Shown here piece after piece: positions 1-49,066 of a stretch of DNA of 49,066 bases. The position numbers and the translations under genes were made by a program. How positions within the stretch are numbered: the stretch's first letter is position 1; each line of letters starts with the position of its first letter. The stretch comes from a virus. The stretch lies in IMG/VR virus record IMGVR_UViG_3300025151_000057, positions 1-49,066 of that record; one strand, written 5' to 3'. Under the pieces are notes generated by a model. The model was given only the letters and a program-made list of their open reading frames with translations, was not told the DNA's origin and ran no database searches.

Positions 1-99
1 CGCTCGGGATCCCGAGGACCACGGGCCAGCTGTGCGTGCGTGTGTGTGTGGTCGATCGGTGGTGGATCCGTGTGTGTGTGCGTGGTGTGTGTGTGCGTG
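1..99. repeat. Terminal direct repeat, left copy (contig circularisation overlap)
   Basis: These 99 bases recur without mismatch at 48968-49066. The length equals a common assembler k-mer, so this is most simply the overlap left when a circular or circularly permuted genome is assembled, and the unique genome is about 48,967 bp. A true short terminal repeat cannot be excluded from sequence alone. The copy includes the 14-bp perfect palindrome CTCGGGATCCCGAG at 3-16 and the start of the GT-rich tract. Confidence 0.95.
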
Positions 100-140
100 T
101 GTGTGTGATAGGTGCGTGATTGTGTGTGGTGTGGTGGGCC
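31..140. repeat. GT-rich low-complexity tract
   Basis: About 100 bp in which one strand is almost purely G and T, with several alternating (GT)n runs interrupted by GATC-containing words. It sits between the leftward accessory genes and the rightward genes, beside direct repeats and palindromes (CAGGATCCTG at 148-157). Alternating GT can adopt unusual DNA forms and strongly strand-biased tracts occur at some replication or packaging sites. The function here is not shown by the sequence. Confidence 0.8.
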
Positions 141-291
141 AGCTGCCCAGGATCCTGTCGGACACAATGCCGAGCGATTGACCGACGGACCGAGTCGAGA
201 TCCCGAACCACGACCCCCCGCCGCGTTGCATAACTTCAATAAATATCCCCATCCAACCAGATACAAAAAACGGGTGTTAAGCTAGGTAAAC

Positions 292-331
292 CGGACAAAT
301 CGACCGACAAACGGACAAATCGACCGACAAA
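292..331. repeat. Two perfect 20-bp direct repeats
   Basis: The 20-base unit beginning CGGACAAATCGACCGACAAA occurs twice head to tail at 292-311 and 312-331. Each unit contains an internal near-repeat of GAC-AAA type. With the TAGGAGTCCC pair just downstream it forms a small repeat cluster in the divergent intergenic region, consistent with iterons or an operator, but no binding protein can be assigned. Confidence 0.85.
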
Positions 332-339
332 TCGCGAGC

Positions 340-363
340 TAGGAGTCCCAAAGTAGGAGTCCC
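340..363. repeat. Pair of TAGGAGTCCC direct repeats
   Basis: The decamer TAGGAGTCCC is present at 340-349 and 354-363, a 14-bp spacing, immediately after the 20-bp repeats. A related palindrome, TAGGAGTCCTA, occurs upstream of the gene at 2631, just after a DnaA-box-like hairpin. The recurrence at two gene-free sites suggests a regulatory or replication protein site. Confidence 0.7.
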
Positions 364-396
364 GAAAAAAAATACGCAAAAAAATTAAGGTCTTGC

Positions 397-418
397 TTAT
401 TTGGCCCTTATTTAGCCC
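397..418 (+). promoter_or_regulatory. 11-bp tandem TTATTTRGCCC upstream of the first rightward gene
   Basis: TTATTTGGCCC (397-407) is followed directly by TTATTTAGCCC (408-418), 57 bp before the GTG at 475. A TTGCTT hexamer overlaps the left edge (393-398), but no convincing -10 element follows at the proper distance, so I cannot name a sigma-70 promoter. It is the best visible candidate for control of the rightward unit. Confidence 0.35.
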
Positions 419-474
419 TAATTCTTCCTAGAATGCTGTAGATGGATTCTAAGCCCTGAAAAGGGAGGTTCTTC

Positions 475-1146
475 GTGAGAGTATTGGTTATCGGAGATAC
501 GCATGCTCCGTGTATGGACGTGCGTTACATTAAGTTCTTGTCGGATTTGCACGACCAGTGGAATATCAACAGAATCGTGCATATTGGGGATTTGGTGGAC
601 AATGCCGCTATCTCTTATCACCCTAAATCGCCCAGTTTACGGGATAGTGAACGCGAGTTCTCTTTGGCGATGGATCAGGTTCAGATGCTTTACCGGCTGT
701 TTCCGACGAAGGTTGACTGGCTAGTTGGGAACCATGATGCGTTGACAGAGCGGAATATGGCCGATTGTGGGCTTCCGAGGTCTGCTTTGATGGATTACAC
801 GGAGCTTTGGGAGATTCCTAAGTGGGTGGCTCACCCGAGGTTTACGGATCTTGAGATTGACGGGGTGATTTACCGGCATGGAGACAAGGGTAAAGGTGGT
901 GCTATGCCAGCTTATTCCAATGCCCAGTCAGAGTTCTGTTCGGTTGTTCAGGGCCATTACCACGCCGTAGGGGGCGTTATGTACGGTGCGAACAACAAGG
1001 CTAGGTATTTTGGTGGTCAGACGGGTTGCGGGATTAACATTTCGGCAGCTGCTTTTGACTACGGTAAGAAGTTTAGCAAGAGGCCGGTTCTTGGCGCAAT
1101 GGTGGTAATTGACGGCAATCCGTTCTTTGAGCCAATGTGCATTTAG
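475..1146 (+). CDS. Calcineurin-like metallophosphoesterase
   Basis: The 223-residue protein has the full metallophosphoesterase signature: GDTH at residues 7-10, GD at 38-39, GNHD at 85-88, HGD at 135-137 and GHYH at 160-163. These Asp, His and Asn residues bind a two-metal centre that hydrolyses phosphomono- or diesters. Substrate cannot be read from sequence; phage members are thought to act on nucleic acid ends or nucleotides. It starts with GTG, chosen because AAGGGAGGT lies six bases upstream. It is the first gene of the rightward unit, after the repeat-rich intergenic region, and is well separated from the replication genes. No transmembrane or signal segment is seen, so it should be cytoplasmic. 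Confidence 0.9.
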   Translation: MRVLVIGDTHAPCMDVRYIKFLSDLHDQWNINRIVHIGDLVDNAAISYHPKSPSLRDSEREFSLAMDQVQMLYRLFPTKVDWLVGNHDALTERNMADCGLPRSALMDYTELWEIPKWVAHPRFTDLEIDGVIYRHGDKGKGGAMPAYSNAQSEFCSVVQGHYHAVGGVMYGANNKARYFGGQTGCGINISAAAFDYGKKFSKRPVLGAMVVIDGNPFFEPMCI

Positions 1147-1196
1147 GTTATAACTTGTTAAGGGGAACCTTATTTGCACCTTAACAGGAGATTAAA

Positions 1197-1655
1197 ATGG
1201 AAGTTTATCTTGGAAAAGTCGTTCTTTACAATCCGCAAGGCGGAATGCGTTATTACGGACATAAGCTGGTTTCAATCATTACCCGTGTTTTTGATGATGG
1301 ACGTGTTAATTTGGCAATATTTGAGCCAAACGGAGACATTGTGTCACATCCACAAAACAGGATTTCTACAGACCAGCTAGATGACGTTTATCAAGAAAGT
1401 CCCAATCCAAGGGCTTTAGTGCCGCAAGTTTCAAATAATGAAAGCTTTGGAATCCCGCCAATGGGGCAGGCTCCGAACATTCCTTTTGATAAATCAGAGT
1501 TGCCGGCTGGAGCGAGAGTGGTCGAGCATCGACCTGCGACTCCAGCGGAAGTCGAAGCTGCGAAAGCAGGGATTGGAGTGCCGAAAGTGAAGAGTCCTAA
1601 AAAGCCCGTAAAAAAGCCTGTAAAGAAGCCACGCAAGCCTAAGTCAGGCTACTAA
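1197..1655 (+). CDS. Small protein with Lys/Pro-rich histone H1-like tail
   Basis: A 152-residue protein of unknown function. The first 60 residues look like a compact beta-rich domain (MEVYLGKVVLYNP at the start); the middle is Pro-rich and low-complexity; the last 25 residues are a run of Lys and Pro including the repeat KKPVKKP. Such tails bind nucleic acid non-specifically in H1-like proteins, so a DNA- or RNA-associated role is possible but unproven. The ATG follows AACAGGAG with eight bases between. Its stop overlaps the next start by one base (TAATG), implying coupled translation. Confidence 0.8.
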   Translation: MEVYLGKVVLYNPQGGMRYYGHKLVSIITRVFDDGRVNLAIFEPNGDIVSHPQNRISTDQLDDVYQESPNPRALVPQVSNNESFGIPPMGQAPNIPFDKSELPAGARVVEHRPATPAEVEAAKAGIGVPKVKSPKKPVKKPVKKPRKPKSGY

Positions 1656-1978
1656 TGTCTTCTGAACCAAAGGAAAAGAAAGCCGATGTGCGGGCTGCGA
1701 TCGAGTGGGCATGGTTGAATTACGACCGGTGCGTGATTCGCGATGAACGCAATATTGCGACCGCCATCGACTTTGATAAGGCTACAGACGATCCACCAGA
1801 AGGTGGCAAGCAGTTTCTGGATCTGGCTTTTACAAACAAGGTTGCTTTTTACAAGGACTTTGTTTTAAAGGGCCTGGGAACTGACATTGACGAAGATGAC
1901 GAAATTGTTATCAAAGAGAAGAAGAGTATTGCTGAACTAAAGGAATTACTTAAGAAATTTGAGGAAGGAACGAAATGA
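1655..1978 (+). CDS. Hypothetical acidic protein, possible small terminase candidate
   Basis: A 107-residue protein, unrecognised. It begins with a short basic segment, contains a predicted helical N-terminal region (about residues 10-35) and ends in an acidic then Lys/Glu helical stretch. No small terminase subunit is otherwise visible in the genome, and a charged helical protein of this size in the rightward unit could fill that role, but no motif supports it. It is translationally linked to both neighbours: its ATG overlaps the preceding stop by one base and its own stop overlaps the next ATG in an ATGA. Confidence 0.75.
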   Translation: MSSEPKEKKADVRAAIEWAWLNYDRCVIRDERNIATAIDFDKATDDPPEGGKQFLDLAFTNKVAFYKDFVLKGLGTDIDEDDEIVIKEKKSIAELKELLKKFEEGTK

Positions 1979-2253
1979 CTTACGATCCAATAGTTGATGA
2001 GATTAAGAGCTGGTGCATTGAGCATCGAAAAATTGGTGGCGATCTAATCCTTGAAAGCATGTCTGATGAGGAAATTGCGGACTTGGGAAGTTTGCCGGAA
2101 GCTGTGAAGTGGATTGAATTAAGGCTAGAGATTGCGTTAAACAGCCGGTTTGGTCTTGATACTGATCCCGAGCTGTTGCGTTGGCAAGAGTTTCAGGAAT
2201 GGCTTGCGCACTGTGTCCCATCCCTAGTTGACGATGCCGAGCTGCATTGGTAA
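1975..2253 (+). CDS. Hypothetical protein
   Basis: A 92-residue, mostly helical, acidic protein with no recognised domain; it has two Cys and several Trp residues (SWCIEH near residue 12, ending AELHW). It starts inside the previous stop (ATGA at 1975-1978) and is the last gene before a strong terminator-like hairpin, so the genes from 475 to 2253 probably form one transcription unit. Confidence 0.75.
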   Translation: MTYDPIVDEIKSWCIEHRKIGGDLILESMSDEEIADLGSLPEAVKWIELRLEIALNSRFGLDTDPELLRWQEFQEWLAHCVPSLVDDAELHW

Positions 2254-2291
2254 AAAGAGTGCCTGTTCGAGAGACGTAAGAACAAAAAAAC

Positions 2292-2365
2292 AAAACACTG
2301 CCTAGTGAACCTCACCCTTCGACCGAAGGACCCAACGTCTCTTGGATACTAGGCAGTGTTTTTTT
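2292..2365 (+). terminator. Large-loop intrinsic terminator with nested hairpin
   Basis: A perfect 15-bp inverted repeat, AAAACACTGCCTAGT at 2292-2306 and ACTAGGCAGTGTTTT at 2348-2362, ends in seven T residues (2359-2365). The 41-base loop carries its own hairpin, CCTTC-GACC-GAAGG (2316-2329). Because the left arm begins in an A-run it could also terminate leftward transcription. The nested layout is larger than a usual terminator and could be a structured RNA. Confidence 0.85.
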
Positions 2366-2630
2366 GGCTTATTCTGGTTGTTCCCAGTTGCCTAAACAAA
2401 ATCCAAGGACATTCACGTAGCGTATAAGGCTCCAGAGGAAGGCATCGCGACCATCCCGCACCCAAAGAACTACGAAAAACCCGACAATGAACAGGGGTCA
2501 CGCCCGTCGCGTTTACAAGGTTGTATTTATTAGATTACGGAAATACAGCGTCCCTTGGTGTGGATTTTATCCACACATACTCTTTAGGAGTCCTATGTTT
2601 TCATTTACGGTTTTTTAGGAAGGACGGACG
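2366..2630. other. Intergenic region with DnaA-box hairpin
   Basis: No gene with good support. A 43-codon ATG frame (2487-2618) lacks a ribosome site and resemblance to anything. The region holds a hairpin containing a DnaA-box match at 2558-2576 and the palindrome TAGGAGTCCTA shortly after it. The ribosome-binding sequence AGGAAGGA for the next gene lies at its end. Confidence 0.6.
2558..2576. promoter_or_regulatory. Perfect DnaA box within an 8-bp hairpin
   Basis: GTGTGGAT and ATCCACAC form an 8-bp inverted repeat around TTT. The right half contains TTATCCACA (2567-2575), an exact match to the bacterial DnaA box. A single box is weak evidence for an origin, and it may instead be a hairpin in the leader of the 2631 gene. 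The adjacent TAGGAGTCCTA palindrome echoes the repeats at 340 and 354. Confidence 0.45.
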
Positions 2631-3038
2631 ATGAGCGAGCGAGACACGCCAAACCACGATCTATTGCACGAGATCCTATTGGAAGAAGAATTTGAAGGTA
2701 TCCATTGTTTGGTTATGGAAGAGTTTGACGATGCACTTTTGGGGTACTATTTTGCTGAATCAGAGGAAGATGGGCGTTATGCGCGTGCAGTTTATTCCCG
2801 AGAGTTAATTATAGATTGCCTAGTGGCTCAAAGTGATTTTATGGATGAGCCTGCTGCTGAAGAGTATTTTGAGTACAACATCATGCGTTCAGTAATTTAC
2901 ACTCCTAAAACGCCCTTAATTATCGAGGACATTATGTATCGCAGGACTCTTTATGTAGTAACTGAAAATCCAGTTGAGACAGCCGCCGGTGATCATCCCT
3001 GCGATCCGACAAAAGGGGATCACTGCTGTGACTCATAG
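2631..3038 (+). CDS. Hypothetical acidic protein with Cys/His C-terminus
   Basis: A 135-residue, very acidic protein (many Glu and Asp in the first 90 residues) with no recognised domain. The final 15 residues hold Cys and His residues in the pattern GDHPCDPTKGDHCCDS, which could bind a metal. The ATG follows AGGAAGGA at good spacing. Its end overlaps the start of the next gene. Confidence 0.75.
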   Translation: MSERDTPNHDLLHEILLEEEFEGIHCLVMEEFDDALLGYYFAESEEDGRYARAVYSRELIIDCLVAQSDFMDEPAAEEYFEYNIMRSVIYTPKTPLIIEDIMYRRTLYVVTENPVETAAGDHPCDPTKGDHCCDS

Positions 3039-3228
3039 AAAAGCGTTTAATCCAAAGAAAAACAGGTTTAAGCAAGAGAAACCGGCGACTTACATACCAA
3101 AACAGTCGGAAATCTGGCAACAAGCTCATGAAATTAGGAAAAAACGTGAACGAGAGAATCCAGGTTTACCCAGGCTTCCTCCAAACTATGGCCTTCGCCC
3201 AGGCTACGAGCTGGATAGCATTGAATAA
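3028..3228 (+). CDS. Small basic hypothetical protein
   Basis: A 66-residue Lys/Arg- and Pro-rich protein (beginning VTHRKAFNPKK). I place the start at the GTG at 3028, which is preceded by AAAGGGG and overlaps the previous stop; a longer frame starting with TTG at 2974 has no ribosome site. The basic, low-complexity sequence suggests nucleic acid contact, but no family is recognised. It is followed by two successive hairpins and a T-run. Confidence 0.6.
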   Translation: MTHRKAFNPKKNRFKQEKPATYIPKQSEIWQQAHEIRKKRERENPGLPRLPPNYGLRPGYELDSIE

Positions 3229-3253
3229 AAGGAATTAGTTTATACAATTCGTG

Positions 3254-3332
3254 AATGGTGATTCGTTCCCACCATTTGGGTTTTGGGCAGGCAGTGCGAC
3301 TTTAGGTGTGGTCTGCTGCCTGCCGTTTTTTT
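3254..3332 (+). terminator. Tandem hairpins with T-run (intrinsic terminator)
   Basis: Two hairpins follow the gene ending at 3228: AATGGTG/CACCATT (3254-3260 and 3270-3276) and the stronger GGCAGGCAG/CTGCCTGCC (3286-3294 and 3316-3324), the latter followed by seven T residues at 3326-3332. The lipoprotein protease begins 14 bases later, so this also rules out a start upstream of 3332 for that gene. Confidence 0.85.
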
Positions 3333-3345
3333 AGTTAGGGCAGAC

Positions 3346-4494
3346 ATGTATCGTTTCATTGCAGTTGTAGTGCTTTCTGTTTCGTTAATGGCAGGATGCA
3401 GAACAGGAGAAGTGAGTCAAGAAGACACGACCGAAGCTGTTTTAGAGTTCGACGGCTTGTCGCAAGACTGCTTTGATACTTCTGTTAGGATCCGCAGCCG
3501 CAATTCAATTGGATCCGCTTCTGCGGTTCGTTATCTCAAGATAGTTGATTCATCTGTAACCCAAGTCGAAAGCCCTCTTGTTGCGACCCATGTAGAGTTT
3601 GAAACTAATCGCCATGTGGCTGGAGATCGTGGGGATCGACACGTAGTAGATGTTTGGTACGAAGGAAAATTGGTTTCCAGCGTTGATTGCCGAACAGACG
3701 ATTCTTGGTTTCAATCTGGCGTTTCTAAAGACATTGCAACAATTATTGTTTCTCTTGAATCTCTGGGCGGTGCAGTACCTGTTGTGCCATCAGCTCCATA
3801 CGGAGAGGCCGACATTCAAGTCGGGGAAAAGATATTTACAGTTGGCTGCTCAGACGGTCGAGTCCCGCGTGCCAGATGCGGTTCAGTGTTAAAGGTGGCT
3901 GACGGTTTAATTTATTATTTGCCAAAATCAATATCAGGCGATTCAGGTTCGGCTGTTTTCAAATATTCAAGTCAAAGAGACGCTTGGGAAGTGATTGGCA
4001 GAACAGCGTGGGCAATGCAGGTCGATGGAAAGTGGATTGGCCTGGCAATGACTTCAGACAGGGTTTCGGACATTCGGGCTGGCCGAGTCTCTTCTGGAAA
4101 CTTTAGTTTGCCTGACGGTGCAGTTCCAATCTCTACAGTCTGCGAAAGCCTTCCTGACGGTGCTGTAACTTGTGATCAGGTTAAAAGTGTAAGTTTTCAA
4201 CAAGACTCTGAGCTTCCCAAGCGTCTCGAAGTCAGCCGTCAACGGCGTTGGCGATTCCCAATTCGCGGAGAAGATATTCGCGAAAAACCTAGTAGACCTT
4301 TGAGAGATCGAGAATGGACAATAATTGGTGGTATTACTGATTTTGTTCGTTCTTTAATTAAATTTGCGTTTTGGGTAGCAATTGCCCTTGTTGTCGTTGG
4401 TGCTTGGATTGCTCCAACAATTCTTTCTCCGCTTAAATACGACTGGCCGATCCAGTTCATTAAGTATCTCCTTGGTTTGATTAGGAAAAAATGA
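3346..4494 (+). CDS. Lipoprotein trypsin-like serine protease with C-terminal membrane segment
   Basis: A 382-residue protein combining a bacterial lipoprotein signal (MYRFIAVVVLSVSLMAGC, lipobox cysteine at 18) with a chymotrypsin-fold protease. Likely triad: His90 in ETNRHVA, Asp129 in KDIA and Ser200 in GDSGS. A C-terminal hydrophobic helix (about residues 335-358) is followed by a basic tail, so the protein may be anchored at both ends. Lipidation would place it outside the cytoplasmic membrane of the infected cell. Cleaving receptor, envelope or superinfecting virion proteins, or aiding lysis, are all possible; none is shown. I chose the ATG at 3346 because any earlier start lies inside the terminator hairpin. 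Its stop overlaps the next gene, another lipoprotein, in ATGA. Confidence 0.85.
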   Translation: MYRFIAVVVLSVSLMAGCRTGEVSQEDTTEAVLEFDGLSQDCFDTSVRIRSRNSIGSASAVRYLKIVDSSVTQVESPLVATHVEFETNRHVAGDRGDRHVVDVWYEGKLVSSVDCRTDDSWFQSGVSKDIATIIVSLESLGGAVPVVPSAPYGEADIQVGEKIFTVGCSDGRVPRARCGSVLKVADGLIYYLPKSISGDSGSAVFKYSSQRDAWEVIGRTAWAMQVDGKWIGLAMTSDRVSDIRAGRVSSGNFSLPDGAVPISTVCESLPDGAVTCDQVKSVSFQQDSELPKRLEVSRQRRWRFPIRGEDIREKPSRPLRDREWTIIGGITDFVRSLIKFAFWVAIALVVVGAWIAPTILSPLKYDWPIQFIKYLLGLIRKK

Positions 4495-4802
4495 TGAAGT
4501 TTAAGTTGTTGCTTTCGCTTGGAATTGTTTCGGCGTTGCTTGCTGTGTCTTGCATTGGCGACGAGCCTGTAGACACTGTGCTTGAGATCCAAGAGCCAAT
4601 TGAAGTTCCAATGGTTGTCGAAACTCAGGTTGGGCAAACATCTTGCGAATCTTGCGTTCGTGGTGTTGTTCGTAAGGTTGTAGGCACTCGCGTTGTTGAG
4701 CGTGTAGTTGTCGAGCGACCTGTTGTTGAGACAGTTGTTCAGGTTACTCGCGTTCGGCGACGACCGGTCCGAACAATGCTTCGCCGTGTGTTTTGCCGGT
4801 AA
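4491..4802 (+). CDS. Putative small lipoprotein, Val/Arg-rich
   Basis: A 103-residue protein with an N-terminal signal (KFKLLLSLGIVSALLAVSC) ending in a lipobox-like AVSC. The mature part has a CESC pair and then a long Val/Arg/Glu alternating stretch with VVERVVVERPVVE repeats, probably beta or elongated. The start overlaps the protease stop (ATGATG at 4491; either ATG could be used). Coupled expression with the protease suggests they act together at the envelope. Position and lipid anchor are reminiscent of spanin outer subunits, but there is no sequence support for that. Confidence 0.7.
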   Translation: MMKFKLLLSLGIVSALLAVSCIGDEPVDTVLEIQEPIEVPMVVETQVGQTSCESCVRGVVRKVVGTRVVERVVVERPVVETVVQVTRVRRRPVRTMLRRVFCR

Positions 4803-4807
4803 GCTTT

Positions 4808-6811
4808 ATGCCAAGGACATCAACTCCATACTATTCGTCGGTTCCGAAAAACGCAGCTGCAAATCTACGCTGGAGAGTTGCGTGGCGTGAAGCTGCAATG
4901 CGCGACAAAGGCATGCAGCGGGATTTTCGGCAAATGGCTATGGATGATGTCCTTTTTTTCTTTTCAGCTTTCTGCTGGGCTTTTGAGCCGCGATCTGCAA
5001 TCAAAGTCGTTCCATTTATTCCTTGGAAGCACCAAGAATCTGTAATGGTTGCGATGGACAAAGCAGTCGATGATGCTGAAGACCTTTATGAGTCCACACA
5101 GACTTGCTTAGATGTCGTGTTGGATAAAAGCCGAGGCCAGGGTGCAACTTGGATGTACCTGATGATCTGCCTGAGACGTTGGCTTCGTGACGACATGTTC
5201 TCAGCTGGTCTTGTTACTCGAACAGAGCGGCTGGTCGACTCGGATCGTGACCCAGATACGTTGATGTGGAAGATCATTTGGGCGATGAAGCTTTTGCCAA
5301 TTTGGATGATGCCGGAAGGTTTTGTTTGGTCAAAGCACAGGAATGTTACAGAGCATTCGTTGTTAAATCCTGAAAACGGGGCCTCAATCGTTGGTTACGC
5401 TGCGACAGGGGATGTTGCCCGTGGTGGTCGTAAAACATTGTTTTGCATCGACGAAATCGGTGGTAAAGAGTTTATTACTGGCGGCAAAGACATTGAGGTT
5501 ATGAACTCGACACAGCACGTTGCAAACTGCCGATTTCTCGTTTCTACGTTTGGTGGCGATTCTGGTGCGTTTTACGATGCAGCTCAAGATGCCAAGAATG
5601 GAAACAGTGACGCTGTTTATCTGGTTTTGGACTGGAAGGACAATCCAATCCAGAATCGAAAGCAATACGTTTTAAAACATGGGACGATCAGGGATGTTGA
5701 CCCGAGAAAGTATGGCGGCAAGCTGACCGAAAAAGAGAAATCTCTGATACGGACTCAGCATTCAAAACTATCTCGGCGTGGATACAAATGCACCGATGTT
5801 ATAAGGAATATTTGGTACAACCACCAATGCTTGCGGCCTGGAGCCACTCCTAGAGGTGTTGCTCAAGAACTTGACAGAAACCCCAAAGGAGCTGTCTCGA
5901 AAGTCATTTCAGATGAAATCATAAGCAAGGCAAAAGCAGAACATTCGAGACCACCTGATTTTAAAGGCAGGCTAATTGTCGACATGGAAACTGGAACTCC
6001 GGTCGAGCCTTATGTCGTTGCCGACGAAGCTGGTGAACTGTCCTTGTGGTTCCAGCCGGACATGAATGGCAAACCTCCATTTGGTGTTCATTCTGTTGGA
6101 ATTGACATCGGCGGTGGTACTGGAGGTAGTTACACAGCGAATTCGGTTGCAAGTGTTTTGAACAAAATGACCGGCGAACAAGTTGCCGAATGGTCAAGTA
6201 ATCTTGCCGAACCAAGGCGATTTGGAATTATATGCGTGGCTCTTTGCCGTTGGTTTTACGATGCCGTCATGATTCCGGAAGCTAACTTTAGCGGTGGATT
6301 TATGAAGGTCGTTGAAGACGAAATGTGTTATCCCAAGCTGTGGCAAAGGGAGACTCAGATCAGCGGATTGAAGAGATTAACCAAAAAAACCGGCTTTTGG
6401 ATGGCAAATGACGACACAAAGCTGGCTTTATTTGAAGGAATGGTCGCTGCTATTGCGATGGGGACCTATATTCCCAGGTCAAAAGAAATGTTGGAAGAAT
6501 GTGGGCAATATGAATGGAAAAATGGTAAAATAGTTCATGTTGGATCTACAAAAAGCGAAGACGAGGGGGCAAAGGGCAAGTCTCACTCGGATAGAGTTAT
6601 TGCAGCTGCACTTTCCGTTTATGAGATGGGAGAGTCTGTTGAGCCTGATAGTTACGAGCAAATAGCGGAAACTATAGCTCCAGAAGGGTCAATGGCTGCA
6701 AGGCTTCAAAATAGTGATGACCGTTTAGAACAAACAGGAGATCCTTGGCTTGAAGAGGGTCTTGATATATTTAGCCAGACAAATTCAGAATACTCAGATA
6801 AATGGCGGTAA
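4808..6811 (+). CDS. Terminase large subunit
   Basis: A 667-residue DNA-packaging motor. The N-terminal ATPase has a variant Walker A, KSRGQGATW (residues 107-115), and Walker B TLFCIDEIG (about 210-218). The C-terminal nuclease begins near residue 433 with GIDIGGG, the first catalytic Asp of the RNase H-like fold, followed by PEANFSGG near 495 and a late acidic segment with His (KSHSDRVIA). It cuts concatemers and pumps DNA through the portal. Start is the ATG at 4808, five bases after the previous stop; a TTG 15 bases upstream is possible. It directly precedes the portal gene, the usual order. Confidence 0.95.
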   Translation: MPRTSTPYYSSVPKNAAANLRWRVAWREAAMRDKGMQRDFRQMAMDDVLFFFSAFCWAFEPRSAIKVVPFIPWKHQESVMVAMDKAVDDAEDLYESTQTCLDVVLDKSRGQGATWMYLMICLRRWLRDDMFSAGLVTRTERLVDSDRDPDTLMWKIIWAMKLLPIWMMPEGFVWSKHRNVTEHSLLNPENGASIVGYAATGDVARGGRKTLFCIDEIGGKEFITGGKDIEVMNSTQHVANCRFLVSTFGGDSGAFYDAAQDAKNGNSDAVYLVLDWKDNPIQNRKQYVLKHGTIRDVDPRKYGGKLTEKEKSLIRTQHSKLSRRGYKCTDVIRNIWYNHQCLRPGATPRGVAQELDRNPKGAVSKVISDEIISKAKAEHSRPPDFKGRLIVDMETGTPVEPYVVADEAGELSLWFQPDMNGKPPFGVHSVGIDIGGGTGGSYTANSVASVLNKMTGEQVAEWSSNLAEPRRFGIICVALCRWFYDAVMIPEANFSGGFMKVVEDEMCYPKLWQRETQISGLKRLTKKTGFWMANDDTKLALFEGMVAAIAMGTYIPRSKEMLEECGQYEWKNGKIVHVGSTKSEDEGAKGKSHSDRVIAAALSVYEMGESVEPDSYEQIAETIAPEGSMAARLQNSDDRLEQTGDPWLEEGLDIFSQTNSEYSDKWR

Positions 6812-6814
6812 AGC

Positions 6815-8581
6815 GTGATTGACCTAACATCTGAACTACATATCGAGCGGCTTTATCATGCGATTCAATCTGCTAGGGACGGAATGCGTCCATTTCGCAG
6901 AAATCGAAATGAGATGTTGCGCGAATATGTCGGTACTCATCACAATGGCAATGGAGCCAATTTCGAGGTCCTTGTTAATTTATTGGCAATGACAGCTGAT
7001 GTTTATACGATCGGCCTTGCCGCAAATAACCCCAAAGTCACAATCACAACTGAGGACAAAAACCTGCTTGCATTTGCAAATAGGTTTAAAGTTGGGATCA
7101 ATAATCAGATTAAAGAAATGAGATTTTCCGAGACTTTGCAACACATTGTCTTGGATTCTTTGTTTGGGGTAGGCATTTCAAAAACTCACTTGGCAGAATC
7201 AGATCCTATTCAGCTAGAAGATGATGTTTGGGCCGACACGGGTAAGCTTTATGTTTCCAGAATTTCCGTTGACGACTTTGTTATAGATTTGACTGCAAAA
7301 GAAGCCAGAAGATGTAAATTCATGGCTGACGAATATCGTGTTTCTTGGGAAAGAGTTAAGAACCACCCAGCTTTTGACAAGAAAATTATTGATAAAATGT
7401 CACCGTCTTCAAAGCACGATCGCGATGACGAACAAGCAAACGACATATCAACGGGAAGTCTTACAGACGAAGATGAATACGAACCAATGGTCGATCTAAT
7501 TGACGTTTGGTTGCCAGATCTCCAAGCAATAGCCACATTTCCAAGGCATAGGATGACCAAACCGCTTGTGGTCTTGCCTTGGAATGGGCCAGAGGGCGGT
7601 CCTTTTGACTTGCTTAGCTTTTCAGATGTTCCGGACAATGTCTTGCCTTCTTCGCCAATGTCAAACCTTTTTGCTTTGCACAGGCTTTACAACGGATTGC
7701 TGAGAAAGCAAGCTCGTCAGGCAAAGCGTCAGAAGACAAACCCAGCATACAGGCCAGACGCTCAAGATGATGCAAATCGTCTTAAAAAAGCTTCTGACGG
7801 TGAATGGGTAAAGGTCAAAGATCCTTCGGGCGTAAACATTATCCAGCAAGGTGGTGTAGCTCAAGAAAACGTAGCGTTCTCCATTGGGATTATGGATCTG
7901 TTTGACCGGCAGGCAGGCAATTTGTCGGCAATGGCTGGCTTGGGGGCGCAGACAGCAACAGTTGGTCAAGAGGAATTAATACACGCAGCTGTGTCTCGAA
8001 AAGAAGCAAAAATGCAGCAACGTGTTCATGCTTTTACTGCAAGCATTATGGGTAAAATAGGCCATATGATGTGGGCAGACGAGTTTTTGTCTATACCTGG
8101 ACAAGTCGAAGCAGTACCTGGATCAGGAATTTTGGTTGACAGCTCTTGGACACCAGAACTTAGGGAAGGCGATTTCTGGCAATACAATTTTGACATAAGT
8201 CCAGGCTCTACCCAATACGAGTCTGATGAAGCAAAAATATCTAAGCTTGAAAGGGCTATGGAGCGTCTTGAGGGTATGTACCCAATGATTCAGGCCCAAG
8301 GTGGTGACATTGACGTTGAGTCGCTGACTCGCGTTTACGCAGAGTATTTACAGATACCCGAGCTGGAAAACGTCATTACCTTCGGAAATAACCAGCAAGG
8401 TGGTTTAATGGGTGGTCAGGATCAGGGACAAATGGGGCCAAGAAACACAACGCATACCTCAATTAGGAAAAACATTCCAACTGGGGGAAGCCCACAGGCG
8501 AGAAATCAAGCATTGCAGCAAAGTGCGTATGGCAATGCGACACAAAACCAAATGCAAGCATTATCGAGGCCGGTAGCATGA
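6815..8581 (+). CDS. Portal protein
   Basis: A 588-residue protein between the terminase and scaffold genes, of typical portal size, with an alpha-rich core, the long stretch of small and acidic residues around DVWLPDLQAIATFPRH, and a Gln/Gly-rich C-terminal tail. It forms the dodecameric ring through which DNA enters and leaves. The start appears to be GTG at 6815, three bases after the terminase stop; no strong ribosome site is seen, so coupled translation is likely. Its stop lies within the next gene's ATGA. Assignment rests on size, order and overall character rather than a short diagnostic motif. Confidence 0.85.
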   Translation: MIDLTSELHIERLYHAIQSARDGMRPFRRNRNEMLREYVGTHHNGNGANFEVLVNLLAMTADVYTIGLAANNPKVTITTEDKNLLAFANRFKVGINNQIKEMRFSETLQHIVLDSLFGVGISKTHLAESDPIQLEDDVWADTGKLYVSRISVDDFVIDLTAKEARRCKFMADEYRVSWERVKNHPAFDKKIIDKMSPSSKHDRDDEQANDISTGSLTDEDEYEPMVDLIDVWLPDLQAIATFPRHRMTKPLVVLPWNGPEGGPFDLLSFSDVPDNVLPSSPMSNLFALHRLYNGLLRKQARQAKRQKTNPAYRPDAQDDANRLKKASDGEWVKVKDPSGVNIIQQGGVAQENVAFSIGIMDLFDRQAGNLSAMAGLGAQTATVGQEELIHAAVSRKEAKMQQRVHAFTASIMGKIGHMMWADEFLSIPGQVEAVPGSGILVDSSWTPELREGDFWQYNFDISPGSTQYESDEAKISKLERAMERLEGMYPMIQAQGGDIDVESLTRVYAEYLQIPELENVITFGNNQQGGLMGGQDQGQMGPRNTTHTSIRKNIPTGGSPQARNQALQQSAYGNATQNQMQALSRPVA

Positions 8582-8922
8582 CCCAGAAGCAAACGTACAA
8601 GACAAGTAAGGGATTTAGGACCGTTTTTGGAAAAGTAAAGCCAAATTTCAAGAAAAACAAAAGTGACGTTTTTCACGTTCCTAATGTAAATAACGCAATT
8701 AGCCAAGCTAACCCACTTGAATCGACGAGCATCGGTGTTCATCGCTCTCAGGTCGCAGAATTTAATAAAATGTACAAAGATGCCGGTATTGTTGGTGCTA
8801 TGCACAAAGAAAACGGAAATCTTGTACTTGAAAGTCGAAAAGCTAGGAATGAAGTGTTAAAATTGAGGGGATGCAGGGATAATGATGCCGGATACGGCGA
8901 TTATTGCGGTGAAAACAATTAG
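8578..8922 (+). CDS. Conserved-position hypothetical protein between portal and scaffold
   Basis: A 114-residue basic protein with no recognised domain. It begins with a Lys-rich segment, is rich in Asn and ends with two Cys in CRDNDAGYGDYC, a possible metal site. The ATGA overlap with the portal stop ties its translation to portal. Genes in this slot are often minor head or assembly factors. Confidence 0.75.
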   Translation: MTQKQTYKTSKGFRTVFGKVKPNFKKNKSDVFHVPNVNNAISQANPLESTSIGVHRSQVAEFNKMYKDAGIVGAMHKENGNLVLESRKARNEVLKLRGCRDNDAGYGDYCGENN

Positions 8923-8934
8923 GAGATGGAAGAT

Positions 8935-9909
8935 ATGGCTGAGACGAAAGTACCACCAAAAACAGAACAGTTAATTAGCGAAGACGGGGTCCTTGACGAA
9001 AAAGCTGCGGGTGAAGCTATCGACAAGGTGATGAATGAAATGAACAAAGAGCTGCAACCAATTGCAGCAGAAAAAACAGATCCACCAGTTGATGCTGATG
9101 GTGATGATAATTCCAAGCTTGATGACCAAACCAAGCTTGATGGCGGCTGGACGGAAACGGACGAAATGCGTGAGTTGATAGAAAGCCTTGGCTATTCAGA
9201 GGAAGATATTTCTGAATTTTCAGGGCCGGAAGAGCTTGAGCGTCACGTTCGGCTTATGGATCGAGAGATCAAAAGACGGGTTCAGCCAGGACAAGAGCAA
9301 GAAGATGCTTTAGAAGCTGATGAAATTTTCCGGCAGAAAGAAGCAAAACAGGAGCAAATTGATGAACAATATCGAGAGAATGGCAAGTTTGCTAAAGCTC
9401 CCGAAGAATTGCCATCGCTTGATCCTGATGAATTTGATGAAAGATTGATTGAGGTTTTAAATGCTCGCGATGCTAAGATCAGGGAATTAGAAAACCGATT
9501 AAATGATTCGTACCAAGGCAGTGTTTTGTCAGATTTTGACAATCTTGTTGATAATCTTGGATACGAAGAACTATTCGGCAATTCTGAAGACCTGAAACCA
9601 GAGGAGCGAGAGCAGCGGTCCAGATTGTTTGAAGAGTACAAAGAGATCTACAACATCATGGAGGCCCGTGGAAAGTCTGTTAAAGGCAAAAGCGTCAATC
9701 GAGGAATTGTTTTGCGAGCTTTAAATTTAGAGTTTGCAGATGAAATTAAAAAGAAAACTCGCCGTGATTTAACCAAAAAGGTCAAAAGGCAGCAAAGCAG
9801 GATAACTGGGAGTAGTCGTCGTTCCGCTAACAAGGCATACGACGGGCCTATCGAAAAGCATCCTGAGTTGATTCAAGCCTTTAAAGATTTTGAGGCTGAA
9901 AACGGCTAA
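8935..9909 (+). CDS. Capsid scaffold protein
   Basis: A 324-residue protein immediately upstream of the major capsid gene. It is strongly acidic in the first two thirds, rich in Glu/Gln/Lys heptad-like sequence expected to form coiled coils (about residues 80-170), and ends with a basic segment (KKVKRQQSRITGSSRR) like the capsid-binding end of phage scaffolds. I start it at ATG 8935, nine bases after AGGAG; the ATG at 8926 abuts that site and would be too close. It would direct procapsid assembly and then be lost. Confidence 0.85.
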   Translation: MAETKVPPKTEQLISEDGVLDEKAAGEAIDKVMNEMNKELQPIAAEKTDPPVDADGDDNSKLDDQTKLDGGWTETDEMRELIESLGYSEEDISEFSGPEELERHVRLMDREIKRRVQPGQEQEDALEADEIFRQKEAKQEQIDEQYRENGKFAKAPEELPSLDPDEFDERLIEVLNARDAKIRELENRLNDSYQGSVLSDFDNLVDNLGYEELFGNSEDLKPEEREQRSRLFEEYKEIYNIMEARGKSVKGKSVNRGIVLRALNLEFADEIKKKTRRDLTKKVKRQQSRITGSSRRSANKAYDGPIEKHPELIQAFKDFEAENG

Positions 9910-9922
9910 AAATAAGGATTTT
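9910..9922 (+). promoter_or_regulatory. Leader element AAATAAGGATTTT upstream of the capsid gene
   Basis: The 13-base sequence AAATAAGGATTTT lies just before the major capsid ATG and is repeated exactly at 42801-42813 before the SSB-like gene. It contains the ribosome-binding AAGGA. Two genes whose products are needed in large amounts share it, so it may be a strong translation enhancer; the AAGGAU core also resembles CsrA target sequences, and the phage encodes CsrA. Confidence 0.45.
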
Positions 9923-9927
9923 TAGAC

Positions 9928-10983
9928 ATGGCTCTATACCATCATCAAATCGACGATTTTGTCGAATTAACACTTAATAAATTCAAAAAAGACGAGTGGG
10001 TCGATCTTTCCATGCCTTTGCAGGAATACAAGTTCGCCGGTCGGGTTTTTGAATCAAAGAAAAAAGCAGAGCGCGGTGGCGCACGTTTGGAATGGAAACT
10101 GCGAACTAAAAACCAAGGTACTGCAAAGCACTCTGGCTTGTTTGCCGTTGACGACACCAATCGTCGAAACGTAATGACCAACGGAAAGCAGGAGTGGTCA
10201 AAGCAAACCGTAAATTACATTTACGACATCGACGAAGAAAATTTCCAAAGTGGTCCTGAGACAATCATTCGCGAAATGCAATTGCTTGAGCAAGGGCTAT
10301 ACAATGATTTCTTTGAGCTAATGGAAACCGCAATGTGGACGGCTCCATCGTCAAGTTCACTTGACCCAATGCCGCCTGCCGGTATTCCATTCTGGTTGCA
10401 AAAAAATGCAACTCTTGGATTTACTGGTGGAAACCCAGCTGGTTGGTCTAACGGTGCTGGAAGTGTTGATTGCAACACTTACGATCGTTGGAAGAACTAC
10501 AGCGGTACTTATAAGCAGGTAAGCCGAGACGATCTGATTGAAAAGGTTGTCAACGCTTGCGACTTCACCTATTTCAAAGCTCCAAGAAGCTATGCTGAAA
10601 TTGGTGGTGGTGCGCCTGACTATGAGTTTGTGACTGTTCACTCAGTGTTGGCAACAATGCGTCGGCTTTTGCAAGCTGGTAATGACAACCTTGGTGCTGA
10701 TGTCGCAAAGTGGGCTGGAAATGTGTTAATCAAAGGAAACCCTGTTGATTGGTGTCCTGCGATTACTGACACAAGCTCTGAGGCTTACGACTCTCAAGCT
10801 CCGTTCTACGGAATTAACTGGAAGAAGTTTGAATACTACTTCAAAACTGGTCGAAACATGATCAAGCACCCTCCGGTCAAAGCTGCAAACCAGCACACCG
10901 TTCGGGAGCGACACATGGACAACTGGGGCAACTTTGTTTGTTACGATCGTCGCCAGGGTGGTTTCGTCTTTTACGTTGCCTAA
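9928..10983 (+). CDS. Major capsid protein (HK97-like)
   Basis: A 351-residue protein located right after the scaffold gene, of normal length for an HK97-fold capsid subunit. The N-terminal arm is charged (FKKDEWVDLSMPLQEY), followed by a long central domain rich in aromatic residues and a C-terminal part with RERHMDNWGNFVCYDRRQ. It assembles hexamers and pentamers of the head. Translation starts at ATG 9928 after the AAATAAGGATTTT leader shared with the SSB-like gene. A short hairpin TTTGA-TTT-TCAAA and an AT-rich gap separate it from the next gene. Confidence 0.9.
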   Translation: MALYHHQIDDFVELTLNKFKKDEWVDLSMPLQEYKFAGRVFESKKKAERGGARLEWKLRTKNQGTAKHSGLFAVDDTNRRNVMTNGKQEWSKQTVNYIYDIDEENFQSGPETIIREMQLLEQGLYNDFFELMETAMWTAPSSSSLDPMPPAGIPFWLQKNATLGFTGGNPAGWSNGAGSVDCNTYDRWKNYSGTYKQVSRDDLIEKVVNACDFTYFKAPRSYAEIGGGAPDYEFVTVHSVLATMRRLLQAGNDNLGADVAKWAGNVLIKGNPVDWCPAITDTSSEAYDSQAPFYGINWKKFEYYFKTGRNMIKHPPVKAANQHTVRERHMDNWGNFVCYDRRQGGFVFYVA

Positions 10984-11039
10984 TTAGGCAAGCAAGACGT
11001 TTGATTTTCAAATTTCAATAAATATACGAGGGAAATAAG

Positions 11040-11903
11040 ATGCAACTCTTAAACAAACATGAAAACCAAAACGGTCGAGGTTTAACCTTCGATCTTTGGA
11101 AAAACTTTCCAGCGGACGAAATTCTCATCCGCAAGGATTCAAACGTAGGAATCGGGTGTCAGCTTGACCCAGCCGCTTCTCCTTATGCCGCAGCAAGTGC
11201 GACAAACACTGTTGCTGGATCTGGAGCAAGAGCGTTCACCGATGCTACATCGTCAATTAGCGGATTGACGCAAGCTCAATACGCGGGCGGTGCTGGAATG
11301 CGAATGCTGGCTTCGGCTGACAACGGTGCTGCGGAACTTCAGCTTGGTGGTGGCGGTGAACCGTTTATCATTTCAGATGCGGCTGCTGACGTTAAGGAAT
11401 TGGTTTTGGAATGCCATTTCCGAGTCAACTCTGTGACCGCAGATGATGGTGCGTTTTTCATCGGCTTGGCTTCAGCGCAAACACTTGACGGCGATTTGAT
11501 TGCCGACAACGGTGCTGCTCCTGCCGATGTTGACTTGATTGGCTTGTTCCATGCTCATGCCGACACAACCGGCGTGGACATGGTTTACCAAAAAGCCGGC
11601 GGTGGGCTAATTACCCACGAAACTGACTTTGCAACGATTGCTGCCGATACTTGGTATGTCTTTGGAATGCGGTATTTGCCACAAACCAAAAAGATTGACT
11701 TGTATTGGGGAACTGGTGATCGCACGACAATGGCTGTTGCTAAGGATGCAAATCCAATTGTTTCGACAGACATTGACGATGCTACCTTCCCCGATGGTGA
11801 AGGTCTTTGCCCAACCTTTGTGATCAAAGGTGGACATGCTGATGACAAAACTTTGGACATCAGAACTTTTGCGGCTGCTCAGGTGGCTTACCCGACAGAT
11901 TAA
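11040..11903 (+). CDS. Putative capsid decoration or head-fibre protein with lectin-like fold
   Basis: A 287-residue, Ala/Gly/Asp-rich protein directly after the major capsid gene. Its sequence, with alternating strands and motifs such as LVLECHFRVNSV and WYVFGMRYLPQTKKIDLYWG, reads like a concanavalin/jelly-roll beta sandwich. Position and composition suggest a protein that decorates the head surface in many copies. GAGGGAAATAAG precedes the ATG. A double hairpin begins at its stop codon, so the head genes may end as a unit here. Confidence 0.75.
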   Translation: MQLLNKHENQNGRGLTFDLWKNFPADEILIRKDSNVGIGCQLDPAASPYAAASATNTVAGSGARAFTDATSSISGLTQAQYAGGAGMRMLASADNGAAELQLGGGGEPFIISDAAADVKELVLECHFRVNSVTADDGAFFIGLASAQTLDGDLIADNGAAPADVDLIGLFHAHADTTGVDMVYQKAGGGLITHETDFATIAADTWYVFGMRYLPQTKKIDLYWGTGDRTTMAVAKDANPIVSTDIDDATFPDGEGLCPTFVIKGGHADDKTLDIRTFAAAQVAYPTD

Positions 11904-11970
11904 CGGTTCGTGACCGTTTCTCCAGAGCCTCCCTTGCAGTTCCTTCCATCTCCAAGGGAGGCTCACTTTT
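11902..11970 (+). terminator. Tandem hairpins after the head genes
   Basis: AACGGT/ACCGTT (11902-11907 and 11913-11918) overlaps the stop codon and is followed by a perfect 12-bp stem, GAGCCTCCCTTG/CAAGGGAGGCTC (11925-11936 and 11953-11964), then ACTTTT. The T-run is short, so it may only reduce read-through or protect the upstream 3' end, giving high head-gene and lower tail-gene levels. Confidence 0.7.
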
Positions 11971-11982
11971 AGGAAATTAAAT

Positions 11983-13008
11983 ATGCCAATATTAAATGAC
12001 GGTACGCCAGTTTCGGGTTCAAGTGCGCCTGAAATGACAATTAGTTATACCGAAATAGCTGCTGAGGTTGGCGACTTGCTTGGTATTGGAAGGACTCCAA
12101 GTTCTTGGTCTTCAATAGAAGAAGATCGAGTTGATTCAATAATTAAGTCTGGTTTGAGACAGGTTTATTATCCGCAGCGAGAAGCTGGATCGACTTACAC
12201 TTGGTCGTGGATGCGACCTGAAGCAAAAATTGTAACAACCGCAGCTTACGATACCGGAACGGTTGAAATAGCCTCGGGTGTCGTTACGTTGTCAGGTGGC
12301 GTTTGGCCTGACTGGGCTGATGAAGGCGAATTGCATATTGGAAGCCAAATTTACACAGTCAAAACAAGAGACTCGGATACGCAGGTAACTCTTGACGATC
12401 TAACTATTTCAAATGCTGCCGGAGCAACATACAGTTTGAGCAGGCCGTCTTACGATCTGCCAGCTGGATTTGATGGAAACTTTGACGGAAACTTGCACTA
12501 CAAGACAGGCGACAACACGCTGTGGCCGTCTATCGTTATGGTTTCTCCTTCAATGTTGAGAGGTAAAAAGCAGATTTACAATGAAACAGACAGGCCATTG
12601 TATGCAGCTGTCCAGCCAAAGCAGTTTGTTGCGGCAACTGGACAAAGGTGGCAAATCACGTTTCATCCTTCGCCGAACGGTTCATATACATTCTACGGGA
12701 GGTACATGGTTCGTCCGGCAATGATCGACAATACAGACAAGTACCCTCTGGGCGGTTCTGCAATGGCAGAAGTGTTTTTGGAGTCATGCCTGGCTGTTGC
12801 CGAGAAGCGATTTATAGAAGACACGCAAATACATCAAAAGGAATTTCAGCAACTGCTGATTCAGGCAATAGACCATGACGCAAATGCGTTCTCGGCTGAT
12901 TTCTTGGGGTACAATTCAGATAATTCAGAATGTGCCGACCTTTATCACAATGGTCGGCGGGTTGGCAACGCAATTCACTCATACGAGGGAGTCGTTTACT
13001 ACGACTGA
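11983..13008 (+). CDS. Head-tail connector / neck protein
   Basis: A 341-residue protein. The N-terminal helices (SYTEIAAEVGDLLGIG, then EEDRVDSIIKSGLRQVYYP) match the helical layout of head-completion adaptors that bind below the portal, while residues 90-130 form an inserted small beta domain (GTVEIASGVVTLSGG). The C-terminal half is alpha/beta and ends with a helix. It lies directly after the head genes, as adaptors do in podoviruses. TTTTAGGAAATTAAAT precedes the ATG. Confidence 0.7.
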   Translation: MPILNDGTPVSGSSAPEMTISYTEIAAEVGDLLGIGRTPSSWSSIEEDRVDSIIKSGLRQVYYPQREAGSTYTWSWMRPEAKIVTTAAYDTGTVEIASGVVTLSGGVWPDWADEGELHIGSQIYTVKTRDSDTQVTLDDLTISNAAGATYSLSRPSYDLPAGFDGNFDGNLHYKTGDNTLWPSIVMVSPSMLRGKKQIYNETDRPLYAAVQPKQFVAATGQRWQITFHPSPNGSYTFYGRYMVRPAMIDNTDKYPLGGSAMAEVFLESCLAVAEKRFIEDTQIHQKEFQQLLIQAIDHDANAFSADFLGYNSDNSECADLYHNGRRVGNAIHSYEGVVYYD

Positions 13009-13013
13009 AAACT

Positions 13014-13361
13014 ATGACAAATTTTTCAATAGCAGAAGCATATCAAGTTGGAACAGACGCAGATGGAAGTAGCAGTGATGCTATTGGCTACGGGGAATTT
13101 GATTGCGGAATGGTTTACATCCCGAATGGATCTACGATTACGTCACTGACATGGCTTGCGTCTGATTCACTTGGCGGGGAATACGAACCTGCAAAACACA
13201 CTGTAAATTCAGGCTTAACGCCTTTGACTTACGTTGCAACTGTCCAGACTGTTGCGGCAAATGGGGCGTACCCAATTCCACAGGACTTAGTTGGTGCTGT
13301 GGGTATCAAGGCTGTTGCAAATGCAGCAGGAGTTGTTTTAGTTAGCTTAAAAAGCAGATAA
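13014..13361 (+). CDS. Small beta-rich virion protein
   Basis: A 115-residue protein starting at ATG 13014, five bases after the previous stop. Sequence such as SSSDAIGYGEFDCGMVYIP and AAGVVLVSLKSR suggests a beta sandwich. The neighbouring 13371 gene has similar size and composition; both may be head-tail joining or capsid-associated components. No family recognised. Confidence 0.75.
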   Translation: MTNFSIAEAYQVGTDADGSSSDAIGYGEFDCGMVYIPNGSTITSLTWLASDSLGGEYEPAKHTVNSGLTPLTYVATVQTVAANGAYPIPQDLVGAVGIKAVANAAGVVLVSLKSR

Positions 13362-13370
13362 GGAAAGAAG

Positions 13371-13733
13371 ATGAGCGGACACAGAGCAGCACATGATTTG
13401 GCAAAGGCTCCATTGCAACTTTTAGATGGTGGCGATGCGAGTATCATTGGCATTGATCGTTTCGGCGGGATTGTTGAATTGGAAACCGCAGGAACAGAAA
13501 CTCGAACACTTGCCGATCCTGTTGGAAGTGGCTTGCGAGCGACTGTTCGCATGCGAGTTGACAACGGCAACTGTACGGTAACAGCCGCAAACGGATTGAA
13601 TGTGGCAGGAAACACTACTGCTGTTTTTGCAGACGTAGGCGACTTGCTTGACATGATCAGCGTTGAGACTGCCACAGCTGGCGTTTATCGCTGGGAAATT
13701 TTAGTAAATACTGGATCTGTAGCACTATCTTAA
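13371..13733 (+). CDS. Small beta-rich virion protein
   Basis: A 120-residue protein, ATG 13371 after AAGGAAAGAAG. It has alternating hydrophobic strands and ends in a pattern (CTVTAANGLNVAGNTTAVF) common in small phage structural beta domains. It sits between connector and tail-stabilisation genes and is probably in the virion. No specific role can be assigned. Confidence 0.75.
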   Translation: MSGHRAAHDLAKAPLQLLDGGDASIIGIDRFGGIVELETAGTETRTLADPVGSGLRATVRMRVDNGNCTVTAANGLNVAGNTTAVFADVGDLLDMISVETATAGVYRWEILVNTGSVALS

Positions 13734-13743
13734 GGATGTCAAA

Positions 13744-15306
13744 TTGCGAACTCTCGATCTTCATTTTCCTAATGAGGGCGTTAATCGGCGTATGGCCGAA
13801 AGACGGAATCCAAAGCGTGGGAGTTACCCATGCCCTTGGGCTGTAAATGTACGCCTTCAGGACAATATTGATCGACGTTTGCGAGGTGGCAGCCGGCCTG
13901 GATTAACCAAGTTTGTTTCCAGCGACTTGGGAACAACGATCAGCGATTTAGCATCCATAAATCTCTCTAGCTCTACTGGGGCGACAGAGGTTTTGTTTGC
14001 GCTGGTTGATTCTTCGATAAAGACTGTGACTGGCGGTGTTGTTGCGACTCCAGTTGGCTATTTAGGTGCTGACTCGGGAAGTGATGTTTTAACAGATCCT
14101 TCAGGAAACAAAATTCTTTCGGGGTCTGCCTCTGCTCCAAGCAGTGGGTTTTTGTTGACAGGCCAGCAAAAGGTTCTTGCTGTAGCGTCAGGTGCAATTA
14201 CAAGGCTTGATCCCAAGACAGGTAAGGTCGATACGATTATTGCTAGTGCTGGAACTGTACCCACTGGGTGTACGTTTGGTGCTATTTACAGGGACCGGTT
14301 GATCTTGTCGGGTGATGACAATGCGATTTATTGTTCCAAGTTAGGGGATTACTCAAACTGGGATTATGGTCGCGATGTTAGTGATTCAAGTCGTGCGATA
14401 ATGTGGCAGCTGGCTTTCGGTGGACAACTTGGACCACCTCCTACTGCTATGATTCCTTGCAAAGATAACTACATGCTAATGGGAAGCTCCAGAAGCTTGT
14501 GGGTTCTTAGGGGGGATCCAGCTACAGGTCAGTTGCAACGCATCTCGGAAAACACGGGGATAGTATCTTCTCGCGCTTGGTGCAAAGCCGAGAATACTGT
14601 TTTCTTTCTTTCTGAAGATGGTGTTTACAAGGTAGCAATAGACGGATCAGATTTTTCACCTTTATCTGAAACTCAGATTCCGAATGAGCTTAGGAATGTA
14701 AACACAGCTACAACGACTGTCTTAATGGGCTTTGAAAAGGCAAGAAATGCAATTCATGTCTACTTAAAGACTTCAGGTGGCAGTGATACTCATTGGGTGT
14801 ACGAGCTGGCGGCTCAGGCTTGGTGGCCTGTAAGACTTCAAGACAGCCATTCTCCATTGGCGGTTTGTCAGCACCAAGGCGAGCTTTTGCTTGCTGGCGG
14901 GGATGGATATGTCAGGTCAGTTGGTGGTGACGATGACGACGGGACTGCAATTGAAAGCCACGTCATTATTGGTCCTATGCGGCTTGGGTCAGAAGATCGC
15001 TCTGGGATCATCAATATGATGAGAGGAGTCCTGGCTAGTGGCAGTGGGACCGTGACGTGGAGAATTGTAGTTGGCGATCACGCAGAGCAAGCAGCTGACA
15101 ACGCAAAAGCAGCAATAGAAGCTTTTCAGTCAGGTGGTGTTTACTCAAGCTACGTGAAATTCTCTGACACTTGGGATGCTGGCCGTTCATTGGCTCAATT
15201 TCCAAGAACGGCAGGTTCGTGGGGCTGTATCTGGCTTCAATCAAATGCGAAATGGGGGCTGGAAGGAGCAAGTATGCAATTAAAACTTTCAGGTAGGTAC
15301 AGATAA
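13744..15306 (+). CDS. Tail/neck stabilisation protein with propeller-like repeats
   Basis: A 520-residue protein in the position of podovirus tail-tube or DNA-stabilisation proteins (T7 gp12- or P22 gp10-like by position and length). The N-terminus has a long basic strand region (MAERRNPKRGSYPCPW, then RRLRGGSRPG). Recurrent segments such as YRDRLILSGDDNAIYCSKLGD, SEDGVYKVAIDG and ELLLAGGDGYVRSVGG look like blades of a beta propeller. It starts with TTG at 13744; the nearby ATG at 13736 is out of frame, and TAAGGA lies at a suitable distance. The stop overlaps the next ATG by one base. Confidence 0.75.
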   Translation: MRTLDLHFPNEGVNRRMAERRNPKRGSYPCPWAVNVRLQDNIDRRLRGGSRPGLTKFVSSDLGTTISDLASINLSSSTGATEVLFALVDSSIKTVTGGVVATPVGYLGADSGSDVLTDPSGNKILSGSASAPSSGFLLTGQQKVLAVASGAITRLDPKTGKVDTIIASAGTVPTGCTFGAIYRDRLILSGDDNAIYCSKLGDYSNWDYGRDVSDSSRAIMWQLAFGGQLGPPPTAMIPCKDNYMLMGSSRSLWVLRGDPATGQLQRISENTGIVSSRAWCKAENTVFFLSEDGVYKVAIDGSDFSPLSETQIPNELRNVNTATTTVLMGFEKARNAIHVYLKTSGGSDTHWVYELAAQAWWPVRLQDSHSPLAVCQHQGELLLAGGDGYVRSVGGDDDDGTAIESHVIIGPMRLGSEDRSGIINMMRGVLASGSGTVTWRIVVGDHAEQAADNAKAAIEAFQSGGVYSSYVKFSDTWDAGRSLAQFPRTAGSWGCIWLQSNAKWGLEGASMQLKLSGRYR

Positions 15307-17339
15307 TGGCCGATGTATTTTTTAAAGACTTTGTAAACGGCTTGTCGGTAGATGCTGTCGGCGGCAGTGAGAAGATCCCAGTAGTTGACGGTACGACAAC
15401 AAAATACCAGACTCCCGATCTAATCAAGTCTTACATAATTGCAGCGTTAACAGCTTCAGGTGCGGTAACTCCGACAACTAGCGATGCTTTGATTATGGAG
15501 CGTTCTGGGACGGCTGGAACTTTTGATCTTGATGCCCTGTGTGACTATGTTTATGCCTACCTCTGGACAAACCCAAGTGAGGTGACTCCGGCAACAAGTG
15601 CAGACAAGCTCATACTTGACCGATCAGGAACAAAATATAGCATAGACATTGACACGCTGGTTGATTATTTCAACACGTCAAACGGTTCGCTTGGAGCGCA
15701 GATTACAGCTTTGGCATCTGCTACGCTTGCGGATTCCGACGAATACGTTCTCTCACAGGGCGGGACCGCTAAGAAAGTCACATTTTCCGGGCTATCTTCC
15801 CGGGTTCAAGCTCAATTTAATTCATATTTGGCTGGTCTTTCTGCTGTAGTTACGCCAGCCGATGCAGATACGCTTTACGTTTTGCAGGGTGCAACTGCAA
15901 AAAAAATGAGCCTTACTGTGCTGGCAAACACGTATCTTGCTGCTGAAATAGATGTTGAGGATCTTGGCTGGGGAATGGCAGAGGCTAATCCAGCAGCTTC
16001 AGGCGATATGTTGCTTATGGAGCGAAGCGGCACAAGATACAAACTAGACGTAGACAATTTGGTTTCATTTGCAGCAACAGGGCTTCAAGATGGAGTCCTC
16101 ACATTTTCTAGCCTTGCTGCTGCAAGTCCAAATCCAGCCGACATGTTTGCCGTAGACGATGCTGGAACGCCAAAGAAACTTACGCTTGCCAACCTAGAAA
16201 CAAGGCTGTGGATTGATTACGCAACGTATGTGAATGGATTGTCGGCGGTAAGCACGACAACGGCCACAGACAAGCTGTACTGCATTCAAGGCGGTACGGC
16301 CAAATACGTGACCCCGACCGAGCTATCGGCGTTTATGAACGTCACTACGGGCGATGTTATCGCTCCTGTGTCTACAACTCAATACAATGTGCCGCAATGG
16401 GATTCTACGGCCAAAACGCTTACAGATGGCTTGTCAGTGGTCACAACGGTTAGATTTACTGGCAGTGAGTCAGATAGTGCATTGCCGACAGAGCAAGCGG
16501 TTTCTGAAGCTGTTGAGGATATTACCAACCTCGACATCGACGGAGCCACAGATATTGGTGCAGCATTAGTTGATGCCGATCTGTTTATCGTTGACGATGG
16601 GGCAAACGGAACGAACCGCAAAGCAACGATGAGTCGGCTCAAGACGTACATCGGATCAGGTGATGTTGCAAACCTCGACATTGACGGAACGCCAGACATC
16701 GGCGCGGCACTAGCTTCTACCGATTTGATTATCGTCGATGACGGAGCTTCTGGAACAAACCGCAAATCGCAAGTAAGTAGACTCAAAACCTACTTGGAAA
16801 CTGTTGGTCATTACGCCAACATCTACGTGGATTCGTCAAAAATGCACCCGTGTACCACAAACGGGGCTGCTGCATTAGCAAAGAACGAATACGGGACAAA
16901 TGACGTTGATTTGCAATATTTTGCATTTGACGGCGGTGCAACTGAGGAACGTGTTCAGTTCAGCATAGTAATGCCGGAAGATTGGGACAGAGGCACAATC
17001 AAGGCAAAGTTTTACTGGTCTTCAGCTAGTGGCTCAACGGCTGGGGACACTGTTGAATGGGGGCTAAAAGCAAATGCACTTGCAGACAATGCTGCGATAG
17101 ATGCGGCTTTGGGTACTCCGCAAATTGTTAGCGACACGCTATTGGGAAGCAGCGGAACCAAAATGCAAATCACTCCAGCGACACCAGCAATTACCGTTGG
17201 TGGATCAGCCAGTTTAAACAACCTGATTGTTTTTGAGATTTACCGAAACACTGATGGAACAGACGACATGGCTGAAGATGCTTGGCTGTTTGGTCTGAAT
17301 ATTCAATACCAGAAAAACCAAACTGTTGCAGCTTGGTAG
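15306..17339 (+). CDS. Tail fibre/appendage protein with about nine repeated modules
   Basis: A 677-residue protein. Residues 1-500 are built from about nine repeats of 40-55 residues with a core like DxLxLxRSGTxxKLxxDxLxxY (for example DALIMERSGTAGTFDLDALCDY and DKLILDRSGTKYSIDIDTLVDY). The last two copies (about nt 16528-16650 and 16672-16795) are nearly identical in sequence. The final 170 residues are a separate beta-rich module beginning YVDSSKMHPC. Such modules form the trimeric shaft of an appendage, the end module contacting other fibres or the cell. Coupled to the previous gene by TAATG. Confidence 0.8.
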   Translation: MADVFFKDFVNGLSVDAVGGSEKIPVVDGTTTKYQTPDLIKSYIIAALTASGAVTPTTSDALIMERSGTAGTFDLDALCDYVYAYLWTNPSEVTPATSADKLILDRSGTKYSIDIDTLVDYFNTSNGSLGAQITALASATLADSDEYVLSQGGTAKKVTFSGLSSRVQAQFNSYLAGLSAVVTPADADTLYVLQGATAKKMSLTVLANTYLAAEIDVEDLGWGMAEANPAASGDMLLMERSGTRYKLDVDNLVSFAATGLQDGVLTFSSLAAASPNPADMFAVDDAGTPKKLTLANLETRLWIDYATYVNGLSAVSTTTATDKLYCIQGGTAKYVTPTELSAFMNVTTGDVIAPVSTTQYNVPQWDSTAKTLTDGLSVVTTVRFTGSESDSALPTEQAVSEAVEDITNLDIDGATDIGAALVDADLFIVDDGANGTNRKATMSRLKTYIGSGDVANLDIDGTPDIGAALASTDLIIVDDGASGTNRKSQVSRLKTYLETVGHYANIYVDSSKMHPCTTNGAAALAKNEYGTNDVDLQYFAFDGGATEERVQFSIVMPEDWDRGTIKAKFYWSSASGSTAGDTVEWGLKANALADNAAIDAALGTPQIVSDTLLGSSGTKMQITPATPAITVGGSASLNNLIVFEIYRNTDGTDDMAEDAWLFGLNIQYQKNQTVAAW

Positions 17340-17351
17340 TAGGAAAGCAGC

Positions 17352-20168
17352 ATGGGCGTATTTTCATTTCCAGCGGTCGCAATTTACGATTCTACCGCCA
17401 CCGGACGGTCGCTAATTACTGCTGCCGATCAAGCAGCCGCACGCGCGGCCATAGGTGTTGACACCTCAGAATATGGCTTTCTCGATTCTGACAACACTTG
17501 GACAGGCGACAATACGTTTGATGAACCGATAGCAGCGTCAGAGTTTGCTGGTGTTAGTTCGCTAACGCTAAGTGCTGCTGGTGGTAATCCCGCATATTTT
17601 AAATTCGGTTCAACTTTGTCGTGGATTGTGGATGCTGCCACTATTCGACCGACCGATTCTTTGGGTTCTCGCGACATTGGTCTTTACAATCGTCGTATTG
17701 GCGATGTGATGGCTTTTAGGTTTGGTGCTACCGAGAGATTTCGACTGTTCAACTTGGGCGATGAGAACGAAACCAACACCGAGTATCTCGAAACATCTTA
17801 CAATTCGACTTTCAATTATTTCCAAATTAACAGTGCAGCTTCAGGCACTGGAACGGTTCGCGACATTCGCATTTCGCGGGATAGTGACGAAGGTATTTGG
17901 ATCGACCAATCCGGTATTCGATTCTTGTCGGCAGGTTCCAGTCGTTTTGTAGTTACCAGTGGCGAAATTCGCCTGTATAAATACTTGCGTTCAATGAACT
18001 CGGCAGCGACGATAGGTTCGACGACCTACCCATTCCCTGCTGCTTACAGCGATTTGTTTTCAGCGGGAGACGGTGACACAGGAACAGCGACCCCTTCTAT
18101 CGGATTTACCAACTCCCCGAACATGGGATTTGCTAGGGCAAGCATTAACCAAATGAATTTTATAATTGATGCCGCAAGGAGAGGTATTAATATTGGAAGG
18201 GACAACTTTGGGCTTACGTCTAACTATGCTTTGGGTTGGCGATCTGCTAGTTCTCTCAGTTCAGGTACTCACGATCTGACTTTGCATCGAGACGCGGCAC
18301 ACACGTTAGCTCAGAGATTTGGAACGAACCCACAGGCGTTTCGAGTTTATGGAACTTGGACAGATGCAAGCAACGGTGAGTGGTTGCAAATGGATTATGG
18401 CGTGTCGAACGCTGGAGCAGCAACAATCCAAGCCTACGCAAATGGAACAGGTGCAAATGGTGGATTGTATTTACGATCCGAAACAAGTTTGCGTTTGTAC
18501 GTTGGCGGTATCCTAGCTCAAAATATTAGTTCGACGGTTGATAGGTTCAATGTCCATATCGAACCTTATTTCGATAATCAGAAACGAGCAGGTAGTTCGA
18601 CAAAACGATTTACCGAAGTTTGGTCGTATGATGCCAACTTTATTGGCACAACTACGCTAAGAACTTTTGATGACGGTGCAGGAAACAGTTCAAGCGTAGC
18701 AACTCAAACTGGCAGTTTAGATTCGTTTTTCCTTCATCGAAGTTGGACAGGTACATCAGGAACGTCTAGCTCGTGGATTGGGCTTAAAAACGATTACAAC
18801 TCTAGCGGAACCGCAGCAAGCTGGATAGGTCTTTCTTCAAATACGTTTAGACTAGAAATAGCAAATGGATTAAGAGCAATGTGGCAACACGCCGGTACTC
18901 AGCACCTGCTGAACCTGCACTTTTATCCATACTTAGACAACACTTGGAAAAACGGTACATTTAATAAAGCTTGGTCGGAGACGTGGCAACATTCGACAAA
19001 CACCATTGGCAGTTATGTTGATAGCAGCAACTATGGTTACTTGTCGATTGCACCGAGTGGAAGCACATACTTAATTAAAGCTAACTCGCTCGGAACTACT
19101 GCTGATGCAAGTATAAAAATTCAAACATCGCAAAAGTCTGCTGCTGGAAACCAAGCAATCGTGTTGGATGCTGACTATTGGGGGACGGTTAATTTCTTCT
19201 TTGGAGGAAACAATCGAGGGTCTTGGGGCAAAGATACGCTAACCGCAAACGTCGCAGTTTTAACTAATAACAGCTTTACAATTACCCGAACTTGGAATAC
19301 CGCAACAACGGTGTTTAAAGGTTACGAGGCAAACATCACCGACACGACGAGCGACACTGAATCCAGTTTGTTAAACTTGAAGGTTGGTGGCACGTCATAT
19401 TTGCGATTGCGAAAAAATGGCGACCTGTTGTTTGAGAAACAAGGTGGCTCGGCAAGAATTGTCCAGAACGCAGGTGGAATTGCAATACTTGGTGACAATG
19501 GTTCGACGGTGCAAGCGTTCGACCAATACTTTAATTACACTTACAAAACCTTCCGACCAGTATCGGACAACCAGCATCTTGGTTACGTGTCTCGACGATT
19601 CCTAGTCAAAGCAAACGACATTTATTCCAAGGGCAAAATTCGCAGCTACAACCTTGGCGATGAAACTGAGGTCAATGCGGAATTTTTGAACATGTACTGG
19701 GATGCTGATAAAGCATATTTAACAGTTCAAAAAGATGGCACAGGTTCGGAGCGAGAGTTTATTGTCGGTCATCACGTAAACGGTTGTACTCGATACAACA
19801 ACACATCGAACATCATTCGCTGGTCTATCTCCGGTACAACCGGAACAAAGATGTACTTGAACTCGAACGGATTAACAGTTTATGGTCGAGTTGATCCACA
19901 GGGCAATAAGACTAGAGATTTAGGAACCGACAGCACAGCACGATGGCGTGTCGGCTACATGGATACGTGTGATCTTGATGATGGTCGGATTAACCAAAAA
20001 ACATCGTCGTCTTCTGACCCATCAACAAGCGAGTATGCAAATGATGGTGATTGGGGTATTCACGAAAACACATCAAACGGTCATATCTATTTAGCATTTA
20101 ACGATGGCGGTACAATTTACAAAACACAGTTGCATTCAGGTGGAGGCGGTGGTACGCCACCTCCGTAA
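17352..20168 (+). CDS. Large tail fibre/receptor-binding protein
   Basis: A 938-residue, Ser/Thr/Asn/Gly-rich beta protein. The N-terminus (ATGRSLITAADQAAARAAIG) resembles the virion-attachment start of phage fibres. A motif of the type NLGDExExNxEYL recurs near residues 135 and 770, with a related NGEWLQMDYG near 335, pointing to repeated shaft units. The end is a short Gly run and prolines (GGGGGTPPP). It probably forms trimers that bind the host surface. AGGAAAGCAGC precedes the ATG. No metal-binding hydrolase motif was seen. Confidence 0.8.
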   Translation: MGVFSFPAVAIYDSTATGRSLITAADQAAARAAIGVDTSEYGFLDSDNTWTGDNTFDEPIAASEFAGVSSLTLSAAGGNPAYFKFGSTLSWIVDAATIRPTDSLGSRDIGLYNRRIGDVMAFRFGATERFRLFNLGDENETNTEYLETSYNSTFNYFQINSAASGTGTVRDIRISRDSDEGIWIDQSGIRFLSAGSSRFVVTSGEIRLYKYLRSMNSAATIGSTTYPFPAAYSDLFSAGDGDTGTATPSIGFTNSPNMGFARASINQMNFIIDAARRGINIGRDNFGLTSNYALGWRSASSLSSGTHDLTLHRDAAHTLAQRFGTNPQAFRVYGTWTDASNGEWLQMDYGVSNAGAATIQAYANGTGANGGLYLRSETSLRLYVGGILAQNISSTVDRFNVHIEPYFDNQKRAGSSTKRFTEVWSYDANFIGTTTLRTFDDGAGNSSSVATQTGSLDSFFLHRSWTGTSGTSSSWIGLKNDYNSSGTAASWIGLSSNTFRLEIANGLRAMWQHAGTQHLLNLHFYPYLDNTWKNGTFNKAWSETWQHSTNTIGSYVDSSNYGYLSIAPSGSTYLIKANSLGTTADASIKIQTSQKSAAGNQAIVLDADYWGTVNFFFGGNNRGSWGKDTLTANVAVLTNNSFTITRTWNTATTVFKGYEANITDTTSDTESSLLNLKVGGTSYLRLRKNGDLLFEKQGGSARIVQNAGGIAILGDNGSTVQAFDQYFNYTYKTFRPVSDNQHLGYVSRRFLVKANDIYSKGKIRSYNLGDETEVNAEFLNMYWDADKAYLTVQKDGTGSEREFIVGHHVNGCTRYNNTSNIIRWSISGTTGTKMYLNSNGLTVYGRVDPQGNKTRDLGTDSTARWRVGYMDTCDLDDGRINQKTSSSSDPSTSEYANDGDWGIHENTSNGHIYLAFNDGGTIYKTQLHSGGGGGTPPP

Positions 20169-20189
20169 ATTAACTTTTTAAGGAAAAAC

Positions 20190-20360
20190 ATGGACGAAAA
20201 AGAACAGCAGGAAACAAAGCAATCAGTTCAAGTAATTTCAATTCAAATGGAGACGTTAGCTCAACTGCCCTCTGTTAAGCAGTTTTTAGAGCTATCACAA
20301 AAACGAGAACTTTTAATTAGGACTTTACCTAAAGAAGATAAAGAAGGAGGTGACAAATGA
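20190..20360 (+). CDS. Small helical protein, possible fibre-associated factor
   Basis: A 56-residue protein (MDEKEQQETKQSVQVIS at the start, GGDK at the end) with a Glu/Gln/Lys-rich, probably helical sequence. The ATG follows TTTAAGGAAAAAC, a good ribosome site, and its stop overlaps the next ATG (ATGA at 20357-20360). Its position after the fibre genes suggests an assembly chaperone or small tail part; nothing in the sequence proves this. Confidence 0.75.
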   Translation: MDEKEQQETKQSVQVISIQMETLAQLPSVKQFLELSQKRELLIRTLPKEDKEGGDK

Positions 20361-20746
20361 GTCATTCAACATTTACGGTGACAGTGGTGGATTTGGACGA
20401 AGGCACTCACGGTGCTTTAGCGGCAAAGTTTATCGTGGACAACGAAAACGAAAAGCGAGCAGCACAAGAGCCTCCGGTAGACCCTTTGCCTGTTGAGCCG
20501 TGGGCAGATTTAAAGGCAAGTTATTTGACTGTGCTGACTGCTACCATTCAGTCTGCCCATGAAAATTACATTAAACAGCAAGCTGACAAGCAAGCAGCAG
20601 ATGATGAATTGACTAAGCGATGGATGTCGGGAGGCGAAGCTGATCGCGCGGCTGCTCTAGCAGCTTTGCCCCCTGCTGGAACGCCTGTTGAAGTGGTTGT
20701 TCACGAAGGCGAGCCAGAAGGTCATCACGAAGAAGAAACTCCATAA
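20357..20746 (+). CDS. Hypothetical acidic tail-region protein
   Basis: A 129-residue protein, acidic and Ala-rich, with Glu/His clusters at the C-terminus (EGEPEGHHEEE). GGAGG upstream lies inside the preceding small gene, which it overlaps by four bases. The middle is helical. It is one of three small genes between the fibres and the 465-residue structural protein. Function unknown. Confidence 0.75.
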   Translation: MSHSTFTVTVVDLDEGTHGALAAKFIVDNENEKRAAQEPPVDPLPVEPWADLKASYLTVLTATIQSAHENYIKQQADKQAADDELTKRWMSGGEADRAAALAALPPAGTPVEVVVHEGEPEGHHEEETP

Positions 20747-20755
20747 GGAACTCTC

Positions 20756-21283
20756 ATGGCTACGCAAAAATTACAATTTGCATACACTTCTGGGCAAACG
20801 CTTACAGTTAAGCTGTTTGCAATAGGTGGTGATGCGGTTTTGCATACATCGACCTCGGTAGCGGAGCTTCCGGCAAGCAGTGGTTTGTATAAGGCTACCT
20901 TTACAAGCACTCCAGCAATTGACGGGACTCACCGAGCCGTTGTTTTTCTTGCCAGCCAAGGGGTCGCTTCGTATGAAGCCAAGTTTACTGGAACTGATGC
21001 CGAAATCGCTCAAGCATCGGAATTTACCAATGTGGATATTTCTGGGCTTGGAGGTGCTGGTTCAATTTCATATTCCATTACTGTGAAGTCGTCTGGTGTT
21101 CCAGTAGCGGGAGTTGAATGCTGGGTTTCAACTGACGAAGCCGGAAGTAACGTAGTGGCAGGCACGCTTGCGACAAACGATTTTGGAGTTGTCACGTTCT
21201 TGCTAGACGCAGGAACCTACTATTTGTGGAGAGATTCAGCCACTCACTCATTTCCTAAACCAACAACCATCACGGTGTCCTAA
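20756..21283 (+). CDS. Beta-rich structural protein with carboxypeptidase-like/Ig-like end
   Basis: A 175-residue protein. Residues 1-80 form one beta domain (QTLTVKLFAIGGDAVLHTS). Residues 100-175 have the pattern YSITVKSSGVPVAGVECWVS followed by GVVTFLLDAGTYYLWRD, typical of carboxypeptidase-regulatory-like or Ig-like beta sandwiches used as virion surface or fibre domains. Start after AAGGAACTCTC; the stop overlaps the next gene's ATG by one base. Confidence 0.75.
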   Translation: MATQKLQFAYTSGQTLTVKLFAIGGDAVLHTSTSVAELPASSGLYKATFTSTPAIDGTHRAVVFLASQGVASYEAKFTGTDAEIAQASEFTNVDISGLGGAGSISYSITVKSSGVPVAGVECWVSTDEAGSNVVAGTLATNDFGVVTFLLDAGTYYLWRDSATHSFPKPTTITVS

Positions 21284-22680
21284 TGCCGCATACAAATCTC
21301 GATCCTCAGTTTCAGGACATAACGCCTGCTTGGAAAGGTCTTCCAAACATGAACGGCTGGTATTTTACCAGCGTTGTGGATGGTATTTCCGAAGAGGCAT
21401 TGCCGTGGTTGTTAGCCCAGGGATGGCAGCTTAACGCGGCAAATACGGACAACTCAGTAGAGCCGCCAGTCACTACCTACCTGATGGCAAGGACGCGGCT
21501 GCTTCATTGGAATGTTCTCTATAGCCTGTTAGTTGACTTTACCAACTCGTTTAACGAGGGGCGTTCGGCAAATGACAAGCGATATGAAGATGTCGTTTTC
21601 AATATGCAGAACATGTTGGATAAGCATCAATCGGAAATGTCTGAGTTTCAGGAGGACAAGGCTCAGGGCGAACATGGTTACATCACCTTGATGCTTAACA
21701 AGGTTGATGAGTCTTTAGGTGAATACGAGTCGTACAAAGAAGAATTTCAAAGCAAAGATTCCGGTGACAGGGAAACCGAACTAGCAAAACTAAAAACTAC
21801 TTGGGCAAATGCGGCTGATACCGCACAGGCCGAGTACGATGAGATGACAAGCGGTTTGGATATTGGGGCAATCATTGCAGGAGTTGACACGGCTATTGAC
21901 GATTTCGCTGTTGCAGTAAGTGCGTTCAACAACGAGTATGCCGATCTAGGCACGACCCTTGTGTCAGATTACGAAGCTCATCAGGTGCTTGCCAAGTCGT
22001 TTTTGGTTGATCTTGGTGCTACCGAGCTTGCAAGGATTAACGAAAAGTTTGACGCGGACTTGGCAACGCAAAGCCAGGCTATGATCGACAGAGGTTTTTA
22101 CTCGTCGGGGATGATGGCAGACATTACGGCCCGAAACACACGAGATAGAAACGAAGCAATTGTCGAACTTAATGACAGGCTTGCAAGAGAGAAACTGCAA
22201 AATCAGCATACGCTATACGAGCAGCAATTTAAGATGCGATTAGGCGGCTTAGAGGCAAGCATGAAAGCGATTGACGCTTCCTCAAGGATTGTGCAGTCTC
22301 GATTGCAGCATGGTCAGTTCTCGGCTGAAATTAGGCATAAGATCGCTACGCTTTCAGTCCAGACAAGGCTTGAAGTTTTAGGTCTTCGCGAAAAGTATTA
22401 CGAAACTTTGTTGCAGTCGATAACCTGGGAAACTGCCAGAGAGTCTGAGCTGTATCAGCAGCTGGTCCAAGTTCGTATCCGACAAGCAGAGATCCTTGGC
22501 CGGACAATGCAGCAAGATATGGAGCTGCTCAAATACCAGCTTGATGGCAGAAATGAAATTGCAGCTTCATTGTTCGGGTTTGTCGAGCGACGAACGGATG
22601 CGTACCCAGATAACAATGCAATGGCTCAACTAGCTACCAACCTTGGTGAAACGGGAGCGGCTACATGGCAATCCGCGTAA
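21283..22680 (+). CDS. Coiled-coil virion-associated protein
   Basis: A 465-residue, mostly alpha-helical protein. The first 70 residues look globular (MNGWYFTSVVDGISEEALPW), then long charged helices run to the C-terminus (for example DRNEAIVELNDRLAREKLQ). The layout resembles internal or tail proteins that form tubes or ejection components in short-tailed phages. It overlaps the Cys-rich gene by 16 bases. No enzymatic motif is visible. Confidence 0.75.
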   Translation: MPHTNLDPQFQDITPAWKGLPNMNGWYFTSVVDGISEEALPWLLAQGWQLNAANTDNSVEPPVTTYLMARTRLLHWNVLYSLLVDFTNSFNEGRSANDKRYEDVVFNMQNMLDKHQSEMSEFQEDKAQGEHGYITLMLNKVDESLGEYESYKEEFQSKDSGDRETELAKLKTTWANAADTAQAEYDEMTSGLDIGAIIAGVDTAIDDFAVAVSAFNNEYADLGTTLVSDYEAHQVLAKSFLVDLGATELARINEKFDADLATQSQAMIDRGFYSSGMMADITARNTRDRNEAIVELNDRLAREKLQNQHTLYEQQFKMRLGGLEASMKAIDASSRIVQSRLQHGQFSAEIRHKIATLSVQTRLEVLGLREKYYETLLQSITWETARESELYQQLVQVRIRQAEILGRTMQQDMELLKYQLDGRNEIAASLFGFVERRTDAYPDNNAMAQLATNLGETGAATWQSA

Positions 22681-24599
22681 ATGGACAAGATGGAGATAGT
22701 TTTCGTCGAAGGCAGGTAAGGCATAATTCTGCTCAAGGCTTTCGCAATGGTGCGCCTTACGACTCGCGAAGCGGCAACGACTCTCCACTTTGGCCGACCG
22801 TAAAAATCAAGATAGGTATTACGGATGAAGAAATTGAGCCTGACGGCCACGGCGTAGTTACGGTATGGCGAAATCCGATAAATGGCTCGGAAGCTGAGAA
22901 AACAAGCGAAAAAATTAAAGTCTACTTGGATTGGATGCATGGCGACCAGAGCATACCTGAAAACACAGAAGTTCTGTGCATTGAGTTTCCAGATGAAAAC
23001 CTTTGGCGAGTCTTTATTGACAACGACCCTAAAGGCGTGGTGTTAGAGCGTTGTAGCGACAAAAAAACAATTGTCGCTTACGACATAAAAATAAATGACT
23101 TCTACGGAAATCTGTCTGACAATATTGGAGCGGTTGTACGGCTGCGAGACTCAGCGTTTTTTGAAACTGATTGCTGGACGGTATTGCGGGAGTCTGATTG
23201 CGTACCAGAGATTTGTCCAGATGTTTGTTTAGTTACATCAGATTGCAAAACTTGCTACGGCTGCTACAGGCTGCGTCAGTGCGACGATCCGTCAATTGAA
23301 ATCATTACAGAATCTAACAATCTTTGCATCGAACACGACAAAGGGGGCGGTTTCCCGTTTGATGTGATTATCGACTTTGGTGCTGTGGTAATCCTTGACG
23401 ATGGGCTTTGCTACACAGTAGAAGAAGCTGAAAATTGCATTGGATCGCAATCAGTTACAGTCATAGGAGTCGCTGAAAATTGCAATGCTTGTCATGAATG
23501 CTGGAGGCTTGAACTGTGTCCTCCTGATCCAAATTTCCCTCAATCGTTTCCAGATGAAACAATTTACATTTACAAAGACGGTCACGACTTGTCAGAGGGT
23601 GACGTAGTAAAGTATGGGGGTAAGTGCTACAAAGTTTATGACAATGGAAGTTGTCCCGAATCGGCTTTTCGGGTTACTACCACCTTAGAAAAATACGATG
23701 ACTGTGATGAGTGTTCAGGGTCAGGCTGTTATGAATTTTTATCGTGTTCAGAAGGTCAGTACGACAGCATAATAGTTCGGTCGGCAACAATGCTTGATTT
23801 GGACAATGACGAATCGGATCGAGACGGGTATGTAAACGTAGACCTAGACCAATACATTGGCAGAGTTGTGCAGACTGCTGACGGTAAATGCTACACAGTT
23901 CAGAAAATATACGAGGGCTGTGATAGTGCGTTGGATGTTGTGATTGTTGAGGAATATGAGGAATGCGAATGCTGTGGCGTTTACCTGATGGAAGGTTGCT
24001 ACGGGGCAGAAGACATCTACACCTATGATGACTTTTGTTATTACATGCAAAAAGGTGGAGGGCAACTGTTTAAGAGGGCTGAGGATGGCCTTTGCTACAT
24101 TCTTCGAGAACTGGATCAAACAGGAAAGATCGGCGTTCCATTTACAATTGAACTTGAATGGGGGCAGGGTGCGACTTGCGATTATTGCGAAGAACCTACC
24201 TATACGTTAACGCCAAACTGCCCTGATTGTGACACAATTACCGGCGGTGCTAGTGAATGCGACTCAGAGATTGGTACTCCAGTTGCAGGAAAACCAACTG
24301 CAACGACCGAATGCACAAACGAAAATTTGCAAAACTATGTCGGTCAGTACATCAAAATTGACGGGGTGTGTTATCACGTTTCGCCTGCCGATCCGTCCTG
24401 TGATGTAACCTTGCCAGCACCGTTGCAATTTACTGGAGGGTTTTCGGATTGCGATGCTTGCCAGAAAACTTGCCTTTGGGTAGTCACTGATGTTTACATC
24501 AAATACAACCAAATCCGTAAAACGAGAAAACAAATTATTGTTGATGCAATTTGTAGAGAAGACGATGAACTAATTATTGACATTGAGGATTGCCCATAA
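22665..24599 (+). CDS. Cysteine-rich repeat protein, probable virion surface protein
   Basis: A 644-residue protein with an unusually high Cys content after residue 160. The first 150 residues have few Cys and form a domain with RVFIDNDPKGVVLERC near its end. The remainder holds five to six repeats of about 70 residues: a CxxCYxLxxC entry, an acidic beta segment, GxCYxV, a further Cys, then DCDxC leading to the next unit. Such regular cysteines suggest disulfide-pinned beta repeats or metal-binding knuckles on the outside of the particle. I associate repeats of this type with planctomycete proteins, from memory. It starts 16 bases inside the preceding gene and ends one base into the next. Confidence 0.75.
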   Translation: MAIRVNGQDGDSFRRRQVRHNSAQGFRNGAPYDSRSGNDSPLWPTVKIKIGITDEEIEPDGHGVVTVWRNPINGSEAEKTSEKIKVYLDWMHGDQSIPENTEVLCIEFPDENLWRVFIDNDPKGVVLERCSDKKTIVAYDIKINDFYGNLSDNIGAVVRLRDSAFFETDCWTVLRESDCVPEICPDVCLVTSDCKTCYGCYRLRQCDDPSIEIITESNNLCIEHDKGGGFPFDVIIDFGAVVILDDGLCYTVEEAENCIGSQSVTVIGVAENCNACHECWRLELCPPDPNFPQSFPDETIYIYKDGHDLSEGDVVKYGGKCYKVYDNGSCPESAFRVTTTLEKYDDCDECSGSGCYEFLSCSEGQYDSIIVRSATMLDLDNDESDRDGYVNVDLDQYIGRVVQTADGKCYTVQKIYEGCDSALDVVIVEEYEECECCGVYLMEGCYGAEDIYTYDDFCYYMQKGGGQLFKRAEDGLCYILRELDQTGKIGVPFTIELEWGQGATCDYCEEPTYTLTPNCPDCDTITGGASECDSEIGTPVAGKPTATTECTNENLQNYVGQYIKIDGVCYHVSPADPSCDVTLPAPLQFTGGFSDCDACQKTCLWVVTDVYIKYNQIRKTRKQIIVDAICREDDELIIDIEDCP

Positions 24600-24997
24600 T
24601 GGGACTGAACAAGATACGAAGGTTTGACCGTGGAGATCATATTCTTGTCATAAACGTGGCAACGGGGGAAAAGTCCGTAGAGCCAAAGGAATCGCCAAGC
24701 CTAGCGAGAAAGGCTGCGAACTTTGCTAAGGCGGCTGCAAGGCAAGCGTCTCACGGAAATCCAAAAGTGTCACTTGAAGTGCTGAATAGAAGATATGACA
24801 AATGTGTTAATTGCCCAGACGGATTGTTTGCCGAAATAGATCGAAAGGACGTGCCGAAAAGGTTAAAAGATGTGGAAGTGGTTGGAACGTGTATGCACCG
24901 GAAATGCGGCTGCTACATTCACAACACAGAAACATTTCCTAACAAGCTTTGGTGGGGAACTACGTCGTGTCCTAAAGGTCATTGGGGAGCGACGTAA
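24599..24997 (+). CDS. Small Cys-rich protein with zinc-binding motif
   Basis: A 132-residue protein. The N-terminal half is basic and Ala-rich (SLARKAANFAKAAARQAS). The C-terminal half has CVNC, then CMHRKCGC, then CPKGHW: seven Cys and a His in a layout seen in a common phage and bacterial Cys-cluster module that probably binds zinc. I start at ATG 24599, which overlaps the previous stop by one base, rather than the TTG nine bases upstream. Part of a run of three Cys-rich genes. Confidence 0.75.
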   Translation: MGLNKIRRFDRGDHILVINVATGEKSVEPKESPSLARKAANFAKAAARQASHGNPKVSLEVLNRRYDKCVNCPDGLFAEIDRKDVPKRLKDVEVVGTCMHRKCGCYIHNTETFPNKLWWGTTSCPKGHWGAT

Positions 24998-25536
24998 TGC
25001 CTTTGTTTAGAGGGGAGGGAGGTGGTCTTTTAAGGCTTCCATCAACCAATAAATTGATGCGTGCGCCAACTGGAGAATGCTGTTGCGAAGAATGTGATTG
25101 TTGTGTTGCGTTTAAAGATGTGACGTTAGGTGGTGGAATGGTAATTAACGACATCGGGGTGCAATCTACCTCGGACATGTCAACAAACATCCACGAAACT
25201 GCATACTGCGACCAACAAACTTGGACATTTACAATGACAATCATTAACAATACGGGAATGCCGTGGAATGCAGCAATGCAAGGGTATACTTGGATTACTT
25301 ATTTGTTGTCTGATTTCGAGTTTGTTTCGGCATCACCGACTGAGTATTCACAGACAGACAACGGATCAGACGAAACTATCCTTTGGGATTACAATTACAC
25401 AACGAGCGAAACTAAGACATTTACCGTGACGTTTAGGAAGAAAAACTGCGGAGTGGGTCAAGAATACGACATAAATGGCGGCGTTCAGCAAGGCAAGGAC
25501 GCTGAACTGACGATTGAACATATTACATGTAGCTAG
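24997..25536 (+). CDS. Cys-cluster protein with DUF11-like beta domain
   Basis: A 179-residue protein. After a Gly/Arg-rich start it has a dense Cys cluster (GECCCEECDCC near residue 30), then a beta sandwich resembling DUF11-type surface domains (WTFTMTIINNTGMPWN followed later by KTFTVTFRKKNCGVG). Such domains occur on bacterial and phage surface proteins. The ATG overlaps the previous stop by one base, linking it to the other Cys-rich genes. Confidence 0.75.
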   Translation: MPLFRGEGGGLLRLPSTNKLMRAPTGECCCEECDCCVAFKDVTLGGGMVINDIGVQSTSDMSTNIHETAYCDQQTWTFTMTIINNTGMPWNAAMQGYTWITYLLSDFEFVSASPTEYSQTDNGSDETILWDYNYTTSETKTFTVTFRKKNCGVGQEYDINGGVQQGKDAELTIEHITCS

Positions 25537-25547
25537 AAGGTAGACAA

Positions 25548-27731
25548 ATGCCGATCACAATATCTTATGGAAATCCAGCCTTGGTAGGGGCAGCTTCGTT
25601 TGCGATAGGCAGAGAAAAGGGAAAGATGAAAGCGGGCGCAAAGGCCGCAGACATGGCCCAGGGAATGCTAGATCGGCGTGACAAGAAACGAGATGACGAG
25701 CGTGACAGGTTTGACAGGCTTAACAAAGAAGCAGCTGACAGGAACCAGAGGTTTGCTACAGAACAGGGCCGGCTGGCTGATAGTGAAGCAGATCGTCAGT
25801 CTCGGCAGAATATTGCAACTGCCAAACTTAATCAGGATATGCAGAATAAAGCAGATCGCTTTAAGCAATCGCAAAACGAAGCTGCTCAAAAAGAACTTGA
25901 TGATTGGGGCAAAAGAGATCGTAAAAGAAGAGAGGATTGGGCCAAGAAAAACCAAGGCGGTTCAGATGTTTTTGGACAACCTTCTGGAGAATACCAGACT
26001 CCTGATTGGGACCCTCGTCCTTCAGGTCCTAGCTTTGACGGCATGGGTGGCGGTGGATACGGCGGCATGGGTGGCGGTAATGATTTTCCACTTCCAAAGG
26101 GTGCGGTGGAAATGGGGCCTGCAATGGGGCCTGGAATGGACCGTGGAATATACTATGAGAATTTGCGTCCTCGTACTCCTCAAGAACGAATAACGCAAGG
26201 TCGTCCAGTTCCTGAAGGGCCAATACCTTTAGAAGCTCCAGCTGGCGACCAGCCTCCACAGCAGTACGGCCCGATTGGCGGTGGTGAGTGGGAAGTTGAA
26301 ATGGGGCTTACTCCAGAGCAACAGCAACGTCTACAGCAGCTGAGAACATATAAAGGTCAGATAACCTCTAACCCCACATTAGATTACGACCAAAAAGTGG
26401 AAGCATTAAATAATGCCGACATAATGATAGAAGAAGCAAGTGTTCCTCAAGTCGTTCCTAAGCAGCAGAACAGGCCGAAAACAGCTTGGGAGCAAGAAGT
26501 GTTTCAAACTCCACAAGGTCCAGTCACGATAGGTCCTGATGGAATGCCTACGTTTATGCAGGGTGCTAGAGAAACTCCTGAAGAGAAGAAACAGCAAGAA
26601 GCACAAGCACTTGGTTTAGCTTTTGCCAATCAAATGAACCCAGATGGCACTCCGCGATACAAGCCGGAGGAAATCCCATTTGCCGTTGCTTCTGCAATGG
26701 ACGGCAGTCCAGGCGAAAGGTTGAAAATGCCAACTCCGTTTGAAAAAGCACATCCTGATTACACAACAAACCAGATGGGTGCGTACATTTCTCCAGTCAT
26801 GGCCGAGGCTGATGCTGTTCGAGACATGCAAGGACTTGATCCTGAAAAGTACAACGTTTCGATCAATAAAAGCGGTGACGGTCGCGCCCAGTTGACTGTG
26901 CATGAGAAAAAACAAAAGCCACTTCCTGACATGGAAAAAGAAGAAAAGCCAAAGGTTGAATCAAGGGCTTTGTCTTGGGAGGATTACAGCAGTAATGAGG
27001 CTAGAAGGCTCGACGCTCAGAACGCTTTAGGTGGCGGTGAAAATATTACTCAAGATCAAATAGACGAATATCTTGAGGATCAGTACGACAAATATGTAGA
27101 AAGGGCAGAGCAAAGAGCTGCTGCCCGAGCTGGTGGCGGTAGCAGTGCCAGTGTTCCTTCTGCGGGATTGCCGGACTACGACACGCTAGAGTATCCAGAT
27201 GGTACGCCAGTTGTCTCGTTTGCTGACAAAACAAAAGGAATGACAGGGTCAGCACCACCGGAACAAAAAAATCCAGTGTTGGATAGTGCAATAAAAGCGA
27301 CTGGAGGTGGACCTGCACCTGTGCCGGAAGCACCTGCACCTGCACCGGAAGTGCCGCCAACTGCCCCTGATCAGGCACAGCCGCCACTAAATGCTATGGG
27401 GATGGAGTCCGCTCCTGCACCTGCACAGGCTCCAGCGGCTGCACCAGGTGCGGCCCCAAGAGTCCCTGGTCCGTTTGAAAAACCAAAACCTAGAATGTCA
27501 GGAAAAGAAGCTCTCGGGCCAACATCTTCAGCTAAAGAGAGGGACGATTATGACAGAGAAACAAACCAGAGAATGCTTGATTACTATCACAACAATCTTG
27601 AGTTGACCGATGATATGACCCCCGAGCAGGTAAATGCTAAGCTTGATAGTTTGAGCCAAGAAGAGCTTACGGAGTACATGACTGCACTCGGGTTAATCAT
27701 AGAAATTGACAACAAATACAACAGCAAGTAA
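25548..27731 (+). CDS. Internal virion protein candidate, low-complexity with helical N-terminus
   Basis: A 727-residue protein. Residues 1-150 are charged and helical (DRQSRQNIATAKLNQDMQNK), followed by Gly/Met-rich repeats (GGGYGGMGGGND), a Pro/Gln-rich middle with GPVTIGPDGMPTF, and a Pro/Ala tract (PAPVPEAPAPAPEVPP) near residue 600. The C-terminal 80 residues are helical again. Long, flexible, mixed-composition proteins just before a giant late gene are often ejection or inner-core proteins in podoviruses. No catalytic motif was found; the assignment rests on position and composition. Confidence 0.7.
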   Translation: MPITISYGNPALVGAASFAIGREKGKMKAGAKAADMAQGMLDRRDKKRDDERDRFDRLNKEAADRNQRFATEQGRLADSEADRQSRQNIATAKLNQDMQNKADRFKQSQNEAAQKELDDWGKRDRKRREDWAKKNQGGSDVFGQPSGEYQTPDWDPRPSGPSFDGMGGGGYGGMGGGNDFPLPKGAVEMGPAMGPGMDRGIYYENLRPRTPQERITQGRPVPEGPIPLEAPAGDQPPQQYGPIGGGEWEVEMGLTPEQQQRLQQLRTYKGQITSNPTLDYDQKVEALNNADIMIEEASVPQVVPKQQNRPKTAWEQEVFQTPQGPVTIGPDGMPTFMQGARETPEEKKQQEAQALGLAFANQMNPDGTPRYKPEEIPFAVASAMDGSPGERLKMPTPFEKAHPDYTTNQMGAYISPVMAEADAVRDMQGLDPEKYNVSINKSGDGRAQLTVHEKKQKPLPDMEKEEKPKVESRALSWEDYSSNEARRLDAQNALGGGENITQDQIDEYLEDQYDKYVERAEQRAAARAGGGSSASVPSAGLPDYDTLEYPDGTPVVSFADKTKGMTGSAPPEQKNPVLDSAIKATGGGPAPVPEAPAPAPEVPPTAPDQAQPPLNAMGMESAPAPAQAPAAAPGAAPRVPGPFEKPKPRMSGKEALGPTSSAKERDDYDRETNQRMLDYYHNNLELTDDMTPEQVNAKLDSLSQEELTEYMTALGLIIEIDNKYNSK

Positions 27732-27736
27732 GAAAA

Positions 27737-30700
27737 ATGCAAGATCAGCAAAATAACCAGCAAAACGCTATGCAACAAAGGCTAATGCAGGCAAGGGATC
27801 TGTATAAGCAAAAGACCGGCGTGGACTTTGAAAGCAAGCCTGAAGACGCTGGGCCAGCCGTGGCCGTTGCTGAGCCACCTGTGGTAGAAAAGCAGGCTCC
27901 CAAACCCGAAGCAATTGTTCCGCAGCAACAGGCTCCGCAGCAACAGGCTCCGCAGCAACAAATGAGTGCTACGGATTTGTTTCAGCAAAGAGCGATCGAA
28001 AGGTGGAACAAGAAGGTTGATGCTGAGGAGAGCTTTAAGCTTGAGTCAAAGTTTTACAGGAAAGACAGAAAAGAAAAGCCCGAGCAGGAAATGCCGAAAG
28101 AGGGTGAATACTTTCTTGATGCAGACGGCCAGCTTCGACGAAGAGAGTCTGGCAGGTTTTACCCAACCCCAGAACAGGAAAAGGGCCGAACTTTACAAGA
28201 CAAAAAAGAAGAGGAAATTAGAAAAAGAAACATGGAAATAGGCAACTTTAGTAAAGTTGTTCCAGATTCTTACATAAGCCCTGACACAGAAGCCGAAAGA
28301 ACTAGGAGGTTAGATAAAGAGTTAAAAGAATACTGGGCCAAGAAAAAGGGAACCGCCCCGCTAGAAACTCCTGAAATTCCAGAGGGAATGTACATGGGCT
28401 TGGACGGCCTGGGCCATTACTACAATACCGACACAAGAGTTTCAAAGGAAGAGTTCAAAAAAGCCAACCCTGATGTAGATATTGACAGGATACAAGGCGA
28501 ATACTTTGCTGGAATTATGCAAGAAGCAAAGGAAGATCAGCTTAAGTTCACCGGCAAAGGAAGTGCAATTTCGGGTGACGAGCAAAGCTGGGGAGGGTAT
28601 CTTGGCTCAAAGACTCCTTGGATTGGATCGGCAATGGAGATTGGGGCGTTGTTGGCTCTCAAGCCTCACTTCGATGCAATCGAGGACGGCACAGCCACAA
28701 GAAGAGATTACGTTGTTGCTGGTAGATACCTAGCAGAGCTGGAAAAAGAAGAAGGAAAAGGTTGGTGGCGTGGCGTTGGGGACATCGTTGCCGACATGCC
28801 GGCATTCATGATTGAATTTGCAGCTGCCGGAGGCGGTGTTGCGACTACAACTGCCAAGAAGGGATTGAAGACTGCGATTGAGTCGAGTGCGAAGATGACC
28901 GCCAAGGAGCTTTTAAAAGCTGGTGGTAAGGTAGCAGCAAAAGGTGCAGCCAAAATTGGCAAAGTTACCCTTAAGCAGCCGCACAGGATAGCAGAAGCTG
29001 CCGTTCGTGAATCAATGCCAGAGCCGACATACGACGAAGCAACAGGCAGGATTACTTTTGAGGGTGGCTCTGATAACTGGGCAAGAAATGTTGTAAGAGG
29101 AACGCTTGATACTGGAATCGAGACAGCTTCGGAAATGTCTGGTGGATACACGGCTGGACTGATCGGCAAGGCCATGAGCGGGGCCGTTAAGCCAGTAAAG
29201 AAGGTACTAGACAAGGTTGCACCAAAAACTATCAAAGGTGCGCCTAAGCCTGCAAGGCTGGACAAGAAGATGTGGACGCATGAAATAGCTGCGTTTCAAA
29301 TGAAAGCTCGGGTCGCCTTGCAGAAGAAGATCAACAAGGTTGCCAACCCAAAAGTCAGGGAAGGAATACAAAAGGTTTTCAATGCTGGTGGTTACAACGG
29401 TATCATCGAGGAATACGGTGAGGAGCGATTAGCAGAGCTGCTAAGAAAAGCAACGGCGTTGTCCGAGTACACTGATTTAGATACAGATTTGGGACAGACT
29501 GGCGAGTTTTTCCAAGGTGCATTTGATGTTGCAACCGCAGGCAATTGGCAAAAGCTCGGCGACTTTGGCTATCACTCTGCACAGCAACTGGCTGCGTTTT
29601 CGGTTTTCCCAGCTGGAAGTATGGCAGCGGAAGGTTTGTCTGCTCTGGATCGTGCGCCAAGCGGAAGGGAATGGAGAAAGCTTGTTCTAGGCACTGACAC
29701 AGATGGCTATTTCCCAAGTCGAAAAGTAAGAAAACAGCAGTGGGAGGCAACAAAGAAAGCTCAAGAGGCCATGAGGGCCGGATCTGCTCCTATTTCGAGG
29801 GTTCCAGTAAGTGCTAAGATTCCTGGGCTTGTCGATACACGGCCTGAAGCAATTGAAGACAAGCCTGATGTAATTGATCACGGAAAGGATGTTCCTACTA
29901 GGCAGTTGTATGATGCGGAAGGGAAGCCATACACGCCAAAAGCGGTAGTGAAAGAACGAGCTGAAAAGGCAAGGAAAGCTGCACAGCAAAAACAAACAGA
30001 GTCTCGGGCAGCGGAAGGTACGGTCAGGCTTTCTCCCGAGGCCGCAGCCGTTAAAAGGCGGCAAGAGGTAGAAGAATACAAAAAGAGCAAGGTCGCCAAG
30101 CAAGCAGCAGCAGAGCGAGAAAAACTGAGAGCTGAAAAGAAAGATCGGCTTGATAAACTGCCAGCTGAGGACAAACAGTGGATCAAGGACACAGAGGATC
30201 TTATTAAGTCAAATCCAATCTTTGAAGGTTCGGAAGTTGACATTGACATCGTTGATGGCAAAAAAACGGCCACGGTTACGCGGGAAGATGACCGGTCCGT
30301 TGTGTTCCACTATGACAAAGCCAGAACAGACAGGATGATCTGGAACCCTAAGCCAATGGCTGGTGCGCCAAAAGGGCAAATTCATTTAACGTCAGATGCA
30401 AGTCATACCGACATTAACAAGCAAGCAATTCCGTGGTTAGTTGCTGAAGGAGTTGTGTCGCAAGAAGAGATTCAAGCTTACCCTAACCTAGCCCAAGATT
30501 ATGCTAAGTGGGCTAACAAAAGGTCGCTTAAAAAGGCCAAGATGGAAAAGGCCACTCCGCTCCAAAAGGTATTCCAAAAAATATACGACTTTTTAGAGCC
30601 AATCTTTACACTGCAAAGCAGTCTTTTCAAAGACTTGGAAAAGCGTCGATCAAAAAGTTTAATGACAGACGAAATGCAGGAAGCAATCCATGTGGCACAG

Positions 30701-33700
30701 GATGCGTTTCTTGCCAAATCTTTACGAGGAAAAACGCCACCCTCAATGCCTGGCTCAAAGAAACCGCCAAAGCAACCACAGACCTACAGGAGTGGAAAAC
30801 CAAGACCTGTTTGGAACCCACGGGAACCAGCAACAAAGGCAGAGCAAAAAGTTGCTGATTTTATGAAAGCTCGCGGTAAAAAGTTTGCGTTTCTTGACAC
30901 CCCAAGAGAAGCAACTGAGCCAGCTGGTGTCCACATGACTGACTCGGGGTATGTCTTCTTGTTTCAAGGACTTGCAGATGAGGTAAATCGGGATTTCTTG
31001 TCTGGCAAAAACTTGTTGTGGAACGTGCTAGGCCATGAAGTTGCTCACCAGACAAAACTTGACGCGGCAATGCCTTACAATTCCAAGTTTTACAGAGCAA
31101 GAAGAAAGCAATGGCTAAAGTTAAATTCAAAACTTGATGCTTACAGAGAATTTGCTGAGAACGCTGGAGAGCTTGATCCAAGTATTCCTCGGAAAGACTG
31201 GTCATACGAAGAACAGCAGATTGGAAAAGAAGTCCAAGCCACCCTCGCTGGCGAATTTATGAGCAATCCGTTTTTCAGGAAGATGCTTAAACAGAAAGAG
31301 CCTGGGGTCTACGAAAAGCTCAAGAAAAAGATCTTGCAATCGGTCAACAGCTGGGGGCCTAAAGATCAGGCTAAAGAAATGGTGCTTGCAGAGTTCCGCA
31401 AAACCAAGGGCGAGAAAAAGCCGGTTGAGAAAAAGCCTCTTACAGCTGAACAGATGCAAATTATCTCAAAGGCATTTAAAGACAAAGAAAAGAACGACAA
31501 ACTTAATCCAAAACCAACTGGTAAGTTTGCAGAAAAAAATCCTGATTTAATCAAAAAGCATTTTAGGACTGTTGACGATTTCAACGAAGCTGCCTTTGAC
31601 TACATGATGATGCTTGATGCTGATCAAATGAAAAGGGAAATGGAAAGGGAAGAGGGTAAGAAAAAATCAGCTGGGTTAAAAGAAAAGGTCCTTCAAGGTC
31701 AAAAGACTTTAAAAGATCAATCGCTAAAGGAGTACTACCAAAACCATCCACACAGGAAGCTGATCCCAACCAGAGAAGAAGATGTGGTCGAGGTTTGTTT
31801 GATTGGCTGTGCCGCCAAGAAGTTTAAAGGCTGGCACAAAGGCATTGACTTGTACGACTCAAGGCCATTCAAGCAAAACGTGGAATATGCCGAGGGAACC
31901 GGAATGCCTTGGGGTATACTCTCGGCAAAATTTGGGTTCATGGACCCATACCGAGAATACCATGACTATGACGCTGAGCTTGACACTCAAGAAAAAAGAA
32001 ATGCTTTTGGTCCGAAAGCTGTTGAGCGTGTGTACGAACACCTTAAGAACCTTGGGGTTGACGTTGAGAATAGGCAGATCAAGTTTACGATTACAGCTCC
32101 AAAAAATTACGCAAAGGCGTTTGAAGATTCCAGAGACTTTACGCACGAAGTTGAAATCCCGATGCAGGGGATGGGGCAGGGCAAGCGAAACCAGTGGCTA
32201 ACTGAGCAGATTAAAGAGCAAAAAGAGCGAAAATCTTTGCTAGAAAAAGATCCAGTTGACTCGCAAATGTTAGCCGATAATCTTGCAGCGATTGAAAGAG
32301 AAGAAGCCAGGCGGAAGGCAGAAGCAAAAAAAAGGCAGATGCCGGATTATTTTACAAAGGATGATAATGACAATAACCAATCGTTTATTGAAATGCTTGA
32401 TCAAATTTCAAGGGAAGATCCCAAGCAATACAATAAAGCAATTCGCGAACCTCTTCAGGACTTTATGCTTGGCATCAAGACTCCTGAAAATTCCGAAGTA
32501 GCAAAACTTGAAGGAAGCCAGTTAGACTCTCTTGCGCAGTCTTTAACAAACCCTGTCCAGGAATGGCTTTTTGATTGGAATCAAGAAAATCTTCCTATGC
32601 TTCAACTGGACACTGTAGAAAAATTGGCAAAGGCGTTAGCTGTTGAGCTTAACAAAACTCAGACTAAACAAATTCCATTTAGTGATTACGTGCCTGCCAA
32701 GCGTAAAGATGAAGTTTACGAACTGTTGCTAACTGACTTTATATCTGGCTCCGGATTGCCTATCCCTCTGATGCGAGCAGTTAGAGCCGTGGCCCCTAAA
32801 ATTACCGATGACGCTAATTTTAAAAATTATCACGACGCGATCATTGGGAGAAAGGGCGGGCTTTACAAAGATAAGTTTAAGCCTACGGATCCGGTTGCTA
32901 AGGATGTTGTTGGGCAGCTTGTAGACAAAGGCGACTACTTGGAAATTCCAGAAGGTTTGACCTTAGATTCGACTGCCAAATACAGTGACGAACAAACTGC
33001 TTTGTATGACAAGGCCATAATTGCGATTAAATTGGCAGACACTGCCTTAAAAGAAGCTAATAAATCAGGCTTGTCTTTTGCTGAGGAAGCAGGGGAAGCC
33101 GCTCAAAATTACCTCGACGACATAGAGATCAAAAACAAGGAAAATAAAAAGCTTGGCTTGCCAGCTGTTAATGATCCTTACGAGGGTGATTGGTCCTATC
33201 TTGCCGAAACAATTGAACAGTTTTTGTATAAAAATTCTGGGCTTGAAGATAAAGGTGACTACATTGAGATTCCCTTTGGTTTTGATTTCTTAAGACCGAC
33301 AACTCTTAACCATATAACACCAGACATCGAGTTGCAGGCAGGAGAAGCGGCTGATCTTGCGGAGAAATTGTATGTTCAGCATGCTAACGAAATGCCAATT
33401 GAAAATATTGCCGACATCGCTGACGAAGAGGTGATGGCTGATATTGGGGTTCTTTTAGATACGCTTTACATGGAGGAATTTAATGAAACTCCTTGGAGCG
33501 AAGATGCCGATCTTGAAGATTTTGATAGAGACCCGTGGGATTGGAATGTTGAAGACCGAGATGCTGTTGCAGATAAGATTGAACTGACTGTTTTTAATTA
33601 CTACAAAAAGCTTGTAAAGGCTAAGCAAGATCCAACAGAATTAGAAAGTTACGAAGTTCCAGAAGAAGAGCAAGTAGAAGAGGAGCAGGAAGAAGAGCAG

Positions 33701-36700
33701 GTAGAACGAGAGCAGGGAGAAGAGCCTCAGATCTATACTGACGAAGACGGGAATATAAAGTATGACAGATTAAGCGACACCGCTTTGTATAGAGGGATTA
33801 CGAACGGAGGCAGGCTAGACAATCAAGAGTCAAGAAAGGAATTTGCTAAAAGAGGTGTAAACTACGGCGGTGTCCAGGTTTATATAGGTTATGACGAATT
33901 TCCTATAGGGGCTGATAAAAAGGGTGGATATGGAAAATGGATAGACTCCAAGCAAAAAGTTGGGGATGCCAAGGATTCGTTAAGCAAGGCAATTAAGAAA
34001 TACGCTTCTCAGCTGGATAAGCTAATTGTTAAAGAAGCAGAAAAACTTGGCGTTCCAAAGGGCCGAGGAAAGCTTGGTTTGTCTAAGGCGAAAAAATACT
34101 TGGAGATGTTGAAAAAAGCGGAGGAGACGGCTGAAAAAAATCCTAAGCTTGACAAGCTAAGAAATGAGATTGAACAGGCTGAGCAAGAGCTGGAAAAAGC
34201 TGCCGGTGCGGACGAAAAAGCAGAGTATGAATTTTATTCTGGAATAGACACAGCAGATGTTGATTGGAAAAAGGAGCGGCCTGACATAGATTTTATTGGA
34301 ACAGAGTTTCTTGAAGGCAAAAAGCTGGTCCGGCTTAAAGGTCTTACAAAAGGCTTTCACATGGACTACCACAGCCACAAAATGTTTTATGCAGACAAGG
34401 TAAAGCTTGGAAAGTTTGATAAGAAAAAACTAAAATACGAAGTCATGGATTTGCAAGGTAATCCAATTGGGTTTTTAAGCCGCTGGGAAATTGCCAATGA
34501 TTATATGACAGAAGAGCAAGCAGAGGAGCAACGCATCCTTGAGGCCGATCATTTGCAGGCCACAATTGAGTCGCAGAAGCTCAAAGATTCTAAAAAGCCT
34601 AAAAAGAAACCTGTTAAGAAAGTTACCCTTAAACAAGCAAGGGAAAGCATTAGAAAAGAAGATCCGGCTTCCAGCTGGTTTGCTGGTCTGAGGATTGAAG
34701 CAAAGAAGGTCAAGGCAAAGGCTGTAAAAGACATTGAGTTTAGCGAAGAAAGATTCGGAAGAATTCCAAAATCAACACTTGAATACTTTGACGGCAAAGT
34801 GCAGGCTTGGCAATACTCGGGAATAAAAGTAGGTGACACTCGCAGTCCAAAGTGGGCTTCAATCAATGCTCACTATGAAGAAGATAAAGTTAAAAAAGGC
34901 GTTGAGTACACCCAAATCAAGACTAAAAAGCATTTAATGTACATTCCGGATGCGGAGGGTTCTGAAAGCAAGAAAGAAGAGAGAAAAGCGTTTTACGTCG
35001 GAACTTTTGATAATCTTTTGGATGCAAAACATTTTGCCGTAATGGTGGAAAGGTTAGGTGTAGTCACACACAAAGCTTTTGTTGGAGAAATGTCAGATGA
35101 CATGAAGGCAGAGCAGTCAAAAATGCAAGCCGTTTATGAGACGTTTGTTCAAATGAGGACAAACAAAAACTTTGACACCGACATTTTAGAAAAAGCGTTT
35201 GTCAGGGAAATCGACACCAAGCGGCTGGAAAGTATCAGTCCATACATGCCCGATCCAGAGATCGAGGCAGACATATACCTAGATGCTATTGATCTTGGTG
35301 ATCAGGGCCTGAGACACCGGATGAGCAAGGTTGGCCTGGCTAAAGTTAAAGAGCTTGCCAATATTGCTCCTGAGTTTAGCTTTAATCCAGTTTTTGTCGT
35401 AAACCAAGACTACGATCTTGAGTTTCAGGGATTTACAAATTTCAAGTTTAGGCTGGATCTGTTTAATCTTGACGTTGATGAATTAAAGGTTGGGCAGACG
35501 GTCGGGATCAATCTTCCTTCTATTGGAGTGAAGAAGATAACAAACCAGTCTGTCGCAGAAGAAAAGATAATTAAACTCCTTAAAGGCTTTGCTGCATTTA
35601 GTGATTCTGAAGCTAGAGAAATAATATCAAAAATTCCGTTTGACTCTAAAAAGCTGCAAAATGAAATATTGGATCGACAAGGAAAGCTTGAACAAGCATC
35701 TGTGGATTACAACAGAATGCAAGCAAGAGAAAAGGTTCGCATCGCAAAAGAGCAGCAGCTGCCAGACGACTCGCCGGATATTCGGTCGACTTATCAGATA
35801 AGGCCACCTTCAAAAGGGTTAAAAGCGAAGCCGCAGGGAAGTCCACCTCGCGTTCCACAGCCCGGATCTAAAGGTCTTAAGCCACAAGGCCCGTTAAGCA
35901 ACGCTGCCATCAAGCAGCTCTTTGGTTTGCAGGGGCCAGAGCTTTACAAGATTGCAAAGATATTGATGGCTGGAGGCCCTTTAGATGTCAAGAAGCTGCG
36001 TGGCGCACACGGAATGTTCCGTTATGAGGTCGGCACGACAAACATGGATATTTTGATTAACCCAACCACAGCTGAAAACGAGCAAGCATTGCTTCAGACT
36101 CTGGCTCATGAAATTGGTCATCTAATTGATTACGTTCCCGAGCTGCTTGCACTGTCTAAGAAAAACAATAAAGGCAATCTGCTTGCAAGGCTCGAAGTAC
36201 TAAACAACATGTTAAGTAAGCAGCAAGGGTTTTTGCCGTACATGGTTGAAAAAGACAGGAGGAAAATTAAAAGACAAGCCGAGAAGCAGGCTGGCCCAGG
36301 CGCAAGTCGAGAAACCATTCAGCGTATTTACGAGGACATGCTTATAGCACAGGGCATACTTCCTCTTACAAGAATCAGGCGAGAGCTAATAGAAGTCACA
36401 AAGGCTTGGAGTGGTGACTACACGGGGCTTCCTAAATGGTACGTCAATTACCGAGAAAGTCCGGCAGAGCTGTACGCAGAAGCATTGTCGATGTTTTTGA
36501 ATAGCCCAGGCGATCTCGAAAGCATGGCTCCGACTTTTTACAACGCTCTCATAGACTATATGAACCGGAATCCCGAGTTTTTAGATGCTTATTCAGATGT
36601 TCAGCTGATGATGAATGGCAGTGACAAAGATTTATCGGCTCAAAGAACCGCAGATCTGAGAAAAATGTTCCGCGATGCTGGCGCACACATTCATGCTTTA

Positions 36701-39700
36701 GGAGAAGAAAAGAAAAAGACTGTAAAAGACAGTGTTCGTGGTATGGTTTCGTATTTAAGCCAATACGGGCTGGATAAGCATGCCGCTGTCACCCTGAAAA
36801 TGGGCCGCAGAAGCCCTGTAGGAGTTAATCAGGCAGACAAAGATGCAGCAAGGTTTGCCTTGGATGAGCTGTTCACCATGAACTCAGACAACAATAAATT
36901 TGTTCGTGAGGTTAAAGATACAGTCGTTGATCCATTGAAGAAGTATTACATGGAAAACGGCACTAGAGAGATGGGGAAAATGACAGAAGAAGAGGCAGGG
37001 TATCACGCACAAGATGACCTTGGATTCTTTCTGTTCAGGCAAAGAGTTGTCAATGGAGATCGACAAGACAAGGCAAACCCCTTTGCAACTACCCCGACAT
37101 CGGCAAAGCAAGACTTAGTAAACATGGAAGCTAGGCTTGGCACAGATGCTTACGATGAGCTTCAAAAGCTTGCTTTAATGTTTCACGATCTTGTTTTCGA
37201 GGCGAGCGAAAATGCTGTGGCAGAGGGCGTGTATAGCCAGCAAGCAATGGACGAGATCATTGAACCAAACAGGGATTACTATGCCGCGTTTAGGGTTACA
37301 AAGTACATAGAAGACCCAATGTACATCCCAGCTGGAATAATGAAGCAAGTTGGTACGTTTGATGGCGTTGAAAACGTGTTTCATTCAACCATGCTTAAAG
37401 TTGTCTCCTTGAATCGTTTGACAAAGCTTAATAAGGCTAAAAACAGAGTCAGAGTTTTCTTGCAGAACAATTTTCCAGACGAAATAACAAAGGTCCCGAC
37501 TTATTACGTCGGGCCAGGCAAACCAAGGGAGCCAAAGGGGAAACCGAAAGCTGGTTACGAACGAATAGTTGAGCTTGTCGATGGCAAGCCTGTTTGGTGG
37601 GAAGTTGATAAGTCTATTGCAAAGTCGTTTGAAACGTCAGATATAGGCGGTCTTGATACAGTAGTCGGAGTCATGAACTCATGGACCTACAAGGCTTTTC
37701 ACCCGTTGTTTGTGACGTACAACCCTGGCTTTATTATTAAAAACCCAGTAAAAGACCTTCGCCGAACGTATGTCAACCTTGGTTCAATTTACAAGGTCAG
37801 CATGCTGGAATTGTTCGCCGAGCAGATCAAAGCTGTGCCAGCTGCGTATCGTCGCACGAAGGGCATCCTTGATCCAGTTGTAAAAGACATGCTGGACTCT
37901 GCGGCAATTGATATTCCGTTTGTGGGAAGAGATGCTGGCAAGCGGATGTTGCAAAGTGAGGAAAACAGCCTAGTTGCCTACGACAACATGCTTAAAAATG
38001 CAGGGCTGATGGAGGTACGCAAAGGGCGGCTGGAAAGCATTCCGTACCTTGGAAGAGTTTTCAGGGCAATTGAAGCAGCTGGAGAAATTACTGAAACAGC
38101 CACCAAAATCGCTGGTTGGCGGGTAATGGAAAAACGAAATGTTCCAATTCAGGAAAGAGCGTTTAACGTGCGAGCTTACGTGGGAACACCTGATTATAAG
38201 AAATCGGGTCTTTTCACCTCGGTTACTAACGGTGTTTTTATGTATTCACGGGTCAAGTGGAACGGCCTGCAAGCCGACATGAACCTTGCTACGCACTCGG
38301 ACACTGCTTCGGGGTGGTGGTGGAGACAACTCATTACAACGATCATGCCAACCTCGTTTACTAAGCTTACAGCCTATGGCGGGGGATCGGCGTTAATGTA
38401 CTTCATGCTGGGGCTTGATCCAGATGACGAAGAGGATATGGACAGCTTTTTAGGTCAGACCGTTTTGTGGTTCCATGAAAACTACAGGCGATACGGTTCG
38501 TACTGGACGCGGGCCTATGATTCAATACCGCTTGGACTTGACGAAGAATCTAAGGCTTTGTTTCTTTCAATTCCTCGCGACGAAACAAGCAAGCTGGTTG
38601 CAACGGCTTACGACCATTTCACAGATTTAATAATGCTGGGCCTTGGGCAGGACATTAAATCGGGAAAAACCACAGGGCAAGTTGCCGGTGATCTTTTTGC
38701 AGGGGTAACTTGGGATGCAGCGGCTCCTTCGTTGTCGCCCACACTTTTAATGTTAGCAAAAAATGGTCAATATTTGCTCGACAAGCAGCCGTATGATGAT
38801 TTTAGAGACAGGTATATTGTTCCTGATCTCCATTGGCAGGCAGGCGGGCATCATGCCGCACTTAAAATGCTTCAATGGAACATACAGCAATTTGGTGCGC
38901 CTGGACAAGCAGTTGGGTATCTCATGGACCTGGCTGAAGGAGATGCGGCTGAAACTACAATTTCCGAAGCTGCTTTAGAGGCGGCTGGTGCGTTGACTGG
39001 CATTGGATCTTTAATTCGACGTACTGATACGGGCTTAAAGGCTGAAGAATACGCAAGGATTGAAGTGCAGCAAAGGCATGACGCTCAGTTTAGATTGAGT
39101 CTAGGTTATAAAGCCTATAGCTTGGCAACTGAGCTTAATACGCTCAACCGAAAGGAAAAGTCAACAAGTCTTGGGTTAAACGAAAAAGACAGAAAGCGAA
39201 AATACGACCTAGCTTTGTATGGAAACTATGTTTACGAGCCAGCTAGAATGGCTATCAGAGAGGCTGATCTTGCAGCAGACACACAAAAAGGAAAATCGTT
39301 ACGCAAAAAACTGCTAAATACAGCCGAGTTAGCAGACAAAGGCCAGCTGCCTACGCTGGCAAAGTTTGATGCAGACAAAAAGGATGACATCACATGGGGT
39401 TTGTCTAATGCTGCGTACAAAGGAGCAACAACTCCCCCAGAAAGAAAAAACTATACAACCGATGGGGGCTTTGAAAAGTCTGTTGCAGAATACAACGAGA
39501 ACCAAGATGCTATGATCGAAAGAATGAAGCATTTCTTTCCAACGGAAAAAGAAGCGATAGATGCGTTAATGTATCATTTCCGGTTTGATAGGGTCGACGA
39601 CAACGGCAAACCGACCAGAAATAAGTACCAAATTAAGTATTTAGAAGCATACGACAAACGCAGAAAACAAATAATTCGGATTTATCGCACTCCAAACAAA

Positions 39701-39718
39701 GGACTTAAGCAAAAGTAG
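27737..39718 (+). CDS. Giant polyvalent internal virion protein (3,993 residues)
   Basis: One uninterrupted frame of 11,982 bases, about 24% of the genome. Order: Gln/Pro-rich start with QQQAP repeats (residues 60-75); an Ala/Gly-rich hydrophobic region (about 342-500) that may enter membranes; HEVAHQ at 1100, a zinc-protease-like motif; a DUF6884-like domain (about 1352-1475, VCLIGCAAKKFKGW); Glu/Gln-rich acidic linker (about 1975-1995); coiled coils (about 2090-2160); HEIGH at 2791 with a possible third ligand in PAELYAEA near 2910; a motif FVTYNPGFIIKNPVKDLRR near 3324 that I read as an LPD38-type region; helical C-terminus. This domain salad fits phage 'polyvalent' proteins, which are packaged and injected with DNA. 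It starts five bases after the previous stop. Confidence 0.8.
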   Translation: MQDQQNNQQNAMQQRLMQARDLYKQKTGVDFESKPEDAGPAVAVAEPPVVEKQAPKPEAIVPQQQAPQQQAPQQQMSATDLFQQRAIERWNKKVDAEESFKLESKFYRKDRKEKPEQEMPKEGEYFLDADGQLRRRESGRFYPTPEQEKGRTLQDKKEEEIRKRNMEIGNFSKVVPDSYISPDTEAERTRRLDKELKEYWAKKKGTAPLETPEIPEGMYMGLDGLGHYYNTDTRVSKEEFKKANPDVDIDRIQGEYFAGIMQEAKEDQLKFTGKGSAISGDEQSWGGYLGSKTPWIGSAMEIGALLALKPHFDAIEDGTATRRDYVVAGRYLAELEKEEGKGWWRGVGDIVADMPAFMIEFAAAGGGVATTTAKKGLKTAIESSAKMTAKELLKAGGKVAAKGAAKIGKVTLKQPHRIAEAAVRESMPEPTYDEATGRITFEGGSDNWARNVVRGTLDTGIETASEMSGGYTAGLIGKAMSGAVKPVKKVLDKVAPKTIKGAPKPARLDKKMWTHEIAAFQMKARVALQKKINKVANPKVREGIQKVFNAGGYNGIIEEYGEERLAELLRKATALSEYTDLDTDLGQTGEFFQGAFDVATAGNWQKLGDFGYHSAQQLAAFSVFPAGSMAAEGLSALDRAPSGREWRKLVLGTDTDGYFPSRKVRKQQWEATKKAQEAMRAGSAPISRVPVSAKIPGLVDTRPEAIEDKPDVIDHGKDVPTRQLYDAEGKPYTPKAVVKERAEKARKAAQQKQTESRAAEGTVRLSPEAAAVKRRQEVEEYKKSKVAKQAAAEREKLRAEKKDRLDKLPAEDKQWIKDTEDLIKSNPIFEGSEVDIDIVDGKKTATVTREDDRSVVFHYDKARTDRMIWNPKPMAGAPKGQIHLTSDASHTDINKQAIPWLVAEGVVSQEEIQAYPNLAQDYAKWANKRSLKKAKMEKATPLQKVFQKIYDFLEPIFTLQSSLFKDLEKRRSKSLMTDEMQEAIHVAQDAFLAKSLRGKTPPSMPGSKKPPKQPQTYRSGKPRPVWNPREPATKAEQKVADFMKARGKKFAFLDTPREATEPAGVHMTDSGYVFLFQGLADEVNRDFLSGKNLLWNVLGHEVAHQTKLDAAMPYNSKFYRARRKQWLKLNSKLDAYREFAENAGELDPSIPRKDWSYEEQQIGKEVQATLAGEFMSNPFFRKMLKQKEPGVYEKLKKKILQSVNSWGPKDQAKEMVLAEFRKTKGEKKPVEKKPLTAEQMQIISKAFKDKEKNDKLNPKPTGKFAEKNPDLIKKHFRTVDDFNEAAFDYMMMLDADQMKREMEREEGKKKSAGLKEKVLQGQKTLKDQSLKEYYQNHPHRKLIPTREEDVVEVCLIGCAAKKFKGWHKGIDLYDSRPFKQNVEYAEGTGMPWGILSAKFGFMDPYREYHDYDAELDTQEKRNAFGPKAVERVYEHLKNLGVDVENRQIKFTITAPKNYAKAFEDSRDFTHEVEIPMQGMGQGKRNQWLTEQIKEQKERKSLLEKDPVDSQMLADNLAAIEREEARRKAEAKKRQMPDYFTKDDNDNNQSFIEMLDQISREDPKQYNKAIREPLQDFMLGIKTPENSEVAKLEGSQLDSLAQSLTNPVQEWLFDWNQENLPMLQLDTVEKLAKALAVELNKTQTKQIPFSDYVPAKRKDEVYELLLTDFISGSGLPIPLMRAVRAVAPKITDDANFKNYHDAIIGRKGGLYKDKFKPTDPVAKDVVGQLVDKGDYLEIPEGLTLDSTAKYSDEQTALYDKAIIAIKLADTALKEANKSGLSFAEEAGEAAQNYLDDIEIKNKENKKLGLPAVNDPYEGDWSYLAETIEQFLYKNSGLEDKGDYIEIPFGFDFLRPTTLNHITPDIELQAGEAADLAEKLYVQHANEMPIENIADIADEEVMADIGVLLDTLYMEEFNETPWSEDADLEDFDRDPWDWNVEDRDAVADKIELTVFNYYKKLVKAKQDPTELESYEVPEEEQVEEEQEEEQVEREQGEEPQIYTDEDGNIKYDRLSDTALYRGITNGGRLDNQESRKEFAKRGVNYGGVQVYIGYDEFPIGADKKGGYGKWIDSKQKVGDAKDSLSKAIKKYASQLDKLIVKEAEKLGVPKGRGKLGLSKAKKYLEMLKKAEETAEKNPKLDKLRNEIEQAEQELEKAAGADEKAEYEFYSGIDTADVDWKKERPDIDFIGTEFLEGKKLVRLKGLTKGFHMDYHSHKMFYADKVKLGKFDKKKLKYEVMDLQGNPIGFLSRWEIANDYMTEEQAEEQRILEADHLQATIESQKLKDSKKPKKKPVKKVTLKQARESIRKEDPASSWFAGLRIEAKKVKAKAVKDIEFSEERFGRIPKSTLEYFDGKVQAWQYSGIKVGDTRSPKWASINAHYEEDKVKKGVEYTQIKTKKHLMYIPDAEGSESKKEERKAFYVGTFDNLLDAKHFAVMVERLGVVTHKAFVGEMSDDMKAEQSKMQAVYETFVQMRTNKNFDTDILEKAFVREIDTKRLESISPYMPDPEIEADIYLDAIDLGDQGLRHRMSKVGLAKVKELANIAPEFSFNPVFVVNQDYDLEFQGFTNFKFRLDLFNLDVDELKVGQTVGINLPSIGVKKITNQSVAEEKIIKLLKGFAAFSDSEAREIISKIPFDSKKLQNEILDRQGKLEQASVDYNRMQAREKVRIAKEQQLPDDSPDIRSTYQIRPPSKGLKAKPQGSPPRVPQPGSKGLKPQGPLSNAAIKQLFGLQGPELYKIAKILMAGGPLDVKKLRGAHGMFRYEVGTTNMDILINPTTAENEQALLQTLAHEIGHLIDYVPELLALSKKNNKGNLLARLEVLNNMLSKQQGFLPYMVEKDRRKIKRQAEKQAGPGASRETIQRIYEDMLIAQGILPLTRIRRELIEVTKAWSGDYTGLPKWYVNYRESPAELYAEALSMFLNSPGDLESMAPTFYNALIDYMNRNPEFLDAYSDVQLMMNGSDKDLSAQRTADLRKMFRDAGAHIHALGEEKKKTVKDSVRGMVSYLSQYGLDKHAAVTLKMGRRSPVGVNQADKDAARFALDELFTMNSDNNKFVREVKDTVVDPLKKYYMENGTREMGKMTEEEAGYHAQDDLGFFLFRQRVVNGDRQDKANPFATTPTSAKQDLVNMEARLGTDAYDELQKLALMFHDLVFEASENAVAEGVYSQQAMDEIIEPNRDYYAAFRVTKYIEDPMYIPAGIMKQVGTFDGVENVFHSTMLKVVSLNRLTKLNKAKNRVRVFLQNNFPDEITKVPTYYVGPGKPREPKGKPKAGYERIVELVDGKPVWWEVDKSIAKSFETSDIGGLDTVVGVMNSWTYKAFHPLFVTYNPGFIIKNPVKDLRRTYVNLGSIYKVSMLELFAEQIKAVPAAYRRTKGILDPVVKDMLDSAAIDIPFVGRDAGKRMLQSEENSLVAYDNMLKNAGLMEVRKGRLESIPYLGRVFRAIEAAGEITETATKIAGWRVMEKRNVPIQERAFNVRAYVGTPDYKKSGLFTSVTNGVFMYSRVKWNGLQADMNLATHSDTASGWWWRQLITTIMPTSFTKLTAYGGGSALMYFMLGLDPDDEEDMDSFLGQTVLWFHENYRRYGSYWTRAYDSIPLGLDEESKALFLSIPRDETSKLVATAYDHFTDLIMLGLGQDIKSGKTTGQVAGDLFAGVTWDAAAPSLSPTLLMLAKNGQYLLDKQPYDDFRDRYIVPDLHWQAGGHHAALKMLQWNIQQFGAPGQAVGYLMDLAEGDAAETTISEAALEAAGALTGIGSLIRRTDTGLKAEEYARIEVQQRHDAQFRLSLGYKAYSLATELNTLNRKEKSTSLGLNEKDRKRKYDLALYGNYVYEPARMAIREADLAADTQKGKSLRKKLLNTAELADKGQLPTLAKFDADKKDDITWGLSNAAYKGATTPPERKNYTTDGGFEKSVAEYNENQDAMIERMKHFFPTEKEAIDALMYHFRFDRVDDNGKPTRNKYQIKYLEAYDKRRKQIIRIYRTPNKGLKQK
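27920..27961 (+). repeat. 15-bp in-frame tandem repeat (QQQAP)
   Basis: The unit CCGCAGCAACAGGCT occurs twice (27920-27934, 27935-27949) and partly a third time to 27961, coding for a Gln/Ala/Pro spacer. Being a multiple of three, copy-number changes would alter linker length without breaking the frame of the giant gene. Confidence 0.85.
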
Positions 39719-39731
39719 CAGCATTTTGCTT
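39707..39731 (+). terminator. Hairpin at the end of the giant gene
   Basis: AAGCAAAA (39707-39714) pairs with TTTTGCTT (39724-39731) across a 9-base loop that contains the stop codon. It is followed by an A-run rather than a T-run, so it is a poor rightward terminator; it might stabilise the 3' end of the giant mRNA. AT-rich pairing makes it weak. Confidence 0.35.
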
Positions 39732-39757
39732 GCATAAAAAAAGTTTGGTCTATCGAC

Positions 39758-39787
39758 TTGACTTAGTTCGTTCAGCCAGGTTAATCT
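39758..39787 (+). promoter_or_regulatory. Weak sigma-70-like promoter candidate before csrA
   Basis: TTGACT (39758-39763) matches five of six -35 bases. At 17-18 bases lies TTAATC/TAATCT, a poor -10. The 107-base gap between the giant gene and the csrA ATG is one of few real gaps in the rightward unit, so a promoter here is reasonable, but the -10 element is weak. Confidence 0.25.
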
Positions 39788-39825
39788 TTGGCAACCAAGT
39801 TACAGGAAGTTTTTTGGAGGAACGA

Positions 39826-39996
39826 ATGCTTGTTTTATCAAGACGGGTGCTTGAAGAGATTGTTATCAATTCAAACATCAAAGTCACTGTTGTTGAGATA
39901 AACGGAAATCAAGTCCGTATCGGAGTCGAGGCTCCAAGCAATGTCTCAATCTTACGAGGTGAGCTTTTAAATCACGGGGGCAACTCCGATGACTAA
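39826..39996 (+). CDS. csrA: CsrA translational regulator
   Basis: A 56-residue protein matching CsrA along its length: MLVLSRRV at the start, the core GNQVRIGVEAP and the ILRGEL segment that carries the RNA-contacting arginine. CsrA dimers bind GGA in mRNA leaders and block or stabilise translation. The ATG at 39826 follows TTTTTGGAGGAACGA, a strong ribosome site that itself contains GGA motifs, so self-control is possible. A longer frame from 39730 adds an N-terminus CsrA proteins lack. Its last eight bases overlap the nuclease gene. A phage copy could redirect host or phage mRNA use. Confidence 0.95.
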   Translation: MLVLSRRVLEEIVINSNIKVTVVEINGNQVRIGVEAPSNVSILRGELLNHGGNSDD

Positions 39997-41065
39997 AGAA
40001 AGGCTTACTCACAGTCGGATGCAGTCTTTTAAGCTGTGCCGCAAAAAGCACTACTACGAATACGAAGTAGGCATAAGGAAAGAAACCGACGCGAAGGCGT
40101 TGCGAATGGGCCATGCTGGTCATGAAGGCTTGGATCAGTTGAAAAAGACCAACCTGATTGATGTGGCTTGCCAAGCCGTTAAAGACGAGTACAAAAATTG
40201 TCCACCGGAAATATCTCAGTATGACTGGGAGATTGAAGAACAGACAGTTTTAACTCTTCTCGAAATGTACAATTGGTACTGGCACTATTGGTCTTTGAAT
40301 GAGCATGAGCCGTTTAATGTAATTGTTTCAGAGGCATCATTTGACTTTCCGCTTCGCAACCCAAAAACAGGGTACGCGGCAAAAAACTTTGATAGAGCTG
40401 GCAAAATTGACGGCATTATCAAAAAGAACGGAAGGAAGCTTGTCCTGGAACATAAGTTTCTGGGCGAGGACATTAGCCATGGTGGCAGCTTTTTTGAAAG
40501 GCTTCGCTTGGATCAGCAATGCACAAACTACGTTGATGCAGCCAACAGCCTATTCGACAATGTTGATGGCGTGTTGTACGATCTGATTCGCAAGCCGACG
40601 ATTCAGCCAACCGCAATTCCTGTGCTGGACGAAGACGGCAAAAAGATTGTCTTAGATTCAAGCGGAGAGCGTGTTTACAACAAGGACGGCAAAACCTATC
40701 GCCAGTCAGCAGACAAAAAGCTTGGCTACGAGATTGTCACTCGGGATATGACCGTTGAAGAGTGGGGCCTGAAGCTTGCAGTTGACATTGAAAAACGGCC
40801 CGACTTTTATTTCCAGCGTCATGAAATAGCTCGCTTGGAAAGCGACATACAGGAGTTTCGTGAGGAAGTCTGGCAAATACAGCTGGATATTAGAAGTCAC
40901 CAGCGGTCTGGGAACTGGTACAAGACGGTTAACAAAGGCAGCTGCACGTACTGCCCCTTTACCTCGTTGTGCTTAAATAGGTCACAGATCGACAAAAACA
41001 CTCAGCCCTACGATTACCCTGAAGGGTTTGTCAAGCTGGAAGACGTGCATCCGGAGTTGGGCTAA
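39989..41065 (+). CDS. PD-(D/E)XK nuclease with Cys cluster (RecB/Cas4-type)
   Basis: A 358-residue nuclease. The catalytic core has Asp141 in GKIDGI and the ExK pair at Glu154-Lys156 in VLEHKF. Four cysteines (17, 319, 322, 328; the last three in CTYCPFTSLC) are laid out as in Cas4/AddB-type enzymes, where they hold an iron-sulfur cluster. It probably trims double-strand ends to make single-stranded tails, which the Sak4-like ATPase and SSB-like protein encoded downstream would use. The start overlaps csrA by eight bases and the stop overlaps the next gene by one base. Confidence 0.85.
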   Translation: MTKERLTHSRMQSFKLCRKKHYYEYEVGIRKETDAKALRMGHAGHEGLDQLKKTNLIDVACQAVKDEYKNCPPEISQYDWEIEEQTVLTLLEMYNWYWHYWSLNEHEPFNVIVSEASFDFPLRNPKTGYAAKNFDRAGKIDGIIKKNGRKLVLEHKFLGEDISHGGSFFERLRLDQQCTNYVDAANSLFDNVDGVLYDLIRKPTIQPTAIPVLDEDGKKIVLDSSGERVYNKDGKTYRQSADKKLGYEIVTRDMTVEEWGLKLAVDIEKRPDFYFQRHEIARLESDIQEFREEVWQIQLDIRSHQRSGNWYKTVNKGSCTYCPFTSLCLNRSQIDKNTQPYDYPEGFVKLEDVHPELG

Positions 41066-41484
41066 TGTTGTTTGATAAATTTTCACAAAATGACCCAAAG
41101 CCATTGGATGCAAAGTTTGATGGCAGTGATTACGACGACAAGGTGGACCGCCGAAGACTGGCCGGTCAGATCTTGCGAGTTTATGAGTGCATGAAAGATG
41201 GTCAGTGGCGAACGGTAAATGAGGTTCATCAAGTTACCGGCGACCCACACGCTTCTATCAGCGCACAGTTGAGGAATTTACGGAAGCCTAAGTTTGGTTC
41301 ATATAATGTTGTGAAACGAATCAGAGGTGAACGAAAAGATAGTTTGTACGAGTATCAGCTTTTAACCCAAAAAGGAACTTTAGAATGTCAACAGCACCAA
41401 AGTCAGTTGCAAGCCGGCCAGCCAAAAAATACGCCGAAGGCCACCGTCCCCAAGCAGCTAAAACGCCAGCTGTCTCAGGAGTAG
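41065..41484 (+). CDS. Winged-helix DNA-binding protein
   Basis: A 139-residue protein. Residues about 35-95 form a winged helix: helix RRLAGQILRVYECMKDG, recognition region TVNEVHQVTGDPHASISAQLR, and a wing with RIRGERKDSLYEYQ. The C-terminal 40 residues are Gln/Lys/Pro-rich and are encoded in the 100-base overlap with the next gene. Position within the recombination operon suggests a regulator or an end-binding factor. Similar small winged-helix proteins are common in phages without known targets. Confidence 0.75.
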   Translation: MLFDKFSQNDPKPLDAKFDGSDYDDKVDRRRLAGQILRVYECMKDGQWRTVNEVHQVTGDPHASISAQLRNLRKPKFGSYNVVKRIRGERKDSLYEYQLLTQKGTLECQQHQSQLQAGQPKNTPKATVPKQLKRQLSQE

Positions 41485-42263
41485 TCAAGGGCGTGGTTTC
41501 CAATCAAGGCGAAAGGATTGGAATTTACGGAAGTGGAGGCATCGGGAAAACCGAGCTGGCCTCTTCGCTGGCTAAAGTCGGAATAGATCCGCTGTTTATT
41601 GATCTCGATCAGGGAAGCATGGGCCTTGATGTAGCCAGGGCAGTGTCGGGGGAAGATCAGCACCTTACAAGAACTTACCAAGAGGTTCGAGATGTGCTGC
41701 AAAACCATGAGTTGGTCTCCCAGTTTGGGGCCGTAGTGATCGACACGTTTACGACTCTTGAGGACAGGATTCGCGATCACGTCATTGCGACGGTTCCTCA
41801 CGAAAAGGGCAAAAAGATTAGCTCGATCGAAGATTATGGCTTTGGAAAGGGCTTGTCTCATGTATTTGACCAAGCACTTTTAATTCTCAGCGATCTTGAG
41901 GCAGTTTGCCGGCTGGGTGTGCATGTTATTGTCATTTGCCATCAAGTCTCAGAGAAGGTTCCCAGTGTTGAATCGGAAGACTTCTTGGAATACCAGCCGC
42001 GTTTGCAATCTCCAGCAAAGACCGCAAAGCTTCGGGAACGCATGTTTGAGTGGTGCAACCATTTCTTCCGAGTTGACTTCGATCGTTTTGTTGACGGCGG
42101 TAAGGTTGCTTCGACAAACAAGCGAAGCATTCATACTGTCAAGACAACAACGGCGTGGGCCAAGCATCGGACAATGCCAAACGGCAGGCAGTTTCCCGAG
42201 TTAATTGATTTTGAAAAAGGCTCGTTTGGTTTGTGGGACATTATGTTTGGAGGTGCAGAATAA
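41385..42263 (+). CDS. Sak4-like RecA-fold ATPase (recombination)
   Basis: A 292-residue ATPase. Walker A is GSGGIGKT (residues 49-56) and Walker B is AVVID (116-120), followed by the Thr-rich switch TFTT. A conserved late segment reads VHVIVICHQ, the sensor-like strand of RecA-type AAA_24/Sak4 proteins, which anneal single strands and aid recombination. It starts 100 bases inside the winged-helix gene, with AAAGGAACTTTAG as the ribosome site. The N-terminal 40 residues are basic and disordered. It ends in a one-base overlap with the next gene. Confidence 0.85.
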   Translation: MSTAPKSVASRPAKKYAEGHRPQAAKTPAVSGVVKGVVSNQGERIGIYGSGGIGKTELASSLAKVGIDPLFIDLDQGSMGLDVARAVSGEDQHLTRTYQEVRDVLQNHELVSQFGAVVIDTFTTLEDRIRDHVIATVPHEKGKKISSIEDYGFGKGLSHVFDQALLILSDLEAVCRLGVHVIVICHQVSEKVPSVESEDFLEYQPRLQSPAKTAKLRERMFEWCNHFFRVDFDRFVDGGKVASTNKRSIHTVKTTTAWAKHRTMPNGRQFPELIDFEKGSFGLWDIMFGGAE

Positions 42264-42622
42264 TGGTTTCAAATAACACTCCCCCAAAGGGCGGCGTAGT
42301 TGACACCCCTGGCGAAGTAAAAAGAGCTGCCGTTGACGTGCTGAAGACGTTTAAAGATGCCTTGCACGAGCAGCATCATTTAGGCAGCGATCTTGAGAAT
42401 TTGCGAATGATTAGCAATGTCGCTTATAAGTATTCAGAAGAAGTTGAGCAGGAGTTTCTGGAGATTGCTCGCCGACGACACGTTTTTGGCGGGCGAGACG
42501 ATGAACAAGTATCTGGCGATTCAGAAAAGTCAATTGAGTTTATCGTTACAAAGATTGGTGCAGCAATTGTGCAGATTTGGTGTTCGGATTTGCATATTAA
42601 AATACAAGCTGAAGACAATTGA
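42263..42622 (+). CDS. Hypothetical protein in recombination operon
   Basis: A 119-residue helical protein with no recognised domain (KRAAVDVLKTFKDALHEQHH in the first helix). ATG 42263 follows GGAGGTGCAGAAT and overlaps the ATPase stop. It is the last gene before a strong terminator-like stem. Possibly an accessory of the recombinase, by position only. Confidence 0.7.
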   Translation: MVSNNTPPKGGVVDTPGEVKRAAVDVLKTFKDALHEQHHLGSDLENLRMISNVAYKYSEEVEQEFLEIARRRHVFGGRDDEQVSGDSEKSIEFIVTKIGAAIVQIWCSDLHIKIQAEDN

Positions 42623-42713
42623 ACAGCTGTTGGATGCTTGCCCGGGCTACCTCACGGATACCATCGGAGGATAGGCTGTCACAGGAAACGACGGCGGTCT
42701 GGGCAGGTTTTTT

Positions 42714-42800
42714 ACGAAGTGGGTGGTTTAAGTAGTCTTTGATTATGGTCAAACAGTACGCTTAACTAAATTCCACCCACTTCGTTTTTTATTTTTTTTT
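42714..42800 (+). terminator. Long-loop intrinsic terminator
   Basis: A perfect 13-bp stem, ACGAAGTGGGTGG (42714-42726) and CCACCCACTTCGT (42773-42785), is followed by a run of 15 bases that are all T except one A. The 46-base loop contains a second pairing near its ends (TTTA/TAAA). It resembles the 2292-2365 element in having a long loop with inner structure. The SSB-like gene begins just downstream. Confidence 0.9.
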
Positions 42801-42813
42801 AAATAAGGATTTT
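42801..42813 (+). promoter_or_regulatory. Leader element AAATAAGGATTTT upstream of SSB-like gene
   Basis: Exact copy of the 13-base leader found before the major capsid gene. It directly follows the T-run of the terminator and provides the AAGGA ribosome site. With no obvious promoter between, the SSB-like gene must be read by transcripts escaping the terminator or from a start hidden in the stem region. Confidence 0.45.
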
Positions 42814-42816
42814 GTG

Positions 42817-43347
42817 ATGCCATACATTGAAGAAGCAGGAACATTTCGTGGTGAGATCGTAGCCTACGGAGCCGAGGAAAAGGATTCTGGAAGTGTTGCT
42901 GTTAAGATTGAAGTTTTAATTAGCGATCACTTTGCCAATGGAGTTTGGAACGATTGGTCTGAACACAACATGATTGCAACTGGCCGAGTCTGGCTGATTG
43001 GCAAGAACGGCAAGATTATTAAGCGAAATGCTGAAGCACTTATGAACTATGCTGCGTGGGACGGCACTTTTAAGTCAATTACTGATGGAAACTGGGAGCC
43101 AGACAAGGTTGGAATTACTGTAAAAGGTGAGGAATACCCCGAAGGATCTGGTAAAATTTTCTACAGGATCGAATGGATTAATCCCTTTGAAAAGAAAAGT
43201 CACGCTGGCAATGGAAACTTTAGCACTGAGAAAAGCAATGCCCTGGATTCCAAGTACGGAAGCCAGCTGCGTGGCCTTGCTTCGGTTGCTAAGCCTAAGC
43301 AAGCTCCAAAGCCAAGTGTAGCAACCGATCCTGACATTCCATTTTAA
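42817..43347 (+). CDS. Single-stranded DNA-binding-like protein
   Basis: A 176-residue protein with an OB-fold-like beta sequence (GTFRGEIVAYGAEEKDSG, then VAVKIEVLISDHF) and an acidic tip ending DPDIPF, the hallmark of SSB proteins that recruit partners through the C-terminus. It resembles the DUF669-type phage SSBs in size. It would coat single strands made by the nuclease for the Sak4-like ATPase. ATG 42817 is preferred over the GTG at 42814 because spacing from AAGGA is better. Confidence 0.8.
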   Translation: MPYIEEAGTFRGEIVAYGAEEKDSGSVAVKIEVLISDHFANGVWNDWSEHNMIATGRVWLIGKNGKIIKRNAEALMNYAAWDGTFKSITDGNWEPDKVGITVKGEEYPEGSGKIFYRIEWINPFEKKSHAGNGNFSTEKSNALDSKYGSQLRGLASVAKPKQAPKPSVATDPDIPF

Positions 43348-43359
43348 AGGAGAGTAGCA

Positions 43360-43584
43360 ATGCCAAGACCAGAATTAACTGGGCCAATCTCAGAGAAGGA
43401 AGCGCAGGAGCTTCGAGAATTTATCTTCATGAGACGGAGGATTGAAGAGCTTGAATCGCAATTGCTCAGAAGCCGACAAATGGCAGATATGTACTGGAAG
43501 ATGTACGAAGAGCTGATGCTGAAAACGCGATCGGAGCGACCTCTTTCGGCTGGTGAGCTAACCCTCGCGGAGGGTCCTCTATGA
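43360..43584 (+). CDS. Small helical protein
   Basis: A 74-residue Arg/Glu-rich helical protein (ELREFIFMRRRIEELESQLL) with a likely short coiled coil. The ATG follows AAAGGAGAGTAGCA, and the stop overlaps the next ATG in ATGA. Function unknown. Confidence 0.7.
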   Translation: MPRPELTGPISEKEAQELREFIFMRRRIEELESQLLRSRQMADMYWKMYEELMLKTRSERPLSAGELTLAEGPL

Positions 43585-44009
43585 AACGCGAAATTGCTCC
43601 CGAGGATGTTGAGCTTGTTTTTAGTTTTCATCATAAGCATCACCCACGGGAAAAGCTAAATGCTGAAAAACGAAAGTTGATTCGCCAACGGTTGAAGGAA
43701 GGTTACACGATTGCAGACTTGCGAAAAGCAATTATTGGAATCCACAACACGCCCCACAATCTTGGTCACAACGAAAGAAGAACAAAGTACCTTGGTTTGC
43801 ACGTTTCGCTCAGACATGAAAACGTAGATCGTTTTATTGAAACGGGAGAACAAGTCATTGAACGTAAAGAAAAATTAAAACGGAAAAGGAGAAATAAGAA
43901 CGCGAAAAGCTCGCTACCGATTGCGGAAAAACAAGAGATGTCCCAAGAAGAGCGAGACAAAGAAGCAGCTGAGTTTAGGGCTATGGTGAGAAAGGAGTTG
44001 CAGAAGTGA
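43581..44009 (+). CDS. Replication-associated protein with Phg_2220_C-type domain
   Basis: A 142-residue protein. Its first 90 residues match, from memory, the conserved C-terminal domain found in phage replication-initiation proteins: a helix VELVFSFHHKHH, the central KRKLIRQRLKEGYTIADLRK and a terminal RTKYLGLHVSLRHENVDRF. Here that domain stands alone rather than at the end of a larger protein. The last 50 residues are basic. It probably helps load host replication proteins on phage DNA. ATGA and GTGA overlaps join it to both neighbours. Confidence 0.75.
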   Translation: MKREIAPEDVELVFSFHHKHHPREKLNAEKRKLIRQRLKEGYTIADLRKAIIGIHNTPHNLGHNERRTKYLGLHVSLRHENVDRFIETGEQVIERKEKLKRKRRNKNAKSSLPIAEKQEMSQEERDKEAAEFRAMVRKELQK

Positions 44010-44260
44010 TTCCACCACAGCCAAACACCGACAAATGGGGCAGGCGAGGGTCGCGGATCAAAGATAGCAATCTTGTTCGCGACTTTTGCCGCATTTGTGC
44101 TGAACCCATCAGGGTTACGGATATTGGATTCGGGTCAAGCTCTCCAGCTTGCAATCGTTGTTCAGACGAAGATCGCATGCGACCGTGGAGCCAGGGCAGC
44201 TGGAATAAGTTTGTTTATTTAACAGACAAAGAGTACCACGGAGATTTCTACTACGGATGA
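44006..44260 (+). CDS. Small zinc-ribbon protein
   Basis: An 84-residue protein, GTG start inside the previous stop (GTGA). It has CRIC at about residues 29-32 and CNRC near 50, a four-cysteine zinc ribbon. Basic N-terminus (GRRGSRIKDSN). Likely nucleic acid binding; its stop overlaps the following nuclease-like gene in ATGA. Confidence 0.75.
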   Translation: MIPPQPNTDKWGRRGSRIKDSNLVRDFCRICAEPIRVTDIGFGSSSPACNRCSDEDRMRPWSQGSWNKFVYLTDKEYHGDFYYG

Positions 44261-44613
44261 CTCCAACGCAACGCACACTTAAACGATTTAGAGCAGCTGG
44301 CTATCATTGCGAGGTCGTTGAACGCTGGTGTCAATTCTCTAAGAGGCGAAAAGATCTGTTTGGGTTCATTGACATTCTGTGCATCAAGCAAGGCCGGATC
44401 GTTGGAGTTCAGGCTACCAGCGGCGGCAATGTGCCAGCTCGTATTAAAAAGATCGAAAGCGAGCCAAACGCTCAAAAGTTTCTGGATGCCGGTGGTGTTA
44501 TCTTAGTAGTTGGCTGGCGACCACTAGTTGCAAAAAAAAAGGACGGCACAAAAGCGCGCCGTCCTCGTTGGGCTTGTCGGGTTAAGCGGGTTCGATCAAT
44601 CCCTCACGTTTAA
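44257..44613 (+). CDS. Resolvase-like PD-(D/E)XK fold protein, altered active site
   Basis: A 118-residue protein of Holliday-resolvase size. It has a helix, a strand with an acidic residue (FGFIDIL) and a strand RIVGVQATS, matching a PD-(D/E)XK fold, but the usual ExK is replaced by Gln-Ala-Thr. It may use a variant site or be inactive. The last 30 residues are basic. A leftward terminator is encoded within its 3' end (44532-44564). It is the last rightward gene and converges with the leftward array, overlapping the next gene by 32 bases. Confidence 0.6.
   Translation: MTPTQRTLKRFRAAGYHCEVVERWCQFSKRRKDLFGFIDILCIKQGRIVGVQATSGGNVPARIKKIESEPNAQKFLDAGGVILVVGWRPLVAKKKDGTKARRPRWACRVKRVRSIPHV
44532..44564 (-). 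terminator. Intrinsic terminator of the leftward unit, inside a + strand gene
   Basis: On the minus strand, the stem GGACGGC/GCCGTCC (44541-44547 and 44558-44564) is followed by nine T residues (A-run 44532-44540 on +). It lies 17 bases after the stop of the leftward gene at 44582. The same bases code for KKKDGTKARRP in the + strand gene, so one sequence serves both. Confidence 0.9.
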
Positions 44614-44833
44614 GTATTCGCTGGATCTGTTGAGGATGCCAGTTAGTTCCCTTACGTGTGGGGATCTTTTCGCCGTTCAGCCAACGAGCAATTGCGTTGT
44701 AACTATCGCCAGCTTTGTATCTCTCCCGTATGGTGTCGATCGTAGCGATCTCTTCGTAGTCCTTCACAGATTTTAATCTGTTTTCAGGGTCAGGCTTAAG
44801 GCCGTAGGGCCGGTCATTTGTTGTCTTAGGCAT
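44582..44833 (-). CDS. Small protein with recombinase-type DNA-binding segment
   Basis: An 83-residue protein. The segment AIARWLNGEKIPTRKGTNW followed by QIQRILKREG is the helix-turn-helix-like pattern of the 'recombinase' domain of large serine recombinases, but no catalytic serine domain exists here, so this is a stand-alone DNA-binding protein. The start is the ATG at 44833 after AAGGAAAATAGCA. It overlaps the preceding leftward gene by eight bases and is followed by the unit's terminator. A regulator is the simplest reading. Confidence 0.8.
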   Translation of the reverse strand: MPKTTNDRPYGLKPDPENRLKSVKDYEEIATIDTIRERYKAGDSYNAIARWLNGEKIPTRKGTNWHPQQIQRILKREGLIEPA

Positions 44834-45074
44834 TGCTATTTTCCTTGTTAAATATTTGATTGTAAATTGATTCCAGCCGCTTTCCAAAGCGAACGAATGC
44901 ATCAATCCGCTCATCTCCAGACAGCGGCAGGCCGTCAGAGTTTATTAACTCGGCGGCATACCACTTTCCGTCAATTGCAAGCGGGAGCATAGCCATGAGC
45001 TGCTTGGCCTCGGCTTCAGTGTCAACACTAAACGCTGGCAAAAATCCATCGGGACACACGGTCCCGTATCGCAC
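44826..45074 (-). CDS. Hypothetical protein
   Basis: An 82-residue protein, unrecognised (FSVDTEAEAKQLMAMLPLAI, then KWYAAELINSD). The start is uncertain: GTG at 45074 has no good ribosome site, but an in-frame TGA lies four codons upstream and no better codon precedes. Its end overlaps the next gene by eight bases. It may be coupled to the 21-codon frame just upstream. Confidence 0.6.
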   Translation of the reverse strand: MRYGTVCPDGFLPAFSVDTEAEAKQLMAMLPLAIDGKWYAAELINSDGLPLSGDERIDAFVRFGKRLESIYNQIFNKENSNA

Positions 45075-45083
45075 CTCAACCGC

Positions 45084-45149
45084 TCAGTAAATCTTCCATT
45101 TGCGATCAGTGTTGGGCAAGTCGCTAAAATTGTAATGTCGCTTTACCAT
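45084..45149 (-). CDS. Very small ORF (21 codons)
   Basis: ATG at 45149, stop at 45084, coding for MVKRHYNFSDLPNTDRKWKIY. AAAGGGG lies eight bases upstream, and the ATG overlaps the preceding gene's stop. It fills the gap exactly between two genes, with nine bases to the GTG of the next. It may be a peptide or a translational link that re-initiates ribosomes. Support is spacing and ribosome site only. Confidence 0.4.
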   Translation of the reverse strand: MVKRHYNFSDLPNTDRKWKIY

Positions 45150-45535
45150 CCTTGTTTCCCCTTTATTCTATTGCATGGCTTTCCAAGATCAGGCAGCACA
45201 GTGTTCTCGATCCAGTTGAATAGGCTTTTGCTAAGGTCGCTTAGGTCACCGTCGATCACTCGCTGTTCCATGTTTAGGCTCTGCCCAACGAAGTATGAGT
45301 GGCAATTGTCATAGCTTCTGTTCGGTCGGTGATCCCAAACCTTGGTAAAGAAAAACCAGCTGCAATCTTCGTAAGTGCCATAGCCTGGCCCGACCTGGCC
45401 GACACAGCCGAAGCTGATTCCTACTTCCGGATAATAGTGATTGAGCCAATCACGCAAAACGTAATAAGACTTGGTTTCGCGTTGATCGCTGTGATCCTCA
45501 ATTCTTACCATCGTAGTGTTATTTAGTAATTTCAT
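45143..45535 (-). CDS. Hypothetical protein rich in aromatics and cysteine
   Basis: A 130-residue protein with no recognised family (SYYVLRDWLNHYYPEVGISF, later YEDCSWFFFTKVWDH). I use ATG 45535, seven bases after AAGGAGATTGAAT, rather than the TTG at 45541 that abuts the ribosome site. Ends overlapping the 21-codon frame. Probably one of the accessory early genes. Confidence 0.75.
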   Translation of the reverse strand: MKLLNNTTMVRIEDHSDQRETKSYYVLRDWLNHYYPEVGISFGCVGQVGPGYGTYEDCSWFFFTKVWDHRPNRSYDNCHSYFVGQSLNMEQRVIDGDLSDLSKSLFNWIENTVLPDLGKPCNRIKGKQGW

Positions 45536-45644
45536 ATTCAATCTCCTTGTTTGGGTTAAGTTCGTATTTAGCTAGGCCGCACACCGCCGCAGTGAACGCT
45601 GCGAGCATGGTGACGACCACAAATATTTTTATTAGAGTTTTCAC
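45519..45644 (-). CDS. Small membrane peptide candidate
   Basis: A 41-residue frame from GTG 45644 to the stop at 45519. The first 25 residues (KTLIKIFVVVTMLAAFTAAV) form a single membrane or signal segment followed by a polar tail. It begins 15 bases after the previous stop and overlaps the next ATG by 17 bases, which supports it, but a ribosome site is not visible. A holin-like or membrane accessory role is possible. Confidence 0.45.
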   Translation of the reverse strand: MKTLIKIFVVVTMLAAFTAAVCGLAKYELNPNKEIEYEITK

Positions 45645-45659
45645 GTTAGTGTTAATCCG

Positions 45660-45854
45660 TTAGTTGTTGTGATTTGCGGGGCCGTCGGAATATGTTTCCA
45701 CTTGCTCGACCCCGCTATGGTCCGTCCAAAATAAAAGAGCCGAGACAATGTCCTGGTCAATCACGTATGCTCGACACCACTTGCGTTGGTTGTCCACGGA
45801 TCCGTGGTGCGTTAAATCGTGTTGGTCGCCGTTGAGCATTTGCAAACGGATCAT
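45660..45854 (-). CDS. Hypothetical protein
   Basis: A 64-residue protein, unrecognised (MIRLQMLNGDQHDLTHHGS at the start, many His, Asn and Asp). The ATG at 45854 overlaps the previous stop in ATGA, the reason for choosing it over a GTG further upstream. Function unknown. Confidence 0.65.
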   Translation of the reverse strand: MIRLQMLNGDQHDLTHHGSVDNQRKWCRAYVIDQDIVSALLFWTDHSGVEQVETYSDGPANHNN

Positions 45855-46273
45855 AAGGCCCACACTGCGCACAGATCGTCTTTCGACACCGTCACCTCAT
45901 CATTGCCAATTCGCAGATCAAAACCAAATGCTATGTCGCACACTGCATCCTGAAGATCGCTGTAAAGATCGGAGTCGCGGATCAACATCTCGACCGGCCC
46001 TGACTCAACTTTTTGCACACCATTGCAAAAATACCGAACGCGGTACACATACCCCTCGTTGCAGATTCTTCCTTCAATTTCGCATTCCCAAAACACTTTA
46101 AGCGACACAACGCATCGCGGGTTGGTCCTGGCTTGCTCGGCAGCTGCGAATAGAGGTTCGGCTGCTTTTTGGATGTTCTTGGCAATTTCGCCCAAAGAAT
46201 CGTGTTCAACAAAATAATTGATTAAGCTGTGCAGCGTGCTTTCGTTTTGCAGATCGGTTTCGTTTAATTTCAT
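45851..46273 (-). CDS. Hypothetical protein (cassette gene)
   Basis: A 140-residue protein, mixed alpha/beta, no recognised domain (EIAKNIQKAAEPLFAAAEQAR; ends with DLCAVWAL). ATG 46273 is preceded by TTTTGGAGCGAATT; the same octamer GGAGCGAA precedes four other genes of this array. A terminator-like hairpin sits just upstream of the leader. It ends in ATGA with the next gene. Confidence 0.75.
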   Translation of the reverse strand: MKLNETDLQNESTLHSLINYFVEHDSLGEIAKNIQKAAEPLFAAAEQARTNPRCVVSLKVFWECEIEGRICNEGYVYRVRYFCNGVQKVESGPVEMLIRDSDLYSDLQDAVCDIAFGFDLRIGNDEVTVSKDDLCAVWAL

Positions 46274-46283
46274 AATTCGCTCC

Positions 46284-46314
46284 AAAAAAAAGGCCGGACA
46301 CAAACCCGTCCGGC
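46284..46314 (-). terminator. Hairpin and T-run directly before a ribosome site
   Basis: On the minus strand GCCGGAC/GTCCGGC (46293-46299 and 46308-46314) is followed by eight T residues, and GGAGCG begins immediately after. The layout is a full intrinsic terminator sited between two genes that are otherwise in one unit, with the next gene's leader touching the T-run. Confidence 0.85.
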
Positions 46315-46331
46315 ATGGGTAAGAATTTTAG

Positions 46332-46673
46332 TTAGTACATAATCGACAGGTTTGTAAATAGGTCCGGAACAAACGGCGTGTTCGGATCTTTGCAAACGAC
46401 CTCGTACAGATCCCGCTTAATCGACTTGGTTTGTCCGTTGTAAACTGGAAAGTTCATCACGTCGTAGATCTTGCCGTCCAGCTGGACATAGCAATAGCTC
46501 AAGTCGAATACGGTCCAGCCCTGAACGTAATCAGCGAGATAGCGTAGTCGCACGATCCGGCCCTTACGACCGGCCCGTAGTGCATCCAGAAAATCATCCC
46601 AGTGCAGCCGCTCATCCTCAAGATTGTCAGTGTCGAAGGTTGTACCCCAGTCGTGGAATATCTGTGTTGTCAT
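46332..46673 (-). CDS. Hypothetical protein (cassette gene)
   Basis: A 113-residue protein, acidic and aromatic-rich, unrecognised (TTQIFHDWGTTFDTDNLEDE near the start, ends LSIMY). ATG 46673 follows TTTGGAGCGAACA; an upstream ATG 12 bases earlier overlaps the ribosome site and is rejected. Followed by the 46284-46314 hairpin. Confidence 0.75.
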   Translation of the reverse strand: MTTQIFHDWGTTFDTDNLEDERLHWDDFLDALRAGRKGRIVRLRYLADYVQGWTVFDLSYCYVQLDGKIYDVMNFPVYNGQTKSIKRDLYEVVCKDPNTPFVPDLFTNLSIMY

Positions 46674-46686
46674 TGTTCGCTCCAAA

Positions 46687-46725
46687 GTAAAAAAACAAAG
46701 AATGCCGGTCGGACCGTATCCGGCA
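46687..46725 (-). terminator. Hairpin and T-run before a cassette gene
   Basis: On the minus strand TGCCGG/CCGGCA (46703-46708 and 46720-46725) with an 11-base loop is followed by T-rich ATTCTTTGTTTTTTT. The next ribosome site GGAGCG follows within a few bases. Same arrangement as at 46284-46314 with a different loop. Confidence 0.7.
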
Positions 46726-46741
46726 GTAGGTCATGAGTGGA

Positions 46742-47014
46742 TCAATCCCACATGGCTTGGCCCGTGAGGACCAGGGCGGGGCCAAATATATGCTGGCCCG
46801 TCATGAGTGAGGCTGTTTCATTGTATCCCAGCTCCAACAGGATCCCCTCCTCGTTTACCAGCATTTGCATTGGCTGATCTTCAATCAACTCCGGCAGCAA
46901 CTCAACAAACTGGACAAGCCCACCGACGATCGCTTGCGCCTCTTCTAGCGTGGGCCGTTTATCTGTCATTTTGGTGATCTGCGTGAAATTGTGGTTAGTT
47001 ACTTGATAATTCAT
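46742..47014 (-). CDS. Hypothetical acidic protein (cassette gene)
   Basis: A 90-residue protein, acidic, helical in its middle (TLEEAQAIVGGLVQFVELLP). ATG 47014 follows ATTTGGAGCGAATT. It resembles small phage proteins that bind host factors in size and charge but no family is recognised. The stop is followed by the 46687-46725 hairpin. Confidence 0.75.
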   Translation of the reverse strand: MNYQVTNHNFTQITKMTDKRPTLEEAQAIVGGLVQFVELLPELIEDQPMQMLVNEEGILLELGYNETASLMTGQHIFGPALVLTGQAMWD

Positions 47015-47040
47015 AATTCGCTCCAAATAGGTAAAAAGTG

Positions 47041-47073
47041 AAAAAAAGGCCCCGCGCCCGATAGGCTCAGGGC
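47041..47073 (-). terminator. GC-rich hairpin with T-run before a cassette gene
   Basis: On the minus strand GGCCC (47069-47073) pairs with GGGCC within GGGGCC (47047-47052), with further inner pairing GCC/GGC, and is followed by a run of T residues. A second T-rich stretch and then TTTGGAGCGAATT lead to the ATG at 47014. It is the third of four such junctions. Confidence 0.7.
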
Positions 47074-47096
47074 CATGAGATTGGGTTCAAACCGTA

Positions 47097-47660
47097 TTAT
47101 GCATCACTCGGGACCATGTGCAGATCCCAACACGGACCGCAGATGCCGGTTTGCAGCTTCTCGCGATCGGTTACAGATAAATACGGCATAGCTTCCTGAA
47201 TTACTAGACCGTTGCGCCAGCGATCGTAATCTTCTCTGATCGTATGCACCTCGTCTGATCGGCTGCACATGGGGCATTGAGTAGGTACGGTGTGGTCCAT
47301 TCTGGCCCGATCCTTAATCTCGCGCCTAGCGTCGGCCCATTGATACAGCTGGGACCACGTACCACCAACTTCGATCTTAAGCCTATTAACCATTTGCATT
47401 GCACCACGGACAACGTCCGGCGCAAATTCACTCGGGAAGCCGAGGATCACAGCTGTGATTTCGCAATCTTCTTCGTACCATTCGCGACACCATACGGTCG
47501 GCATGCCACGGGCCTCCAGATTGTTTTGCCGATCGTCGGACAGCTGGTAACCACCATGAGTGGCGGTGGTGTGTGCGGTCACTCCGTCGATCACTGGGTA
47601 GATCCCTTGTGAATGCCCCCACGGTGTGTCGATTGTTCGTTCGTTCGTTCGTTCGTTCAT
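47097..47660 (-). CDS. Zinc-ribbon protein with tetranucleotide repeat after the start codon
   Basis: A 187-residue protein. The C-terminal third has CPMC and, about 40 residues later, CGPC, a four-cysteine zinc ribbon. The start is ATG 47660 after AAGGAGCGAATTAG; the first nine codons are made of six copies of GAAC (47635-47658), coding for MNERTNERT. Slippage there would shift the frame. The middle contains aromatic and acidic residues with no known fold. One of the GGAGCGAA cassette genes. Confidence 0.75.
   Translation of the reverse strand: MNERTNERTIDTPWGHSQGIYPVIDGVTAHTTATHGGYQLSDDRQNNLEARGMPTVWCREWYEEDCEITAVILGFPSEFAPDVVRGAMQMVNRLKIEVGGTWSQLYQWADARREIKDRARMDHTVPTQCPMCSRSDEVHTIREDYDRWRNGLVIQEAMPYLSVTDREKLQTGICGPCWDLHMVPSDA
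47635..47658 (-). repeat. (GAAC)6 tetranucleotide repeat at the 5' end of a gene
   Basis: Six perfect tetranucleotide copies (GTTC on the + strand) lie directly after the start codon of the 47660 gene. Four-base units are a typical substrate for replication slippage; any gain or loss not divisible by three would put the gene out of frame, as in phase-variable bacterial genes. Confidence 0.9.
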
Positions 47661-47694
47661 CTAATTCGCTCCTTGTTAAAACAAAAACTACCAA

Positions 47695-47719
47695 GCCGGA
47701 CCACCGACCAGGGCCGGTG
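47695..47719 (-). terminator. Hairpin before a cassette gene
   Basis: CACCG (47702-47706) and CGGTG (47715-47719) pair, or alternatively CCGGaCC (47696-47702) with GGgCCGG (47711-47717) around one mismatch. On the minus strand a T-rich stretch (TTTTTGTTTT) and AAGGAGCGAATT follow. Weaker than the others but in the same position and order. Confidence 0.6.
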
Positions 47720-47748
47720 ATGCGGTTTGGTTCCTCCTGCTAAGTTAT

Positions 47749-48435
47749 TTACTTCGCCCCCTTCAAAGCTACGAACGCAATATTCTTTCCAGCGTCCGGA
47801 CAGCACAACCGGCAGCTGCTGCAAGTGACCGACGGTTTAGCCCCATTTGCTTTCTGGAGGTCATAGGGGCATAACGTTTCATTGCGGGCCTTACTTGCGG
47901 GGTCGTCGATCACACGGGCCGTGTTCCAACCGGCTTCCTGCATTGTCTTGGCTTGCTCGATTGTGTCGACGCTTGCCAGGATTCCAAAATTGTCGGGCCA
48001 GCTGTCCGGACCGAATCCAGCCGCGTCGAGCTGTGGCGCGGCGTGGGTGTAACTCCAACCGACCGTATATCGTTGGGCCGGCATGCTGTGCCACTCAATC
48101 ACATCGCGAGCGTGATCTCGATCGACAACCCGCCGACCGTCCGCAGTAGGCTTAAGCCAGTCCCCGCCAGTTAGGTGACGGATGAGCGGGACCCCGTTTG
48201 CTTTTCTCAACGCGGTTGCTGTGCTGTGGTCCCCGTGCTTCTCGATTAGGCTAGGGTGGAATCGCATCCGGCCCCGATGAGCGTAGCAAGTGGGATCGTC
48301 CGGCCCTGCATTGTGTGGAAGCAGTGCGCAAGATCCCGGGCAAGTGGTCCCGACCTTACGGGCCGTCGATGCCACGCATGGCCCGAGCTTAGAATTGCCA
48401 CCAGCGATGGTGACGAGTGTTTTAGGTTTGTTCAT
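47749..48435 (-). CDS. Phage Gp88-like cysteine-rich protein
   Basis: A 228-residue protein that reads like the phage Gp88/DUF7227 type: start GGNSKLGPCV, then TTCPGSC, CYAHRGRMRFHP, HLTGGDW and YTHA, and a C-terminal Cys cluster (CPYDLQ, TCSSCRLCCPD). The regular cysteines at both ends suggest a metal or iron-sulfur centre. Biochemical activity is not known. ATG 48435 follows CAGGAGCGAATACA, the conserved leader. It is one of the largest leftward genes and lies in the most GC-rich part of the window. Confidence 0.7.
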   Translation of the reverse strand: MNKPKTLVTIAGGNSKLGPCVASTARKVGTTCPGSCALLPHNAGPDDPTCYAHRGRMRFHPSLIEKHGDHSTATALRKANGVPLIRHLTGGDWLKPTADGRRVVDRDHARDVIEWHSMPAQRYTVGWSYTHAAPQLDAAGFGPDSWPDNFGILASVDTIEQAKTMQEAGWNTARVIDDPASKARNETLCPYDLQKANGAKPSVTCSSCRLCCPDAGKNIAFVALKGAK

Positions 48436-48457
48436 TGTATTCGCTCCTGTGAAGTAA

Positions 48458-48547
48458 TTACTTGCGACCCAAGCGGATTAGATCGCACACGATCACCACT
48501 CCGGCCCCGATAAGGGCCAGATAGGTGACGATTGAAAATATGCTCAT
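48458..48547 (-). CDS. Small single-pass membrane peptide (29 residues)
   Basis: ATG 48547, stop 48458, coding for a peptide beginning MSIFSIVTYLALIGAGVVIV and ending in a charged tail (RLGRK). The ATG overlaps the preceding stop in ATGA, a strong sign of real coupled translation. One membrane helix and a basic end make a membrane effector likely, for example an inhibitor, signal or holin-like peptide. Confidence 0.65.
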   Translation of the reverse strand: MSIFSIVTYLALIGAGVVIVCDLIRLGRK

Positions 48548-48756
48548 GCGATCACGTCCAATCGGTCGGCTTTGCCGATGATCTCGACGCGAAATCGGTC
48601 CGAAGCGTAAAGCATACGGGCCAGCCGGCTGTCGATGATGTCGAACAGCTGCAAACGCGTCGGGTAAGTGGCTCTGGTTTGGTCGATTGACTCGACTCGC
48701 CACCAACTCGGCTCTAGGTGGTGTCTGCGGATCTTGATCACGATTTGATCGCCCAT
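48544..48756 (-). CDS. First leftward gene, small basic protein
   Basis: A 70-residue basic protein (MGDQIVIKIRRHHLEPSWWR at the start), probably beta-rich, unrecognised. ATG 48756 follows CAGGGAGCTAAGACC. It is the first gene after the leftward promoter and overlaps the small membrane peptide, so both are among the earliest phage products. Early basic proteins of this size often bind host factors, but no motif shows it. Confidence 0.75.
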   Translation of the reverse strand: MGDQIVIKIRRHHLEPSWWRVESIDQTRATYPTRLQLFDIIDSRLARMLYASDRFRVEIIGKADRLDVIA

Positions 48757-48798
48757 GGTCTTAGCTCCCTGTAAGGTGTGATAGGTGTGAAGAAATAA

Positions 48799-48826
48799 AG
48801 TCTAGTGATTCACTCGACGCGGTCAA
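48799..48826 (-). promoter_or_regulatory. Sigma-70-type promoter for the leftward unit
   Basis: On the minus strand TTGACC (48826-48821, five of six -35 bases), a 16-base spacer and TAGACT (48804-48799, four of six -10 bases). An AT-rich stretch (TTATTTC) follows the -10 box, and the first ATG is 43 bases below it. Host polymerase could use it without a phage factor. Confidence 0.55.
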
Positions 48827-48839
48827 TGCCGCTGGTCCA

Positions 48840-48858
48840 GCAAAATCCCGATTTTTGC
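48840..48858 (-). promoter_or_regulatory. Inverted repeat, operator candidate
   Basis: GCAAAATC and GATTTTTGC form an imperfect palindrome of 19 bases just upstream of the leftward -35 box. The spacing suits an activator or repressor site. The small DNA-binding protein at 44582-44833 is an obvious but untested partner. Confidence 0.4.
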
Positions 48859-48967
48859 GGTTGTGATAGCAAGTGGACGGAGCGCGGGCCGGCTGCGGAT
48901 CTGGTGGGCCGGTCCGGTGGTGGGATAGCAGCAGCTGCTGACCTGTCCCGGCCACCGACCTCAATCC

Positions 48968-49066
48968 CGCTCGGGATCCCGAGGACCACGGGCCAGCTGT
49001 GCGTGCGTGTGTGTGTGGTCGATCGGTGGTGGATCCGTGTGTGTGTGCGTGGTGTGTGTGTGCGTG
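48968..49066. repeat. Terminal direct repeat, right copy
   Basis: Identical to bases 1-99 over its full length. It should be removed from one end when the circle is closed. Confidence 0.95.

Follow-up and report, generated by a model that had tools for sequence, protein, structure and literature searches.

The giant gene that takes up about a quarter of the phage genome analysed here encodes, with a probability that we put at roughly 0.78, a phage-type polyvalent protein that is capped by an LPD38-type module and carries exchangeable cargo on a delivery chassis. By chassis we mean the last ~1,300 residues of the protein, made up of the second of two zincin-like domains and the LPD38-type module; the first ~2,690 residues are referred to as cargo. 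A polyvalent protein had been proposed in the initial annotation of this DNA, and the interpretation is supported by a zincin, an LPD38-type module and a DUF6884 domain, together with the position of the gene at the end of the head and tail gene block; the refuting outcome that had been named, the absence of both a metalloprotease fold and LPD-type domains from domain searches, did not occur. Sequence comparison places the protein on a divergent branch of a family to which giant proteins of cultured phages also belong. Proteins of this kind have been known since 2017, cultured relatives exist, and neither size nor plan is unique; a record size can be rejected, since BcepIL02 gp70 and JC1 gp69 are larger. 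This particular combination of domains was not found in print in the literature on DUF6884, LPD38 and phage polyvalent or large polyvalent proteins.

The giant gene and its setting

The window, that is, the whole stretch of 49,066 bases under study, corresponds to the entire virus record IMGVR_UViG_3300025151_000057. It carries an exact terminal direct repeat of 99 bases and is therefore probably a complete, circularly mapped genome. Its landmarks are the following:

1-99 and 48968-49066: exact terminal direct repeat, 99 bases
4793-6811, + strand: terminase large subunit (PHROG 2, E 2.2e-11)
6815-8581, + strand: probable portal protein (Pfam SU10_portal, E 0.0052, below the cut-off of that family; syntenic in relatives)
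9928-10983, + strand: probable major capsid protein, a virion-block gene (assigned from position alone; 92.9% identity to the sister phage G004, IMGVR_UViG_3300006920_000090)
13744-15306, + strand: head-closure-like protein (PHROG 578, E 1.8e-7)
27737-39718, + strand: giant open reading frame, 3,993 amino acids (ATG start, no internal stop, ortholog of 3,974 amino acids)
39989-41065, + strand: exonuclease, the first sizeable gene past the giant frame (PHROG 1218, E 1.4e-18)

Both the single frame and its share of the genome had been described correctly beforehand: 3,993 codons run from ATG to stop on the + strand at 27737-39718 without an internal stop, and they account for 24.4% of the 49,066 bases. 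The mass of the encoded protein, roughly estimated per residue, is ~446 kDa. The ortholog lies in IMGVR_UViG_3300000117_000172 (G001), a 28,225-base contig of another phage, and is 85-89% identical by segment. The giant gene is under purifying selection as one protein, with a whole-gene dN/dS of 0.233 against this ortholog (Nei-Gojobori, 3,972 codons); an artefactual or chance frame is ruled out by the 12-kb open frame, the ortholog in the same frame and this dN/dS of 0.23. When the gene was divided into 12 parts, the lowest values were those of zincin 1 (0.061), DUF6884 (0.083) and zincin 2 (0.092), followed by residues 800-1040 (0.103) and 2960-3580 (0.123). Independently of any library, dN/dS thereby singles out the three catalytic-type domains that the initial annotation had named. 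Regions without a family match are looser (0.43 for residues 1491-2090 and 0.37 for residues 2160-2690), yet still constrained.

The giant gene is positioned at the end of the head and tail (structural) gene block and is the last large gene ahead of replication and recombination genes on the same strand, the late, virion-gene setting of a portal-terminase phage. The probable major capsid gene had no family match in Pfam and PHROG scans of the window. Two large genes lie directly upstream of the giant frame, at 22665-24599 (644 amino acids) and 25548-27731 (727 amino acids); neither has a family match above cut-off, and both are candidates for further internal virion proteins.

Domains of the giant protein

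Several biochemically disparate domains are found in the one chain, namely a DUF6884 domain, two HExxH domains and the LPD38-type module. All of the following parts are on the + strand:

28616-29455, + strand: Gly/Ala-rich N-terminal region, residues 294-573 (weakly similar to the N-terminal part of the relative from Planctomycetes)
30854-31336, + strand: zincin-like domain 1, residues 1040-1200 (HEVAH at residues 1100-1104, nucleotides 31034-31048)
31793-32206, + strand: DUF6884 (YaaA-like), residues 1353-1490 (Pfam E 1.7e-22; CAAKK and LSAKFG motifs)
32207-35806, + strand: cargo region without a family match, residues 1491-2690
35834-36616, + strand: zincin-like domain 2, residues 2700-2960 (HEIGHLID at residues 2791-2798, nucleotides 36107-36130)
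36755-38476, + strand: conserved helical module preceding the LPD38-like core, residues 3007-3580 (hhalign E 1e-16)
38477-38869, + strand: LPD38-like core, residues 3581-3711 (hhalign E 3.1e-4)

The two HExxH motifs reported previously are located at exactly residues 1100 and 2791, where 0.056 would be expected from composition. Neither domain exceeds any Pfam cut-off, and the peptidase matches at both sites are sub-threshold: zincin 1 matches Pfam M48 at E 0.0089 with 16.3 bits, below the cut-off of 20.3, and the SprT-like match reaches 13.1 bits against 25.6. In zincin 2, the H, E, H and D residues and a downstream E are invariant in eight of eight aligned relatives, as are the HE(I/L)GHLxD motif and a downstream ELYA in all eight aligned rows. 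This pattern, in which HExxH is followed three residues on by an Asp and, on the next helix, by a Glu, matches the phage-type zincin of polyvalent proteins, for which the Asp is described in section 8 of Iyer et al., 2017 (PMC5512222); Glu 2911 (nucleotides 36467-36469) is the likely third ligand. The C-terminal half of zincin 2 can be aligned with the sequences that follow the HExxH of Thalassomonas phage BA3_0002 and Vibrio phage vB_ValP_FGH (hhalign E 1.1e-6; best of five shuffles 0.0033).

An AlphaFold model of the chassis (residues 2700-3880, eight sequences) was poor, with a mean pLDDT of 53 and a pTM of 0.28. Foldseek comparison of this model with solved structures gave no match reaching 0.001. 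In a second look at solved structures, 45 of 50 among the matches listed fell on model residues 28-275 and were mostly zincin folds (lethal factor, PPEP-1, IrrE and selecase, Z 5.0-6.7); bacterial regulator chains also match the model, with Z up to 7.3, and the tool warns that values of Z <8 may reflect a common arrangement, so that the support for a zincin fold is middling. Against BFVD, 30 of 278 Foldseek matches of the same poor model had E<=0.001 (best 2.0e-19), and nine of these 30 are labelled 'large polyvalent protein associated domain'.

The DUF6884-like domain of the initial annotation is a clear member of Pfam DUF6884 (PF21818; residues 1353-1490), scoring 80.5 bits where the cut-off is 30 (E 1.7e-22), and it also matches PHROG 5935 (E 1.9e-12). 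Its CAAKK and LSAKFG stretches correspond to the family motifs CxxxK and LSAxxG as given in PMC11701544; the same paper likens DUF6884 to YaaA, notes a positively charged cleft and suspects that the family takes part in DNA repair. The domain resembles a stand-alone protein of Fusobacterium phage phiFN37 (BLASTP E 1.3e-10), whose DUF6884-type gene is directly flanked by an annotated queuine tRNA-ribosyltransferase gene on one side and a queosine precursor transporter gene on the other (OR492271.1, 4191-6018). DpdA and YaaA are reportedly both encoded in the genome of HRTV-29, an archaeal virus (PMC8651126). These contexts suggest, as a lead only, that DUF6884 may be linked to deazaguanine base modification; three other phages with a DUF6884-type match whose surroundings were examined have no queuine- or queosine-type neighbours annotated. 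The domain probably acts on DNA or RNA bases. DUF6884 in this way gains a context (a giant virion-type protein and a queuine tRNA-ribosyltransferase neighbour) that points to base modification or repair.

Membrane-like regions, which had been claimed as well, were not borne out: the top 19-residue hydrophobic window averages just 1.37 on the Kyte-Doolittle scale (residue 350). Residues 1491-2690 gave no Pfam or PHROG match above noise, comparison of the cargo with phage proteins gave no match beyond DUF6884, and an AlphaFold model of residues 1494-2689 (two sequences; mean pLDDT 31.5) contained nothing usable. Sequence searches of solved structures with the chassis, DUF6884 or a piece of the sister protein P0002 returned nothing convincing. 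No single-subunit RNA polymerase domain was matched at E<=1 in Pfam, PHROGs and NCBIfam. Likewise, the Pfam scan at E<=1 found no methylase and SNF2-type helicase pair in the giant protein, whereas the same scan does pick up a helicase and a weak methylase in BcepIL02 and in the Planctomycetes relative; ART and lysozyme domains were not found by Pfam either. The N-terminal region of residues 294-573 aligned with the Planctomycetes relative at hhalign E 1.6e-4 over 265 columns (one reversed and four shuffled controls at least 0.031), a likeness that we hold as weak for a region chosen by eye before the comparison; its likeness to BA3 and FGH is suggestive only.

The C-terminal chassis and proposed delivery of the giant protein

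Homology with relatives begins sharply at about residue 2697. The LPD38-like motif of the initial annotation stood in part: there is no direct match to Pfam LPD38 (PF18857), and profile-profile comparison supports the relationship (E 9.5e-19). LPD38 was not listed by a Pfam hmmscan of the giant protein at E<=1, and a direct PF18857 search found no candidate in the window record and none above cut-off in eight records, the best match being a weak one (E 0.019) in the Planctomycetes relative. We therefore call the module LPD38-related and not a member of Pfam LPD38. The comparison started from a true LPD38 protein of G079, one of two matches in 199 genomes; relatives of it were found in 51 phage records, seven of which were examined. 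Against the LPD38 proteins of cultured podoviruses, the chassis aligned through residues 3007-3761 of the giant protein, with hhalign E 9.5e-19 across 641 columns; the controls, one reversed and ten with shuffled columns, lay between E 0.24 and 0.93. Homology extends to both parts of the module: residues 3007-3580 matched the corresponding regions of eight LPD38 proteins at E 1e-16 (five shuffled controls at least 0.11), and the LPD38-like core matched the PF18857 part of eight proteins at E 3.1e-4 over 114 columns (five shuffled controls at least 0.15). BcepIL02 gp70 (4,667 amino acids) taken by itself gave E 1.6e-9 (five shuffles at least 0.16). A Pfam LPD38 match is present in the cultured relatives BA3, PTXU04, HTVC034P, Palmer and BcepIL02.

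Four described systems come closest to the giant protein. The polyvalent proteins of Iyer et al., 2017 (PMC5512222) share with it many domains per chain, a zincin hub, the phage-type HExxH with its Asp and the late-gene setting, and LPD38 is stated there to be restricted to phage-type polyvalent proteins. DUF6884 is not named in the sections of that survey drawn on here, and by Pfam the giant protein is without the RNA polymerase, methylase-helicase pair, ART and lysozyme. The DarB-like giants of Lessieviruses are alike in size (BcepIL02 gp70, 4,667 amino acids; JC1 gp69, 4,515 amino acids, 22.1% of its genome with LPD38 at 4195-4401; PMC9144972), in being the last gene of the morphogenesis module and in a homologous C-terminal module, as tested on BcepIL02; they differ in having SLT/lytic transglycosylase, methylase-helicase and LPD3, none of which is found in the window protein, whereas the latter has DUF6884 and two zincins. 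BA3_0002 (2,631 amino acids) and the protein of vB_ValP_FGH (2,634 amino acids) share the succession of a zincin and a C-terminal LPD38 module, the HExxH with Asp three residues on and an alignable downstream zincin helix, but each has one HExxH only and no DUF6884 match, and BA3 has a methyltransferase domain ahead of the zincin. The N4 virion RNA polymerase is likewise of giant size with a zincin in its C-terminal region, which according to section 5 of PMC5512222 is needed for encapsidation of a protein that is injected; in contrast, no RNA polymerase domain was detected in the window protein.

Most likely, the virion contains the giant protein and injects it together with the DNA. Packaging is supported by the precedent of the homologue JC1 gp69, which is virion-associated, with 51 unique peptides reported from CsCl-purified virions (PMC9144972); the four fingerprinted gel bands of PTXU04, for which only some bands were excised, did not include its LPD38 protein gp25 (PMC6563267), a result that counts against packaging. 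As we picture it, the chassis, with zincin 2 and its long helical LPD38-type module, would put the protein into the virion and carry it out with the DNA, and the first ~2,690 residues would be active in the host cell just after entry. This cargo would consist of zincin 1, the DUF6884 domain, probably acting on DNA or RNA bases, and the parts without a family match. Zincin 2 would probably divide the chain into working pieces, either while the particle is assembled or once the protein has entered the cell, and exchange of the whole giant gene between phages would alter the cargo set.

Proteolysis could also occur in another way, with zincin 2 (and zincin 1) cutting a polyprotein during assembly into virion and non-virion proteins, so that no chain of 3,993 residues would be present in the particle. 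The strong constraint on both zincins fits this proposal, as does P1 DdrB, described as cleaved before packaging (PMC5512222, section 8). The same section, however, has the N4 virion RNA polymerase, with its zincin region, packaged whole, and no cleavage site was identified in the giant protein. Moreover, five of the seven named LPD38 phage proteins (HTVC034P, Palmer, PTXU04, 1.232.O and phiARM81mr) are without HExxH, two (BA3 and FGH) have one, and the G079 piece has none; the zincin is therefore an addition to the chassis and not part of it everywhere, and its self-cleavage cannot be general for the chassis. We regard a polyprotein as unlikely, and note that it overlaps with the packaged polyvalent protein, from which it differs only in the timing of the cut.

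Less likely still, and in our estimate quite improbable, is a role confined to structure or ejection, in which an internal virion protein of great length would have an N-terminal scaffold and no host-acting effector. T7 gp16, an internal virion protein, would be the model. HTVC034P gp44 (1,229 amino acids), a smaller LPD38 protein with little beyond the chassis, is encoded near an internal virion protein B-like gene and directly before the tail fibre, which would suit such a function, and so would the fast evolution of the parts without a family match (dN/dS 0.37-0.43). Yet constraint on DUF6884 and zincin 1 is among the strongest in the protein, both keep their catalytic-type motifs, and the N-terminal content of the sister phage is quite different, which is unexpected for a scaffold in the same particle (the probable capsid genes are 93% identical). 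Finally, a protein that is synthesized after infection to take over the cell, and that is left out of the particle, would fit a last large gene ahead of same-strand replication and recombination genes, but is very improbable given that LPD38-capped relatives are found at the end of structural blocks and that one of them is present in virions.

Relatives and probable exchange of the giant gene

Relatives of the giant protein were sought in nine records, eight with a related terminase plus the contig of the ortholog, most of them fragments that end before the giant gene would begin; two matched residues 2001-3993 and one matched residues 1-2000. A search with the C-terminal alignment found six viral loci (129 pattern matches) and two loci on MAG contigs (525 pattern matches). 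The chassis alignment has eight rows, from viral contigs and the two MAG contigs; G011, with a chassis nearly that of G004, was omitted. In these relatives the chassis sits below quite different N-terminal parts. The Planctomycetes MAG contig MHYB01000054.1 contains, at 4914-16580, a 3,889-codon frame with the same C-terminal chassis, ahead of which lie a helicase domain and a weak methylase match; the locus is recognisable as phage-derived from a neighbouring head-closure homologue. In IMGVR_UViG_3300017613_001069, the whole chassis-bearing frame has only 2,216 codons. The sister protein P0002 (9955-19998 of its contig) has its own cargo, in which a zincin of M91 type, with a Pfam match that exceeds the family cut-off (E 5.4e-7), precedes the shared one. 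Three further impressions by eye from P0002 remained unproven: a ParB domain (Pfam ParB_N only E 0.077), an ART domain (no Pfam match in that region) and a queuine-transferase (TGT) domain (hhalign to phiFN37, E 0.28).

The giant frame of the sister phage G004 is open for at least 3,347 codons and is cut short at its 5' end by the border of the contig. BLASTP aligned it with the window protein only from residue 2697 (33% over 1,388 columns, E 0.0), with no significant similarity upstream of this position. The two phages are 85.6% identical in the terminase, 76.9% in the probable portal and 92.9% in the probable capsid protein, against 35.7% in the giant chassis; the far more distant G010 and G013 have terminases of 35.5% and 32.0% and chassis of 44.5% and 42.1% identity to the window. 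Nor is the chassis fast-evolving in comparison with the ortholog (dN/dS 0.12 over residues 2960-3580). With the terminase at 86% and the probable capsid protein at 93% identity, the chassis at 35.7% and no detectable similarity before it, the gene was therefore probably replaced whole, and these distances suggest that it came from elsewhere in either the window or the G004 lineage. In the chassis tree, the window and G004 as neighbours were not rejected (p-AU 0.316), so that gene replacement rests on distances and not on topology. The five-taxon trees covered neither G001, whose contig has no terminase, nor G014 and G015, whose chassis-type genes were not compared.

We raise a broader proposal tentatively, and would sooner expect it to fail than to hold: the zincin and the LPD38-type module may form a general docking-and-ejection chassis on which whole effector sets are swapped by gene replacement, and the usual pair of anti-restriction methylase and helicase may in this lineage have given way to a DUF6884 domain modifying or repairing the bases of incoming DNA (or of host RNA) and to new effector families in residues 1491-2690. 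If the C-terminal module were such a portable chassis, its boundary (~residue 2697 here) would mark where cargo ends and machinery starts for a large group of giant phage proteins that mostly bear the label 'hypothetical protein', and cargo discovery would therefore become systematic, by reading upstream of the chassis. It would also raise the question whether a foreign domain could enter the virion on the chassis alone.

A probable second exchanged gene of the window, at 17352-20168, encodes a 938-amino-acid protein with a head-fibre PHROG match at its start. It is 52% identical over 172 amino acids in G004 and 44% over 209 amino acids in G002, while its structural neighbours in these two phages are mostly far more alike.

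Follow-up and report, generated by a model that had tools for sequence, protein, structure and literature searches.

The window analysed here, a viral stretch of 49,066 nt recorded in IMG/VR, carries the same 99 bases at its start and at its end, and this terminal repeat indicates a complete phage genome with a circular map of approximately 48,967 bp. The right-hand 4.3 kb is read leftward, against the direction of the terminase, structural, and recombination genes. This region harbors an array of small minus-strand genes, referred to below by their start positions, encoding a 228-aa protein of DUF7227 (PF23872; 47749..48435), a 187-aa protein of DUF7007 (PF22653; 47097..47660), a 90-aa protein of DUF3846 (PF12957; 46742..47014), a 113-aa protein without a match to a known family (46332..46673), and a 140-aa protein (45851..46273) with a homologue in a more distant relative, G008 (L140:6103). 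At the array head lies a sigma70-like promoter, TTGACC-16 nt-TAGACT (48799..48826, minus strand), with a predicted transcription start site at approximately 48792; just 2.1% of random same-length segments of the window match its score, and about 28 bases of the leader downstream of it, ACTTTATTTCTTCACACCTATCACACCT, are identical in the relative L007. The array ends at the terminator with the highest score in the window (44541..44564, minus strand; d=52), which is conserved in every relative covering that site. BLAST of the array region against named phages yielded no match, and Rfam covariance models for leaders, riboswitches, and attenuators yielded none at E≤1 across 40000-49066.

A previous reading of the sequence alone had noted that five leftward genes share one 8-base leader, and this is borne out: GGAGCGAA stands on the minus strand upstream of genes 48435 (48440..48447), 47660 (47665..47672), 47014 (47017..47024), 46673 (46676..46683), and 46273 (46276..46283), in each case 2-4 nt from the ATG. 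The window contains seven copies of GGAGCGAA against 1.68 expected, and at least seven were found in none of 100 shuffles. Furthermore, the commonest GGAGNNNN before an ATG in the array region occurs five times, compared with a maximum of two in 2000 dinucleotide shuffles; other GGAG 8-mers before ATG in the array region are not repeated to such an extent, and the remaining genes of the window use varied AGGA, AAGG, or GGAGG sites. The CGAA part of the leader has no complement in the conserved tail of 16S rRNA, the conserved tail being assumed here in place of that of an identified host. These bases, unable to pair with the 16S rRNA 3′ end on that assumption, are conserved: CGAA is constant in 8/8 orthologous comparisons and the 2-4 bases between CGAA and the ATG are variable, which localizes the constraint to the 8-mer. 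At gene 48435, which lacks a hairpin, the Shine-Dalgarno (SD) core is altered in L007, where the leader reads GGAACGAA, and CGAA is retained. The remark that only GGAG is needed for ribosome binding and that CGAA is unexplained was therefore fair, since CGAA is constrained and SD openness offers no explanation. Conservation of CGAA for pairing with the U-stretch or for freeing the SD was rejected as a general reason; at some junctions most of the 256 variants leave the SD less closed than the native CGAA does, and at others the native CGAA leaves it more open. The constraint may possibly stem from a factor that binds there, an effect at the level of the ribosome, or past spreading of the leader by recombination.

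As had been observed, a hairpin with a T-rich stretch is found at four of the five junctions (all but that of gene 48435), and the strength is uneven among the four; all of the following features lie on the minus strand. The 47014 junction scores as a strong canonical intrinsic terminator, in which an 11-pair hairpin of -19.8 kcal/mol (47048..47074; d=46) is followed by the T-rich stretch TTTTTTTCACTTTTTACCTATTT (47025..47047), with TTTTTTT after the stem. The hairpin of the 46273 junction (46293..46314; 8 pairs, -14.1 kcal/mol) is canonical, and its T-run, CTTTTTTTT (46284..46292), directly abuts the leader. At the 47660 junction, a hairpin of 17 pairs and -23.6 kcal/mol (47690..47731), which is kept in the contig L147 of a close relative, precedes a broken T-rich stretch (47676..47689). 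The hairpin of the 46673 junction is weak (46703..46725; 8 pairs, -8.7 kcal/mol), with the T-run of its T-rich stretch TTCTTTGTTTTTTTACTTT (46684..46702) offset from the stem. The intrinsic-terminator layout, i.e., a GC-rich stem with an immediate T-run, is clear at 47014 and 46273 and partial at 47660 and 46673. The description of the hairpins as lying right after the previous stop applies loosely, as the 47660 hairpin begins approximately 18 nt past the preceding stop codon. The four hairpins are mutually unrelated in sequence, and the z-scores of the single-junction folds are modest (-0.85 to -2.6 against dinucleotide shuffles), so the case is based on conservation and layout and not on any single fold.

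Two close relatives inform on conservation, namely relative 1, represented by two contigs of metagenome 3300000117 (L145 and L147) that have 78 identical overlapping bases and jointly span the array, and relative 2 (L146). The hairpin, T-stretch, and leader are retained at all orthologous junctions covered by these relatives. In comparison with L147, 258 of 284 bases of the four junctions are identical (91%), against 296 of 530 third codon positions in the four genes that these junctions precede (56%). Eight stem pairs are changed across the comparisons and five of them still pair; the remaining three comprise one alignment gap and two changes located at the end of a stem or the edge of a loop, and the stem with the gap refolds without loss of energy. 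The unpaired hairpin positions show no changes across the comparisons. Junction conservation could partly be due to exchange between relatives.

The element is tied to the start of the gene downstream of it, because it is retained while the upstream gene differs. In the 3300000117 relative, the DUF7227 and DUF7007 genes are separated by an extra small gene, which is followed by the hairpin; the window lacks this gene, yet the hairpin and leader still stand upstream of DUF7007. In G008, a hairpin-TTTTTTT-RBS (ribosome-binding site) arrangement abuts the ATG of the gene 46273 homologue, and its upstream neighbor and hairpin are unrelated to those of the window and its leader is different. The suggestion that the genes behave as cassettes is thus upheld at two junctions, where the element accompanies the downstream gene despite different upstream neighbors. 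G008 also carries hairpin-T-RBS arrangements before other, mostly unrelated genes, with the leaders GGAGTCTCAAAGATG and GGGAGATTT, and the records of distant relatives contain no GGAGCGAA before an ATG; the exact leader is therefore lineage-specific, and the layout is wider than the sequence. A recurrence of the complete hairpin-T-leader-ATG motif before unrelated genes in relatives had been proposed, and it is seen in part: the close relatives have the motif before the same genes, and the distant relative has the layout before mostly unrelated genes with other leaders.

A terminator fused to the ribosome site of the next gene is an ordinary phage feature. Viral contigs, mostly unrelated but including the relatives, were fetched with the pattern TTTTTT-N(0-10)-GGAGCGAA-N(2-4)-ATG, and a hairpin lies directly 5′ of the T-run at 44 of 99 fetched GGAGCGAA sites, compared with 15 of 99 after shuffling of the 50 bases upstream; at sites with other GGAG leaders, a hairpin precedes the T-run in 6 of 13. 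The fusion is also found upstream of probable structural genes in the phage group. Within the structural operon, through which transcription has to proceed, gene 11983 has a hairpin just 5′ of its RBS. In the fetched contigs, a set selected for GGAGCGAA, this 8-mer is a fairly frequent RBS context, and the idea of GGAGCGAA as a universal phage start was dropped because of that selection and because the set includes relatives. The distinctive property of the array is the succession of four consecutive hairpin-T-RBS junctions with a single invariant leader.

The expectation of one promoter per cassette is unsupported for the sigma70 type, for which a high score is obtained only at the array head. 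With sigma70-type matrices, the four junctions do not stand out from random segments, 51-94% of which score as high; a promoter for a non-sigma70 factor would escape detection by these matrices. Furthermore, the T-stretches reach within a few bases of the leaders, leaving no room for a conventional promoter between them. Judging from the sequence, the distal genes are most likely reached by read-through that begins at the array head or inside upstream genes, and read-through of partial terminators would be the simplest option. No phage RNA polymerase was recognized among the proteins searched. N4-like hairpin promoters served by a virion RNA polymerase were considered and rejected, the 3993-aa protein giving only DUF6884 and a weak M48 match.

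Short repeats at start codons have been described in other phages. In cluster K mycobacteriophages, the start-associated sequence (SAS) is a 13-bp repeat that marks the RBS of 11-19 non-structural genes in each genome, is conserved beyond 16S pairing, and in approximately half of the cases has an upstream inverted repeat, the combination being referred to as extended SAS (ESAS; PMC3203893). The ESAS of cluster K (Adephagia) has since been reinterpreted as having SigA-like promoters inside (PMC11373665). The present leader is similar to SAS in being a short asymmetric repeat at the RBS position a few bases from the ATG of non-structural genes, with five copies all on the minus strand and all before an ATG, in keeping bases beyond those able to pair with 16S rRNA, and in having a lineage-specific consensus (PMC3203893). 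By contrast, it reads GGAGCGAA and not the 13-bp consensus GGGATAGGAGCCC, and it is present in five copies as opposed to the 11-19 of cluster K. ESAS is a 17-bp inverted repeat of shared consensus that is not RNA-hairpin-like and is now interpreted as containing a SigA-like promoter, whereas the four hairpins here are unrelated in sequence, pair as RNA, and end in T-runs, and sigma70-type matrices detect no promoter at the junctions. Microbacterium cluster EF phages have an independent SAS/ESAS-like set of different sequence, with ten copies of a 13-bp RBS motif, GGGAAAGGACCCC, every copy of which is accompanied by conserved bases in the gap upstream; the EF upstream element is a weak GTAGAG-centred motif, and the present one a hairpin with a T-run (PMC7302621). 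The array element thus has the start-codon layout of SAS/ESAS and a different upstream part. Regarding that part, two reports describe internal operon terminators whose partial read-through sets differing gene expression (PMC10450193; PMC6131387), and another indicates that terminators can stabilize the mRNA upstream of themselves (PMC11696848). Unlike those operon terminators (PMC10450193; PMC6131387), the putative terminators here abut the next RBS and share one leader.

We give somewhat better than even chances to the array being transcribed leftward as a single RNA, in which each internal terminator is partly read through and is fused to an extended ribosome site. Briefly, the small accessory or early genes would form one leftward unit from the promoter at approximately 48,800 to the terminator at 44,541, in which each of the four inner genes would be introduced by a terminator-like hairpin, a U-rich stretch, and the extended SD leader GGAGCGAA ahead of the ATG. 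RNA polymerase would partially terminate at every hairpin, so that expression would be stepped down along the array; termination would leave a protective 3′ hairpin on the upstream message, and read-through transcripts would offer a U-rich, start-proximal ribosome site at which ribosomes would be loaded on the next gene. From the observed arrangement and its conservation, its association with the downstream gene, and the junctions without sigma70-like promoters, we infer partial termination, read-through, and a regulatory effect. Counting against the read-through transcript, only the hairpins at 47014 and 46273 resemble good terminators, that at 46673 is weak, and the single-junction fold z-scores are modest.

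A purely translational module, in which RNA polymerase is not stopped, the hairpin insulates the site from structure upstream, and the U-stretch and extended SD recruit the ribosome, is rather unlikely. U-rich leaders can recruit the ribosome, for example through protein S1, and such a module fits a T-rich stretch that is long, sometimes interrupted, and adjoins the SD rather than strictly the stem, as well as an element that travels with the downstream gene; two hairpins of textbook terminator form, in which the T-run directly follows the stem, and the low predicted SD openness at several junctions argue against it. RNA processing is improbable, although an endonuclease cut in the U-rich strand after the hairpin, which would yield monocistronic mRNAs ending in a 3′ hairpin and starting with a short, clean 5′ leader, suits the layout of a 3′ hairpin, a U-rich single strand, and an SD, and is also consistent with the gene 11983 hairpin, before an RBS where transcription necessarily continues. 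No specific nuclease motif was noticed, on inspection without a model search, and stems of 8-17 pairs are atypical of RNase III substrates, which are typically long. It is very unlikely that each junction is a promoter for a phage or alternative factor with a start near GGAGCGAA: the reinterpretation of cluster K ESAS as SigA-like promoters (PMC11373665) offers a precedent, against which stand the near-random sigma70-type scores of the junctions, the mutually unrelated hairpin sequences, and the searched proteins, among which no phage RNA polymerase was recognized. A coincidence of tight packing, with the hairpin as the terminator of the upstream gene, the leader as a locally favored RBS, and no joint function, draws on the commonness of such fusions in the fetched contigs and with other GGAG leaders, but is hardly credible given the strong conservation of hairpin, T-stretch, and CGAA and the persistence of the element with the downstream gene despite upstream gene change.

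As a doubtful further possibility, GGAGCGAA, the terminator, and the U-stretch together might be recognized by a phage-made or host factor that activates the array genes jointly, through combined antitermination and translation control; if so, the cassettes would form a regulon marked by short start sequences. In actinobacterial phages, start-associated sequences have been on record for more than 10 years and still lack an explanation. A separate case in an unrelated phage group, with real RNA hairpins, suggests that shared start leaders extend beyond mycobacteriophages and their kin, and the array offers a small, well-bounded system for testing the role of non-SD bases and of the terminator-RBS fusion. 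As to the host, relatives of the terminase in metagenome-assembled genomes of Puniceicoccaceae (55%), Brocadiaceae (30%), and Phycisphaerales (27%) hint at a member of the superphylum comprising these groups.

The two ends of the window, when compared, carry an exact direct terminal repeat of 99 bp (1-99 = 48968-49066), and the window therefore represents a phage genome that is complete and whose map is circular. At the end of the array of small leftward genes, 44585-44833 encodes an orphan protein of 83 aa, matched by a Recombinase (PF07508) domain and by phage integrases; the protein is too short for a catalytic domain and is retained at this position in relatives. The array-end terminator (44541-44564), also conserved in relatives, lies within the 3′ end of a convergent ORF (44257-44613), and the identical bases would therefore serve as both coding sequence and predicted terminator.

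Hairpins preceding ribosome sites are also found elsewhere. A very stable hairpin (11925-11964; z -5.2) is located directly upstream of the ribosome-binding site of gene 11983, within the structural operon, and its counterpart in the distant relative G008 is accompanied by a T-run. Furthermore, the viral contig L025 contains four hairpin-T-RBS junctions, all on one strand and one of them with GGAGCGAA, possibly representing a second array of this kind.

Within the array, an unused AGGAGG (47732-47738) is situated between the stop of the DUF7227 gene and the hairpin of the 47660 junction, close to the site at which the 3300000117 relative carries an extra gene, and may be what remains after a gene was lost. 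An ORF (48458-48547) whose ATG overlaps (ATGA) the stop codon of the 70-aa gene encodes a hydrophobic peptide of 29 aa, which is conserved in the relative L007. Outside the array, a giant ORF (27737-39718) encodes 3993 aa; its product contains a DUF6884 domain, matches M48 peptidase weakly and resembles a polyvalent protein composed of several domains.
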